The notes below the pieces were generated by a model, which searched no databases, was not told where the DNA came from, and was given only the letters and a program-made list of their open reading frames with translations. Below are positions 1 to 64,000 of a stretch of 64,000 nucleotides of DNA, piece by piece. A program made the position numbers and the translations under genes. The stretch comes from Manihot esculenta (Eukaryota; Streptophyta; Magnoliopsida; Malpighiales; Euphorbiaceae): assembly GCF_001659605.2 (NCBI RefSeq), contig NC_035172.2, positions 28,695,342 through 28,759,341 on the forward strand, written 5' to 3'. The first letter of the stretch is position 1; each line of letters starts with the position of its first letter.

Positions 1-1518
1 TTCTCCACGGGAACCTGCTGAAGAAGGGGCTGTCCCCCTGTCTCCGCCTCTACCACTGCCCTGAAACATGGATGGAGCTACTGGGTGAGCTACACTGCCC
101 GAAACTGTCTGCTGGGACCGTGCCACCAAGGTCGCGGTGGGACACTCACGTGCCATGTGCCCCTCCTGTCCGCACCTGAAGCATGCTGTTGTCCCAATCA
201 AACAGACTCCCTTGTGCTGCCTACCGCACCGTATACATCTGGAGTCACCCGAACCAGAGTTCGAACCATCACCTAAACCCAGACCAGACTTTATCTGATC
301 CCAAAACTTGCTCTTCTTCGATCTTCTGAGGCCTCTGCCTCCCTTCTTACTCTTTGTGACAGCCTCGCTTAGAGGGGAGAGATCAACATCACTTGTCCCC
401 GGGATTTTGGAACCCGAAGACTGTGCCACGTACTGTTTAACTGTCCCCTGGACAATGGCACTAGCCTCCATTCTCCGTGCCATATCCACTACAGCATGGA
501 AGCTCTCCCTTTCTGCTGATTGAACCAACGAGGAATACCTGGAGTGAAGCTTCATAACATATCTCCTAGACTTCTTCAAGTCTGTGTCAAGACCTTGCCC
601 TGCAAACGGCAACAACTCCAGGAACCTGTCCGTAAACTCCTCTACGCTCATCTCTTCCGTCTGCCTTAGCTGCTCAAACTCAATCATCTTCAGTTCTCTG
701 GAACTATCTGGAAATGCCCATCCTGCAAACTCATTGGCAAACTGCTCCCAGGATAAGCCTTCCAACCTTGGGTTCACATAGTTTTTGAACCATTCTCTTG
801 CCTTCTTGCATTTCAATGTGAACCCTGCCATCTGAATGGCTCTACTGTCACTTGCTCCCAACTCATCAGTTATCATCTTCACCGTTCTGAGGTACTCAAA
901 AGGGTCATCACCTGATTCAAACTTGGGGGCATCCAACTTCAGGTAATCTGTCATTTTTACTTTACTCCCAACTAATGAACCAGGTTTGGGTATCTGGACA
1001 TCAGGGACTATTGGTTCTGCTGGTGGTGGAGGAGGTGCAGCATTCCCTGGGTTAGGGTTTGCTGGACCTGAGAAAAAGGGTGGGGATGGAAACATGGGGT
1101 ACTGTGGGAAAAAGGGAGGATAGGACATAAAGGTGGGATATGGGTTATAGCTGAAGAAATCCGACGTACCTCCCATCGGATACCCTGGCCCTTGCGGGTA
1201 GGGTGGACACTGTGGTGGAACAAAGCCCGAGGCCTGAGTGCCTCCTTGGGACTCTCCCATATCCTCTACTGACATACTCATGCCCAAACTACTATCTCTT
1301 CTCTGGTTATCCTCCTCTGTTTCCATCACATCCGCTGACATACCTTCATGAACTGATCTCCTCCGACCTGCATCAAAAGACCTTCTAGGGTCCCTTGATG
1401 TACTTTCCCTGATCGTCCTACAAGATCTTGCCCTCTGCAGAGCAGGGGAATGGGCATCCATGCCCTCATTCTCTGGCGGAGCTCCAGTCAATCTCGCAGA
1501 TCGACGAGTTCCTCTCAT
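1..1518 (-). CDS. Ty3/gypsy chromovirus gag, partial (runs off left edge)
   Basis: Read on the minus strand, the frame from the ATG at 1516-1518 stays open for 506 codons to the window edge with no stop. The N-terminal third is low complexity: an Arg-rich start (MRGTRRSARLTG), then a Pro/Tyr/Phe-rich stretch. Next comes a retrotransposon-gag core (about 970 down to 450, beginning MTDYLKLDAPKFESGDDPFEY). Near the edge is a CCHC zinc knuckle (CFRCGQEGHMAREC, about 175-130), preceded by a second cysteine cluster. Gag forms the virus-like particle and binds element RNA. A perfect primer site and an LTR lie just upstream, so this is the 5' half of an element whose pol lies left of the window. It is the only open retrotransposon gag here; the other gag copies are broken or partial. 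Confidence 0.88.
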   Translation of the reverse strand, partial: MRGTRRSARLTGAPPENEGMDAHSPALQRARSCRTIRESTSRDPRRSFDAGRRRSVHEGMSADVMETEEDNQRRDSSLGMSMSVEDMGESQGGTQASGFVPPQCPPYPQGPGYPMGGTSDFFSYNPYPTFMSYPPFFPQYPMFPSPPFFSGPANPNPGNAAPPPPPAEPIVPDVQIPKPGSLVGSKVKMTDYLKLDAPKFESGDDPFEYLRTVKMITDELGASDSRAIQMAGFTLKCKKAREWFKNYVNPRLEGLSWEQFANEFAGWAFPDSSRELKMIEFEQLRQTEEMSVEEFTDRFLELLPFAGQGLDTDLKKSRRYVMKLHSRYSSLVQSAERESFHAVVDMARRMEASAIVQGTVKQYVAQSSGSKIPGTSDVDLSPLSEAVTKSKKGGRGLRRSKKSKFWDQIKSGLGLGDGSNSGSGDSRCIRCGRQHKGVCLIGTTACFRCGQEGHMARECPTATLVARSQQTVSGSVAHPVAPSMFQGSGRGGDRGTAPSSAGSRGE

Positions 1519-1774
1519 CTTGACTTCTGAAAGCATAACATAGCACATAAACATTAGCATCTTATAGTTCATGTGGAAACACATGAACCTGCATCACATA
1601 CATAACGTACATATCATAGCATTAATGCACATGCTCATCATCATGGCATTTCACATCATCATACAAGACAGGACTCCACATCCTATCCTAGTGGACATGA
1701 TCTTCCTATTGTGCTTGCCCTACCATAACCTCTATGAGCCCGACACACTATAGGTCCGACCATGTGAACCTAGG
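1519..1774 (-). other. Untranslated leader between PBS and gag
   Basis: This stretch separates the primer-binding site from the gag ATG. It is AT-rich with many CAT/ATG-like trinucleotides and no open frame of note. Part of it (about 1680-1790) recurs at 20,845-20,957 as the leader of another chromovirus copy, confirming that it belongs to the element. Confidence 0.6.
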
Positions 1775-1786
1775 GCTCTGATACCA
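1775..1786 (-). promoter_or_regulatory. Primer-binding site, tRNA-iMet type
   Basis: The minus strand reads TGGTATCAGAGC, the common plant retrotransposon site complementary to the 3' end of initiator tRNA-Met. It lies three bases inside the LTR end, where minus-strand DNA synthesis is primed. Confidence 0.9.
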
Positions 1787-2414
1787 CTCTGTAACGACCC
1801 GAAAATCGGACCGCTACCGGCGCTAGGATCCAGATCGGCTTAAGGCCGCCGGGACCCGTAGCAAGCCTAACATACATCCTGTATAGCTGGTATAATCCCA
1901 TACATGATCAAACATAACCATAAACTTTAAAGCAATAAAACTGTAAACTTCTTCTTTAACCTGTTTGACCTGTGTATGCACTATGACTGAACTCATAGAA
2001 CCCCTAGGGTCAGCATACCCCTTTGTCAAACTCGGTCCATCACATGAAACAACATAAAATAAAACTCATGTATAAAGGGATTAACCAACTCGGGCCAAGC
2101 ACAATACTATAACTCTAAGCATATAACATAAAGTCATATTACAATATAACTCTTTTACATCTTTACATAACTTTACATTACATCATGTCCACAATCTATC
2201 TATTACAAACATGTGACTTTTTCTCTTCTTGCCTTCTCTATCTATCCCGTACCTGCAACCCTGGGGGTTAGGGGAGAGGGGTGAGCTAAAAAGCCCAGTG
2301 AGCAGAATAGTGAAAACATATTTTAAAATTCATGCCTTTCATGGAATGCAACATAACACAAACATATCACATCAAGGATGAATTTGTCACCAATAGCCCT
2401 CAACATAACGTTAC

Positions 2415-2572
2415 ATGTCCAACTGTACTAGGGGCGATGAGGCCACACCTAGTATTCACTTACATAACACATATCATAACATGTCCAACTATGCCAGGGG
2501 CGATTAGGCCACGCCTGGTCTTCACTTACTTATAACATATTGCCAGGGGCGATTAGGCCACACCTGGTCTTC
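2415..2572 (-). repeat. Three imperfect tandem units inside LTR A
   Basis: Three units share GGGGCGATNAGGCCACNCCT, followed by AGT or GGT and a TCTTC-like end. They start near 2415, 2482 and 2538. The related LTRs carry different tandem units at the matching place. Confidence 0.7.
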
Positions 2573-2989
2573 TCTGTCTCATATCATACCATGTCATATC
2601 ATCTCATAACATATTGTACAGAGGGCTAAAGGATCATTCAAGATTCATCCACATCAACAACATATTATGTAATGCAACATCTTCGTGAATACTAATGCAA
2701 ACACCCTAAAATATCACATGGCATATATGATGCATGAACATGCTCAAAAAGTTATATTTCATTTATTTAAAAACTTAAGGTTTATTCCACTCACCTCTGG
2801 CTGAAGCTCTACAGACTCTGAAGCAGCTATCTCACTGCTGGGGTCCTCGGTTCCTCGGGTCCGAACCTACACAGGTGGACTCCAATGAGGGACCAAACAT
2901 ACATAAACATAACTCTAATAGACTCCCCAAAAACCCTCTAAAACATCATGAAAACATCACAGAAAATATGCATGAAATGGCTGAACAGG

Positions 2990-3185
2990 GCACTTTCGGC
3001 GGCACCTTCGGCGGCCGAAAGTCCTGGACAGAGACGAAACTCAGCTAGGTTCGGCGGCACCTTCGGCGGCCGAAAGTGCCAGACAGAGACGAAAGTCTCT
3101 TTTCGGGGGCAACTTCGGCAGCCGAAAGGCCTGCCTCCCCAGCCACGTTCGGCGGCCGAAAGTACCTTCGGCTGCCGAACCTGGT
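2990..3185. repeat. Palindrome array TTCGGCGGCCGAA, downstream block of LTR A
   Basis: At least five copies or half-copies of TTCGGC(G/T)GC(C)GAA are separated by 20-40 bp spacers rich in CAGAGACGAAA. Each full copy is nearly self-complementary and contains GCCGCC on one strand. Confidence 0.85.
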
Positions 3186-3695
3186 TTCTGCCGAAGGGCA
3201 GAAACTTGGCTCCCTTTTGCACATTTCGCCTCCAAACCTTCCAAACATGCATATTTTTCAACCACAGCATGCATACAAGTTCCTAGGGGCCTCAAACATA
3301 CATATACCCCATCTACAACACTTCAAACATACTCAAACATGCCACATTGTTCAAAAATCACATAAAACCTAACATAGCTCAACTAACTCAAACATGCATT
3401 TCTACCCCATAAAACTTCATAAAACTTATTTAAATCATACATTGAGCTTAAGATCGGCTCTTACCTCTTGAAGATCGAGGGTTGAGGAGATCTAAACTTG
3501 GAGATGGGAGAAGTTCCAACTTTTGGTCTCCAAGCTCCAAAACTCGTTCTAAGCTCAAAGATCTTCAAAACCAAAGTTATAAACTTGTAAAAATCATGGA
3601 AAAAGGAAGGAAAAACTCAAGATTGGGGAAAGATGGCGGAATGCTCACCTTGGCCGAAATGGAGAGAAAAAGCTCGCCCATTTTCGGCTAAGGGA

Positions 3696-3706
3696 CCCTT
3701 TTATAG
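3696..3706 (-). promoter_or_regulatory. LTR A TATA box
   Basis: The minus strand reads CTATAAAAGGG. The same motif, in the same context GCCAGCCACCTATAAA, occurs in the other chromovirus LTRs of this window. Confidence 0.75.
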
Positions 3707-3719
3707 TGGCTGGCCAGGC

Positions 3720-3895
3720 CACGTTCGGGGGCCGAATGTGCCTCCGCATCCATGCAAATGTTCGGCGGCCGAACATGAGGTTCGGCGGCCGAACCTGCAC
3801 TTTCCTCACTCATGCTTTCGGGGGCCTAACGTGCCTCCAAAACGCATGCACGTTCGGCGGCCGAACTTGACTTTCGGCGGCCGAACCTGGGTTTT
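3720..3895. repeat. Palindrome array upstream of TATA, LTR A
   Basis: Copies of TTCGGCGGCCGAAC and variants with GGGGGCC cores lie just upstream (minus-strand sense) of the TATA box at 3696-3706. They sit where promoter-proximal elements would be expected. Confidence 0.8.
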
Positions 3896-4063
3896 CCTCC
3901 AAAGGCTTTTCATGCAAAAACTCCTTTAGTTTCATACTTTAAAACATTATAATACATGAAAACATTTTATAAAACATGATTCTACCCTTCTAGAGGTCTC
4001 CGACATCCGAGATTCCACCGGACGGTAGAAATTTCCGATACCGGAGTCTAGCCGGGTATTACA

Positions 4064-4081
4064 TTCTCCCCCCCTTAAGAA
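4064..4081 (-). other. Polypurine tract next to LTR A
   Basis: The minus strand reads TTCTTAAGGGGGGGAGAA immediately before the LTR start, the expected place for plus-strand priming. A 9-bp hairpin (GAACATTCG, loop TCCT, at about 4079-4100) overlaps its distal end. Confidence 0.85.
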
Positions 4082-5140
4082 CATTCGTCCTCGAATGTTC
4101 CTCAGCTAGGACATGCATAACATGAAACATAACATACAATCATAACAACATATAAGTTCTAATCTAAAAAGAAACACGGTGTCACTGGAGTATGAACTCT
4201 CGGTCTCCCTGGGGTACTTATCATCTAAGGTGATTCTAAGGGACTTTCACCATTGGGATTTTCCTTGTTTCCACACTTTCTAACTTGCGTGTCTGCGGTC
4301 TGTACTAGCTGATCAACATAGGTGAGATCCTCTGCGATCTCCACCTCTGGTTCCTTCAAGAACCTCACTCGGACCCGACACAAACTCATATACCGTGGAA
4401 ACATGGAAAAATGGATGGATCTCTTCCATCGAAGTAGGTAAATCTAACTCGTGGGATGCATTCCCAAATCTTTTGCAGGATTTCAAAGGGTCTAATGTAT
4501 CTTAGAGCTAATTTACCTTTTTGCCCGTAACGAATCACCCTCTCTTTAGGAGACACCTCCAGTAACCTCAACTTCCTCGAGAACCTCAACATGTTCCCGC
4601 TGCACACTCTGACAAAACTCTTCTCTCTTCTGGTACTCTACATGCCTCTTGTGGACAACTTCATAACTCTCCTGCTGACTTACAGCAGTTCTGATTCTTT
4701 TGTCTTCTGATTACTGGCCTCCTTCCTCTTGTACTAAGGGATGGAATAAGCTGTCAAGTGGTTTCCGGTCGAGGGCATCTACTAAGTATTTGCCTCACCC
4801 GGATATTGAACCTTGAAGTCATAACCACTATGCAGTTTTTGCCCATCACCTTTACTTCAGGTTCTTCTCCCTTGACTCAAGATGTATTGCAAGTTCTTTC
4901 GATCTGTAAGGATCTGTCCTCATACCTTATACAGGTATCGCCTCCACATCTTGAGTGCAAGTATTACCATTGCCATCTCTGGATCGCGTGTAAGATGATT
5001 CAACTCATGCTTCTTCAGCTACCTAGAAGCATAAGCAATCATCCTATCACTTATAATAACACACAATCTAGTCCCACACGGGACGCATCACAGGACACTG
5101 TGACATCTTCATTATTTGCGGACAGAGCCACCACTGGTGC
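4082..5140 (-). pseudogene. Degraded chromovirus pol remnant (RNase H plus integrase C-terminus)
   Basis: On the minus strand, 5137 to about 4745 carries RNase H residues in broken frames: an [17 protein letters not shown] active-site start, then KKHELNHLTRDPEMA and LQYILSQ motifs. From about 4700 the reading jumps to the integrase C-terminal region, with GPF-like RPFEILQKI and a chromodomain-side YVDQLV/DTQVRKCGNKE stretch. The zinc finger and catalytic core of integrase are deleted. Many frameshifts and stops make it non-functional. It ends at the polypurine tract at 4064, so it is the 3' end of an element whose 3' LTR is LTR A. Confidence 0.8.
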
Positions 5141-5203
5141 TGACATCCGAGATTCCACCGGACGGTAGAAATTTCCGATACCGGAGTCTAGCCGGGTATT
5201 ACA
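5141..5203 (-). repeat. 62-bp LTR stub identical to the LTR A start
   Basis: Positions 5142-5203 look identical to 4002-4063, the first 62 bases of the LTR, ending GGGTATTACA. This is all that remains of the 5' LTR of the pol remnant; the rest of that LTR, gag, protease and RT are deleted up to the RNase H break at about 5140. Confidence 0.8.
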
Positions 5204-6285
5204 TATATTTATTAGAATGACATGATAATTATGGATAAATGATTGGATCATTTAGATAATTTTAATTAGAAAATTAAATTAATAAAAAAAAGATTCTGCA
5301 AATCGTGTTGATGAAGAACACGACTGCAGGGCCACGTCCACCATCATGGTTGCCTCGCGTCCTCATCGCGCGATGGCAGAGGTAAAGCTTCACATGGCAT
5401 GGCTGCCATGCGTAAGACGTTTGCGAGCCCAGTAGGTCGCGCGCCCAAGGGGTCGCACGCCGGTGGGTCGCGCACTGGCGTGGCGCGCTTCGCGCGCCGA
5501 TGGGCCGCGCGCCGGTGGGTCGTGCGTCGGTTGGGGCGACAGCTAGGGCTTCTTCCTGAGAAAGAAGATGCCCTATTTATAATTTTGCCCTTAAAAAAAA
5601 TAAAAATAAAAAATAATAATAATTAGTCTTTAAATCAGATTTAAATGACTATATTTTATTATTTTCTTTTAGTCTTTAAATGAGATTTAAATGACTATAT
5701 TTTATCATTTTGTCATATATTAGTATGAGATACTATGCATGATAGTCGATATATATATATGTGTGCATATAGGATGCTATAATATATATATATATAAGAC
5801 AAAATAATTAAAATTAAAAATTGAACCCTCACTCTAAAATTTTAAGTTTTAATGCCACCCATATGTTAAATACCTATCAAGACTAAGATCATCAAAATGC
5901 AGGTTTTGCCAAATCAAAGTGCTTAGGTTATCCTAGTAAGATAGGATGAGTAATAGTTACTCATTTATTTAATTTTGATTGGGTTTAATTAGACTATCAA
6001 AACGGTTTTAGGCCTAAGGCATTAGATGGGATATAATATGCATTTGACATATGATGTCAACACCTCATAATCTAAGAGTTACATTAGATGTAATTGGTAA
6101 GGAGTTACCTACCTAAATAACTTAATTCTAAGCGTCATGCCAAAGCTGACTTAGAATTAGGTCAAATATGGAGTTTAGCCCACTAAAATATTATTATTTT
6201 TGAGGGCTATATTTTAGTGGGAGATTATTAACACCTCAATATTAATTTACTAAATTGATTATATTTGCATATTTTGTAGATAATT
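5204..6285. other. Unassigned stretch before copia-1 gag; GC-rich repeats and hairpins
   Basis: No gene or matching copia-1 5' LTR is seen here. The stretch contains a GC-rich block (about 5440-5545) with repeated GTCGCGCGCC/CGCCGGTGGGTCG units, and a direct duplication of about 45 bp (5625-5670 and 5671-5711, AGTCTTTAAATNAGATTTAA). It also has two inverted repeats near gag: TAATTCTAAG (6123-6132) with CTTAGAATTA (6150-6159), and CCCACTAAAATA (6179-6190) with TATTTTAGTGGG (6210-6221). The last ~300 bp may be the copia leader. Confidence 0.5.
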
Positions 6286-7607
6286 ATGGCTGCTAATAAC
6301 AATTCCACCTTATCACTGCGATCCATCCTTGAGAAGGATAAACTGAAAGAAAATTGGACTAATTTTGTTGACTGGTTTAGAAACTTGAGAATTGTTCTCA
6401 AGTAAGAGAAAAAGTCCTATATGCTTGATGAAACTATCCCAGAACCACCTCCTGCTGATGCTACTAATGCTATTAAGAACAAGCATAAGAAGCATATGGA
6501 TGATTCTAATGACATTGGATGTCTTATGTTGGCAACTATGTGCCCAGAACTTCAGAAGGATCTGGAGCACCTCGAGGCCTATGAGATGAGTGTCCATCTC
6601 AAACAGGCTTTCCAACAGCAAGCTAGGCAGGATAGGTATGAAACCACCATTACATTGCATGATTGCAAAATGGCTGAAGGTGAATCAATTAGTGCTCATG
6701 TTTTGAAGATGAAAGGCTACATTGATCACCTTGCTAGGCTTGGCTATCCTCTGAGTTTAGAACTCTATACGGATCTGATCCTACATTCTTTACCTGGCAG
6801 TTTTTCTCAGTTTGTCATGAACTATAACATGAACAATATGGAGAAATCCATTCCTGAGCTGCATGGGATGCTAAAGAAAGCTGGGGTAAATATCAAGAAA
6901 AGGCCTACCCAAATTTTGAATGTCAATAAGGGTAAGCCCATGAAAAATAAGGGGAAGCCCAAGTCTAAAGGTGGTAATGGACCTTAGGGACGAGGCAAGC
7001 CTAAATGACAAACCAAGGCAAAAGTTCCTAAGGAAATAGTTTCTAAGGAAGGAATCTGCTTCTATTGCAAGGAACCAGGACATTGGAAGAGAAATTGCAA
7101 ACTCTATTTGGATGAGTGTAAGAAGAAGAAGAGTAGTGAGACTACGACTTCGGGTATATATGCTATAGATATTAATTTATCTATTTCTACTTCATGGGTA
7201 TTGGATACTGGATGTGGTTCTCACATTTGTACAAATGTGCAGGGTCTCAAAAGGAGTAGAAAACTGAAAAAAGGCAATGTGGACCTACATGTAGGCAATG
7301 GAGCAAGAGTTGCTGCCTTAGCTGTAGGGACATATGAACTTGTGTTGCCCAATGGGCTTTTGTTAGTTTTGAACAATTGCTTTTATGTTCCTACTTTGAG
7401 TAGGAATATTATTTCAGTTTCTGTTTTGGACGATGAAGGTTTTTTTATTTCTTATTAAGAATAAGAAATACTCCATTAATAAAGATGATTTGCTTTATTG
7501 TATTGCAAATTCATATGATGGCCTTTATGTCCTTAATTTAGATGATTCTAGAGACAACAATATCGATAATATAACTTCTAAGAAAACTAAGCCAAATGAG
7601 TTAAACC
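6286..7607 (+). pseudogene. Ty1/copia-1 gag and protease (5' half of broken polyprotein)
   Basis: The frame starts MAANNNSTLSLRSIL at 6286. A UBN2-type copia gag follows, with a CCHC knuckle (CFYCKEPGHWKRNC, about 7063-7104) and the copia aspartic protease (WVLDTGCGSHICTN, about 7195-7236). Three in-frame stops interrupt it: TAA at 6403, TAG at 6985 and TGA at 7006. A frameshift in the T run near 7440 moves the reading to the frame of 7433-7642. All three stops are one C-to-T change from CAA, CAG or CGA. The frame is then cut at 7607 by a chromovirus insertion and resumes at 13,446. Confidence 0.88.
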
Positions 7608-9697
7608 TAACGACCCGAAAACCGGACCGCTACCAGCGCTAGGATCCAGATCGACATAAGGTCGCTGGGACCCGTAGCAAGCCTGCTATACTCTCTGTGT
7701 ACTTGTAATATCCCATACATGATCAACATTTTCTGTAAAAACATAAAACTTTTCTCTGTACCAAGGCTCAACATGTGCATGCACTAACTTTGTACTATAG
7801 AACCCCTTACTAGAGCTTGCTCTAGACGGGTTACAACTCATACAATGTTAAGCCTGGTGATCATACTCATAAAACATTTCAAAAACATATTTACATAAAC
7901 AGACCATGTCAAACACAAGGGATTTACAACACAACTAGGTCAAGTACAATACTAAACTCTATACAATACTAATACATCTCTTTACAATAGTACATGCCCA
8001 CACTATGCTATTACAAAATTCTTTACTCTTCCTGTACCCTGCTGACTTCCCTCTGACTCTGATCCTACAAGACTGGGTTAAAGGAGAGGGATGAGCTATA
8101 CTAGCCCAGTGAGTAGAACAATAAAAACATGTTAATAAACATGCTCACATGGAATGCATCACATCACAAGTAAATCAACCATCTCAGACGGACTAATTCA
8201 AAAATCCCTCAGTGCCCGGCCCGCGAAGGAGCTCCTCAGGACTTTATTACGCACCCTATGGTGCTCTGTGCCCGGCCCTCTCAGGGCTCCTCAGGACTTT
8301 ACTATGAGGGCTAATGAATCCACTCTATGTCCGATCCGTACAAGCAAAGAATAATGCAATGCGTCACATTCGTGTATTCTAGTGCACTCAACCTATTACA
8401 TATCATGATGCATGGAACATGCTAAAAGCATTTAATTTCTCATATTAAAAACATTAAGTTTAGTTCCACTCACCTCTGGCTGACTCTAAACTGACGCTGA
8501 CTACTCTGAAGCAGTGCTCACTGCTGATCTCTTCGGTTCCTCTGGTCCGTTCCTACACAGGTGGACTCAAATGAGGGACCAAACTAATTAAAAAACATCT
8601 CTATAAAACTCCCCAAAAACCCCCCTAAAACATCCTAAAAGAATCAAGAAAAACATGCAAAAGAAGGCTGGACAGGGCACTTTCGGTGGCAGGTTCTGCG
8701 GCCGAAAGTCCCTTCCAGAGCCGAAACTCATGCACTTTCGGTGGCACCTTCGGCTGCCGAAAGTCCTCTCCAGAGACGAAAGTCCCTAACCTTCGGCGGC
8801 ACCTTCGGTGGCCGAAACCCCCCTCCAGAGCCGAAAGTCCAAACTTTCGGGGGCAAGCTTAGGCAGCCGAAACCACCTCCTTAGCATGTTCGGTGGCCGA
8901 ACCTTCCTTCGGCGGCCGAAACTGGGTTCGCCAGGTAGGCAGAACCCTACTCTGCTTCATGCATAACTTACCCAACTCCCTCAAACATGCAACCAACAAC
9001 TCATAACCTGCATATACTCAAGTATAGGCACAAAGGGGTCCAAAACTAACTTAAAACCCCAACAAACAACACAACTCAACAAATAAACATGCTTTGACCA
9101 CAAATCAATCAAAAACTCAACTTAACCTAAACATGCATCTCTACCCATAAAACTCTATAAAACCTTCATAAATCAGGAAAAGAAGTTAAGGATCTTCACT
9201 TACCTCTTACAAACAAGAAGATAAACGATCCCAACGTGGAGATATGGAGCAACTCTCTTCCAAAGTCCCCACACTTCAAAACTTGGTTTTTAGCTCAAAA
9301 CCTTCAAAAAATCATGAAAACTTATCAAAACTTTGCAAGATTTGAAGAAAACATGAAAATCACCCAAGGAAGATCATGGTCTCACCTCTATCTGTGGATG
9401 GAAAGAAAATCTTATCCATTCACCGACCTAGGGCCTTTTATAGGTGGCTGGCCAGGCCGCCGAACGTGATTCTAAACTCATGCATGTTCGACGGCCGAAC
9501 TTCACCTTCGGCGGCCGAATCTGGCATTTCTTCCTTGGTGCATTTCTTTCAAAAACTCATTTTCTTTTACACTTCAAACATGAAAACATACTGAAATGTT
9601 TTAGAAAAACATATCTATTACCCTTCTAGAGGGTTTCGACATCCTGGATTCCACCGAAAAGTAGAATTACGATGTCGGAGTCTAGCCGGGTATTACA
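7608..9697 (-). repeat. Chromovirus LTR B, 3' copy (2.09 kb)
   Basis: Same family as LTR A: it starts TGTAATACCC at 9697 (minus strand) and ends in GTCGTTA at 7608, where the final TG/CA pair appears lost. It has a TATA box at 9434-9444, palindrome arrays at about 8675-8935 and 9459-9525, and a two-unit tandem block with GTGCCCGGCC (about 8210-8310). It closely matches the LTR at 11,705-13,445, by eye about 95 percent in a 105-bp sample, with most differences transitions. Confidence 0.86.
9434..9444 (-). promoter_or_regulatory. LTR B (3') TATA box
   Basis: The minus strand reads CCTATAAAAGG, downstream of a palindrome block, as in LTR A. Confidence 0.7.
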
Positions 9698-9715
9698 ATC
9701 TCCCCCCCTTAAGAA
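9698..9715 (-). other. Polypurine tract of chromovirus B
   Basis: The minus strand reads TTCTTAAGGGGGGGAGAT, directly adjoining the 3' LTR start. Confidence 0.85.
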
Positions 9716-9775
9716 CATTCGTCCCCGAATGGTCCTTAAACAATCAAACACATAAAAAGGAGGAAAAAACTAACC

Positions 9776-11170
9776 TTAAAACAGATATGGATATTGCTGG
9801 AGCATAGACTCATGTGTCTCCCAGGTGCACTCTTCTAGATTGTGGTGGTTCCAAAGGACTTTCACCATCGGAATTTCCTTGTTCCTCAGCTTTCTGATCT
9901 GCGTGTCTAGGATCCGCACTGGCTGCTCTACATAGGTGAGATCTCCAAGGATCTCCACTTCAGGCTCACTAAGAACCTTACTTGGATCTGACACGAACTT
10001 CCGTAGCATAGAAACATGGAAAACCGGGTGAATTCTCTCCATAGAGGCAGGTAAATCCAGCTTATACGACACATTCCCGATCTTCTGCAAGATCTCAAAG
10101 GGTCCAATGTATCGTGAAGCTAGCTTACCCTTCTTCCCAAAACGAACCACTCCTTTCATTGTAGACACCTTAAGCAATACCATATCACCCTCCTGAAACT
10201 CTATCTGCTTCCTGCGAACATCTGCATAGCTTTTCTGTCTGCTCTGAGCAGTTTTGATTCTCTCTCTGAGCATGGGCACCACTCTGCTGGTGATTTCTAC
10301 TATCTCTGGCCCTGCAAGAGCCGCCTCTCCTACTTCTTCCCAGCAAACAGGTGATCTGCACTTCCTTCCATACAAAACTTCATAAGGGGCCATCCCTATA
10401 CTAGCATGATGGCTGTTATTGTAGGCAAACTCCACCAAAGGTAGATGCTGCTTCCAAGAACCGCCAAAGTCTAACACACACATTCTGAGCATATCCTCTA
10501 TGGTCTGGATGGTCCTCTCTGACTTTTCGTCAGTCTGTGGATGGAAAGCAGTGCTAAAATCCAACCTTGTGCCCATAGCACTCTGCAGACTCCGCCAAAA
10601 TCTAGAGGTAAACTGAGGTCCTCTATCAGACACTATAGACACAGGAACCCCATGCAACCTTACTATCTCTTCCACATAAACCTGTGCCAACTTATCTACA
10701 GAGTAGGTACTCCTAACAGGGATGAAGTGAGCAGATTTAGTCAGTCTGTCCACAATCACCCATATGGAGTCTAACCTGTTGGACACTGCCGGAAAACCCA
10801 CTACAAAATCCATAGCTATATTCTCCCATTTCCACTCTGGAATCGACAGTGGGTTAAGCATTCCAGCCGGCTTCTGATGTTCCAGTTTCACCCTTTGACA
10901 AACCTCACAGGCGGACACAAACTGTGCCACTTCTTTCTTCATAGCTGGCCACCAATACACCCTTTTCAGATCCTGATACATCTTGGTGGCTCCAGGGTGA
11001 ACACTGTATCTTGCATTATGAGCTTCCCTCATAATGTCTCCTTTCAGATTGATGTCATCTGGTACACATAGTCGATTCCCATAGCGGAGGATCCCTTTGC
11101 TGTCAAATCTGAACTCTGCATTGTTGCCTGACTGAACAGTCCTGGCAATTTTTACTAACTTAGGGTCCTC
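9776..11170 (-). CDS. Chromovirus B integrase with chromodomain-like tail
   Basis: Minus-strand frame; the longest ATG-started part is 11,032-9776 (418 residues), and the frame is open back to a TAG at 11,171-11,173. Counting from that ATG: HHCC zinc-binding residues H5, H12, C42, C45; DDE catalytic triad D75 (AMDFV), D136 (SDRGPQF), E172 (SERTIQ); GPFEIL motif near 293. The C-terminal chromodomain-like segment (about 378-418) contains VKVLWNHHNLEECTWE. Integrase inserts element cDNA, and the chromodomain steers chromovirus insertion. The tail and the long LTRs suggest the Tekay/Del group. It would need to be made from a gag-pol protein that no longer exists here, so it is probably not expressed. 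Confidence 0.88.
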   Translation of the reverse strand, partial: EDPKLVKIARTVQSGNNAEFRFDSKGILRYGNRLCVPDDINLKGDIMREAHNARYSVHPGATKMYQDLKRVYWWPAMKKEVAQFVSACEVCQRVKLEHQKPAGMLNPLSIPEWKWENIAMDFVVGFPAVSNRLDSIWVIVDRLTKSAHFIPVRSTYSVDKLAQVYVEEIVRLHGVPVSIVSDRGPQFTSRFWRSLQSAMGTRLDFSTAFHPQTDEKSERTIQTIEDMLRMCVLDFGGSWKQHLPLVEFAYNNSHHASIGMAPYEVLYGRKCRSPVCWEEVGEAALAGPEIVEITSRVVPMLRERIKTAQSRQKSYADVRRKQIEFQEGDMVLLKVSTMKGVVRFGKKGKLASRYIGPFEILQKIGNVSYKLDLPASMERIHPVFHVSMLRKFVSDPSKVLSEPEVEILGDLTYVEQPVRILDTQIRKLRNKEIPMVKVLWNHHNLEECTWETHESMLQQYPYLF

Positions 11171-11704
11171 ATGCTATTTCTGAGCCACCTGCTCTAGAAA
11201 CACTGGTGTTACTCTCATCTGTGCTATCAACGCACCCATACCAGACAACTCTAGCTGTAGCCCTTCGTCGATGAGCTTATAAAACTCCATCACCACTGGT
11301 CTTCTCTTTGCTGCTATATGGGACAAACTGCCAAGTGATTTCTGGCTTAGGGCGTCTGCAACAACATTTGCCTTACCTGGATGATACTGAATCTTACAAT
11401 CATAGTCACTGAGCAGTTCTACCCACCTTCTCTGCCTCAAATTCAGATCCTTCTGACTCAAGATGTACTGTAAACTCTTATGATCTGTGAAGATCTCGCA
11501 TGTAACCCCATAAAGGTAATGCCTCCACATCTTGAGTGCAAAGATAACTGCCGCCATCTCTAGGTCATGGGTGGGGTAATTCAACTCGTGCTTCTTCAGC
11601 TGTCTAGAAGCATAAGCAATCACCCTGTCGTTCTGTATCAAAACACAACCCAGTCCTACTCGAGATGCATCACAGAACACTGTGAAGTCCTCATTACTGA
11701 CGGT
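11171..11704 (-). pseudogene. Chromovirus B RNase H remnant
   Basis: The minus frame from about 11,700 reads [20 protein letters not shown], then [30 protein letters not shown] and [13 protein letters not shown], the full Ty3-type RNase H signature. A TAG at 11,171-11,173 separates it from integrase; CAG would be the one-step ancestor. At its N-terminal end it is joined abruptly at about 11,704 to LTR sequence, so RT, protease, gag, PBS and about 360 bp of the 5' LTR are missing. Confidence 0.86.
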
Positions 11705-13445
11705 TACTAATACATCTCTTTACAATAGTACATGTTCACACTATGCTATTAAAAAATTCTTTACTCTTCCTGTACCCTGCTGACTTTCCTCTGACTCTGA
11801 TCCTGCAAGACTGGGTTAAAGGAGAGGGATGAGCTATACTAGCCCAGTGAGTAGAACAATAAAAACATGTTAATAAACATGCTCACATGGAATGCATCAC
11901 ATCACAAGTAAATCACCCATCTCAGACGGACTGATTCAAAAATCCCTCAGTGCCCGGCTCGCGAAGGAGCTCCTCAGGACTTTATTACGCACCCTATGGT
12001 GCTCTGTGCCCGGCCCACTCAGGGCTCCTCAAGACTTTACTATGAGGGCTAATTAATCCATTCTATGTCTGATCCGTACAAGCAAAGAATAATGCAATGC
12101 GTCACATTCGTGTATTCTAGTGCACTCAACCTATTACATATCATGATGCATGGAACATGCTAAAAGCATTTAATTTCTCATATTAAAAACATTAAGTTTA
12201 GTTCCACTCACCTCTGGCTGACTCTGAACTGACGCTGACTACTCTGAAGCAGTGCTCACTGCTGATCTCTTCGGTTCCTCTGGTCTGTTCCTACACAGGT
12301 GGACTCAAATGAGGGACCAAACTAATTCAAAAACATCTCTATAAAACTCCCCAAAAACCCCCCTAAAACATCCTAAAAAAATCAAGAAAAACATGCAAAA
12401 GAAGGCTGGACAGGGCACTTTCGGCGGCAGGTTCGGCGGCCGAAAGTCCCTTCCAGAGCCGAAACTCAAGCACTTTCGGTGGCACCTTCGGCTGCCGAAA
12501 GTCCTCTCCAGAGACGAAAATCCCTAACCTTTGAGGGCACCTTCGGCGGCCGAAACCCCCTTCCAGAGCCGAAAGTCCAAACTTTCGGGGGCAAGCTTAG
12601 GCAGCCGAAACCACCTCCTTAGCATGTTCGGCGGCCAAACCTTCCTTCGGCGGCCAAAACTGGGTTCGCCAGGTAGGCAGAACCCTGCTCTGCTTCATGC
12701 ATAACTTACCCAACTCCCTCAAACATGCAACCAACAACTCATAACCTGCATATACTCAAGTATAGGCACAAAAGGGTCCAAAACTAACTTAAAACCCCAA
12801 CAAACAACACAACTCAACAAATAAACATGCTTTGACCACAAATCAATCAAAAACTCAATTTAACCTAAACATGCATCTCTACCAATAAAACTCTATAAAA
12901 CCTTCATAAATCAGGAAAAGAAGTTAAGGATCTTCACTTACCTCTTACAAACAAGAAGATAAACGATCCCAACGTGGAGATATGAAGCAACTCTCTTCCA
13001 AAGTCCCCATACTTCAAAACTTTGTTTTTAGCTCAAAACCTTCAAAAAATCATGAAAACTTATCAAAACTTTGCAAGATTTGAAGAAAACGTGAAAATCA
13101 CCCAAGGAAGATCATGGTCTCACCTCTGTCTGTGGATGGAAAGAAAATCTTATCCATTCACTGACCTAGGGCCTTTTATAGGTAGCTGGCCAGACCACCT
13201 TCGGCGACCTAACGTGATTCCAAACTCATGCATGTTCGGCGGCCGAACTTCACCTTCGGCGGCCGAATCTGGCATTTCTTCCTTGGTGCTTTTCTTTCAA
13301 AATCTCATTTTCTTTTACACTTCAAACATGAAAACATACTAAAATGTTTTAGAAAAACATATCTATTACCCTTCTAGAGGGTTCCGACATCTTGGATTCC
13401 ACAGGAAAGTAGAATTCCGATGCCGGAGTCTAGCCGGGTATTACA
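11705..13445 (-). repeat. Chromovirus LTR B, 5' copy, truncated
   Basis: It matches 7968-9697 of the other LTR, starting TGTAATACCC at 13,445 on the minus strand, and is cut at 11,705, so the last ~360 bp are lost. It has palindrome arrays at about 12,415-12,665 and 13,195-13,275 and a TATA box at 13,172-13,182. The copia-1 reading frame resumes directly at 13,446. The target duplication was probably CCAAC: it is present on the right, and the left side fits a 5-bp loss that also removed the LTR TG. Confidence 0.85.
13172..13182 (-). promoter_or_regulatory. LTR B (5') TATA box
   Basis: The minus strand reads CCTATAAAAGG in the same context as the 3' LTR copy. Confidence 0.7.
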
Positions 13446-16104
13446 CCAACATATTTATGGCACTGTCATCTTAGCCATATAAATGAGAATCGCATATCTA
13501 AGCTCCATAAAGATGGTTTATTAGATTCATTTGATTTTGAATCATTTGAAAATTGTGAATCTTGTTTGCTTGGTAAGATGACAAAGGACCCTTTTACTGG
13601 ACAAAGTCAAAGGGCTTCAGACTTATTGGGCTTAATACATACAGATGTATGTGGCTCACTAAGCATTAGTGCCAGGGGAGGTTATCAGTACTTCATTACA
13701 TTCACTAATGATTTCAGTACATATAGCTATGTCTACCTAATGAAACATAAGCATGAATCTTTTGAAATGTTTAGAACTTTTCAAAATGAAGTACAAAATC
13801 AACTTGGTAAAACTATTAAGATGCTTCAATTTGATCGAGGTGGTGAATATTTGAGCCAAGAGTTTGATGAACATCTTAGAAACTGTGGAATTATTTCACA
13901 ATTGACTCCTCCAGGAACTCCACAATGGAATGGTGTTTCTGAAAGGAGAAATCGAACTTTATTAGATATAGTTTGATCTATGATGAGTCAAACAAATCTC
14001 CCTTTATCGTTTTGGGGTTATGCCTTGAAAACAGCTGCATTCATTTTAAACCGAGTACCATCAAAAGCGGTTGAAAAGACACCATATGAGTTATGGACTG
14101 GAAAAATGCCTAATTTGCCTTTTCTTAAGATTTGGGGTTGTGAGGCTTATGTGAAACGCCCAATTTCAGATAAGCTAGCTCCAAAATCTATCAAGTGTAA
14201 TTTTGTGGGGTATCCTAAGGAAACCAAAGGATACTATTTCTATATTCCCTCAGAGAACAAAGTATTTATTGCTCGAAATGGTACCTTTTTGGAAAAGGAA
14301 TTTATCTCTCAGAGATTCAGTGGGAGTACAGTGCGACTTGAGGAAACTCAAGCACCACAAGAGAGCATTGAACCGCCAGTAGAACCACTTCTGCAATCAC
14401 AAACAGTTGTGGAAACTGAAAGGGTGACACAAGTCCCACGCAGATTTGATAGGACACGTCATCAGCCTGAGAGATATGGATTTCTCATTACTGATAGTCG
14501 TGAACTTTTGCTCATTGATCAAGATGAGCCTACTACCTATTAAGAGGCTGTGTCAGGTCCAGATTCCGAGAAATGGCTTTCCACCATGAAATCTGAAATG
14601 CAATCCATGTATGACAATCGAGTTTGGTCATTAATTGATCCCCCTGAGGGTGTTAAGACCATTGGTTGCAAATGGGTTTTCAAGAAGAAAACCAACATGG
14701 ATGAAAATGTGCATACCTACAAAGCAAGGCTTGTTGCAAAAGGTTTCAAGCAAACTCATGGAATAGACTATGATGAGACCTTTTTCGCCAGTTACAATGC
14801 TTAAGTCGGTTAGAATTCTCATTGCCATTGCTGCGTACTATGATTATGAGAAGTGGCAAATGGATGTCAAAACAGCTTTCCTTAATGGAAACTTGCTCGA
14901 GGATGTGTATATGACACAACTTGAGGGTTTTGAAATCCCTGAGAATTCTGGAAAGATTTGCAAGTTTCAGAGATCCATTTATGGATTGAAGCAAGCTTCT
15001 CGGAGCTGGAATCTTCGTTTTGATGAGACAGTCAGGGACTTTGGATTCATAAAAAATAAAGATGAACCTTGTGTTTACAAGATGGTTAGTGGGAGTGCGG
15101 TTGTGTTTCTAGTCCTATATGTGGATGACATATTACTCATTGGAAATGATATCCCTACCTTGCAAAAAGTTAAGACTTGGTTAGGAAATTCTTTCTCAAT
15201 GAAGGACTTAGGTGAGGCTGCATATATCCTTGGTATTAAGATCTATAGGGATAGATCCAAGAGGATAATCGGTCCGAGTCAAAGTACTTATATTGACAAG
15301 GTGCTGAAAAGGTTCAGCATGCAAGATTCCAAAAGAGGATTCTTGCCCATGTTTTATGGAATTCATCTCAGCAAGAATCAATGTCCTATGACATCTGATG
15401 AGCGAGAATGGATGAATAAGATTCCTTATGCTTCTGCTATTGGATCTATCATGTATGCCATGTTATGTACTAGACCAGACGTCCCATATGCCTTGAGCAC
15501 AACAAGCAGATATCAGGCAGATCCCGGTGAGAGTCACTGGACAAATGTTAAGAATATCCTAAAGTACCTTAGAAGGACTAAGGATGCATTCCTAGTTTAT
15601 GGAGATTTGGAAGACGAGCTAGTTGTAAATGGTTACACAGATACCAGTTTCCAAACCAACATAGATGACTTCAGATCGCAGTCAGGATTTGTATTCACTT
15701 TAAATGGTGGACCTGTTAGCTGGAAAAGTTCCAAGCAGAGCACTATAATAGATTCTACAATAAAAGCTGAGTATATAGCAGCATCAAATGCAACTAAAGA
15801 GGCAGTCTGGTTGAAGAAATTCATCACAGAGTTGGGAGTGGTTCCCAGTATTGCAAATCCTATGGACTTTTATTGTGATAACAATGGTGCCACAGCACAG
15901 GCAAAGGAGCCCAGATCTCATCAGAGATCTAAGCATATACTCAGGCGATATCACATTATTCGAGAGATCATTTATAGAGGAGATATCAAAATATGCAAAG
16001 TAGACACAAATGACAATATTGCAGATCCACTAACCAAGGCTCTTTCACAGGTAAAGCATGATCAGCACACTAGGTCTATGGATATTAGATACTTGTATAA
16101 TTAG
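13446..16104 (+). pseudogene. Ty1/copia-1 integrase, reverse transcriptase and RNase H (3' half)
   Basis: This continues the polyprotein cut at 7607. It has a GAG-pre-integrase HHCC finger (about 13,458-13,575), an integrase core with HTDVCG, FDRGGEYL and SERRNRT catalytic segments (13,566-13,976), then RT with [18 protein letters not shown] and YVDDILLIGND (about 15,118). RNase H follows (GYTDTSF, KAEYIAAS, DNNGA), ending LTKALSQ. Stops at 13,974 (TGA) and 14,541 (TAA) are one C-to-T step from CGA and CAA. An extra T near 14,780 shifts frame before the open 444-residue RT-RNase H piece (14,770-16,104). Catalytic residues survive but the polyprotein cannot be made whole. Confidence 0.9.
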
Positions 16105-16110
16105 GCCTAG

Positions 16111-16124
16111 AGCAAGTGGGAGAT
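16111..16124 (+). other. Polypurine tract of copia-1
   Basis: GAGCAAGTGGGAGAT lies immediately before the LTR start TGTTAGTG and after the RNase H stop codon. The same tract precedes the second LTR copy at 23,178. Confidence 0.8.
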
Positions 16125-17564
16125 TGTTAGTGTATATGCCCTAGGCCATTATCTTGGACCTTTTTGTATATCGTTTTGGTTATTAATAAAAGAGGTTTTT
16201 ATCATTATTATATATTTGCATGTTACATAATAATGATTATCATACCTGGTTACTTATTATTATGTTGACAATAATAAAATATAGCTAGTATGATTATTGA
16301 TTGATAATCATGAGATGATTATGTATATGTTGATATAATTCAATAATCATAGATACTTGTTAGAGAACAAAGTATTGGATGGACCCGCATTGAGATTACT
16401 ACATGGGTTATTATCATAAGTGAATCTCAAAGTAGTTATGTCTTAATCCTTTGACTTGAGATTGTCATAGTTTCCAACATAAGGACTGTTATGTTTTGAC
16501 ATAACCAAACATTGTCTTTAATCGGACAATCATAAAGGTTATGATTGAGCATAATAGAAATTATGTAGAGAATAATGAACAATCAAGATAGGATTTGTCC
16601 CTCTCTCCGAGAGAGATATCTTCTGGGCCCCTCGATAAGTGAGACTGAAAAATGCATGGTCGTGCTCAAATGAATTGATAGTGTGATCAATATCATTTGA
16701 ATTTATCAGTCTACTTAGAGATCGATAAATCATAAGTTTGAACATTCTAAGTTTGACATTGACCATGACTTATGTTCAAACTAGATATCGTGTGACAAAG
16801 GGATTAATTCATGTTCTATTTATTAGGCTTTATCGGATTATTGATCCTCATATTAGTTAGGTAGTCATAATGTCTTGCCAGAGGCCACTTATGACTTATG
16901 GGCCTTGTGGGACTAGACCTATTGCCAATTAATGTGAGCCTATTAGATCACACACAAAAGAACGTTGTTGATGTGCTATGTCATATTAATGGGCTAAAAG
17001 CCCAAAGCTTATTAATATAATTAATAATAATAAAGTGTTATTATTATTAATCATTTATTATTATGAGATAATAATATTTAAAAGATCTGCAGTCTATCTG
17101 TAACTGTTACAGATAAAGGACTCTATCACATAAGATATTTGAGTATCTGTGAGATTGTGATAATGGGTTTTGAACACAACTCCTTTTAGGGAAAGGAGTT
17201 ATGGGAAAAATAAAAAACTGAAACATATAAATACTCCTTCTATGAATTGTGGAAGGATGATGTTAATTTTTGAGAAAAATTCAGTCTAACTATTGCAGAT
17301 TGTGGAGCACATAATCTATCCATCTTTGAGAGAGTTAGTACTCTAGAAGGATAGAAGATGTTCGTATGGATACCATAGAGGGTGTTCGTTTGAAAAAGCA
17401 GCACCATCAGTCGAACATTATATCTTCTTGACGAGACTAACAGGTTAGTTTCATATCCTTCTTGTAAATTAAACGAAGCACTCGGATTCTGGAAAAAGGA
17501 AATCAGAGAAATTTTATTTTTCCGCTGCGCCTTTGGGTTGCAATAATCTCGAAATTTCCCAACA
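16125..17564 (+). repeat. Copia-1 3' LTR (1.44 kb)
   Basis: It runs from TGTTAGTGTATATG to TTTCCCAACA, giving TGTT/AACA ends. It is AT-rich, with a likely TATA motif ATATAAATACTCC near 17,226. No equivalent 5' LTR is visible upstream of gag at 6286. A second copy lies at 23,178-24,813. Confidence 0.85.
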
Positions 17565-17653
17565 GTGTCCCCCACAACCATGTGAATGGCAGAAGGCTAA
17601 GGCTGAAGCTATTTCTTGATCTGGGATGCATCTCCTGATTACTTGGTTAGAAT
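17565..17653 (-). pseudogene. Athila-like integrase fragment, left copy
   Basis: On the minus strand this 89-bp piece encodes the integrase zinc-region motif SNQVIRRCIPDQEIASALAF, then CHSHGCGGH. It matches the right copy at 24,814-24,902, which continues into the rest of an Athila-like pol. It shows that copia-1 was inserted into an Athila-like integrase gene. Confidence 0.78.
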
Positions 17654-19947
17654 TGTAATACCCGGCTAGACTCCGGTATCGGAATTCCTACCGTCCGGTG
17701 GAATCTCGATTGTCGGAAACCTCTAGAAGGGTAAAATCATGTTTTCATAAAAATTTTTAATGTATTTTATGGTTTTAAGTAAGAAAGAAATTGGGTTTTA
17801 AATGAAAAAGACCATGGAGGCATTTCCAGGTTCGGCCGCCGAACGTGGGATAGTTTAGGGGGGCACGTTAGGCTTCCGAATGTGGCTCATGTTCGGCCGC
17901 CGAACTTCATGTTCGGCCGCCGAACATGCATGCGTTTTGGAGTCGCCTTCGGCTTCCGAAGGTGGCCTGGCTAGCCACCTATAAAAGGACCCATGGCCGA
18001 AAATGGGCGAGCTTTCTCCCCTATTTTCGGCCAACGGTGAGTCCATGCCCTCCCATGGTTGATTTTGATGATTTTTCCTCAAATCTTTCAAGTGTTAACA
18101 AGCGTTTACTTGATTTTTGAAGATTTGTGAGCTTAGAACAAGTTTTTGGAGTTTGAAGGCCCAAGGAGCTAGATCTCTCCCACCCCCGAGTTGGATCGCC
18201 TCTCCTCTCGATCTTCAAGAGGTAAGAGTAGATCCTCACCTCTTTTCATGTTTTGACTAAGTTTCTTGAAGGTTCATGGGGTAGAAATGCATGTTTAAGT
18301 TAGTTGTTTGTTGTTAGGGTAAATGTTGAGTTTATGAGTAATGTATGTTGTTTGAGTTGCTTTTTATGTTTGTGTTGGGGTTTAGGATAGTTTGAGGCCC
18401 CTATATGCTTATTTGCTTGTGTATGCATGTTGTAGAATAGCTAAATGCATGTTGGATTGGTTTGGGAGGCAAATGTGTATTGAATAGCTGACTTCTGCCA
18501 CTTTGGAAGAACTCAGGTTCGGCAGCCGAAGGGACTTTTGGCCGCCGAACCTGCCTGTGGAGCCAAGCTTTCGGCTGCCGAACCCTGCCCCCGAAAGTGG
18601 ACTTTCGACTTTGGAAGGGAGTTTCGGCCGCCGAAGGTGCCGCCAAACATGCACGAGTTTCGGATCTGGAAGGAACCTTCGGCTGCCGAAAGTGCCGTCA
18701 AAGGTGCATGACTTTCGGCTCTGGAGGGACTTTCGGCCGCCGAAAGTGCCCTGTTCAGCCTTCCTTTGCATGATTTTCTATGCATGTTTGTGATGTTTTA
18801 GGGGGTTTTTGGGGAGTAGTTTAGAGTCATGTTAGTATATGTTTGGTCCCTCATTTGCATCCACCTGTGTAGGTTCGGACCCGAGGAACCGAGGACCCCA
18901 GCAGTGAGATAGCTGCTTCAGTGTCTTGTCAGAGCTAGCCTGAGGTGAGTAGAATGGACCTTTATTTCCAAAGCAAATAAATAAAATTGAGCATGTTCAT
19001 GCATCACGAATGCCATATGATATATTAGGTTGTTTGCATTAGAATTCACGAATATGTTGCATTGCATAATATGGTGATGATGTGGATGAATGTTGGATGA
19101 TCCTTTAGCCCTCACTATGATGAGATATGATATGATGTGATATGGAAGTCCAGGTATGGCCTGCACTACGCCCCTAGCACAATGTAAGAGAAAGTCCGGG
19201 TGTGGCCTGCACTACGCCCCCGGCACGAGTGGATATGTATGATATGATATATGTAAGAGAAAGACCAGGTGTGGCCTGCACTACGCCCCTGGCATGATTG
19301 GATTATTTAGAGGGCTATAGGTGACAAGTTCATCCTTGATGTGATTTGTTTGTGATGTGATGCATTTCGTAAAAGCATGAATGTTAAATTTAATGTTTTA
19401 CTATTCTGCTCACTGGGCTCTAGTAGCTCACCCCATTCCCTTGATCCCCTAGGTTTGTAGGTACGAGGTAGTCCGGGAAGTCAACTAGAGTAGGAAGTTT
19501 TATGTATGTAATAGCTAGTAAGTGGACATGAGAAAGAATATGATGTAATGAATAGTATTGAACAGTCATGTAATGCAATGATGTTTATTGAGGTTTAGAA
19601 TTGTGCTTGACCCTAGCATGTATGGTTAATCCCTTTGCGTATACATGATCTATGTAATGTGTTAATGATGTTTATGTAAACCAAGTTTAATGTATGATAT
19701 GTTACCCCATTGGAGCATTTGATGAGGGCTCCAGTGTGGGGTTTAATGTTTATGATTATGAGTTGTGCATGCACAGGTTAAGCTTGGTGAATGAAAGAAA
19801 GAAAGTTTAAAGTTTTTATGTAAATGTTGATCATGTATGGGATTAAACAGGTATACAGGATGTATGTTAGGCTTGCTACGGGTCCCGGCGGCCTTAAGTC
19901 GATCTGGATCCTAGCGCCGGTAGCGGTCCGATTTCCGAGTCGTTACA
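17654..19947 (+). repeat. Chromovirus LTR C (2.29 kb, plus orientation)
   Basis: It starts TGTAATACCCGGCTAGACTC and ends GAGTCGTTACA. It has palindrome arrays at about 17,828-17,965 and 18,515-18,752 on either side of a TATA box at 17,978-17,988. A three-unit tandem block lies at about 19,146-19,300 (TGGCCTGCACTACGCCCC). It lacks the usual PBS: at 19,948 it jumps to the 3' part of gag. Confidence 0.87.
17978..17988 (+). promoter_or_regulatory. LTR C TATA box
   Basis: CCTATAAAAGG lies just downstream of a palindrome block, with about 325 bp of LTR before it. Confidence 0.72.
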
Positions 19948-19948
19948 G

Positions 19949-20785
19949 ATTAGCGGTCCGGTTTCGGGTTCCAAGACCCCCGGCGGGGAAAGGTTAGGCT
20001 CCTCTTCTCTGAATGCAGCAGCTTCAAGTGAAAAGAAAAAGTGGGACAGAGGCCTCAGGAAGTCCAAGAAGAACAAGTTCTGGAACAAGATCAAGTCAGG
20101 TATGGGTTTAGGAAGTGGCTCGAGCTCAGGTGCAGATAATGCAGTATGTATGAAGTGTGGGAAGCCGCACAAGGGAGTATGTCGGTTTGGGATGACAGTC
20201 TGCTTCAGATGTGGGCAGGAGGGACACATGGCACGGGAGTGTCCTAGAGCAACTTTTATGGCACAGTCCCAGCAGACAGCTTTTGGTAGTATGGCTCAGC
20301 CAGTAGCTCCAGCCGCGACTCAGGCCAGTGGCAGAGGCAGAGGGAGAAGGGCAACCTCTTCTTCAGCGGGTTTCAGGGGTGAAGGTCCATCAGCTCCAGC
20401 ACGGATCTTCACCATGACACAGCAGGAGGCAAATGCATCAAACACCGTGGTGTCAGGTAATCTCATCATTGGGTGTTCAGATGTTTATGCCTTAATGAAC
20501 CCTGGTGCATCTCATTCTTTTATTGCTCCGAGAGCCGTCGAGAGGCTGGGTTTGATGGTCTCTGGGTTAGAGTGTCCCCTATGGGTCAGTGGACCCAAGT
20601 GCGACCCATCAGTGGCAGAGTCAGTCTGCCAGTGTAGTCCAGTTTTTGTTGAGGGGAGATGCCTTTCAGCCGACCTTGTGGTTCTAGATTTGACAGATTT
20701 TGACGTCATTCTAAGGATGGATTGGCTATCTACCCATGGTGCTACCTTGGACTGTAGAGATAAGGTAGTCAAGTTCAGAGGTTAG
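19949..20785 (+). pseudogene. Chromovirus C gag C-terminus and protease, truncated
   Basis: One open frame, entered from an internal deletion, encodes a basic linker, two cysteine clusters (CMKCGKPHKGVC, then CFRCGQEGHMAREC) and a retropepsin-like domain. In this family the active site is usually D-P-G-A; here it reads NPGASHSF near 20,497, so the catalytic aspartate is replaced by asparagine, a G-to-A change. The flap-side motif DVILRMDWLSTHGA follows. The frame stops at 20,783-20,785 and element sequence runs to about 20,845, where it meets an opposed element. RT, RNase H and integrase are absent. Confidence 0.82.
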
Positions 20786-20844
20786 GATGGGTCAGAGGTT
20801 GTCTTTAGGGGAGACAGGAGGGGTACACCTAGAGGTTTGATATC

Positions 20845-20957
20845 AGCCTATCCTAGGGGACATGTTTTCCTAGTGTGTTTGACCTACTAGAACCTCTATG
20901 AGCCCGACCCTCTCTCTATAGGTCCGACCATATGAACCTAGGGCTCTGATACTAATC
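20845..20957 (-). other. Leader and degenerate PBS of chromovirus D
   Basis: This matches the element A leader (about 1680-1790) in the minus orientation. The PBS at 20,943-20,954 reads TAGTATCAGAGC on the minus strand, one base off the consensus. The abrupt switch from plus-strand protease to minus-strand leader at about 20,845 marks a head-to-head junction. Confidence 0.72.
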
Positions 20958-23073
20958 TGTAATAGCCCGGGAACCGAACTGCTACCGGCACTAGGATCCA
21001 GATCGACTTAAGGTCGCCGGGACCCGTAGTAAGCCTGCTATACTGTCTGTGTACCTGTGAAATCCCATATATGATCATACATTTCCTGTCAAACCATTAA
21101 CAACTTTTCTGTCCTCCAGGGCTTAACCTGTGCATGCACTAGTTCTGATCTAGCAACTCATAATGTTAAGCCTGGTTTTCTCATATTCATTAACAATAAA
21201 AGAAACATACATAAACGGATCATGTGTCTACAACAAGGGATTACAACTCTTATAAGTCAAGCACAACACTATAAACTATACATTATCTCTTTACATGTAC
21301 ATGTCCATACTAGCTATTACATAACTCTGCTTCTTTCAAACCCTGCTGGACTCCCTCTGAACTCTGAACCTGCAAACCTGGGGGATAGGGGAGAGGGATG
21401 AGCTATACAAGCCCAATGAGCAGAACTATATAAACCATAAGTTGAAAACATGATCTCATGGAATGCACTACAGCACATCATCTCAGGGATAGACAGGACC
21501 ACCAACAATCCCACTCAAAGGATGCCTGGCCTAGCCAGGTCTTACAACCTCAATCTGCCTGGCCCGGCCAGGTCTTACCACTCTGCCTGCCTGGCCCAGC
21601 CAGGTCTTACTATCTCTGCTGCCTGATCTAGTCAGGTCTTACCTACAGATGGCTGCCTGGCCCGGCCAGGTCTTATAACAGAGTTTGGGCTATTGGAGTC
21701 GCCTTGATCTATCCACAGCCTCATACACATCGTATTATGCAATGCATCACCTTCGTGAAACTAATGCAAACACCCTACTATATGCTTATGATGTATGACA
21801 TATGCTCAAAGCCGTTTAGTTCTGAAAAGAGAAGTTCCACTCACCTCTGGCTGACTCTGTACTTGCAGGTTCTGCAACAGTGCTCACTGCTGTTCTCTGG
21901 AGTTCCTCTGGTCCGTACCTACACAGGTGGACTCAAATGAGGGACCAAACTAACTAACAAACATCTCTAGGAAACTCCCCAAAAACCCTCTACAAGATCC
22001 CCAAACAAACACATAAAACATGCAAAAGAAAGCTGGACAGGGCACTTTCGGCGGCAGGTTCGGCGGCCGAAACCCCTCTCCAGAGACGAAACTCATGCAT
22101 GTTCGGCGGCACCTTCGGCGGCCGAAAGTCTCGTCCAAAGACGAAACTCAACCTTCGGCGGCACTTTCGACGGCCGAACCTTGCCTCCAGAGACGAAAGT
22201 CCCAAGTTTCGGGGGCAAGCTTTGGCAGCCGAAACTGCCTCCACAAGGGGTTCGGCGGCCGAACCTTCCTTCGGTGGCCGAACCTGGTTTTGCCCGATGG
22301 GCAGAACCCTGCTCTGTTTCATGCAAACCTTTCCCCCAAACTTACCCAACATGCATATCAACTACTCCCAACTAGCACATACCATAAAACATGCATAAAA
22401 GGGCCTAAAACGCACTTATCACCCCAAGAAACATACAAACAACACTTAACCATGCTTAAACACAAAATCAACCAAAACCCTATTCATGCATACTATCCAT
22501 ACAACTCCCATAAAACCTTCAAAAAGCAGTAAAAGAAGTTCAGGATCCACCCTTACCTCCTTAAGAACTTGAGGATGAGTGATCCTAACGTGGAGATATG
22601 AAGAAAACCTCTTCCAAAGCTCCAAACTTCCAAACTTGCTAGTTTTGCTCAAAACCTTCAAAACACACCAAAACTCTTAAAACCCTTGAAAGATTTGGTG
22701 AAAAACATGAAAAACATGAAAGTCAACTGGGGAGAGGCTGGAACTCACCTCTGGCTGCAAGTGGAGGAGAAATATCCTCATTCCACCGACCTTTGGCCCT
22801 TAAATAGGTGGCTGGCCAGACCACCTTCGGCAGCCAAACGTGAATCCAAAACCATGCAATGTTCGGCGGCCGAAAGTGACCTTCGGCGGCCGAATCTTTG
22901 CATGTCTCCCTTCATGATTTTCTTTCAAAACTCATTTTCTTACGCACTGGAAAACATTCAAAACTCGTAAACCACACATGAAAACATATGTCTTACCCTT
23001 CTCGAGGGTTCCGACACCCGAGCTTCCACCAGACGACAGGAATTCCGAGGCCGGACTCGAGCCGGGTATTACA
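20958..23073 (-). repeat. Chromovirus LTR D (2.12 kb, minus orientation)
   Basis: It starts TGTAATACCC at 23,073 (minus strand) and ends at 20,958 with TTACA. Palindrome arrays lie at about 22,040-22,285 and 22,820-22,900. A TATA-like CCTATTTAAGG lies at about 22,798-22,808. Its right end abuts a duplicated copia-1 tail. Confidence 0.86.
21525..21676 (-). repeat. Five tandem units CCTGGCCCGGCCAGGTCTTA in LTR D
   Basis: Five imperfect units 30-38 bp apart share CCTGGCC(C/T)(G/A)GCCAGGTCTTA, itself palindromic. The fourth is decayed (CCTGATCTAGTCAGG). Confidence 0.82.
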
Positions 23074-23157
23074 GCAGATCCACTAACCAAGGCTCTTTCA
23101 CAGGTCAAGCATGATCAGCACACTAGGTCTATGGGTATTAGATACTTGTATGATTAG
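23074..23157 (+). pseudogene. Copia-1 RNase H tail, duplicated copy
   Basis: This short piece encodes the last codons of the copia polyprotein (ADPLTKALSQVKHDQHTRS and on to the TAG at 23,155-23,157). It matches 16,021-16,104. It begins exactly at the outer end of LTR D, so it is the start of the right-hand direct repeat. Confidence 0.85.
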
Positions 23158-23177
23158 GCCTAGAGCAAGTGGGAGAT

Positions 23178-24813
23178 TGTTAGTGTATATGCCCTAAGCC
23201 ATTATCTTGGACCTTTTTGTATATCGTTTTGGTTATTAATAAAAGATGTTTTTATCATTCTTATTTGTTTGCATGTTACATAATAATGATTATCATCCCT
23301 GGTTACTTATTATTATATTGATAATAATAAAATATAGCTAGTATGATTATTGATTAATAATCATGAGATGATTATGTATATGTTGATATAATTCAATAAT
23401 CATAGATACTTGTTAGAGAACAAAGTATTGGATGGACCCGCATTGAGATCACTACATGGGTTATTATCATAAGTGAAGCTCAAAGTAGTTATGTCTTAAT
23501 CCTTTGACTTGAGATTGTTATAGTTTCCAACATAAGGACTGTTATATTTTGATATAACCAAACATTGTCTTTAATCGGATAATCATAAAGGTTATGATTG
23601 AGCATAATAGAAATTATGTAGAGAATAATGAACAATCAAGATAGGATTTGTCCCTCTCTCCGAGAGAGATATCTTCTGGGCCCCTCGATAAGTGAGACTG
23701 AGAAATGCATGGCCGTGCTCAAATGAATTGATAGTGTGATCAATATCATTTGAATTTATCAATCTACTTAGAGATCGAGAAATCATAAGTTTGAATATTA
23801 TAAGTTTGACATTGACCATGACTTATGTTCAAACTAGATATCGTGTGACAAAGGGATTAATTCATGTTCTATTTATTAGGCTTTATCGGACTATTGATTC
23901 TCATATTAGTTGGGTAGTCATAATGTCTTGCTAGAGGCCACTTATGACTTATGGGCCTTGTGAGACTGGACCTATTGGCAATTAATGTGAGCCTATTGGG
24001 TCACACACAAAAGAATGTTGTTGATGTGCTATGTCATATTAATGGGCTAAAATATTAATGGGCTAAAAGCCCAAAGCCCATTAATATAATTAATAATAAT
24101 AAAGTGTTATTATTATTAATCATTAATATAATTAATAATAATAAAGTGTTATTATTATTAATATTAATTATTAATATAATTAATAATAATAAAGTGTTAT
24201 TATTATTAATCATTAATATAATTAATAATAATAAAGTGTTATTATTATTAATATTAATTTTTAATATAATTAATAATAATAAAGTGTTATTATTATTAAT
24301 TATTTATTATTATGAGATAATAATATTTAAAAGATCTGCAGTCTATCTGTAACTGTTACAGATAAAGGACTCTATCACATAAGATATTTGAGTATCTGTG
24401 AGATTGTGATAGTGGGTTATGAACACAATTCCTTTTAGGAAAAGCAGTTGTGGGAAAAACAAAAGACTGAAACATATAAATACTCCTTCTATGAATTGTG
24501 GAAGGATGATGTTAATTTTTGAGAAAAATTCAGTCTAACTATTACAGAGTGTGGAGCACATAATCTATCCATCTTTGAGAGAGTTAGCACTCTAGAAGGA
24601 TAGAAGATGTTCGTGTGGATACCATAGAGGGTGTTCGTTTGAAAAAGCAGCACCATCAATCCAACATTGTATCTTCTTGACGAGATTAACATGTTAGTTT
24701 CATATTCTTCTTGTGAATTAAACGAAGCACTCGGATTCTGGAAAAAGGAAATCAGAGAAATTTTATTTTTCCGCTGCGCCTTTAGGTTGCAATAATCTCG
24801 GGATTTCTCAACA
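23178..24813 (+). repeat. Copia-1 LTR, second copy (1.64 kb)
   Basis: It runs from TGTTAGTGTATATG to CTCAACA. It is collinear with 16,125-17,564 and longer by about 200 bp, mainly from an expanded AT repeat (24,079-24,305). It is followed by the same integrase sequence as the first copy, so it is part of a larger duplication and not a separate insertion. Confidence 0.86.
24079..24305 (+). repeat. Five-unit AT tandem repeat inside the copia LTR
   Basis: Units contain AATAATAATAAAGTGTTATT, continuing to ATTATT, and are each almost palindromic. The other LTR copy has a single unit at about 17,009-17,053. An ORF across it (24,104-24,352, Leu/Ile/Asn only) is an artefact of the repeat. Confidence 0.85.
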
Positions 24814-26400
24814 GTGTCCCCCATAACCATGTGAATGGCAGAAGGTTAAGGCTGAAGCTATTTCTTAATCTGGGATGCATCTCCTGATTACTTGGTTAGA
24901 ATAGTGCTTCCATAGGTAAGGCTCATCCCGGACGTAGTACTTTGCATTGCTCTTTACTTTATCCTTTACGTGTTTAGGCAAATCAATAGGCAAATCACTA
25001 GTAACCAGGTAATTAACTATGTCAGCATACCACAGTGAAGGAGTCTGTACAACAAACAGTTGTTCATCGGGAAAGGCTTCATTGATTAGACATGGCTCCA
25101 GATTTGTGGGAAAACACTCAAGTGATCAGCCACAAGATTTTCTTTTCCCTTCTTGTCTTAGATCTTTAGATTAAACTCTTGCAAGAGTAATATCCAACGG
25201 ATGAGTCTCGGTTTGGCCTCCTTTTTCTTGATTAGATACCACAATGCTGCATGATCTGAATAAATGATTACTTTTGTGTCCAGAAGGCATGAACGAAACT
25301 TCTCCAGTGCAAACACCACAGCCAGGAGTTCTTTTTCTATCGTTGAATAATTGCATTATGCAACATCTAAGGTACGAGAAGCATAATGAATAACATGAGG
25401 GATATTACCAACCCGTTGTCCCAACACTGCCCTCACAGTGTAGTTGTTGGCATCACACATTATCTCAAAGGGCAAATCCCAATTAGGTGCTTGGATGATG
25501 GGGGTTGTTGCTAGCATCTCTTTAATCAAATCAAAGGCTGTCTTGCAATTTTTATCAAAATCAAAAGTCACTTCCTACTGAAGTAATCTGCATAATGGTT
25601 ATGTAACCTTGGAGAAATCCTTGATGAACCTTCGATAGAATCCCGCATGGCCAAGGAAAGAGCGAATTTCCCGGATATTCGCGGGATAAGGCAGATTTCT
25701 TATTGTATCAACTTTGGCATTGTTCACTTCTATTCCTTTGGCAGAAACAACATGGCCCAAAATCAAACCTTAGTTAACCATAAAGTGACACTTTTCATAG
25801 TTTAAAACCATATTTGATTCCAATCACCTTTCAAGAATATTTTCCATATTAGCAAGGCATTCATCAAAAGAATTATTGTACATCGTAAAGTCGTCCATAA
25901 AGACTTCAATGATTTTCTTCACATAGTTAGAAAATATGCTCATCATGCAGTGTTGAAAGGTGGTCGGTGCATTGTATAGGCCGAATAGCATTCTTCTAAA
26001 TGCGAAAGTCCCAAAAGGGCAAGTGAACGTTGTCTTTTCTTGGTCTTCTAGGGCCATAGGAATCTGGTAAAATCCCGAATACCCATCCAAACAGCAGTAA
26101 TGTGATTTGCCTATAAGTCTTTCAAGCATCTGGTCAATGAAGGACAAAGGGAAGTGGTCTTTCCTTGTGGCTACATTAAGCTTTCTATAGTCCGTGCATA
26201 CTCTCCATCCATTTTGTACACGAGTGGGTACAAGTTCTCCTTCAGAATTTTGAACAATGGTAATTCCGGTCTTCTTGGGACTACATAGACAGGACTTACC
26301 CACTGGCTATCAGAGATTGGGTAGATAACTCCAGCGTCTAAAAGCTTGACTATCTCTTTCTTGAAAACCTCCATCATTGGAGGGTTTAACCTCCTCTAAG
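24814..26400 (-). pseudogene. Athila-like pol: reverse transcriptase, RNase H and partial integrase
   Basis: Minus strand. RT begins near 26,377 (EVFKKEIVKLLDAGVIYPIS), shifts frame near 26,285 and continues through DYRKLNVATRKDHFPL, FGTFAFRRMLFGLYNAPTTF and the FMDD active site. RNase H follows (25,570-25,100; SDHAALWYL in a broken frame). The integrase N-terminal region (25,000-24,814) contains the QVIRRCIPDQE and CHSH residues and is cut at 24,814 by copia-1. Several frameshifts and stops make it inactive. The catalytic half of integrase is not in the window. Confidence 0.85.
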
Positions 26401-26833
26401 CATCACGAACAGGTCTGCAATTTTCTTCCATAAGAATTCTATGCATACATGTTGATGGTGAGATGCCCTTTATGTCTTCTATTGTCCACTTTATAGCTTT
26501 CTTGTGTTTTTTCAACACTTGTATGAGGCTTTCTTTCTCTTGGTAGCTTAGCTAGTTTGACACTATGATAGGTAGTATCTTTTATTTTCTCAAGTATACA
26601 TACTTTAGATGTGCTGGTAGAGGTTTCAGTTCAAGCTCTAGGGCTGTCTGGACTGATGGTCGCTGTCTATCATTTGATTTGGGCAAATCGGTGGGCAAAC
26701 CGATATGAACCTGATCTTTTGTAACCTCCAGGTTGCATGTTGTCCTCCACATCTCTGCCTCATCCATGCTTCTCCTGTCCTCTTCACTCTCTTGATTAGT
26801 GTTCCTGCATAGATCAACGTTTAGTAAGTCATC

Positions 26834-27484
26834 TTAATTTATTTCAAAGATTTCTTGACTTAAGCAATTAATAACATCCAAACCATATACAGGAGATACA
26901 TCATTAGGGAATTTCATTGCATCATAAACATTAAACTTGATTACTTCCCCTTCAAATTCCATAGTCAATGTGTTATCGTGCACATCTATCTTCATTATGG
27001 CAGTGTTTAGAAAGGGTCTTCCGAGTAAGATGTCCAATGTGGCATTGCTCTTGTCCTTCTCCATGTCAATTACATAAAAATATGCTGAAAAAAATAGCTG
27101 ATCCACCTGCACCAAAATGTCTTCTAGAATGCCTTTGGGATAGACAATAGACCTGTTGGCTAGCTGAATAACAATGCTGGTGTTTTTCAGTGTTCCTACA
27201 TTTAATGAATCATAGATGGAGAGAGGCATAATATTGATTGATACCCCAAGGTCACACATGGCTTTCTTTATTTCCACATTACCTATTTTGCATGAAACAG
27301 CAAACATCTCATGCTCTTTGCACTTGGCTGGAAGTTTCCTTTGAATAACAGCCGATACACATTCTCCTACACTTACCTTCTCATGTTCAGCAAGTTTTCT
27401 ACAATTGGTGCATAGCTCCTTCAAGAACTTTGCATATCGTGGTATTTGTTTGACGGCATGCAGCAAGGGTATGTTTATCTCCAC
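26834..27484 (-). pseudogene. Athila-like protease region
   Basis: An open 216-residue minus-strand piece. It opens with NIPLLHAVKQIPRYAKFLKE, typical of the gag-protease junction in this group. A retropepsin fold follows, with the active-site region CDLGVSINIMPLSIY (Athila elements typically have CDLGAS) and the second-half motif DILLGRPFLNTA. It is one segment of a degraded gag-pol and is separated by stops from RT (26,400 down) and gag (27,500 up). The gap 26,401-26,833 is decayed pol sequence between protease and RT. Confidence 0.82.
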
Positions 27485-29327
27485 TTTGCAAAAGATTTCA
27501 AGTATTTCTTTTTCTTCTTTTTCTTCTTTTTCTTCTTTTTTTCTTCTTTAGATCTTGCTAACCTTTTTGGAAATGGAGGAGGAACTTGAATCGGTTTGGT
27601 AGTCTTTCTGCCTTTTGCTATCTTGATGCAGTATCTATAGCTTACTTTTCAGCAGTTTGTCTAGTGGTTTGGGCAAATCGCAGTTCAGGGTCATTACTTT
27701 GCAGTTCTTTCTCAACAGTTTGCTAAGAGGTTTGGGCAAATCGATGTTCCAGTCTGTCACTCTGTAGCTCCTTTCCATTTTTAAGGTGATGGCACTAGCA
27801 TTCTGTTTTGGATTGATCTCCATTTGAGAAAGTAATTTCCCTTATGACTCTAGCTTACTTATTGATGTGGCAACTTGACTGATTTTCTGTTCTAAGTTCT
27901 GCACCGTGTTTGCTAAAGATTTCACGATCTTTTCAAGGGCACACTGGATTTTTGAGGCGCTGCTTGAGCAGAATTTCTTTGTTGATAATTTTGATATTGA
28001 TTTGCCCTAGCATAACTGAAATTTGGGTGCTCCCTCCAACCTAAATTATAGGTGTTAGAGTAGGGATCATATTTCCGTTGGCCATTAAACCCTCCAACCG
28101 CATTGACTTGTTGGTCCTCTTCTTGAAGAGAAGGACATAGGTCAATTGGATGTCCCACCGCGGCACTGATTTCACATGGCCTTACTTGTTGAACTTGATG
28201 AGCTTGCTGAGCCTGTCCTACAACCAAGCTACGAACATTAGAGGTTAAATCAGTAATCTGTGAAGCTAAGGAAGATGTACTTACCTCGTTAACTCTCCTT
28301 GGCAGTTCTCTTTGATCTCCATATTACTTTGAGGCTGCTGCCATAGTGGAGATCAAGTCTCTTATGGCCTGAGGTATCTTATCTTCAATTGATACCCCAC
28401 ACGTTGCATCAATCAATCTCTTTGAAGATAACAAACCTCCGTAGAAGTATTCAACGAGGGATTTGTCAAAGATATCATGTTGAGGGCAACTTGTGCACAA
28501 TCGTTTGAATCTTCCCCCAGTATTCATATAGTTCTTTAGAGTCCCTTTGCTTGATACCACTGATTTCTCTCCTGATGCCAATAGCCTTTGAGGTTGGCAA
28601 GTATTTACTCAAGAAGGCTCTTACCATTCCAGCCCATGAGGTGATGGATTCGAATGGCAAGTAGAACAACTAGTCTTTGGCAAAATCATCAAGGGAGAAG
28701 GGAAAAGCTCTGAGTTTAACATGTTGAGGGCATCAATCAATCTCTTATGGCCTAAGGTGTCTTGTCTTCAATTGATCCCCCACACACTGCATCAATCAAT
28801 CTCTTTAAAGATAACAAACCTCTGTAGAAGTATTCAATGAGGGATTTGTCAGAGATATAATGTTGAGGGCAACTTGTACACAATCGTTTGAATCTCCCCC
28901 AATATTCATATAGTTTTTCAGAGTCCCTTTGCTTGATACCACTGATTTCTCTCCTGATGCCAATGGCCTTTGAGGTTGGCAAGTATTTACTCAAGAAGGC
29001 TCTTACCATTCCAGCCTATGAGGTGATGGATTCGAATGGCAAGTAGAACAACTAGTCTTTGGTAAAATCATCAAGGGAGAGGGAAAAAGCTATGAGTTTA
29101 ACATATTCTTCAGAAATACCTTGAGGCCTCATTGTTGAGCACACAATGTGAAATTCTTTGAGGTGCTTATGTGAGTCCTCATTTTCCAGACCTCTAAATT
29201 TTGGTAGGAGGTGAATTAATTCGGTTTTCAGCTCAAAAAGGGCTATCAAAGGTGGGTAGGTCCTGTATAAGGGTGCTTGATCACCCACGGGTATTGCTAG
29301 TTCACGAAGAGTCCTTTCTTGTGCCAT
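27485..29327 (-). pseudogene. Athila-like gag, frameshifted and internally duplicated
   Basis: Minus strand. The N-terminus at 29,327 reads MAQERTLRELAIPVGDQAPL. The gag core follows, with FRGLENEDSHKHLKEFHIVC and GISEEYVKLIAFSLSL. The core is present twice because of a tandem duplication (28,358-29,106). Further on is a degenerate knuckle region (CEISAAVGHPIDLCPS) followed by VNAVGGFNGQRKYDPYSNTY, strongly Athila-like. The C-terminal part has a Lys/Glu run from a GAAAAAGAA repeat (27,506-27,549). Stops and shifts occur throughout. Confidence 0.82.
28358..29106 (-). repeat. 383-bp-offset tandem duplication within Athila-like gag
   Basis: 28,358-28,723 and 28,741-29,106 are near-identical direct copies; both contain CATCAATCAATCTCTT and the gag core. 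The duplication is confined to the gag coding region. Confidence 0.82.
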
Positions 29328-29660
29328 TAGAGCTCTTTCCCCAGCGTTTTCAGCTTCTATTTCAACAAAGACAGTAGCTGGTTCAACTTCTGTAGGTATT
29401 CAGTGGGGTGTTTCTGGTGCAGCAGCTTGCATACCGGTTGTTGTTGGTTCTGTCACTTGTGCAGCAGGTTGTGCAGTAGGTTTCAGGTCTGTTACTGTCT
29501 CTTCACTTGTTGTAGATGAAGACGGTTTTGAGGCTTAGTTCCTCAGGTTTCCTTGTCTTCTCAAGTTTTTGGCAATACGTTCAATTTTTGGATTGTAAAG
29601 CATATTCTCTTTATGTCCAGCCCTGGTCATGAAAGGAAAATACACTAGTTTAAATCAATT

Positions 29661-29677
29661 CCCCGGCAACGGTGCCA
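29661..29677 (-). promoter_or_regulatory. Primer-binding site, tRNA-Asp type
   Basis: The minus strand reads TGGCACCGTTGCCGGGG, close to the tRNA-Asp site TGGCGCCGTTGCCGGGG typical of Athila/Tat elements. It is 6 bases from the LTR end. Confidence 0.85.
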
Positions 29678-29683
29678 ATTTTT

Positions 29684-31087
29684 TGATAGGTGTTGAAACT
29701 ACAAAAAGTAACCTATTAAATATCAACAAATATGAATTGTGTATAGTATATAAGATCAAATCCACAGGGAATTGACACTAAGACTTTCCAAATAATGACT
29801 AGAAAAAAAAATAAAAATAAAATAAGTGGGGATTTTGATGATGGATTAGAATAAAGATTAAAGCAATTTGAAGAAGGCGATAATTAAAAGAGAAATAAAT
29901 CAATTGAAGCAAGCTCTAGTTGAAATGTAAGATCCATTTCAATTTGGAAATTGATCATTGATATAAAAATACTTTTATTCGTTTCAATAAATTAGTTATA
30001 GTCATGGAAGACATTCCACATAACCAATCTCTCCTTAGGTTTTAAATTAATTAGGAAACGTTCGCTAATTAATTTCTAGCCAACAAATTGCCCAAAGAAC
30101 GTCTTTGAGATCTTAATTTATTAACTGCTTTAAGTTTTGAGAGACCTAATTCTAACTGACCAGCCGCGTGATGAGTTTGAGTTAGATTATGCAATTTCTT
30201 AGTTGTTACACTAATTGTTACTTGTGTTTGAATAACGGAGTTTGAGTTAGACCTAATCAATTACGGACTTCAAGCATTCAAACTAATAATATACTACTTT
30301 GAAATCAAGAGCAATGTGCCCTATTGATCTAATGACAAAGCAATACTAATATGAAGAATAGAATTTGCATAAATATTGAAGAATAAAAGATGAATAATTG
30401 AGTTTAGATCTCCTACTTCATATAGAAACTGAAATTTCTCCTAATTTCAACTAAAAATAAAATATTTAGCCACTCATGACTTTCAAAGAAAATACAAAGG
30501 AGAAAAGAGAGAAAAAGGCAGATTCGGTGGTATCCAGTATATGTGTTATGCGACTGTCCTCAATGTTCTGTTTATATAGGCGTGCAACCCTAACAAAACC
30601 TCTTTTGGAATTGTAATTCTTCTTTTATTTGATTTGGAATTCCTTCCTTTAATATGTTTATTCAAGAATAGAATTCCTTGATTTGAGGAATACTTGTTAC
30701 TTGCATTGTTTGAGGAGATTCCGCGTGGGTCCTACGGCTTTAATGAGAAGATCAAGTCTCTTAATTTTCAAATCTGAAATTTCCTGCCTGCTGTTGATTC
30801 TGTGCAATCTGTTGATTTACCCAGTTGGTTTGGACAAATCGTTTGGGCAAATCACTGTCTAAAAAATATTATGCAAGTCAGTTCCAGATTTCTGTTCAAT
30901 CCTTAGCTTCTATGCAGTACAATGGAAGGTTTGCCCAAATCGACTGGTCAAGTTAGTTTCCGCACTTTTAGGCCTTTTCATCAATTCTTCTTCTCTTTAT
31001 GCTTTTTTACAAAACATGACCAAAATTATAAAATTAACTAGAAAAATACTTAATTAAGTACTAAGAACAGTATGAAAATATATCTAA
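29684..31087 (-). repeat. Athila-like 5' LTR
   Basis: It begins next to the PBS at 29,684 (plus-strand TGATAGGTG). The far end is inferred near 31,080-31,087, where ATATATCTA resembles the inverted end and LINE sequence starts right after. A TATA motif CCTATATAAA lies on the minus strand at 30,571-30,580. The exact outer boundary is uncertain because no second LTR is in the window. Confidence 0.65.
30571..30580 (-). promoter_or_regulatory. Athila-like LTR TATA box
   Basis: The minus strand reads CCTATATAAA about 900 bp before the PBS. Confidence 0.55.
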
Positions 31088-31385
31088 ATTATGTTTGATA
31101 AGTTAGTTAGGGATAACGACTTGCCATGGGTTTGTTATGGTGATTTTAATCACATTCTAGCTCAAAGTGAAAAATAGGGAGGTAGATCCATCCAAATGCT
31201 TTAATCTCTATCTTTAGAATTTCTACCTCAGATGCTGGCCTTTCTAAATTTAATCATGGGATAATGGACATGACCACAATGACAGGATTGAAGAGAAGTT
31301 GGACCGGGCTTTAGTATCTGATTTGTGACGTAAGTTTAGTCTTTCTACTGCATGCACTTTAGATATCACATTCTCAGACCTGTTG
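31088..31385 (+). pseudogene. LINE endonuclease fragment
   Basis: The plus strand encodes LPWVCYGDFNHILAQSEK, then a stop, GG and RSIQM. Further on, in a shifted frame, is HDHNDRIEEKLDRALVSD. These are the GDFN and xRIxERLDR blocks of the L1-type endonuclease domain. No RT or poly-A tail is present, so it is a small, decayed piece. Confidence 0.7.
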
Positions 31386-31599
31386 TGAATTTTGCGACCT
31401 TAATATCAGACCGGTGCAGCGGAAAAATAAAATAATTTTAAGTTATAAGAATAAATAAGAGTCGATGTATGCACAACGATATTAAAATTGCAAGAGTTAC
31501 CTTTGCTAAATTGTTTACAAGACTAGACTAAAACGAAACGAATCAAAATCACTTTAAGCACTGTCAATTTAAACTAGTTTCCAACCGTAGACAGAAAAT
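31386..31599. other. Unassigned AT-rich stretch
   Basis: Nothing recognisable. It lies between the LINE scrap and the copia-2 integrase remnant. The phrase GGTGCAGCGGAAAAATAAA near 31,413 stands out but could not be assigned. Confidence 0.4.
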
Positions 31600-32127
31600 T
31601 GGACAATACAGAATGAACAACAACTTTATTAGGCAAGAGATAAGCCCAAGTACATCTACTAAAGACATCCACAGTAGCGGGGAAAAAATGTGCTCCTACC
31701 AAAGATACTTCTTTATAAGGTCCCTACAAATCAATTTGCAAAAGTTCTAATTCTGTTTGAAGCAATATCATGCTTAGGAAAAGGAAGTCTATGATGTTTA
31801 GAGAATCTACAGACGTCACAACAATCATTATTATAACATGAAACTAGGAATATGAAGTGCATTCTAGAGGGTTAACTTAGATGACAATGCAAGACTTCCT
31901 GAATGCAATACTTTCTGCTGACAGCCATCAGGCAACAATACAGGGTGTAAACTAGTTGCAAGAATTGTATTTTGGAAAAGTGATACATCATGACACATAT
32001 GACTTGTGGCACCTGTTTCCACAATCCACCTACCAACATTTCCATTAGAAAGGCCAGTAAAGAATTACCTACAAAGCCAGAAAATCCACTTGCACCACTT
32101 GTTTCAACAGTTTCCCTTTCAAAAGCC
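31600..32127 (-). pseudogene. Copia-2 protease and pre-integrase remnant
   Basis: The minus strand from 32,127 carries the copia protease region (GATSHMCHDVSLFQNTILA and LLPDGCQQKVLHSGSLAL). After a deletion come the integrase zinc finger and core start (CRFSKHHRLPFPKHDIASNR; then RYCGC and MYLGLSL in broken frames). It breaks off at about 31,600; RT, RNase H and the 3' LTR are missing. At 32,128 the MULE is inserted; the gag half of this copia resumes at 44,177. Confidence 0.78.
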
Positions 32128-32136
32128 TGGATAATA
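32128..32136. repeat. MULE target-site duplication, left
   Basis: TGGATAATA, identical to 44,177-44,185. Nine bases is the characteristic Mutator duplication length. Confidence 0.93.
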
Positions 32137-32229
32137 GGGCTTTTTGCAAAATAAAGTTTAAAAAAATATATATTTCTTAAACCCTGGTTCGCGAGAAAAT
32201 ATTTCCCGGACCAGGGTGAATCGGTCCTC

Positions 32230-32402
32230 TACCGCATTTTATAAGTGCGGTAGAGCCTACCGCACTTATAAAATGCGGTAGAGAGTGATGAATTTAAAAA
32301 TAAAATTTTTTTAAATAAAAAATTTCTACCGCACTTCAAAAGTGCGGTAGAATTTTTAATAAATTTTGTTATAAAAATCTACAGCACTTGTAAAGTGCGG
32401 TA
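32230..32402. repeat. Hairpin array TACCGCACTT/AAGTGCGGTA, left outer block
   Basis: Four palindromes of about 26 bp: near 32,232, 32,260, 32,325 and 32,380. Each pairs (C)TACCGCACTT with AAGTGCGGTAG across 2-6 bases; two use CATTTTATAA variants. They lie between the element end and the RING ATG. Confidence 0.88.
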
Positions 32403-32513
32403 GGAGGGTTTATACGAGTCTCTGCCCCAGTTATACAAAAAATAATTTTTTTTTAAATAAAATTTTTTTTCCTTTTATCTTCCTCAGCTCTCTCCCTTTG
32501 CAAGACTTGTAAA

Positions 32514-33140
32514 ATGGCCTCTCAGTCTCAACTTGCTGAAGTATCTTCCGCTTTTGAGAGGATGTTGAGGCGTAGAGATCTTTCTTTATTTTTGCCCCTC
32601 ATCTTGGGCGTTACCGGCACCAACCCAGATCAAGAAAGAATAATCCTTATTAACCCTTTCACTCAAGGGATGGTGATGATTGAAGGAGCTGGGGACTTGG
32701 GTTCTCTTCTTAGAGAGTTAGCTACCAAGAATGGTCAACCTCCTGCCTCAAAGGCATCCATAGAGGCCTTGCCTAGTGTAGAGATTTCAGAAATTGGTGA
32801 TCGTGATTGTGAGTGTGTGATCTGTTTAGAGGAGTGGGAGCTTGGTGGGTTGGCCAAGGAGATGCCCTGTAACCATAGGTTTCATGCTCATTGTATAAAG
32901 AAGTGGTTGGGGATTCATGGGTCGTGCCCTGTTTGCATGTATAAGATGCCGGTTGATGAGGTGGATTTAGGCAAACAGAGGGAGGAAGAGGAAGAAGAAG
33001 AAGAAGAAGAAGGGAGAGAGAGGAGAAGATTTGAAAGAGAAATTTGGGTCGATTTTTCTTTCAACAGTAATAGGAGAAGTGAGAAATCAAAGGCTTTTTG
33101 CAAAATAAAATTAAAAAAAAAAAGTTATAAAATGCGGTAG
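32514..33140 (+). CDS. RING-H2 E3 ubiquitin ligase, MPSR1-like, in MULE left arm
   Basis: Open frame of 208 residues from an ATG in context AAAATGG. The N-terminal region (MASQSQLAEV, RDLSLFLPLILG, INPFTQGMVMIEG) resembles the plant MPSR1/At1g26800 group of cytosolic E3 ligases, which act in misfolded-protein turnover. RING-H2 zinc ligands are C101, C104, C119, H121, H124, C127, C138 and C141 (C-X2-C...CNHRFHAHC...CPVC). A poly-Glu run (about residues 157-166) follows. The last ~17 residues, from AFCKIK, are encoded by an inner copy of the MULE terminus and are not gene-derived. All ligands are present, so ligase activity is possible. Expression is unknown. Confidence 0.87.
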   Translation: MASQSQLAEVSSAFERMLRRRDLSLFLPLILGVTGTNPDQERIILINPFTQGMVMIEGAGDLGSLLRELATKNGQPPASKASIEALPSVEISEIGDRDCECVICLEEWELGGLAKEMPCNHRFHAHCIKKWLGIHGSCPVCMYKMPVDEVDLGKQREEEEEEEEEEGRERRRFEREIWVDFSFNSNRRSEKSKAFCKIKLKKKSYKMR

Positions 33141-33165
33141 AGATGCGTAAATTATAATTTTTTTT

Positions 33166-33400
33166 AAATAAAAAAAATTCTACCGCACTTTTAAAGTGCG
33201 GTAGAATTTTTAATATATTTTTTTAATAATTAAAAATCTACTAGCAGAGAGGGCAGAGACAAAACCCGTTTCTGCCCCGTGAGCAGGAGCACGCCTCCTG
33301 CCTTCTACCGTACTTGTAAAGTGCGGTAGAATCTCTGCCAGGTGCAGGGATTCCTGCACCTGGCAGAAAAAGTCCTCTACCGCACTTTAAAAGTGAGGTA
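33166..33400. repeat. Inner hairpin cluster, left
   Basis: Palindromes of several kinds. TACCGCACTT/AAGTGCGGTA types lie near 33,180, 33,305 and 33,375. GGGCAGAGAC/GTTTCTGCCC lies at about 33,258-33,282. CCAGGTGCAG/CTGCACCTGG lies at about 33,338-33,362. Similar stems occur in the right arm (43,850-43,911). Confidence 0.8.
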
Positions 33401-33853
33401 GAGGAGAGAGAATATCAAAAAGTTAAATTATTTTAGTTTATTTTAATTTTGAAAAAATGAAAATTATGCATGATTTTTAATCATTTAATTTGTTTTCTCG
33501 TAAAATAAATAGAAACATTTATATTTTAAGTTGATCATTTAATATTTTTTATTTTATTAGTTGAAATATATATATATATATTTTTTTTAATAAATAATTA
33601 TTAATTATTATATTTTTCATCATTATACATTTAACACATAATATATCTGTGCAGAAAAAGTCCTCTACCGCACTTTAAAAAGTGCGGTAGAGGAGAGAGA
33701 ATGTAAAAAAGTTAAATTATTTTAGTTTATTTTAATTTTAAAAAAATGAAAATTATGCATGATTTTTAATCATTTAATTTGTTTTCTCGTAAAATAAATA
33801 GAAACATTTATATTTTAAGTTGATTGTTTAATATTTTTTTATTTTATTAGTTG

Positions 33854-33905
<52 letters not shown>
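33366..33905 (+). repeat. Direct duplication, ~290-bp offset, ending in (TA)n
   Basis: 33,366-33,580 and 33,658-33,905 share a hairpin CTACCGCACTTT, GAGGAGAGAGAAT, GTTAAATTATTTTAGTTTA and a TA tract. The second copy has an expanded (TA)n at 33,856-33,909. Confidence 0.82.
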
Positions 33906-33912
<7 letters not shown>

Positions 33913-33925
33913 CAATAAATACATC

Positions 33926-34200
33926 CCTGCTCCCCATCTTCTTCCATCTTCTTCCCGCTCCCCATCTTCCCTGCTCCCCCGCTCCCCAGCTCCCCATCTT
34001 CCCTGCTCCCCATCTTCTTCCCGCTCCCCATCTTATACCCTGCCATCTTCCCCTTCTTCCCTGCTCCACCTTCCTGCCACCTTGTTCCCTGCTCCACCTT
34101 CCTGCCACCTTGTTCCCTGCTCCACCTTCCCTCCCTGCTCCATATTTCTTTTTTTTCCAAGTTTCGCTGCTTCTCTTTTCTTTTAAATTTCTCTCTACCC
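33926..34200 (+). repeat. Pyrimidine-rich tract with short tandem units
   Basis: Runs of CCCTGCTCC, CATCTTCTTCC and a 28-bp unit (CTTCCTGCCACCTTGTTCCC and on to TGCTCCAC) are repeated. ORFs on both strands here are low-complexity artefacts. Confidence 0.75.
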
Positions 34201-34729
34201 ATCTGAATCTATCTAAAAAAAATTTTTCAATATTTTCTCTCTGCACAACCCATCTCACTAAATTTTCAACAAAAAAGGTACGTGTTATATTAATTTTTTT
34301 ATGAAATTTAGATAAATAAAAATTTATTAATAAATGTAAATGTTATATTTTGTAGTTTTTTCTATTCGGATACAGCCTTCGTGGACACGAGAGATTTGGG
34401 ATTGATTTTCATACAAGTAAGTAATTAAATATTATTTATAAAAATATGATATATTTTATTTATTTAATTAATTAGTAAGATATTTATATTGTTGAAAAAA
34501 TTATATTTTGTATGTAATTAATAGTAAAAAATGTATAGTTGTATTAATTTAAAATTATTAAAAGTAATATAAGAAAATGAGAAAAAAAATTCCTGATTTA
34601 TAGTAATGTGATAAATAAAAAAGAAATGTATGAAAAAATAGGGTGGTTTGTGGGGAAATAAATTTATATTATTCATAATAAATATGAAAATTTAATTTTT
34701 TAAAAAATTTAATTTACATATGTTGTTGT
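34201..34729 (+). other. AT-rich spacer before the tandem array
   Basis: No gene seen. A possible 5' non-coding exon with splice-like AAAGGTACGTGT near 34,275 and GTAAGTAATT near 34,420 could belong to a transcript of the transposase, but this is weak. Confidence 0.35.
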
Positions 34730-36456
34730 GAGTAAAATTGTAGAAATTAAGGTAGTATTAAAGTAGGAAAAAATTTGTAAATGTAAATGTTGTTGTAAAT
34801 TTTTTGTGTAGGGAAAATATTAGAAAATTAGAAAAAAATTATTTAGTTAGATTTATTTTATTTAAAAAATTAATGAAATAAAAAGTGGTGAAATAAATTT
34901 ATAATATTCATAATTAATCTGAAAATGTAGTTATTTAAAAAATTTAATATATATAGGGTCTTGGACAAAAAAATATAGGGATTAAAATATGAAAAATTTA
35001 TAAATGTAAATTTTGTTGTGAATTTTCTGTGTATAGAAAATATTAGGAAATGGATAAAAAATTATTTAGTTAGATATATTTGATTTAAAATTTTAAAGTA
35101 ATATTTTGTGAGGAAATAAATTTATATTATTTATAATAAATATGAAATTTTAGTAATTTAAAAATTAATTTAATATACATGTTGTTGTGATTAAAATTGT
35201 AGGGATTAAGGTAGTATTAAAGTGAGAAAAATTTATAATTGTAAATGTTGGTGGTAAATTTTTTGTTTTGAGAAAATATTAGGAAATTAGAAAAAGAAAT
35301 ATTTAGTTAGATATATTTGATTTAAAATTTTAAAGTAATATTTTGTAAGGAAATAAATTATTGATCATTTATAATAAATATGAAAATGTAGTTATTTAAG
35401 AAATTTAATATATATAGGGTGTTGGACAAAAAAAATATAGGGATTAAAATACGAAAAATTTATAAATGTAAATTTTGTTGTGAATTTTCTATGTATAGAA
35501 AATATTAGGAAATGGATAAAAAATTATTTAGTTAGATATATTTGATTTAAAATTTTAAAGTAATATTTTGTGAGGAAATAAATTTATATTATTTATAATA
35601 AATATGAAATTTTAGTATTTTAAAAATTAATTTAATATACATAGGTTTTTGTGACTAAAATTATAGGGATTAAGATAGTATTAAAGTGAGAAAAATTTAT
35701 AATTGTAAATGTTGGTTGTAAATTTTTTGTTTTGAGAAAATATTAGGAAATTAGAAACAGAAATATTTAGTTAGATATATTTGATTTAAAATTTTAAAAT
35801 AATATTTTGTGAGGAAATAAATTTATATTATTTATAATAAATATGAAATTTTAGTATTTTAAAAATTAATTTAATATATATAGGTTGTTGTGACTAAAAT
35901 CGTAGAGATTAAGATAGTATTAAAGTGGGAAAATTTTATAATTATAAATGTTGGTTGTAAATTTTTTGTTTTGAGAAAATATTAGGAAATTAGAAAAAAA
36001 ATATTTAGTTAGATATATTTGATTTAAAATTTTAAAGTAATATTTTGTAAGGAAATAAATTATTGATCATTTATAATAAATATGAAAATGTAGTTATTTA
36101 AGAAATTTAATATATATAGGGTGTTGAACAAAAAAAATATAGGGATTAAAATATGAAAAATTTATAAATGTAAATTTTGTTGTGAATTTTCTGTGTATAG
36201 AAAATATTAGGAAATGGATAAAAAATTATTTAGTTAGATATATTTGATTTAAAATTTTAAATTAATATTTTGTGAGGAAATAAATTTATATTATTTATAA
36301 TAAATATGAAATTTTAGTATTTTAAAAATTAATTTAATATACATAGGTTTTTGTGACTAAAATTATAGGGATTAAGATAGTATTAAAGTGAGAAAAATTT
36401 ATAATTGTAAATGTTGGTTGTAAATTTTTTGTTTTGAGAAAATATTAGGAAATGAG
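34730..36456 (+). repeat. AT-rich tandem array, ~225-240-bp units, in front of the transposase
   Basis: The anchor GAAAATATTAGGAAAT or close variants recur near 34,814, 35,036, 35,272, 35,499, 35,736, 35,974, 36,198 and 36,438, that is, 222-240 bp apart. Two unit types are seen: A (GTGTATAGAAAATATT, then GGATAAAAAATTATTT) and B (TTTGTTTTGAGAAAATATT, then TTAGAAA). They partly alternate. The last unit ends about 115 bp before the likely transposase ATG. Confidence 0.85.
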
Positions 36457-36570
36457 TGATTTTTTTATATAGCAAATATGGATGATGTTATGATATATAT
36501 GTATTTAGTTTTTTTTTTTATTCATAATTTATTCTACTATTATTGTCTACTAGGTGAATTAGGAAGAAAA

Positions 36571-39207
36571 ATGACTACTCCGCGTTATGGTACTGTGTAC
36601 TGGGACGGGCACATAGTTAATATTGACATTGGATATGATTATGTTGGTGGACAGTCTAGAATGTTTCGTATCGAAAAGAAATTGAATTATGAAGAATTAG
36701 TGATTAAAATTGTTCGTGCCATGAAATTGTCAACGCATGAAGATATGATAATAAGGATTATTTTTAGACAACCGATGTTGGATAATGGTATCATTAAATA
36801 TGGATTAGCACAACTAAGTGATGACGAAGATGTGGACATGATGTTTGACTACATATTGACAATCAGGCCAGTAGATTCAATTGTATTATATGTAGATATT
36901 TTATCTCGTCATCATAGAACAGAAGATGGAGGCGTTGGGCCTTCAACTAGTTGTCCAATCGTTATGGAGGGTGAAGGTGAAGACAATCTCCGGGATGATA
37001 ATTGTCCGGTTGTGGGGATAGAAACGTGTCATGAATTACAACACAATGCACAGGATGTTGGCCAGGGTGAAAATGATGATGATACTGATTTTCTTGATGA
37101 TTTAGATACAGATGGAGATGATCCTTGGATTGACGAGGAAGATGACATTCCAGGTGTTCAGTTTAATGATGGAGATGATCATGATATAAATTCTTCAATG
37201 TGTTTTAATAGTGGATATGAAAATCCTATTAGACCATTGATATTTCCACCTCCGTATTCTGAAATCGACTCCGATGTAATGAGAGTTGATCCTTATGCAA
37301 AAGATCCATCGAATCTGTTCTGGGATAAGTCGAAAGAATTTTCCGTAGGAATGATATTCAGATCTCGAGAGGCTGTCATCGCTGCTGCTAAAGAGTATCA
37401 TATGCTGCGACATCACCAATTTTGTTATGATGAAACTAAGAGTAGGACTTATTCAATCAAGTGTAAGGACAAATTATCTGGTTGTCAATGGCACCTTCGT
37501 GCATCCCGTAAAGAAAATGCTGATGTTTGGAAGATAACAAGATATAACGGTCCGCATACATGTAGAAACGCAGGTATTAGTAAAAATCATGGTCACCTTG
37601 ATTCTAGATTTATTTGTGCATTTATCTTACCCATGATCGAACAACAGCCAGATATGAAAGTTGGCACTCTTCAGGCTGAGATCAAAGATAAGGTTGGATA
37701 TGAACCGTCCTATAAAAAAACATAGATGGGAAAACAATTTGCAATTGAAAAGATTTTTGGTGGATGGGAGGAATCATATGAGAGATTGCGTAAGTTCATG
37801 CATGCTATTGTGAATTACAATCCCGATACAGTTGTCGCAATTGAAGATGATCCACACTGGATTGAAGGTCGTTTAGATGGGAACGTTAGAGTGTTTGATA
37901 GAATGTTTTGGGCATTTCAACAATCAATTGAAGGATTCAAGTTTTGTAGGCCAGTCATCTTTGTTGATGGAACTTTTTTATATGGGAAATATAGTGGTTG
38001 TATTCTTTGTGCAACTGGGCTTGATGAAAATAATATGATTTTTCCATTAGCATTTGCATTAGTTGAAAAAGAGGATAGTGACAATTGGGGATGGTTCATG
38101 GATTGTCTTCGATTATATGTTACCGACAGAGAAGAATTATGTGTTATATCCGACAGACACATTGGGATTAAAAAGGCAATGCAAAAGGATTGGTGGCAGC
38201 CCCCATAAGCCAATCATCGATATTGCATTCGACATATATTAAGCAATTACAATACAAAATTTAAGAATACCGATATTAAGGAAGCTTTGCGCACAGCAGG
38301 TCAGTGATTCAATTTAAATATAAACAATTCATTCGTTTATGTGTCCTTAATTATTGCTCAATATATATACATTAAGTACTTGTATTTTTACCTTTCAGCT
38401 AATCAAAATCAGAAGCGAAAATTTTATGATGCCATGAATAAGATAAGGGAAGTCAGTCCTGAAATATTTGAGTGGGCCCTTAAAATACCTTTAGAAACAT
38501 GGACACGGTCACATGATGGAGGAAAAAGGTATGGATCCATGACAACAAATACAATTGAATCTGTCAATGGGATGTTGAAGGGGTTTCGCGCATTACCTGT
38601 CACAGCTATGGTTGAAAAAATATTCTACCAATGTGCTAACTACTTTGACATACGTCGCACGACGTATTTGAATCAAATGCAAATGGGGCACACTTTTACG
38701 CATGCATGTGCAGAAGTAATTAGAAAGAACGAGATGAAAGTAGCAAGACATCGGGTGACACGATTTAGTAACGAAACTTTAGTTTTTGAAGTTCGTACCA
38801 GTGGCACCGGGAATAAGCAAGTTGTTAAACTAATAGAAGGTACATGCACTTGTGGTAAGTTTCAAGAGATGTGAATCCCATGTTCACACGCCATAGCAGC
38901 TTGTCTGTCGAAATCCATGGATTATGATCAATATGTTGATACATACTACACATTGGAACGTACTTTAAAATGTTATGGCAGTATGTTCAATCCATTGGGT
39001 CATTCTGATTACTGGCCAGAACCAAACGGTAAACCTCTAATTCCTGATATGCAAAGAATTAGAAAAAAGGGTTGACCAAGAAGTAGCAGAATTCAAAACG
39101 AGATGGACTGGAGGGCATCAAAGGTTTCTTCAACTTCTAAAAACCATTGTACTATATGTGGAAAGTCTAGTCATAATAAACAAACATGTATCGTCAGACA
39201 TTGTTGA
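36571..39207 (+). pseudogene. MuDR-type MULE transposase with four nonsense codons and one intron
   Basis: The likely start is ATG at 36,571 (MTTPRYGTVYWDGHIV); the frame is open further up to 36,478, but that part is hydrophobic and probably non-coding. Domains: MuDR N-terminal region, acidic linker, zinc-binding/DNA-binding region (about 37,330-37,600), then the MULE catalytic domain with DGTF near 37,965, SDRH near 38,150 and NTIESVN near 38,558. A SWIM finger (CTCGKF...CSH, about 38,845-38,895) and a CCHC knuckle (CTICGKSSHNKQTC, about 39,150) follow. An intron 38,300-38,398 (GT-AG) keeps frame. Stops are TAG 37,723, TAA 38,206, TGA 38,872 and one TGA near 39,075. Otherwise the frame is well kept, so it died recently. 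Confidence 0.88.
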
Positions 39208-39883
39208 ACTGATTTATATGACTGTAATTTGATAATTTCTCTATATTGGATGGATAATAAAGCACTGCTAATTAAAATACATATTATTTTTAAGGGTGTT
39301 GATGATAATGATTTTGTAAAATATTTGCAATGTGTTTTGACATCTTAGTTGTTAGTGATTAAAATATATAACATAAGCATAGTACAATTTAGAAAATGCA
39401 CCAGAGTACCAATCCGATGTGCCACTATTGGATGATAATTATAACAATTGAAAAAAATAGTAGAATGGTTTGTAAAATGTTAAAGTGGAAAAAGATATTT
39501 AGTATCTTTCTTTTGTTAAGTAAGAAAAAATTATTGATCATAATATATTTATTGTATATAACATTGTAATACATAGCACATACAGTCCGCATATTAAAAT
39601 TATAACACATCTAATTGTAAATAACATAACAATACAATTAGTTGCCACCACAAGTTTTGAAATGTGACAGTAGATAATAGTTACTCTTCATCAGACATCT
39701 CTTCATCATATGCATAATTTGGATTATTCATTATATTTCTTATCTCAGCTTCTATGAGCTCATAATTTGAATTATTCATTGCATGTGACTTCTCTGATAA
39801 AATTGCATGTTACTCGTACTTATGTTATTAATGAAAATTATCATCAATTTATGACATATTTATTCACATTTTATTTGACAGAT
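39208..39883. other. Spacer between transposase and PMD gene
   Basis: AT-rich, no convincing gene. It should hold the transposase 3' end and the PMD promoter. A short open frame at 39,425-39,610 (minus) is of the kind expected by chance. Confidence 0.4.
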
Positions 39884-42296
39884 ATGACGGGCAGATAAAA
39901 TTATCGTGATTACACGAGTCCTGGCCCTCTTGACCATTCTTTATTGACACAACAGCAGTCTCATAGATCACAGTCGATTTGGAATGATGAGATTGAAAAT
40001 GAGCCACTACTTTGTAGGCAATCAGCGAGTGTTTTGAAGCAGGATTTTCACCCCCGTATTGAAGCTTATCTCAGAATTGCTGGATTCTATGGTGCTGTCA
40101 GATTAGGCTACTTTTCATTGGATCATCATTTAATTACATCACTGGTTGAGAGATGGCGTCCTGAAACACACACATTTATGATGCCAGTGGGAGAGTGTAC
40201 AATTACTCTCCAGGACATCGGTGTTATTTCCGGCCTACCTATTGATGGAGATGCTGTTGTAGGTAATTCTATTATCAATTGGATGATGTACTGTCAAGAT
40301 ACTTTAGGACTCGTACCTCCCGCTAATATTATGCGGGGTAGCTCGTTGCCATTAAGTTGGTTAGTCGAAAATTTTAATGAGCTACCAGATGATGCTGATG
40401 AAGAAGTGGTCCAGAGATATGCCCGTGCTTACATTCTGCGGATCATTGGTGGTTCCTTATTTACTGATAGGAATCCTAGTAGGGTGAACCTAATGTTTCT
40501 GCCTCTAATTGCTAATTTACATAGAGCAAGCATGTATAGTTGGGGTTCAGCTTGTCTTGCCTGGTTATATCGAGAACTTTGTCGGGCCATTGATCCGAGC
40601 GTGTCTCAATTAGGTGGAGCTCTACACATCCTGCAGATATGGGCATGGGAACGATTTATTTCAATATCACCATCTATAAATATACGAGACCCACATAATG
40701 ATGCTCCATTGGGAAGTCGGTTAGTATGTTATGCTTATTATGACATTATTATGATTTGCATGTTACGCATTTATATTAAATTCTTGTATTTTTTAATAAT
40801 ATTTTCAGGTGGAGTAATGCACGACGTATCACTCAAGTCGTAACACATGTCTTGCTAGAAATACGTTATAAATTTGACAGAATGGGTGACCCAGAGGTAT
40901 AATACGAATTATGGAATGTACCTCGATTACTATGATATTTCTAACAAATTTCTAATAAATATATATATTTTTTTCATTTCAGATGGTATGGGAGCCATAT
41001 TCCGATGAACTCCTTGCATCATTGCCATTATATTGCACGCAAGGACGTGACATTTGGAGAGCAGTGGTTCCCTTGATATGCTTCCACGTGGTAGAATGGC
41101 ATCAACCTGATAGAGTGTTGCGCCAATTCGGGATGCAACAATCAATACCACATCCACCACGCTAGCCAGCTGATCTTCATAACACATCTCTATTATCATC
41201 CGACAGTAATTGGATTACAATTCATGCACATTGGATTGCCATTTGGGAAGATAGATGGCAAAGGTTGGTTGAAGCAGCACCATTACATGGGCCACTACAT
41301 TATCATTCCGAGTACCTCGAATGGTATAGATGAGTTTCTCGTCGATGGATATCGCATCGTGGTGCAGCTATTGGCACTGTGGTAATATTTAATTATTCAT
41401 TACATTTACATATGTTTATTTTTTTTAAACATATCAATGTTTAATTTTTGTTTTGCCAACAGGAGGATGGTATCGAGAATATACATTTAATTAATCGACA
41501 GTTTCCTAATCCGGGCACAGATCTTATTGAAAGACAAACAACAACAATGTTCTATGCCATGGAAGAAGAGAAACGAATAACAGAGATACCTCCACCACAG
41601 CCAGCACCTCGGGCGCAACCTATGCCAGATGACCCTGAAGAGCCTATTGACCCGCTGAGGAGGCCTAGGCGTAGACGTAGCTCTCGCCAACAGGCTGATC
41701 CTGATGTACATACTACTGTCCCGGCAAATGTCATCATTCCGGCACCCGTTTCATTCCACACTCATCGATCATTTGGTGAGATTGGACAGTTTTTAGCAGG
41801 ACCTAGTGTTCCACAAGAAGGTGGATCACAATATACTACGCGGACACATGGTAGTTATATTCCACCACCTCATATAACCCCAACATAGTGGTCCTTCCAG
41901 CAGGTTGGTATTCAAGATAATCCATTTTAGATGCAGACCTCGATAGGTAGTACCTTTGATGCTTTTGCACGACATAATAGCTCCATTAATGCATTTTCGG
42001 CTAGACATTCTGTGGATATTCCTTCAACTAGCCTAGGCACACAACCATTCTCTAGCAATTTTGTACAGTACACATCGGGCCAGCAGTACTCCACTTTTGC
42101 ATCTGATGATATCTATTTACTATCGCATTATACTGCAACACGAGATCCGAGCTCGGTAGCTCCTTATCTTAATATTAATCCTGCTGCTGCTGAAGGTGAG
42201 GGTACAAGTGGTGACCGTCGGCCTTATAGAACTCGACGTCCACATGAACAAAGGGGACGTCCATGTGGCACGGGAGGACATTTGGGACATGATTAG
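39884..42296 (+). pseudogene. Plant mobile domain (PMD) gene within the MULE, four exons
   Basis: The frame starts ATG at 39,884 (MTGR, then TAA at 39,896). The PMD core follows: HPRIEAYLRIAGFYGAVRLG, LVERWRPETHTFMMPVGECT, LQDIGVISGLPIDGD and LGGALHILQIWAWERF. Three GT-AG introns keep frame: 40,720-40,808, 40,897-40,982 and 41,382-41,462. Further stops are TAG after IPHPPR (41,163), TGA after LEWYR (about 41,330), and two near 41,886 and 41,928. The C-terminal tail is Pro- and Arg-rich. PMD proteins (MAIN/MAIL family) occur both as host silencing factors and inside transposons; this one is the transposon type. It is read in the same direction as the transposase. Confidence 0.85.
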
Positions 42297-42837
42297 CATT
42301 ATTTTTTTTATTTTATCATTTGTAATTATATTATTTTATTTTTATTACATTCTATAATTTTAATTATTTATATGTTTTTTTTTAAATTTTTATGATTCTT
42401 AAATTTTTTTTTATTTATTTATAAATATAATTCTAATAAAAATAATAAATTCTATAAATAAATATAAAATATATGATATTATATTTAAATAAATATAATT
42501 ATAATGTTATAAATATTTAATTTTAATTATTAAAATAAATTTTTATATGATCATTATTATATTAAATTTTAATTATATTAAATAATTAATATTAATATAA
42601 TTTTTATAATTATCTATAAATTTTATATATAAATAAATATAATTAATATAATATATTTAATATAAACTCACCATTACCGCACTTTAAAAGTGCGGTAATA
42701 CGTAAAGTGAGAAATTGATATTATACAAAAGTGCGGTAATACGTAAATTAAAAATTAATTTAATTATTGAAAATTACAAAAATTTTTAATTATTACAAAA
42801 TTTAATATTTTACCGCACTTTTAATTTGCGGTAGAAT
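42297..42837. other. AT-rich MULE spacer with hairpins
   Basis: Nearly pure A/T with no gene. Hairpins TTACCGCACTTT/AAAGTGCGGTAA lie near 42,674, and half sites near 42,726 and 42,809. Confidence 0.6.
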
Positions 42838-42958
42838 TTTAATTATTAAAAATAAATTTAAATAAAATTTTACCGCACTTCACAAGTGCGGTAGAGTTTT
42901 TTTTATTTAAAAAAAATTATAATTTACGTTCAACGCATCTCTACCGCATTTTACAACT

Positions 42959-43612
42959 TTATTTTTTTTTAAATTTTATTTTGCAAAAAGCCCTTAATTC
43001 CTCACTTCTCCTATTACTGTTGAAAGAAAAACCGACCCAAATTTCTCTTTCAAATCTTCTCCTCTCTCTCCGTTCTTCTTCTTCTTCTTCTTCTTCTTCT
43101 TCTTCTTCTTCTTCTTCTTCTTCTTCTTCTTCTTCTTCTTCCTCCCTCTGTTTGCCTAAATCCACCTCATCAACATGCATCGTATACCTGCAAACAGGGC
43201 ACGACCCATGAATCTCCAACCACTTATTTATACAATGAGCATGAAACCTATGGTTACAGGGCATCTCCTTGGCCAACCCACCAAGCTCCCACTCCTCTAA
43301 ACAGATCACACACTCACAATCACGATCACCAATTTCTGAAATCTCTACACTAGGCAAGGCCTCTATGGATGCCTTTGAGGCAGGAGGTTGACCATTCTTG
43401 GTAGCTAACTCTCTAAGAAGAGAACCCAAGTCCCCAGCTCCTTCAATCATCACCATCCCTTGAGTGAAAGGGTTAATAAGGATTATTCTTTCTTGATCTG
43501 GGTTGGTGCCGGTAACGCCCAAGATGAGGGGCAAAAACAAAGAAAGATCTCTACGCCTCAACATCCTCTCAAAAGCGGAAGATACTTCAGCAAGTTGAGA
43601 CTGAGAGGCCAT
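42959..43612 (-). CDS. RING-H2 E3 ubiquitin ligase, MPSR1-like, in MULE right arm
   Basis: Open frame of 217 residues on the minus strand from ATG at 43,612. The first 128 residues appear identical to the left-arm protein. All eight RING-H2 ligands are kept (CVIC, CNHRFHAHC, CPVC). Between the RING and the poly-Glu run it differs at a few positions: INKWLEIHG against IKKWLGIHG, and CRYTMHVDE against CMYKMPVDE. The acidic run is much longer, about 27 Glu against 10, from a (TTC)n expansion. As on the left, the C-terminus AFCKIKFKKK is encoded by an inner MULE terminus. The matching upstream region (CTCAGCTCTCTCCC) is kept, so the arm copied the gene with its 5' flank. Confidence 0.87.
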   Translation of the reverse strand: MASQSQLAEVSSAFERMLRRRDLSLFLPLILGVTGTNPDQERIILINPFTQGMVMIEGAGDLGSLLRELATKNGQPPASKASIEALPSVEISEIGDRDCECVICLEEWELGGLAKEMPCNHRFHAHCINKWLEIHGSCPVCRYTMHVDEVDLGKQREEEEEEEEEEEEEEEEEEEEEEEERRERRRFEREIWVGFSFNSNRRSEELRAFCKIKFKKK

Positions 43613-43719
43613 TTTACAAGTCTTGCAAAGGGAGAGAGCTGAGGAAGATAAAAGGAAAAAAAAATTATTTAAAAAAAATTTATTTTTTGTATAACTGGGG
43701 CAGAGACTCGTATAAACCC

Positions 43720-44092
43720 TCCTACCGCACTTTATAAGTGCGGTAGATTTTTATAAAAAAATTTATTAAAAATTCTACTGCACTTTTTAAGTGCGGTAAA
43801 ATTGTTTTTTTAAAAAAAAAATTTATTTTTTTTATTACCTGGTGACGGGGCAGAGACGAGACCCATCTCTGCCCTTTTTGTTAGGTGCAGAAATTCCTGC
43901 ACCTGGCAATCTTACTGCACTTTACAAGTGCGGTAAATTTTTATAAAAAAAATTATTAAAAATTCTACCGCACTTCAAAAGTGCAGTAGAATTTTTTTTA
44001 TTTAAAAAAATTTTATTTTTAAATTCATCACTCTCTACCGCATTTTATAAGTGCGGTAGGCTCTACCGCACTTATAAAATGCGGTAGAGGAC
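43720..44092. repeat. Hairpin array TACCGCACTT/AAGTGCGGTA, right outer block
   Basis: Six palindromes lie near 43,722, 43,776, 43,912, 43,966, 44,034 and 44,062, some decayed to CTACTGCA or GCAGTAG. The extra block also holds GGGGCAGAGA/TCTCTGCCC and AGGTGCAG/CTGCACCT stems. Confidence 0.86.
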
Positions 44093-44176
44093 CGATTCAC
44101 CCTGGTCCGGAAAATATTTTCTCGCGAACCAGGGTTTAAGAAATATTTTTTTTTAACTTTATTTTGCAAAAAGCCC

Positions 44177-44185
44177 TGGATAATA
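44177..44185. repeat. MULE target-site duplication, right
   Basis: TGGATAATA, matching 32,128-32,136. Confidence 0.93.
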
Positions 44186-45302
44186 CCTGTTGCGCAATAC
44201 TAGATAAATTGTTAGTCCAATAACTGGAGTTACTGGTTATTGCAGGTGTGTGGAACCATGATCAAAAGGATTTGACTAAACATAAGCAGCATTTGCTTGA
44301 GGCTTGCTAGAAGAACCAAACTTCTTATGCATGTACTCCTTGAACCACTCAGGATAGCCAAGAATCTTAAAGCAAGTATCTCGCAGTATCTATCTTCTTT
44401 TCTAACAAACTCTCTTATCTTAAAATCATTGATACTTTTGTTGCTTTCAATATCTTTGGAATTTTCCTTCCTAAATCCCTGTCCCCTGGCCAACATTACA
44501 GAGCTGAGTCATCAAAATCAGTATTTATCACATTGACTTCTCTTTGCTTTTCTACCCTGAGTACCATAGAGTAAACTTTGTTCATAATAGGTAAGGGATC
44601 TAGGGTTAATATCTGATTTATAGTGTGATCATAGGACTCATTCAATTCCATAAGGAATTATAAAACCTCATCATCATTCTCCCTATCCATAAACAGCTTG
44701 AACGCTCTACATTCACAAACAGGTAAAGGCCTTAATACTGCAACCTCATTCCAAAGTTTTTCCATCTCAGTAAAATACATTGTTACTAATATCATACCTT
44801 GTGCAAAAGAACTAATCTCCCTTTTTAACTGAACAATAAAGGACCACTACTCTCCCCAGAGTGTTCTGCAAATTCTTCCCATAGTTCCTTTGCTGAATTA
44901 ACATGCAAGAATGCCCCTACAAGATCTTTAGAAATAGAATGCAAAATCCATGATTAAACCATACTATCAACTTTTAGCTATTTCTCATGTTCAAAAGATC
45001 CTATTACAGGTACTTGTACTGAACCATTTATAAAGCCAAGTTTACCTTTGGCTAGCAAAGCGAGAGTCATCGAACGACTCCAAGTGAGATAATTAACTCC
45101 ATTCAAGGGCACAGAAACCAGAAACACACCTGGATTATTAAACTTTTGCAAAACAAATGGATCTGGAGCGTTCTTTATCTGATTCCTCACTTCTTGAACA
45201 TCTCTTCTACGTATATGATCTCTTTCTTCAGCAGTAACGACAGCTGCATCAATTCTTTCCTCCATGGTTGGGGTTTCAAGAAAAACAAACCGCCTCAAAT
45301 CA
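44186..45302 (-). pseudogene. Copia-2 gag, broken
   Basis: Minus strand. The N-terminal piece (45,298-44,978) reads EERIDAAVVTAEERDHIRRR, then PFVLQKFNNPGVFLVSVPLN and YLTWSRSMTLALLAKGKLGF, the N-terminal domain of copia gag. The middle (44,970-44,540) is in shifted frames. The C-terminal part (about 44,420-44,240) encodes CFKILGYPEWFKEYMHKKFG. The MULE lies between this and the protease part at 32,127. The same gag is present in the deleted copy at 55,575-56,300. Confidence 0.8.
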
Positions 45303-45320
45303 GGATCTTAGCTCTAATAA

Positions 45321-45507
45321 TGTGCAAAACGAGTGAGAGAAAAGAGGATTTTCTCATTGAATGAAATGCACAAGGAAGCTCTGTTATATATACAGGTCTC
45401 AGCTAACAAATTAACGTTCCCGCCTAAATGGAGAAAACAAAAACAGAAACAGAAAATACAAGTTAAACGGGGCGCATCGATACTTAACCCAAGACACACC
45501 GTTTTAT
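45321..45507 (-). repeat. Copia-2 5' LTR, slightly truncated
   Basis: It matches the 198-bp LTR at 56,343-56,540: TGTGCAAAACGAG start, TATATATACAGGTCTCAGCT, then GTTTTA. The last ~18 bases, with the first bases of the flank, are deleted. The PBS (45,303-45,320) is decayed. The flank after it (CTCCTTCTGCC) matches that of the other copy, so both are the same insertion. Confidence 0.8.
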
Positions 45508-46343
45508 ACTCCTTCTGCCTTTGTTCCAAGAATGGAACCAGGAGTCTGCTCTCTCAACCAAAAATAAGCTTGCAATCCCCTATCCTCTGTTCAAAGTACT
45601 AAACACACTTCCCAAATAAGATATCTTGACAAACACTTTGGAAAGTGGACTCTGCTCTCGTAAATTCTTGTACATGATATTTATCAGCAGACTGCATTCA
45701 TTCAAAAAAAATTCAAATATTGCATGAAAGTGTGTATTTATACGTGCTGCTACATGTTCCTCTCATCTTTCTCTCATTGTTGGGTTCAAATAAAGAAATC
45801 AGCTGAACATGATTTGCAGCTATATTGGGGGATCATGCTTCACTTTTGGCAAACCACAGAAACGGATTGTCATCACCACCATTATGATTGCATTATTAAT
45901 TGATAACAATGCATACTATACAGCACTCGTGGACTGTGTCTAATTGAAATCAAGGCTGTCAAGATTCTAATTTCTCCTGTATACCAGGCATCCCAGCTAG
46001 AGCTGTTATATGCTGTTCTTGTTTCTCTGCTCATCATGCTCATGGATGTGAATATTTTATCAGGCTTTTGCACATGCAAACAAAGCAGCACCTGTGTGTG
46101 ACTATATTTTAATCATTTATCACAAATTTCTATGATCAAATTGCTTAATTACAACACAACATTAATGAGGCATTGATGGGGCTCTCACAAAATTCAGAAC
46201 ATGACAACTAATGTAGATCAAGAAGACGAAATCCTTCATCCTTCTATTGCACTTCTATAAATAGGAGGGCTAAACTGAAACAACACCAAGACATCCTGTA
46301 CATTCACATTCTTGGTAGACTATCTTCTGCAAAAGGAAAAAAG
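45508..46343 (+). promoter_or_regulatory. Upstream region of first DUF241 copy, TATA at 46,256-46,263
   Basis: Collinear with 56,541-57,534 upstream of the second copy. TATAAATA at 46,256-46,263 is 81 bp before the ATG, a good core-promoter position. The stretch from TTGTTGGGTTCAAATAAAGA to TCAAGGCTGTCAA (about 45,778-45,963) occurs three times in the window. No other gene is seen in it. Confidence 0.7.
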
Positions 46344-47195
46344 ATGGCTGCTTATCATATCCGTTCAATCAGTTTACCTTCCAGATCTCATCCTCTGATT
46401 GTTAATATTGAGGAGCAGTTGTGCAAATTGAAGGCATCTCAGTCCTCATCAATGAGCTGCAAATTGACTGGCCTCAAGAATTTGTTCAAGTGCATCGATG
46501 ATTTGCTTCAAATGCCAGTGGCTCAACAGACTATCTCTCGAGAAAGGCAAAACCAGTATGTAGAGAACACATTGAGTAGATCTATGGAGCTGTTGGATTT
46601 GTGTGATTCCACAAGAGATCTTTTTTCACAGATGAAGGAATGAGTGCAAGAACTTGAATTATCTCTCCGCAGAAGAAAAGGCAAAGACTCTAGCATCACA
46701 TCTGAAGTTGAGGCTTACATGGTATCTAGAAAGAGGTTGAGCAAAGTTACATGCAAATATCTGAGAAATTTGAAGAGAAAGGAGAAGAACTGCACAACAG
46801 CAGTCTTGGACATAAACTCCAACGTAACAGATATGATTAACACATTAAAAAGAGTCCAAGAAATTAGTCTTGTGGAGTTCAAGTCAGTCTTATCTTTCAT
46901 TTCTCAGCCAAAGGCAAAATCAAAGTCCTCTGGCTGGCATATCATCTCAAAAGCATTGCAATCCAAGCGCGTATCATGTGAAGTGGAAATTGAAGTAAAT
47001 GAACTAGAGAAGATTGATGCTGAATTGCTCATCCTGAAGTCAAGCAAAGACGTGAGTATTTCACAACTTCAAAGCCTTCTCAAAGGATTGGAGACTCTAG
47101 GGTCAAGCATTAAAGAAGCTGAGGAGGAGCTAGAATGCATATATAGGCAATTGGTGAAAACTAGAGTATCCCTTCTCAACATCCTCAACCATTAG
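46344..47195 (+). pseudogene. DUF241 gene, first copy, one nonsense codon
   Basis: A 284-codon frame, collinear with the intact gene at 57,535, starts MAAYHIRSISLPSRSHPL. A single TGA at 46,641-46,643 (SQMKE, stop, VQELELSLRR) interrupts it after residue 99; the paralogue has TGT there. No frameshift is seen on either side, so the loss is recent or the read is affected at one base. Beyond the stop, the DUF241 helices (ELELSLRRRKGKDSSITSEV; LQSLLKGLETLGSSI; final LLNILNH) are intact. DUF241 proteins are plant-specific, helical and of unknown biochemical role. Core promoter and start are kept, so a truncated transcript is possible. Confidence 0.87.
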
Positions 47196-47685
47196 TGGAG
47201 TTGCTTCCCCAAACGGTACACAATTTTGTATCATGTAAATTCAATTCCCAATTGTAGATATATATACACAAAGAAAATCAAATCAAAGGTTTACATCCTC
47301 AGATTCAGAACATCTCCCTGTTTGCTCTCTTTCTCCTCTTAAATATCTTTTCTTAAAATTTTATATTATAGTCAACAGCAAAAGTAGCTCAAAGGACATA
47401 GCACTTTTAACAGGATATTGACAAACACGGTTTATATCCGTAGCCAATAGAATCAAAATGTTTTCTGCTGCTTGGATATGGTTAACCTGAGATAGAAAAG
47501 GAATAAATTGCAGTATGAATAATTTTGGTTTAGTGGAAAATGCTATTCTGTGTAATAATTTTCAAAATTATCATCAGACTTTATAAGTTAAATAATCTGA
47601 AAAATGAACTTGGTAAATTAAGTATTTGAAATGATTTCTGTTATATTTTCGAGGAATTAAAAAAGGTGTTTATGTTCACGCATGA

Positions 47686-47740
<55 letters not shown>

Positions 47741-50700
47741 GGGTCTAAAATGGATTATAGAGACATTGACCTGTTAAGTTCATACACTTAATATGACATA
47801 TCTATTTGTGTATTTATAATAGGTGTCATACTTAATATATTTTATTTTTATTTTTAAGTTATATTTTTATATTTAATAATATTATTAATACATTATTAAG
47901 AAATTGATAAGTGTCAACTAGTGATATAATTAATTTTATATATTTATGATATGTGGCGGGAATATATTTATAATTTTTATTTTTATTTTTATATAAATAA
48001 AAATTAATGTATATGTAATAAATATAATTTATTATGTTTTTAACTATTATTAATGTATGATTTTTTAATTTTTTATTATTTTTTAATATAATAAATACAA
48101 TATTTATTATATTTATTGTTACTGTTATATGACTTTTTGATGTTGTATTACTTTTTAATATATTATATTATTAATATTGTAATAAAAATGTTATTATATT
48201 TTTATTATTAAAAAAATTTATTATATATTTTATCTTAATAATAAATAGAATGCTAAAAATACATTTATAAAAATTAAGTAAATATCATAAAAGGATGTTT
48301 GAACAATTAAAAAAGTATTTTTACAGTATAGCAATAATTTTATAATAAAAGACTATAAAAAATTTTTACCATCTCACAGTATTATTATTTATTTGTTTGA
48401 TAATTTTATAAAATTATAATTAATATAATTTAATTACAAATGCTCTAGTAAATAATTATATAGAATAAATATATACAATCGATTAAAATTATTATAAAAA
48501 ATATTAACGGTAAAAATATAAAATAATTAAATATTGATAATAAAATATTATCAAATTAAAATTTCATTCAATTCAAATAACTATAAAAAATTAATAAAAA
48601 TAAATAATTAAAATATAATAAAAAATAAAATTATAATTCTAATACTTTAAATAAAGTGTTACCAATATTAAATAACTAAATTATTACAATTTATTATATG
48701 AATGATTGTAATAATTCTAATCTCTTTCACTTTCTATAAAAATATAACTTTCGTTATCCATTACATATAAAATCTATTGATATAATCTTTATTTCATGTA
48801 TTTCTTCACACAGTCTTCTCTTTTATTTTTAAAGAATTGATGTTTTTAAACTTTTATTTTTTACTATTTTCTTGGTCATATATTTTTCTATACACAGCTC
48901 TCTCTTGTATTTTTTTAAAGAGTTATGTTTTTAAACTTTTATTTCTGACTATTTTCTTGGGATGCAATACATGATTGTACAAATCTTCACTGTCAACTCA
49001 ACTCGGTTGGCTAAATTCAAATTACATTAGGGAGATTATCTTATTTTTTTAATAGTAAAATATATTTATATAATAGTTACCGTGAAACTCGCCCGTACTG
49101 ATCGTTTAATATGATTAATAACATGATTAATATATTAAATTTTATCACTTTCCGTGATATGAATATTGTGATAAAATAAATGATTCTTTTGCCACGACCG
49201 CTATTCTCTCTATCATTTACTATCATTGAAATTTAATAAATTTTATTTGTTTAAAAATATAATTTTTTAAATAAAATTTATTATTAAATATTAATAATAT
49301 ATGATATTCAGTATTAAAATTTTTAATTTTTTTTATTGCAATTGAGTTTGACAGTGCATTGATTTGAACTTTATTATTATTTTAAATTTAAAATTTTAGA
49401 AAAAATATTTTATCTTTTAATAGATAAAATAAATTTATATGAAATGAAATATTATTTTATAAAATAATATCATATCATAGTAAAACGACTAGTTAATTTA
49501 GATAAAGCCAAGGCTGTCAAGGTTGTTGCTGCTCATAATCCATTGGTATCCAAATAGTAAAAGAAATTCAATAATTATTGTGAGGTAATGCATTAACTGA
49601 TGCAGAAATTTAAATTATGGTTTAATTTTATTTTTTCAATAAAAATTTTAATCTTATTTAATTTATAAAAATACTTATTTACATACATATTTAAATTAGG
49701 GTTTAATTTATTTTTTCAATAAAAATTTTAATTTTACTTAATTTATAAAAATATTTATTTACATCCATAAAGTTCTCATAATAAAATTTAATATCAAGTA
49801 GAAAAATAAAAAAAGCACATATTATAAAATTTTATAAATTAAATTAATTTACTCACATTAAATATTAAATATGAATTTTTTGAATTTTTTTTAATATGAA
49901 TTACTTAATCTATGATTCGATTAAAAATACTATTTGATTTTAATGTTTAAATTTATATTTTAAGATTTTTTAAATTTTAAATATAACACTGAACTATTAA
50001 ACTCATTTTTCATTTAAAATTTATTATTTTTTTCTAAATTTAAATAGTAAATAAAACCAAATAAACAATTTAACTATTACTCTTAAAACTACTTTTTTTA
50101 TAAATTTAAAATTTATTTTCTAAATTTAAATAGTTTAATATATAATTTCAATCACATAAAAATAAATAAAAATAACTTCACTCTTTAACAATAAAAAAGT
50201 GATATATATAAATAAATTAGGTTAAATATATATTTACACTAAACTATATTGTTAATTTTGCTCTAAATATTCATGAAATAATAAAATTATTATCATCTAA
50301 TTTTATCAATTTATAAAAATTTAGAATATAATTACTAAATTTAGTGTGTGATTACTAATATATGTGTTCAGTTTACTATTTTTTTAATAATAATTTATTT
50401 ATATTTAATTATCATAATTTTTATAATTTCAAGTGTGTAATGGGTTAATTTCAACTATTATAGGATTTATGAATATATTAAGTCAATATATTAAATAATT
50501 AATAAATAATTTATTTTATAAATATTTTAAAAATAAAATAAATTAAGCAAAATACATGAAGTTAAAATCTCAAAAATTAAATTTTTTAAATAAAAAAAAG
50601 AGAAGAAAAAGAATATAAATTAGGATGGCTGCATTAAAATAGTATTGGTGTTGGTGTTTGGACTTTATTTATAAGAGAATTATTCTTAGATTTTTAAATT

Positions 50701-51640
50701 TTTAAAATTTTACTATTCTAATTTTTATAAAAATCACTCAATTAAAATGTATGTATATTTTATAAAATTAAATTATTTAGTCTATTTATTAAAATAACAG
50801 TTAGCTAACTTACTTTGCCTTTAGTTAAATAGAATAAATAGTATATATATTTAAATGTATAAGAACTAATGATACATATAATTAAAATTATGTGGATTAA
50901 ATGATATAAATATTTAAGATGTATTAATAGAATTTATAAAGATAAAAAAATTATTTTATAAAACATAAAAATATTTTAATTAAATAATTTTTAAATAGAA
51001 TAAATTAATAATTTCTTTGATAATTTTCTTTTTATTTATTTAGAATTAATAAAAATTACATAACTATCTCTATAAAAATTTCAAAAAATTTATGGGTTCA
51101 TGGGCCCATTGGCCCATACTTATATATCCCCCGTGGTCATGCAAATGAAGTAGGTAAATTCTGAAATTATCAAATAATTACGGGTTTTTTTTTTATAAAA
51201 AATAATTTATATTTAAAAATATTTTTTAAAATAATTATTTTTTATTATTTAATTTTAATTTTAAAAATAAAATATATTAAAAAATTTATATATAGTAATC
51301 TTAATAAAATTTTTAAAATGTGAAAAGTTATGTTCTCTATTAAAAAGAGAAAGTTATTTTTATTAAATGATTTAATTTTTTTAATTTATTAATAAAATAT
51401 TTTTTATTGATAAATTTTTTTAAATATTTTAAATGCAAAAAGACATAAAAAAAATAGTTTTTTGTGAAAAAAAAAAAAAAAACCTTACATCTGAAATTAT
51501 TGAAGTCAGGTTCATGCATGGGCTATTTTTCCAATAATAACAGAATGACTACTTGCGCATGTTCAAACTAAAAGCGGTTCATTTTGAAGGAAATCTCTGC
51601 GTCTGGAGTTATGGCAGCAGATACAGAACTTCAATTAGAG
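47196..51640. other. AT-rich intergenic region, duplicated with the gene
   Basis: No gene seen. (ATT)n lies at 47,687-47,738. Islands match the region after the second DUF241 copy: about 49,500-49,600 to 58,998-59,090, and 51,484-51,620 to 59,181-59,310. The order is the same, so the duplication covers this span, with the left copy expanded by several kilobases of A/T-rich DNA. Confidence 0.6.
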
Positions 51641-52764
51641 ATGATGAAGGGTAATTTTCACTCGTTATAATAGAACTTTGAGAATTGTAACATAGTACTA
51701 TTTAATAACTAATTTGTAATTAAAAAAATCTTAACTTTAATTTCAATAACGATAAAATATATACCGCCCGTACTAACTGAATTTAAAAAAATGATATAAA
51801 ATTATTAGGTGACATTTTTGCCTACACAAATTTCCTTTTGCATCTCTTACTCTTCAAATGTCTCAAGCCTCGAGTAGAAGGGATCAGATACACGGTTGGT
51901 TGCCTCCTATTGGATGAATAGAAATCCAAATCAGAGATTTTTTGGATGTCCCTTTTTTGAGGTAAGCAATTTTTGGTTAATGGTCTTATACGGTTGGTAC
52001 TGGTCGGTGTTAGCAAAAATAATTATTAAAAAGGCCAACCCACTAATGCAAAATTGAACATGTAGTGCGCAATTGGCAATATACATATTAATTAATAAAA
52101 ATTAAGTAAATTTTAAAAGTAAGTTTAATTAATAAAAAGAAATTAAAATTATCTAGAAAAAAATTAAAAAATGGGGAAGTTGATGGATTGTACTTAATAG
52201 TTTTTTTTTTTTACTCTTTAACGGGATTTTTTCTATTTTCTATTTGTTGTTGAATATTTTTTTTAATTTGTTTTTCATATTTTATATATAATAAACGTTT
52301 GTTATTTAGATATTTTAAATTTGAAAATTAGATCAATTTTAGGTTCAATGGAAATTGAATATCCAGATTTTAGATTTGACATTTGAATTAAATTTAAAAA
52401 ATATTAAACCTTATTTTTTAATAAATGGAACCAATTTTCATACTAAAATTTCTCTTAATAAAATACAAAATTAATTTTTTAAAAAATAAAAATTTGGGGG
52501 GCATGGACACCGCCAATGTGTACGTGGATTTGCTTTTGCTAATGCCATGTTTTTTTTTAGAGCTCAGTTAGCATCGGTGAAACCCTAAATAATTTATCAT
52601 TATCGAAAGTAAGGCTACATTTATTTGTGAAAAAAAAAAATTATATTTAAAAAAATATTTTTTATAAAAAATATTTCATATATTTTTATATAAAATATTT
52701 TTAATGAAATAATTTATTTTTTATTATTTAATTTTAATTTAAAAATAAAATTTATTAACAAATT

Positions 52765-52810
<46 letters not shown>

Positions 52811-54183
52811 TTTTAATAAAGATTTAAAAAAAATAATTTTTTCTTTTAAAAAAATTATTTTCTTTAAAATAATTTATTTTTAAAAATTATTTTCTTTAAA
52901 ATAATTTATTTTTTATTTTAATTAAAAGATATTTTTCGTTTATTAAATTCTTTTAATATTTCAAATGTTAAAAATTATAGAAAAAAATATTTTTCTAAAA
53001 AAATAAAATCTACATTGTATATTTTTTTATTACAAATTAATTATTAGATAGGACTTACCTGTGAAAATTACCTGGATGATAGGACATCGGTGGAACTATC
53101 ACAAAACTCTGAAAAATGGTAGTAAATATGGAATTTGAAAAAAAAAAAATTCTTATATTTGTAAATTTAATTCTTAAATTTTTATTTAAATAATAAAATA
53201 ATTTTTTAATTTTAATTTTATATTTTTAATTAAAATTAATTAATTTATTTTTACAAATTGATAATATTTTCAAGTAAATTTTTATATTTGTAAATTAATT
53301 TGTATAATTATAAACTTTTAATATTTTATATGTGAAAAATAATAAAATAAAAATTAAATAAAAAAATCGGTTGTTTTTATTTCTCTAATTAAATAAAAAA
53401 ATAAATCATTGATAAAGAAAAAGTTAGATAGTATATAATTTTCTGACCTTGAAATTGTGTTAATATTCTTGATTTAATTTTTATTTTATATTTTATTATT
53501 AAATATAATAATTAAAAATTAAAAAATATATGATATTAGTTTATAAAAATTATAAATACTTATTTGTAAGAAATTATAAAATTTAGAGACTAATTTATAA
53601 AAATATAGAAATGAATTATAACTAAGAAATTATTTTATTATAAAATTATAACTAAATAGTTTTTTTTTATAAAATTATAACTAAATTATAAATATATAGA
53701 CTAAATTATATACTTTATGAAACTTTAAAGATTAAAAGGTAATCTTCTCTAATTAAAAATTATTTTTAATTGATTTATAAATAGTCAGCGTGTTAAAAAT
53801 AAAAGATTCATTTTGCTAGCCAAATGAAACTATGGTAAATTTTTTTATTACAAATTAAATTAAAGAACCATACTTAAAAAAAATATAAAAAACAAAGCGC
53901 AGTTTTTTAATAATTATCCCAAAAACAAATATCACTTCTATTGATAATGCCCCTACTTGGTGACTGCAAATGTTACGACCATGAACCTTTCTTCATAAAT
54001 CTTACATCTTCTGCCCTCTAGGCCCGAAGCTTTAGAAAATATGCAGTTGTGTGACCCTATTTCTGAAGAATTCCCCTTATATTCTAATTACTAGCGTCAG
54101 TTTCTACTGAAGGATTTGGAAAAATCAGAAGTGCTCTATAACAAGAGCATGAGCCATGCATTTCAGAGGGATTCAAATGTCTG
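51641..54183. other. AT-rich intergenic region with simple repeats
   Basis: No supported gene. (TA)n and (GA)n lie at 52,765-52,810. A similar AT block occurs at about 51,200-51,300 and 52,630-52,770 (ATTTAATTTTAATTT, AAAATAAAATNTATTAA), possibly a dispersed AT-rich repeat. Short open frames are chance products. Confidence 0.5.
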
Positions 54184-54768
54184 TTAAGCTGACTCAATCG
54201 AATGGAAATAATCATAAGTTTGTAAAGGACTTAATAATGTGACACCATAATGACGGACAAACTTTCTAGTAATCTCCGCATGTCCTACAGAAGAATCACA
54301 AAGTCCTTGCAATGTAATTGTGCTTCCAGCTCTAGGTGAAAGTAATATTAGAGGCTTGAAAGTCAAAGAGAATATGGTTGAAGCTTCTCATCTGATCTAT
54401 CCTCAAAGTGATGCTAAAACTTCCTAACTCCAACACTTCCAAGTCAAATTGGAACTTATCTGGATATTTCCAGCTAATCCTCCTGCCATCTGCTACTGCA
54501 AATGCAGTGGCTGGCACTTGTATTAATGGCAATTGCATGTTTCTGTGAGTTCCTAGGACCTTGATTGTACATGCACCAGGGCTGACTCCAACAGCAAGGA
54601 CTGAGAGGGTCACTATCTCTAACTCAAGTAGAGCCCTCTTTGTTCTAATCTTGAGACCCTCAAAACAATATCCTTGCGGCTCAGCCTCAAACTCTTCGAC
54701 GATGTACTTTAGCCCTTGATATTTAAATCTAGCATATACCCTTTTACAAACTCATCCCATGAAGAACT
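54184..54768 (-). pseudogene. Fragment of an unrecognised gene next to copia-2b
   Basis: The minus strand from about 54,715 to 54,184 encodes gene-like sequence in two frames: FKYQGLKYIVEEFEAEPQGY, TLSVLAVGVSPGACTIKVLG, ADGRRISWKYPDKFQFDLEV, then, in a shifted frame, LLSPRAGSTITLQGLCDSSV and FVRHYGVTLLSPLQTYDYFH ending at a stop. The composition is normal for a gene and contrasts with its AT-rich surroundings. I do not recognise the family. A short frameshift or a lost intron near 54,340 separates the parts. The copia insertion at 54,769 truncates it. Confidence 0.6.
54764..54768. repeat. Copia-2b target-site duplication, left
   Basis: GAACT directly before the LTR start; repeated at 56,541-56,545. 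Confidence 0.82.
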
Positions 54769-54955
54769 TGTGCAAAACGAGAGAGAGAGAAAAGAGGATT
54801 TTCTCATTGATTGCGTGCTCTGGTATATATATTCAGGTCTGAGCTAACAAACTAACATTCCTACCTAAATGATGAAACAGAAACAGAAAATACAAGTGAA
54901 ACATTGTGCATCACTACTTAACCCAAAACACACATTTTACTAATATAACTTAACA
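54769..54955 (-). repeat. Copia-2b 3' LTR
   Basis: Plus-strand ends TGTGCAAAAC and ATAACTTAACA. It is followed at 54,956-54,976 by the polypurine tract (minus-strand GAGGGGGAAAG). Confidence 0.82.
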
Positions 54956-54976
54956 CTTTCCCCCTCAAGATGGAGC

Positions 54977-55330
54977 TGGGTGTCGCAGTTTAGAGATAGC
55001 AAGCCCATCCGCAAGCTGACTGTGAGGAAACATGAGCTAGAGAAATAAATCCGTGAGTAAGCTGAGTGTGAACAACATGGCAATCTATATCCAAGTGCAT
55101 AGTACACTCCTGAAAACTGGGTTGGCAGTAATGTGCATGGCAGTTTTATTGTCACAATGCAAAGGAATGGGAAGTTGAGTGTCCAAGTGAAAATCCCGCA
55201 ACATATAACTCAACCAAAATAGCTCACTAACTGTCAGCGTGATGCTTCGATATTCTGATTCTGCAGAGACCTACTAACAGTTGCTTGTTTCTTCGACTTT
55301 CATAAAATTAAAGCATTGCCAAGAATGGCA
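54977..55330 (-). pseudogene. Copia-2b RNase H remnant
   Basis: The minus strand encodes SAESEYRSITLTVSELFWLS, then MLRDFHLDTQLPIPLHCDNK and TAMHITANPVF, the C-terminal half of copia RNase H, in shifted frames. Confidence 0.75.
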
Positions 55331-55574
55331 CAATATCCTATAACAGACTTGTGAGACATAGAACACACAGCTCAATCAGCATCACAATAACCCTTGAGCT
55401 TCAGTGAATTACTAGCTAGAAAGAAAAGACCTCAAGAGGGAGAGCTCTTCAAATAATGCAGAATACACAAAGTCTTCCAATTGAGGTTTTCTTGGTTGTT
55501 GGATGAATTGACTCAGCTGTTGGACTGAGTAACAATGTTTGGCCTTGTTAGTCCTAAGAAAAATAGCCTGCTAA

Positions 55575-56300
55575 TTAACCTCCTGTAAGCTTCTGGATCA
55601 GGGAGCAATTCGCCATTTGTGTCCTATCCAGGATTAAAATCTGATTTCTAGTGTGATCATAGGACTCATTCAATCCTATAATGAACTGTAAAAACTTATC
55701 ATCATTCTCCCTATCCATAAACAGCTTGGACACTCCCCATTCACAAACAGGTAAAGGCCTTAATACCACAACCTCATCCCAAAGTTTTTTCATCTTAGTA
55801 AAGTACATTGCTACTGACATTGTACCTTGTCTAAAAGAACTAATCTCCCTCTTTAAATGATATAATAAAAGACCGTTAGCCTCCCCAAAGTGTTCTGCCA
55901 ATTCTTCCCATAGTTCCTTTGCTGAATTAGCATACAAGAATGTCTCTATAACATCTTTAGAAATAGAATTCAAAATCCATGATGAAACCATACCATCAAC
56001 TTTTAATCATTTCTCATGTTCAGAAGATCCTATTACAGGTACTTGTTATTGAACCATTTATAACCAAGTTTACCTTTGGCTCGCAAAGCCAAAGTCATGG
56101 AACGACTCCAAGTGAGATAGTAACTCCATTCAAGGGCGCAGAAACCAGAATCATACCTGGATTATCAGAGTTTTGCAAAACAAACGAATCTGGAGCCTTC
56201 TGTATCTTATTCCTCACTTCTTGAACATCTCTTCTACGCATCTGATCTCTTTCTTTATCAGTAACACAGCTGCATCAATTCTTTCCTCCATGGTTAGGGT
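55575..56300 (-). pseudogene. Copia-2b gag
   Basis: The minus strand carries an open 138-residue piece (55,991-55,575): SWILNSISKDVIETFLYANS, ELWEELAEHFGEANGLLLYH and FRQGTMSVAMYFTKMKKLWD, a UBN2-type gag domain. The N-terminal part (56,300-56,000) is present with shifts (MEERIDA-like start, PLNGV region). It matches copia-2 gag at 44,540-45,298. Confidence 0.8.
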
Positions 56301-56333
56301 TTCAAGAAACATTAACCGCCTCAAATCAGGATC

Positions 56334-56342
56334 CTGATACCA
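56334..56342 (-). promoter_or_regulatory. Copia-2b primer-binding site
   Basis: The minus strand reads TGGTATCAG directly after the LTR end, a tRNA-Met-type site. Confidence 0.75.
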
Positions 56343-56540
56343 TGTGCAAAACGAGAGAGAGAGAAAAAGAGGATTTTCTCATTGAATGAAATGCACAACG
56401 CATGCTTTGGAATACATACAGGTCTCAGCTGACAAACTAACATTCCTGCCGAAATGAAGAAAACAGAAACAGAAAATACAAGTGAAACGGTGCGCATCAA
56501 TACTTAACCCAAGACACCGTTTTACTAATATAACTTAACA
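56343..56540 (-). repeat. Copia-2b 5' LTR (198 bp)
   Basis: Plus-strand ends TGTGCAAAACGAG and TAACTTAACA, followed by the target duplication GAACT at 56,541-56,545. Confidence 0.84.
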
Positions 56541-57534
56541 GAACTCCTTCTGCCTCTGTTCCAATAATGGAAGTTCCATTATGGAACCAGGAGTCTGCTC
56601 TCTCCACCAAAAATAAGCTTGCAGTCCTCTATCCTCTGCTCAAAGTACTAAACACTTCCAAAATAAAAGATCTTGACAAACACTCTGGAAACTGGAATTT
56701 ATCTCTCATAAAATTCTTGCATAAGATATTCATCAGCAGACTGCATTCACTTTTTTTTAAAGAAAAAATTCACATATTGCAAGAAAGTGTGCATTTATAT
56801 ATGCTGCTAGACATCTTCTCTCATTGTTGGGTTCATATAAAGAAATCAGCTAAACATAATCTGCAGCTATGTTGGTGGATCATGCTTCACAGTTGGCGAA
56901 CCACAACACCAGATTGCCATCAGCACCATTATGGTTGCATTATTAATTTGATAACAATGCATTCTATACAGCACGCGTGGACTCTGTCTACTTAAACTGA
57001 AATCAATGCTGTCAAGATTCTAATTGCTCCTGTATACCAGGCATCCAGCTAGAGTTGTTCTTGTTATCAATTGGTGTGCATAAACTAAAAGGAACTGTTA
57101 TATGCTGTTCTTGTTTCTCTGTTCATCATGCTTGCGGATGTGAATATTTTATCAGGCTTTTGCACATGCAAATAAAGCAGGAAACTACTCTATCTTAATA
57201 TAATTATTGCATGCATGCTTTCAGGATCACGCTAATTAATTTGATGACGATCTCTTTGTTGGAACCTTGGAGGCATAGTACCTGTATGTGACTATATTTT
57301 AATCATTCATCACAAATTTCTATGATCAAATTTCTTAATTACAACACAGCATTAATGAAGTATTGCTGGGGATGTCGCAAACCTCAGAACATGACAACTA
57401 ATGTAGATCAAGAAGATGAGATTCTTTATCCTTCTACTGCACTTCTATAAATAAGAGGATTGAACTTAAACACAACCAAGACCTCCTGTACATTCACATT
57501 CTTGGTAGACTATCTTCTGCATAAGGAAATAAAG
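56541..57534 (+). promoter_or_regulatory. Upstream region of second DUF241 copy, TATA at 57,446-57,453
   Basis: Matches 45,508-46,343 with two extra stretches (about 57,056-57,100 and 57,180-57,280). TATAAATA is 82 bp before the ATG. A short inverted or duplicated TTCCATTATGGAA near 56,570 is specific to this copy. Confidence 0.7.
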
Positions 57535-58386
57535 ATGGCTGCTTGTCATATCCGTTCAATCAGTTTACCGTCCAGATCTCATCCTCTAATTGTTAATATT
57601 GAGGAGCAGTTGTACAAATTGAAGGCATCTCAGTCCTCATCAATGAGCTACAAATTGAATGGCCTAAAGAATTTGTTTGAGTGCGTTGATGATTTGCTTC
57701 AAATGCCACTGGCACAGCAGACTCTCTCCCATGAAAGGCAAAGCCAATGTGTAGAAAATGCGTTGAATGTATCTCTGGAACTGTTGGATTTGTGTGATTC
57801 CACAAGAGATCTTTTCTCACAGATGAAGGAATGTGTTCAAGAACTTGAATTATCTCTTCGTAGAAGAAAAGGCAAAGACTCTGGAATCACAACTGAAGTT
57901 GAGGCTTACATGGTATCTAGAAAGAAGTTGCGCAAAGTTATATGCAAATATCTGAGAAATTTGAAGAGAAAGGAGAGGAATTGCACAACAGAAGCCTTGG
58001 ACAATAACTCCAACTTCACAAATGTGATTAGCATATTAACAAGAGTCCAAGAAATTAGTCTTGTGGAGTTCGAGTCAATCTTATCTTTCATCTCTCAGTC
58101 AAAGGCAAAATCAAGGTCCTTTGGCTGGTCTATCATCTCAAAAGCATTGCAATCTAAGCGCATATCATGTGAAGTGGAAACAAAAGTAAATGAAGTAGAG
58201 AAGGTTGATGCTGAATTGCTTAACCTGAAGTCAAGCAAAGACGTCAGTATTTCACAACTTCAAAGCCTTCTTAAAGGATTGGAGGCTTTGGGATCAAGCA
58301 TTCAAGAAGCTGAGGAGGATCTAGACTGCATATATAGGCGATTGGTGAAAACTAGAGTATCCCTTCTCAACATCCTGGATCATTAG
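57535..58386 (+). CDS. DUF241 domain protein, intact copy
   Basis: 283 residues from ATG at 57,535 (MAACHIRSISLPSRSHPL). An upstream in-frame ATG at 57,460 exists, but it lies just 7 bp past the TATA box, and the homologous start in the other copy is MAA, so 57,535 is preferred. The DUF241 domain fills almost the whole protein: the N-terminal SLPSRSHP motif, LDLCDSTRDLFSQMKECVQE, LRRRKGKDSGITTEVEAYMV, and C-terminal helices with LQSLLKGLEALGSSIQEAEE and RVSLLNILDH. It is predicted helical and probably coiled-coil, with no signal peptide or membrane span. The gene is intronless. Function is unknown; the family is plant-specific and often tandemly duplicated. Confidence 0.9.
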   Translation: MAACHIRSISLPSRSHPLIVNIEEQLYKLKASQSSSMSYKLNGLKNLFECVDDLLQMPLAQQTLSHERQSQCVENALNVSLELLDLCDSTRDLFSQMKECVQELELSLRRRKGKDSGITTEVEAYMVSRKKLRKVICKYLRNLKRKERNCTTEALDNNSNFTNVISILTRVQEISLVEFESILSFISQSKAKSRSFGWSIISKALQSKRISCEVETKVNEVEKVDAELLNLKSSKDVSISQLQSLLKGLEALGSSIQEAEEDLDCIYRRLVKTRVSLLNILDH

Positions 58387-59430
58387 TGGAGTTCTACTCC
58401 GACACAATTTCGTATCATGCAAATTTCTTTTGCCAATTGTAAATATATACACAAAGAAAATGATATCAAAGATTCATATACTCGAGATTGAGAACTTCTC
58501 CCCCATTTTGCCTACTTCCTACTATTGATATTATCTTTTCTTCAAAATTTATGTTATATTTCAGTGCAAAAGAGTTGAAGCAATATTTATACTGTTGAAT
58601 TTAGGAGAAGCAACATAGTTAAATTATCTGAAAAATAAATTGGAAAGTAAATCTTAGAAGTGATTTCTGTTTCATTACCAAGGGAATTAAACAAGGCCTT
58701 CTGTTCACCCATATTATTCTGCTGAGCTGGATTCAACAGACGCACTCACATGATTGTATTATTATTATATTCTTTGAACGAGCATAAAGTTACATGATTG
58801 GGTTAATGATTGGTCTAATTTATCCAATAATAATAGAATAACATACTGTGGATGTGCTAAATCAAAGCTGTGCAATTTGAACGAGATTCTTATCAAACAC
58901 ACCTTTATATGATTGGATTGTTATAGTCTTTGCTTGAGTTATTGCAACTTTGCAAGTATAGATCAACGTGATTCATAGGCTAATTTGTCTAAGAACTTGG
59001 ATAAGCCGTCAAGATTCTTGTTGCTCCATAATCAATTAGTATTCAAATGCTAAAAGACAATAAGCAACTATTGTGAGTTGCTGCATCCCCCTCGTAGGTG
59101 TACATAATTTATATGAGTTATGCATGTGAAGTAGGAAGCAATATTAGAAACCTGAACGAAATTATCTAATGGTCACATCTAAGTTATTGGAGCTGGGATT
59201 CATGCATGGTGTAATTTCGCTAATAATAGCAGAATGATAAATTGTGCATGTTTTAACTCAAAGCTGTGCAATTTGTGAAGGAGATCTCTCCGTGTGAAGC
59301 CATCGGAGCAGATATTATCTTTTCCATTGAAGATCTTAAGCCCAAGTGCACAAGGGTCACAATTGTTTTAGCTATAGATGCAGAACCAGCATTCAATTCC
59401 ATTTTGTAAGAGTTATGCTTTTCCAAAAAT
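58387..59430. other. Intergenic region after second DUF241 copy
   Basis: No gene seen. It is collinear with parts of 47,196-51,640 (matching islands at 58,998-59,090 and 59,181-59,310) but more compact and less AT-rich. Confidence 0.6.
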
Positions 59431-59614
59431 CTTTCATTGTTGGGTTCAAATAAAGAAATCAGCCAGACTTGGTCTGCAGCCGTATTGGTGGATCATGCTT
59501 CATTCTTGGTGGACCAGATTGCCATCAGCACCTGTATGATTAACAATGCATTTCCATGCAGCACGAGTGAACTGTGTCTAATTTAATTGAAATCAAGGCT
59601 GTCAATATTCTAAT
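59431..59614 (+). repeat. Third copy of the DUF241 upstream segment, truncated
   Basis: CATTGTTGGGTTCAAATAAA through ATCAAGGCTGTCAATATTC matches about 45,775-45,975 and 56,822-57,025. It is cut by the copia-3 LTR at 59,615, before any TATA box or coding sequence. Confidence 0.8.
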
Positions 59615-60095
59615 TGTTGGATATTTAACAAATTATTTCAAAAGAATCATAAAAATATTTTGAAATAAGTTACAGATTTTAAGTTGGTTAAAAAGAATTT
59701 TTTCACTTTAAATTATTTTAATCTTTATCCTAACTAAACCAGATTTTTTATCTGATATTGTGGATATCTTAAATTTTTATCTTAACTGAATAATATTTTT
59801 AGCTGATATTGTGGATTTGAATACCGTTAAGCACTATAAATAGCAGTGCATTTATATGTTAAGGGGGTACACACAAAAACAAAATATTTCTCTTTTCTCT
59901 CTACTGCTTCTTCTCTATTTCTAGGTAATTAATAATTGTCCTGGGTTACTTGTAATTCAGAAGGCTTGTTGAATCCTGGAGGATACGCAACCGTAGGCGA
60001 ATTATCCTTAAGGACAGTGATTATTATCACGCCTCAAGCAATATTCTGCTCATCTTTCATTTATTTTCTATATCTTTTTCTATAATTTTCCAACA
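59615..60095 (+). repeat. Copia-3 5' LTR (481 bp)
   Basis: Starts TGTTGGATATTTAAC and ends TTTTCCAACA, giving TGTTGG/CCAACA inverted ends. A TATAAATA lies near 59,836. No primer site follows; gag-like codons begin almost at once, so the leader is deleted. Confidence 0.82.
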
Positions 60096-61500
60096 ATCTT
60101 AAGGATAAAGGCTGAAATTACTTCTCCTAACAATACTTCCATTACTGGACCTGTTGATCCTTCTGCCACTGGCATTCCAAGTGGTGTTCCTACTGCTTTG
60201 ATGCAACCTGCTATGACAATGTCCAAGCCATTCCCAAATGTCTCCAAAATTGAATAGTTCAATGGTGACAATTTCAAACGCTGGCAGGAACGTGTATTTT
60301 CAGTTCTTGATATGCATGGAGTTGCTTTTGCTCTCACTGATGCGAAACCTGTAGAAACTTCCAACAAACAATGGGAATTATGGGTTCATGCTAATAAGAT
60401 GGTGGATGATAAAGATATAAAGGCACAAATCAATGAATACCACAAATTGATTGAGGACCTGAAATCAGAAAATATAACACTTCAAGAGGAGCTTGTTGCT
60501 GATTTGCTGATTGAAAAATTACCAACTTCGTGGAGCGACTACAAGCAACAACTCAAGCATAAACATAAGCAGCTGTCCCTTTCTGAGCTTATCACTCATA
60601 TCATCATAGAAGATACAAACAAGAAAGAGGTCAAGAAAGCTAAGGGGAAAGAGATCGCTGCCAACGCCAACTTAATCCAAGACAAGCCACACTACCAAAA
60701 CAAAAGGTATGAAAAGAAATATGATTATAAACTAAAAATTAATAATCCTATTTTTAAGAAAAAAGGTAATTGTTTTGTGTGTGGCAAGTCAGGCCATCAT
60801 GCACCTCAATGCAGGAAAAGAATGGGGAGAAATGACAATCCTGCTAAGCCAAAGGCAAATTTGGTGGAAACAGATAACATAATTGCTGCGGTCATTTCTC
60901 ATGCCAATCTTGTGGCTGATGTGAATGAATGGTTCATAGACTCAGGTGCTACGAGGCACATTTGTGCAAATAGAAGTGCTTTTTCATCCTACACTCAAGC
61001 TAGTGCAGGAGAAGATTCTATATTTCTTGGTGACTCAAGGACTACACAAGTTCTTGAAAAAGGCAAAGTGCTTCTTCGTCTCACATCTGACAAATTTTTG
61101 AAACTGAATGAGGTGCTACATGTCCCTGAAATTCGAACTAATCTGATTTCTGTTGCTCTGCTTGGTAAAAATGGAGTGAAAGTTGCATTTGAATTATGGA
61201 AGGGTTATCCTCCTAACTTAAAATATTTAAAAGTGTGGGGGTGTTTAGCCAAAGTTATGCTTCCTGAACCAAAGAAAAGAAAAATTGGTGCAAAAACTTC
61301 TGATTGTTTATTTATTGGTTATGCTAATTGTAGTGCTGCATATAGATTTCTTGTGCTCAAAAGTGATATTTTGGATTGTAACACTATTATTGAAACTAAA
61401 AATGCTGAGTTTTTTTAAAATATTTTTCCTTTGATAAATAAAGTTGTTTCTAATGCATCTGTTAATGAAAATATAAATGAAAGTGAAGTTGAAGAGTTAA
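60096..61500 (+). pseudogene. Copia-3 gag and protease with internal deletions
   Basis: Reading from about 60,108, the expected start codon is AAG where ATG would fit, and an in-frame TAG lies near 60,250. The main open part (60,312-61,418, 368 residues) encodes a gag core shortened after WVHANK, a CCHC knuckle (CFVCGKSGHHAPQC, about 60,774-60,815), the protease active site DSGATRHIC (about 60,940-60,966) and FLGDSRTTQVLEKGKV. Near 61,192 it jumps past the whole integrase core to the integrase C-terminal region (NLKYLKVWGCLAKVMLPEPK). It is therefore a deletion derivative lacking catalytic integrase. Confidence 0.84.
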
Positions 61501-61529
61501 GAATATCAAAAAGACAAAGGAAAGAAAAA

Positions 61530-63115
61530 TAATTTGGAAATGATTTTTATGCTTATCTTTTGGAAGATGATCCTTTAACTTTTTCAGATGCAATTTCTTC
61601 TTCTAATACATTATTTTGGAAAGAAGCTATTAAAGTTGAAATTGATTCTATTTTACAAAATAATACTTGGAAACTTGTTGATCCACCACATGGAGCAAAA
61701 CCAATTGGTTGCAAATGGATTTTCAAAAAGAAATTAAATCTTGATGGTTTAATTAATAAATACAAAGCTAGACTTGTTGCAAAAGGTTTTACTCAAAAAC
61801 AAAATATTGACTATTTTGATACATATGCTCCTGTTACTAGAATTTCTTTAATTAGAATTTTAATTGCTTTAGCTTCTATTTACAAACTTTATATCCATCA
61901 GATGGATGTAAAAACTGCATTTTTAAATGGTGATTTGGAAGACGAGATCTACATGGTACAACCTGAAGGTTGTGTTGTTTTAGGCCAAGAAAATAAAGTA
62001 TGTAAATTGCTTAAGTCTTTATATGGTTTAAAACAAGCACCAAAACAATGGCATGAAAAATTTGACCAAGTTTTGTTAAGTAATGGTTTTTCTTCTATTG
62101 AGGTTGATAAATGCGTTTATACAAAACTTATTGGAAATGATTGTGTAATTATATGCTTATATGTGGATGATATGCTCATTTTTTGTTCATGTCTTGATAT
62201 AGTTCAAGAAACAAAACAATTTTTATCTTCTAAATTTGAAATGAAAGACATGGGAGAAGCTAAAGTAATTTTGGGTGTGAAAATTGTACGAAATGATAAT
62301 GGGTTAATGTTGACTCAAGAACATTATGTTGAAAAACTTCTAAAGAAATTTGAGAATTTTGATGTGAAACCTGTAAACACTCCATTTGATGCTAACAGTC
62401 AGTTAAAGAAAAATGTTGGAGATGCTGTATCCCAGTCTAAATATGCTCAAATTATTGGAAGTTTAATTCATTTGATGAATTTTACTCGACCAGATATAGC
62501 TTACGCAGTGTGTAGACTAAGCAGGTACACTCAAAGTCCTAACCATGATCATTGGAATGCTTTAGTATGTCTAATGAAATATTTGAGAGGTACCATAAAT
62601 TATGGTATTTTATATAGTGGATTTCCCGCTGTGCTAGAAGGGTATAGCGATGCAAATTGGATTTCAGACTCATATGAGATCAAATCCACTAGTGGTTATA
62701 TTTTCACCCTAAGTGGTGGAGCAATATCGTGGAAATCAGCAAAACAAACTGTTATTGCTAGATCAACCATGGAATTAGAGTTTATTGCTCTAGATTTGAC
62801 TGGTAATGAGGCCGAGTGGTTGAAAAACTTCTTGGCAGGCATTCCATTAGGAATGAAACCAACACCTTATTCATTGTGATTGCCAAGCTGCAATAGCCAT
62901 TGCAAAAAATAAAACCTTTAATGGTAAAAATAGGCACATTCGGTTGAGACATAATGTGGTAAAGCAGCTGCTAAAAGATGGAGTTATATCTATTGATTAT
63001 GTGAAGTCAAAAGTGAATTTGACCAATCCTCTGACTAAACCCTTGGGAAAGAAATTAATAAACGAAACATCGAGGGGTATGGGACTACAACCTGTTGGAG
63101 GAAGTCAACAATGAT
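61530..63115 (+). pseudogene. Copia-3 reverse transcriptase and RNase H
   Basis: Open 439-residue frame 61,560-62,879: [57 protein letters not shown], and the YVDDMLIF catalytic motif (about 62,161). RNase H follows, with SDANWI and [10 protein letters not shown] in its core. A frameshift at about 62,870 separates the last RNase H part (CQAAIAIAKN, then NPLTKPLGKK) running to a stop near 63,115. The RT domain itself looks intact. The element is followed at 63,122 by a chromovirus LTR, so its own 3' LTR is not seen. Confidence 0.86.
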
Positions 63116-63121
63116 GGTAAC

Positions 63122-64000
63122 TGTAATACCCGGCTAGACTCCGATATCGGAATTCCTACCATCCGGTGGAATCTCGGATGTCGGAGACCTCTAGAAGGGT
63201 AAAATCATGTTTTTATAAAATGTTTTAGTGTATTTTATGATTTTAAGTAAGAAGAAAATTGAGTTTTGAATGAAATTGACCTTGGAGGAAGACTCAGGTT
63301 CGGCCGCCGAACCTCAAGTTCGGCCGCCGAACATGCATGCGCTTCGGGAGTGCTTTAGGCCCCCGAAGGCATAAGTGAGGGAAGTCCAGGTTCGGCCGCC
63401 GAACATGGCATGTATGCGGAGGCACGTTAGGCCCCCGAAAGTGGCCTGGCCAGCCACCTATAAAGGGGTCCCTTGTCCGAAATGGGCAAGCTTTGCTCCC
63501 CATTTTCGGCCAAGGTGAGCTCTCCGCCCTCCCCCATCAATTTTGAGCTTCTTTCTTCAAATCTTTCATGATTTTTATGAGTTTTCACCTTTGTTTTGAA
63601 GATTTTGAGCAAACAACAAGTTTTGGAGCTTGGAGGTTCAAGAAACTCGATCTCTTCCATCTCCGACCTAGAATCGTCTCTCCTCTCGTTCTTCAAGAGG
63701 TAAGAGTAGATCCATAGTTCATTTCATGTTTTAAGTAAGTTTTAAGTCGATTCATGAGGGTAGAAATGCATGTATAAGTTTATGTTGAGTTTAAGGGTTT
63801 ATGATGAGTTTTTGAGCAATGTATGATGTTTGTGGATGTTTAATGTGTTGTAGTTGGGGTTTAAGATAGTTTGAAGCCCCTAGGAGCTTATATGCTTGAG
63901 TATGCATGTTGTAGGATAGGAAAATGCATGATTGAATGAGTTGGGAGGTTTTTATGCATGGAAGAGGCTGAGTTCTGCCCTTGGGAAAAACTCAAGTTCG
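63122..64000 (+). repeat. Chromovirus LTR E, partial (runs off right edge)
   Basis: Starts TGTAATACCCGGCTAGACTC. A palindrome array lies at about 63,296-63,440, a TATA box at 63,457-63,467 (CCTATAAAGGG), and the beginning of the second palindrome array at 63,990. It is close to LTRs A and C. ORFs on the minus strand here are palindrome artefacts. Confidence 0.85.
63457..63467 (+). promoter_or_regulatory. LTR E TATA box
   Basis: CCTATAAAGGG in the same GCCAGCCA context as LTRs A-C. Confidence 0.68.

Follow-up and report, generated by a model that had tools for sequence, protein, structure and literature searches.

Within the window analysed here (64,000 nucleotides of cassava, Manihot esculenta, DNA), positions 32137-44176 hold a Mutator-like element (MULE) with inverted arms, each of which carries an open RING-H2 gene. 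The structure of these arms suggests that a tandem-TIR MULE of cassava probably acquired a host gene that lay beyond its former terminus and then became symmetric. In a single genome we find the probable donor, both sibling elements, relatives lacking the RING gene, and the joints; together they illustrate how a gene lying beyond the end of a MULE may be drawn into it.

Architecture of the C12 element

As the initial annotation had proposed, the element shows a terminal inversion (GGGCTTTTTGCAAAATAAA at 32137, with its inverted copy at 44158-44176) and a perfect 9-bp target-site duplication (TSD), within the 7-12 bp range of MULEs. Its features are as follows.

32128-32136, no strand: left 9-bp TSD TGGATAATA
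32137-32462, plus: left outer TIR (inner limit approximate, within a T-run)
32463-33090, plus: captured MPSR1 segment of the left arm, from the 5' UTR (T-run) to donor codon ~199
32514-33140, plus: left RING-H2 ORF, 208 aa, its tail encoded by the inner TIR
33091-33225, plus: left inner TIR, beginning at its own terminus with the first base changed (inner limit approximate)
34647-36454, no strand: tandem repeat, unit ~462 bp (or 239 bp)
36478-38874, plus: MULE transposase remnant with in-frame stops (PF10551 stretch ~37954-38193)
40178-40843, plus: plant mobile domain (PMD) ORF, PF10536
42850-42993, minus: right inner TIR, terminus at 42993
42959-43612, minus: right RING-H2 ORF, 217 aa, poly-Glu tract expanded
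42994-43665, minus: captured MPSR1 segment of the right arm (outer limit approximate)
43666-44176, minus: right outer TIR (inner limit approximate)
44177-44185, no strand: right 9-bp TSD TGGATAATA

The arms pair as long inverted repeats (575 nt at 97%, 161 nt at 98%, and further blocks), the left outer TIR being roughly 180-190 bp short relative to the right arm. The initial annotation overlooked that the terminus recurs on the inner side of both arms (at 33091 and 42993). Each arm reads outer TIR, gene, inner TIR, with the gene directly adjoining the inner-TIR terminus. External and internal TIRs are alike over at least 100 bp at both ends (0.77-0.86 across 173-184 aligned columns in the listed pairs), and the TSD lies outside the external TIR with none at the internal one, which is the arrangement of tandem-TIR MULEs. 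A smaller MULE nested in a larger one was considered and rejected, because what borders the inner TIRs is gene copies in inverted orientation rather than the direct repeat of a TSD.

Profile searches placed a MULE domain (PF10551, 6e-16) and a PMD (PF10536, 2.5e-37) inside the element, whereas DBD_Tnp_Mut fell just under its cut-off in the transposase remnant (24.3 bits versus 25). In-frame stops break the transposase frame, leaving the element without the intact transposase of an autonomous copy. Like a Pack-MULE it holds a host gene between TIRs with a donor elsewhere (on C5, see below), but Pack-MULEs are non-autonomous and without transposase sequence, of which this element retains a remnant.

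A second armed element and RING-less relatives

Other elements with RING genes in their arms had been named as a check on the capture, and one was found at C14:14172250-14205369, with RING genes in both arms and a perfect 9-bp TSD of its own (CCCATACAA), different from that at C12. A one-off capture is thereby rejected. The two elements have in common a 27-bp deletion and a chimeric 3' end of the gene. No block matching the C12 transposase or PMD was found within the C14 element. At least 199 matches were found in the genome, which, with 40 of 195 candidates scored, sets a lower bound for elements with this terminus.

Among the TIR-bearing loci examined (L015-L023), all nine have one terminus per end and all nine lack the RING tag; a perfect 9-10-bp TSD, read by eye, is present at eight, with none at L021. 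Two of them, L015 and L019, are complete RING-less relatives with perfect 9-bp TSDs that have internal sequence in common with the C12 element. A coding relative on C11 carries a single TIR at its left end; its right end was sought and not found. The left inner TIRs are closest to this C11 relative (0.87-0.89), and the outer TIR of the left C12 arm is closest to L020b and C7 (0.85), the listed outer-inner pairs lying lower or alike at the range given above. Outer and inner TIRs might accordingly be traced to two source elements, an argument that fails for some ends, as the right inner TIR of C12 is nearer L017a (0.82) than C11 (0.79).

The captured genes and their likely donor

We refer to the gene copies as 12L and 12R (left and right arm of the C12 element) and 14L and 14R (arms of the C14 element). 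Both C12 ORFs match the RING profile PF13639 (1.5e-12 left, 1.5e-13 right), and, in agreement with the initial annotation, both are open, keep all eight Cys/His zinc ligands and are identical over residues 1-128, a stretch with a single synonymous base difference. A search of solved structures matched only RING domains of other proteins.

The MPSR1-like donor that the initial annotation had called for is likely an intronless MPSR1 gene on C5 (C5:9577395-9578060) with a complete 222-aa frame. The left-arm DNA is 93% identical to it; at the protein level, all four arm copies show 94-95% identity across residues 1-200. The captured genes are not "whole", as had been supposed: all four copies lack 27 internal bp and the last ~23 donor codons, and the donor stop and upstream donor DNA are also absent from the captured segments. 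In all four the donor sequence GAATCAA passes directly into the TIR terminus, the first TIR base being changed in 12L and 14R.

Frames are open in all four copies and zinc ligands complete in three (12L, 12R and 14R), yet in each copy a near-invariant residue in the RING or just beside it has been replaced. 14L lacks one zinc ligand (H130R; His in 115/115 relatives). 12R has replacements at 138, 142, 153 and 155 (donor numbering), the last being P155H where Pro is found in 116/116 relatives, and 14R carries E115K (104 Glu and 12 Asp among 116 relatives) and P127L (Pro in 112/115). In 12L, R151M places Met directly after the last zinc Cys, at what we take to be the linchpin position of RING E3s; Arg is present here in 114/115 relatives and is kept in 12R, 14L and 14R. 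The linchpin residue differs among natural E3s (PMC12326332), so that 12L could remain active despite losing it. The missing donor C-terminus and this Arg to Met change had both escaped the initial annotation.

Origin of the gene-bearing arms

We propose that a single-TIR MULE would have inserted near codon 199 of an MPSR1 copy, which would place the gene directly against the MULE terminus. A related MULE end upstream may then have been joined at T-runs to the 5' UTR of the gene, the upstream TIR becoming the new terminus of a structure composed of a TIR, the gene and the whole MULE. Arm-to-arm copying, by repair or gene conversion, would have duplicated this block at the other end. Armed elements then inserted at the two sites where we find them, as shown by the different perfect TSD of each and by the deletion and chimeric 3' end that they share. 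The counts given below support a final stage in which ligase activity would for the most part not have been under selection as the captured coding sequence evolved, and in which the arms of the C12 copy would have been homogenised in places. No surviving intermediate, whether a three-TIR element or an MPSR1 allele with a MULE, was seen, and the order of the steps is the one that we infer.

Ordinary gap repair, in which template switching copies MPSR1 and then a TIR from unlinked templates with no MULE ever residing in MPSR1, offers an unlikely alternative. It would account for the microhomology-like T-run at the 5' joint and for the state of the C5 donor, which has no insertion or footprint at the joint position and no TIR terminus within the surrounding 6 kb (searched at up to 3 mismatches); microhomology has been reported at animal Pack-TIR breakpoints (PMC8277862, in part). 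The 3' joint, however, coincides with the TIR terminus, an outcome that follows directly from transposase insertion and should be rare by random switching (this is argued rather than computed). Capture from outside the old end is the reading we retain as probable.

Divergence between the arms

Gene conversion between the arms, which the initial annotation had raised, is plausible on a local scale in the C12 copy: its arms are identical over a run of 311 bp (P=0.0003 if rates are even), and arm differences stand at 2/435 versus 12/435 (p=0.012). Fully independent evolution of these arms is doubtful because of that run. Concerted evolution of whole arms is unsupported, as within-element (2.0-3.0%) and between-element (1.7-4.0%) divergences are alike. 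Informative sites across the outer TIR and RING are few (three group 12|14, one L|R, two cross), and any history of the arms is tentative. Among the observations that tell against the proposed reading, RING differences between elements (26/1161) are lower than those of the outer TIR plus UTR (44/921, p=0.002), with no significant difference from the internal blocks (61/1933, p=0.15).

Selection on the captured coding sequence

On terminal branches the four arm copies show 16 replacement and 6 silent changes (16N:6S), a ratio that fits neutrality (P 0.44-1.0 for kappa 1-4) and gives no sign of purifying selection on the whole frame, while the omega of 0.29 between donor and paralog is rejected (P 0.04-0.006). 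The sites of private replacements are of average conservation (mean 0.64, against 0.67 for all sites); donor/paralog differences occur at variable ones (0.24, P=0.0007). The dN/dS comparison that had been suggested thus gives an overall neutral fit, with some arm pairs well below 1 (12L-14L, 0.33). Open frames had been read as a sign of benefit, but with ~28 changes at a 4.9% stop chance the probability of no stop is about 0.25, considering stops only, and the open frames appear unremarkable. In sum, the arm copies look more like hitchhikers than working enzymes.

That both arms keep functional E3 ligases benefiting the element, the initial annotation's own suggestion, is consequently very improbable. 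The open frames, the three complete sets of zinc ligands and the tolerance of linchpin variation speak for it; the neutral overall ratio and the replacements R151M, P155H, H130R, and E115K with P127L, one or more in every copy, speak against it.

Plain neutrality does not predict the unevenness that we found along the frame, with silent changes concentrated towards the N-terminus and replacements elsewhere. The N-terminal 100 codons stand out with 3N:5S (omega about 0.2, P 0.02-0.03), against 13N:1S in the 83 codons of the RING and C-terminus (Fisher p=0.011; best-split permutation P=0.0002), a division that rests on 22 changes and was chosen after viewing the data. The contrast gives p=0.041 after collapsing clustered 12R changes and p=0.030 with stem changes added. 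The donor/paralog pair is reversed, with 28.5N:21.5S at the N-terminus and 4N:4S in 42 RING codons.

Possible effects on the host

These patterns would suit RING-dead decoys, in which the arms were kept since they retain the N-terminal, substrate-side part, lose the catalytic RING and block host MPSR1. The contrast between the two parts, its reversal in the donor/paralog pair and the near-invariant residue replaced in every copy are in line with such a role, and a RING-less MPSR1 construct served as a decoy in Arabidopsis (PMC12639119). Yet besides the small, post hoc sample, the best split falls after the first five changes (0N:5S versus 16N:1S), within the N-terminal part and not at the RING, and the replacement excess of the RING and C-terminus alone is not significant (P 0.09-0.24). 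We hold the decoy role to be quite improbable.

The inverted gene arms might instead be a source of double-stranded RNA silencing the donor MPSR1 and the element itself, in the manner of Mu killer. Per arm, 258-399 of 619-661 21-mers match the donor exactly, the longest run being 82-196 nt. A hairpin RNA has been proposed as the means by which Mu killer, with its partial inverted duplication of mudrA, works (PMC3440606, in part), and captured sequences can serve as reservoirs of siRNAs that act on the donor genes (PMC13317346, in part). The gene arms, however, lie ~9.9 kb (C12) and ~31 kb (C14) apart, so that a read-through transcript would need to be long, and we judge this effect improbable.

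Taken together, the idea that the element spreads RING-dead decoys (or inverted-repeat silencing RNA) that would dampen host MPSR1, selection having kept the N-terminal part and removed the RING in all four copies, has a low probability and would be consequential if real. Either effect would matter because, in Arabidopsis, members of the MPSR1 family function in protein quality control and in the turnover of NLRs (PMC12639119). A more immediate caution is that two database entries, P0002 and P0003, correspond to transposon arms although their names call them a cassava RING-type E3 or MPSR1.

Comparison with known systems

The captured genes belong to the family of MPSR1/SNIPER2 (At1g26800), from which the arms differ by their lost C-terminus and altered RING residues. 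The 14R change E115K apparently coincides in position with E118K, the Arabidopsis ssm136 allele, as judged, unaligned, from the RING limits 113-154 (PMC12639119, in part).

Tandem-TIR MULEs of tomato and Arabidopsis (Ferguson & Jiang 2012, PMC3310237) likewise have external and internal TIRs at both ends and a TSD outside only. The PM-ZIBP type described there also carries a gene fragment and was amplified, but this fragment is treated as internal region, whereas the cassava gene sits between outer and inner TIR in both arms; most multi-TIR elements in that study are non-autonomous, whereas the C12 element has transposase and PMD remnants. The means by which Pack-MULEs acquire genes are said not to be understood (PMC3310237, Discussion; PMC8277862, in part). 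Pack-MULEs similarly hold a host gene piece between MULE TIRs, with the donor still in the genome and more than one copy with distinct TSDs. They differ in that the cassava capture apparently came from outside the old terminus, that the gene is present twice in inverted orientation, and that the C12 copy retains a transposase remnant.

Pack-CACTA capture from a tandem TE array, where host DNA is bounded by two adjacent ends, and the P-element end-bypass model, where flanking DNA is taken along and a new end serves as terminus, both resemble the cassava case (PMC13317346 and PMC8277862, in part). End bypass was called incompatible with Pack-MULEs because their donors are unlinked (PMC8277862, in part). 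Unlike either, the cassava case concerns a MULE, one of whose joints coincides with a TIR terminus and whose opposite arm holds a further copy.

A parallel of another kind involves Ulp1, a SUMO protease. Kaonashi and other Ulp1-carrying non-TIR MULEs (VANDAL) likewise bear a domain of a protein-modification pathway, but the Ulp1 capture is described as ancient and strongly conserved in eudicots (PMC13317346), whereas the RING capture is seen here in the one cassava genome and appears to evolve near neutrality.

Two RING-armed MULE insertions in the cassava genome

The MULE proposed at 32137-44176 of the window is real: we found its termini, its 9-bp TSD and its inverted arms, with a RING-H2 frame open in both, and the two arm proteins are the same over residues 1-128, where the genes are one synonymous base apart. 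Its interior holds a PMD frame and the remnant of a MULE transposase, interrupted by in-frame stops.

Features of the window and the second armed element (window coordinates unless a contig is named)
C12:28695342-28759341: the window, on contig C12 of the 640 Mb assembly
6421-20785 and 60312-62879: Copia- and gypsy-type retroelement fragments (gag, RVT_2, integrase, weak chromodomain, protease)
32243-33687 and 42677-44073: short palindromes, CTACCGCACTT...AAGTGCGGTAG, repeated many times in both the outer and the inner TIRs and in the sequence bordering them on the inside
34647-36454: tandem repeat, unit about 462 bp, 3.8-3.9 copies, also matching the RING-less relatives L019 and L060
42959-43612: right-arm ORF, its poly-Glu (GAA) tract 39 bp longer than in the other three arms
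57535-58386: complete-looking BPS1-family frame (PF03087, 2.7e-77), flanked by retroelement fragments
C14:14172250-14205369: second armed element, TSD CCCATACAA, tandem TIRs, a RING gene in both arms

The palindromes may serve as transposase-binding or silencing sites. Counting both strands, the window has 25 copies of the motif CCGCACTT, and 24 of these lie inside the element.

The probable donor is the intronless MPSR1 gene on C5 (222 aa). With it as query, a protein search of the cassava genome returned at least 40 matches at E <=1e-10, a lower bound as 150 of 243 candidates were scored. Among the matches listed, six exceed 70% identity to the donor, namely the donor itself (100%), four MULE arm proteins, one pair on C12 and the other on C14 (94-95%), and a paralog on C1 (73%), while the other 34 listed reach at most 52%. 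Among these matches there is thus one further RING-armed element, on C14, and since it has its own TSD and two RING arms, two insertions have the armed structure. It spans about 33 kb because of long stretches absent from the C12 element; the internal blocks that the two have in common include none over the transposase or PMD. Of the database proteins, P0002 corresponds to the left C14 arm (14L), and P0003 carries all six private replacements of the right arm (14R) with different last residues.

Structure and origin of the arms

From the outside inward, each arm consists of an outer TIR, an MPSR1 segment that starts at a T-run of the 5' UTR and ends with GAATCAA close to codon 199, and a second, inner TIR that begins at its own terminus (first base altered in 14R and in 12L, the left C12 arm). 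The donor's final ~23 codons and stop are absent, and the reading frame continues into the inner TIR. An in-frame 27-bp deletion common to all four arm copies, found in neither donor nor paralog, points to a single capture event behind all of them.

Two RING-less loci, L015 (C7, 3.6 kb) and L019 (C1, 4.4 kb), have a single terminus per end, perfect 9-bp TSDs and internal sequence in common with the window element. A coding relative on C11, with a 97% identical transposase, has one TIR at its left end, aligning to the inner TIR of the window element; the right end of this relative was looked for and not found. Outer and inner TIRs are 0.77-0.86 identical among the pairs listed, and the left inner TIRs are nearest C11 (0.87-0.89). 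These values hint weakly that outer and inner TIRs came from two source elements, weakly because the right inner TIR of C12, unlike the left ones, is nearest another locus, L017a (0.82). No TIR terminus was found in 6 kb around the donor. In the coding relative L060 (C8), the outer terminus (2721-2739) deviates in its first bases (AGACTTTTTGCAAAATAAA) and is possibly mutated.

Conversion between the arms

The initial annotation had offered gene conversion between arms as one reason for the open frames, and this is plausible on a local scale. The C12 arms share a 311-bp identical run, longer than 33 mismatches over 1084 columns would lead one to expect (P=0.0003, an optimistic value because an even rate was assumed and the more variable inner TIR is among the columns), and over the first 435 bp arms differ at 2 sites in C12 versus 12 in C14 (p=0.012). 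Elsewhere two arms resemble each other no more when they belong to the same element than when they belong to different ones, so any conversion has been no more than local.

Selection on the arm genes

The other reason offered, a benefit from the ligase, finds no support in the open frames: with 28 changes the chance of no stop is ~0.25 (indels not counted). We placed 22 changes by hand on the four terminal branches, excluding the poly-Glu tract and one ambiguous adjoining codon. The resulting 16 replacement and 6 silent changes are compatible with neutrality at transition weights of 1 to 4 (P 0.44 to 1.0) and are richer in replacements than the donor/paralog omega of 0.29 would give (P 0.04 to 0.006). 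Pairwise dN/dS, with the ambiguous codon included, was 1.0 for 12L-12R, 0.6-1.15 for arms against donor and 0.33 to 1.06 over all arm pairs. Private replacements lie at sites of average conservation, in contrast to donor/paralog differences (P=0.0007; scored on 116 homologues, the best 120 of 378 matched proteins less the four arm copies of cassava).

Near-invariant residues replaced
12L: R151M
12R: P155H, directly after the RING
14L: H130R
14R: E115K, P127L

R151M makes activity of the 12L protein less expected but does not prove its loss, because natural E3s vary at the linchpin Arg (PMC12326332).

The changes are unevenly spread: 3 replacement to 5 silent in the N-terminal 100 codons against 13 to 1 in the other 83 (Fisher p=0.011 at the RING boundary; p=0.030 with stem changes added; p=0.041 with the 12R cluster counted once). 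The best split falls after the first five changes (0:5 against 16:1, permutation P=0.0002), within the N-terminal part rather than the RING. The functional donor/paralog pair shows the reverse: its RING has few replacements (4:4 in 42 codons), its N-terminus many (28.5:21.5). Between the two elements the RING diverges less than the outer TIR and UTR (p=0.002), its divergence not being below that of the internal blocks (p=0.15). This unevenness speaks against simple neutrality and keeps alive the idea that the arms encode RING-dead MPSR1 proteins blocking host MPSR1, as a lead only, given the small sample and a question raised after the data were seen.

A possible route of capture and comparison with known elements

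Insertion of a MULE into MPSR1 would account for the 3' joint of the gene, which falls on a TIR terminus; the 5' joint at the T-run has the look of end joining or template switching, and symmetric arms would need arm-to-arm copying. Armed elements did insert at two sites, as the TSDs on C12 and C14 establish. Among the matches listed, titles and abstract openings in the open-licence literature on Pack-MULEs with tandem TIRs, cassava MULEs, extended TIRs, E3 capture and Manihot esculenta MPSR1 did not describe the window element, which is weak evidence of absence. Because integration of acquired sequence into extended TIRs was already stated in PMC3310237, where Ferguson & Jiang argued that a tandem-TIR element amplifies better when it is symmetric than when only one side has an extra TIR, the C12 element is a variation on, and an addition to, the known tandem-TIR, gene-carrying MULEs. 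The proposed route of capture resembles both Pack-CACTA capture from a closely spaced array (PMC13317346) and end bypass in P elements (PMC8277862).
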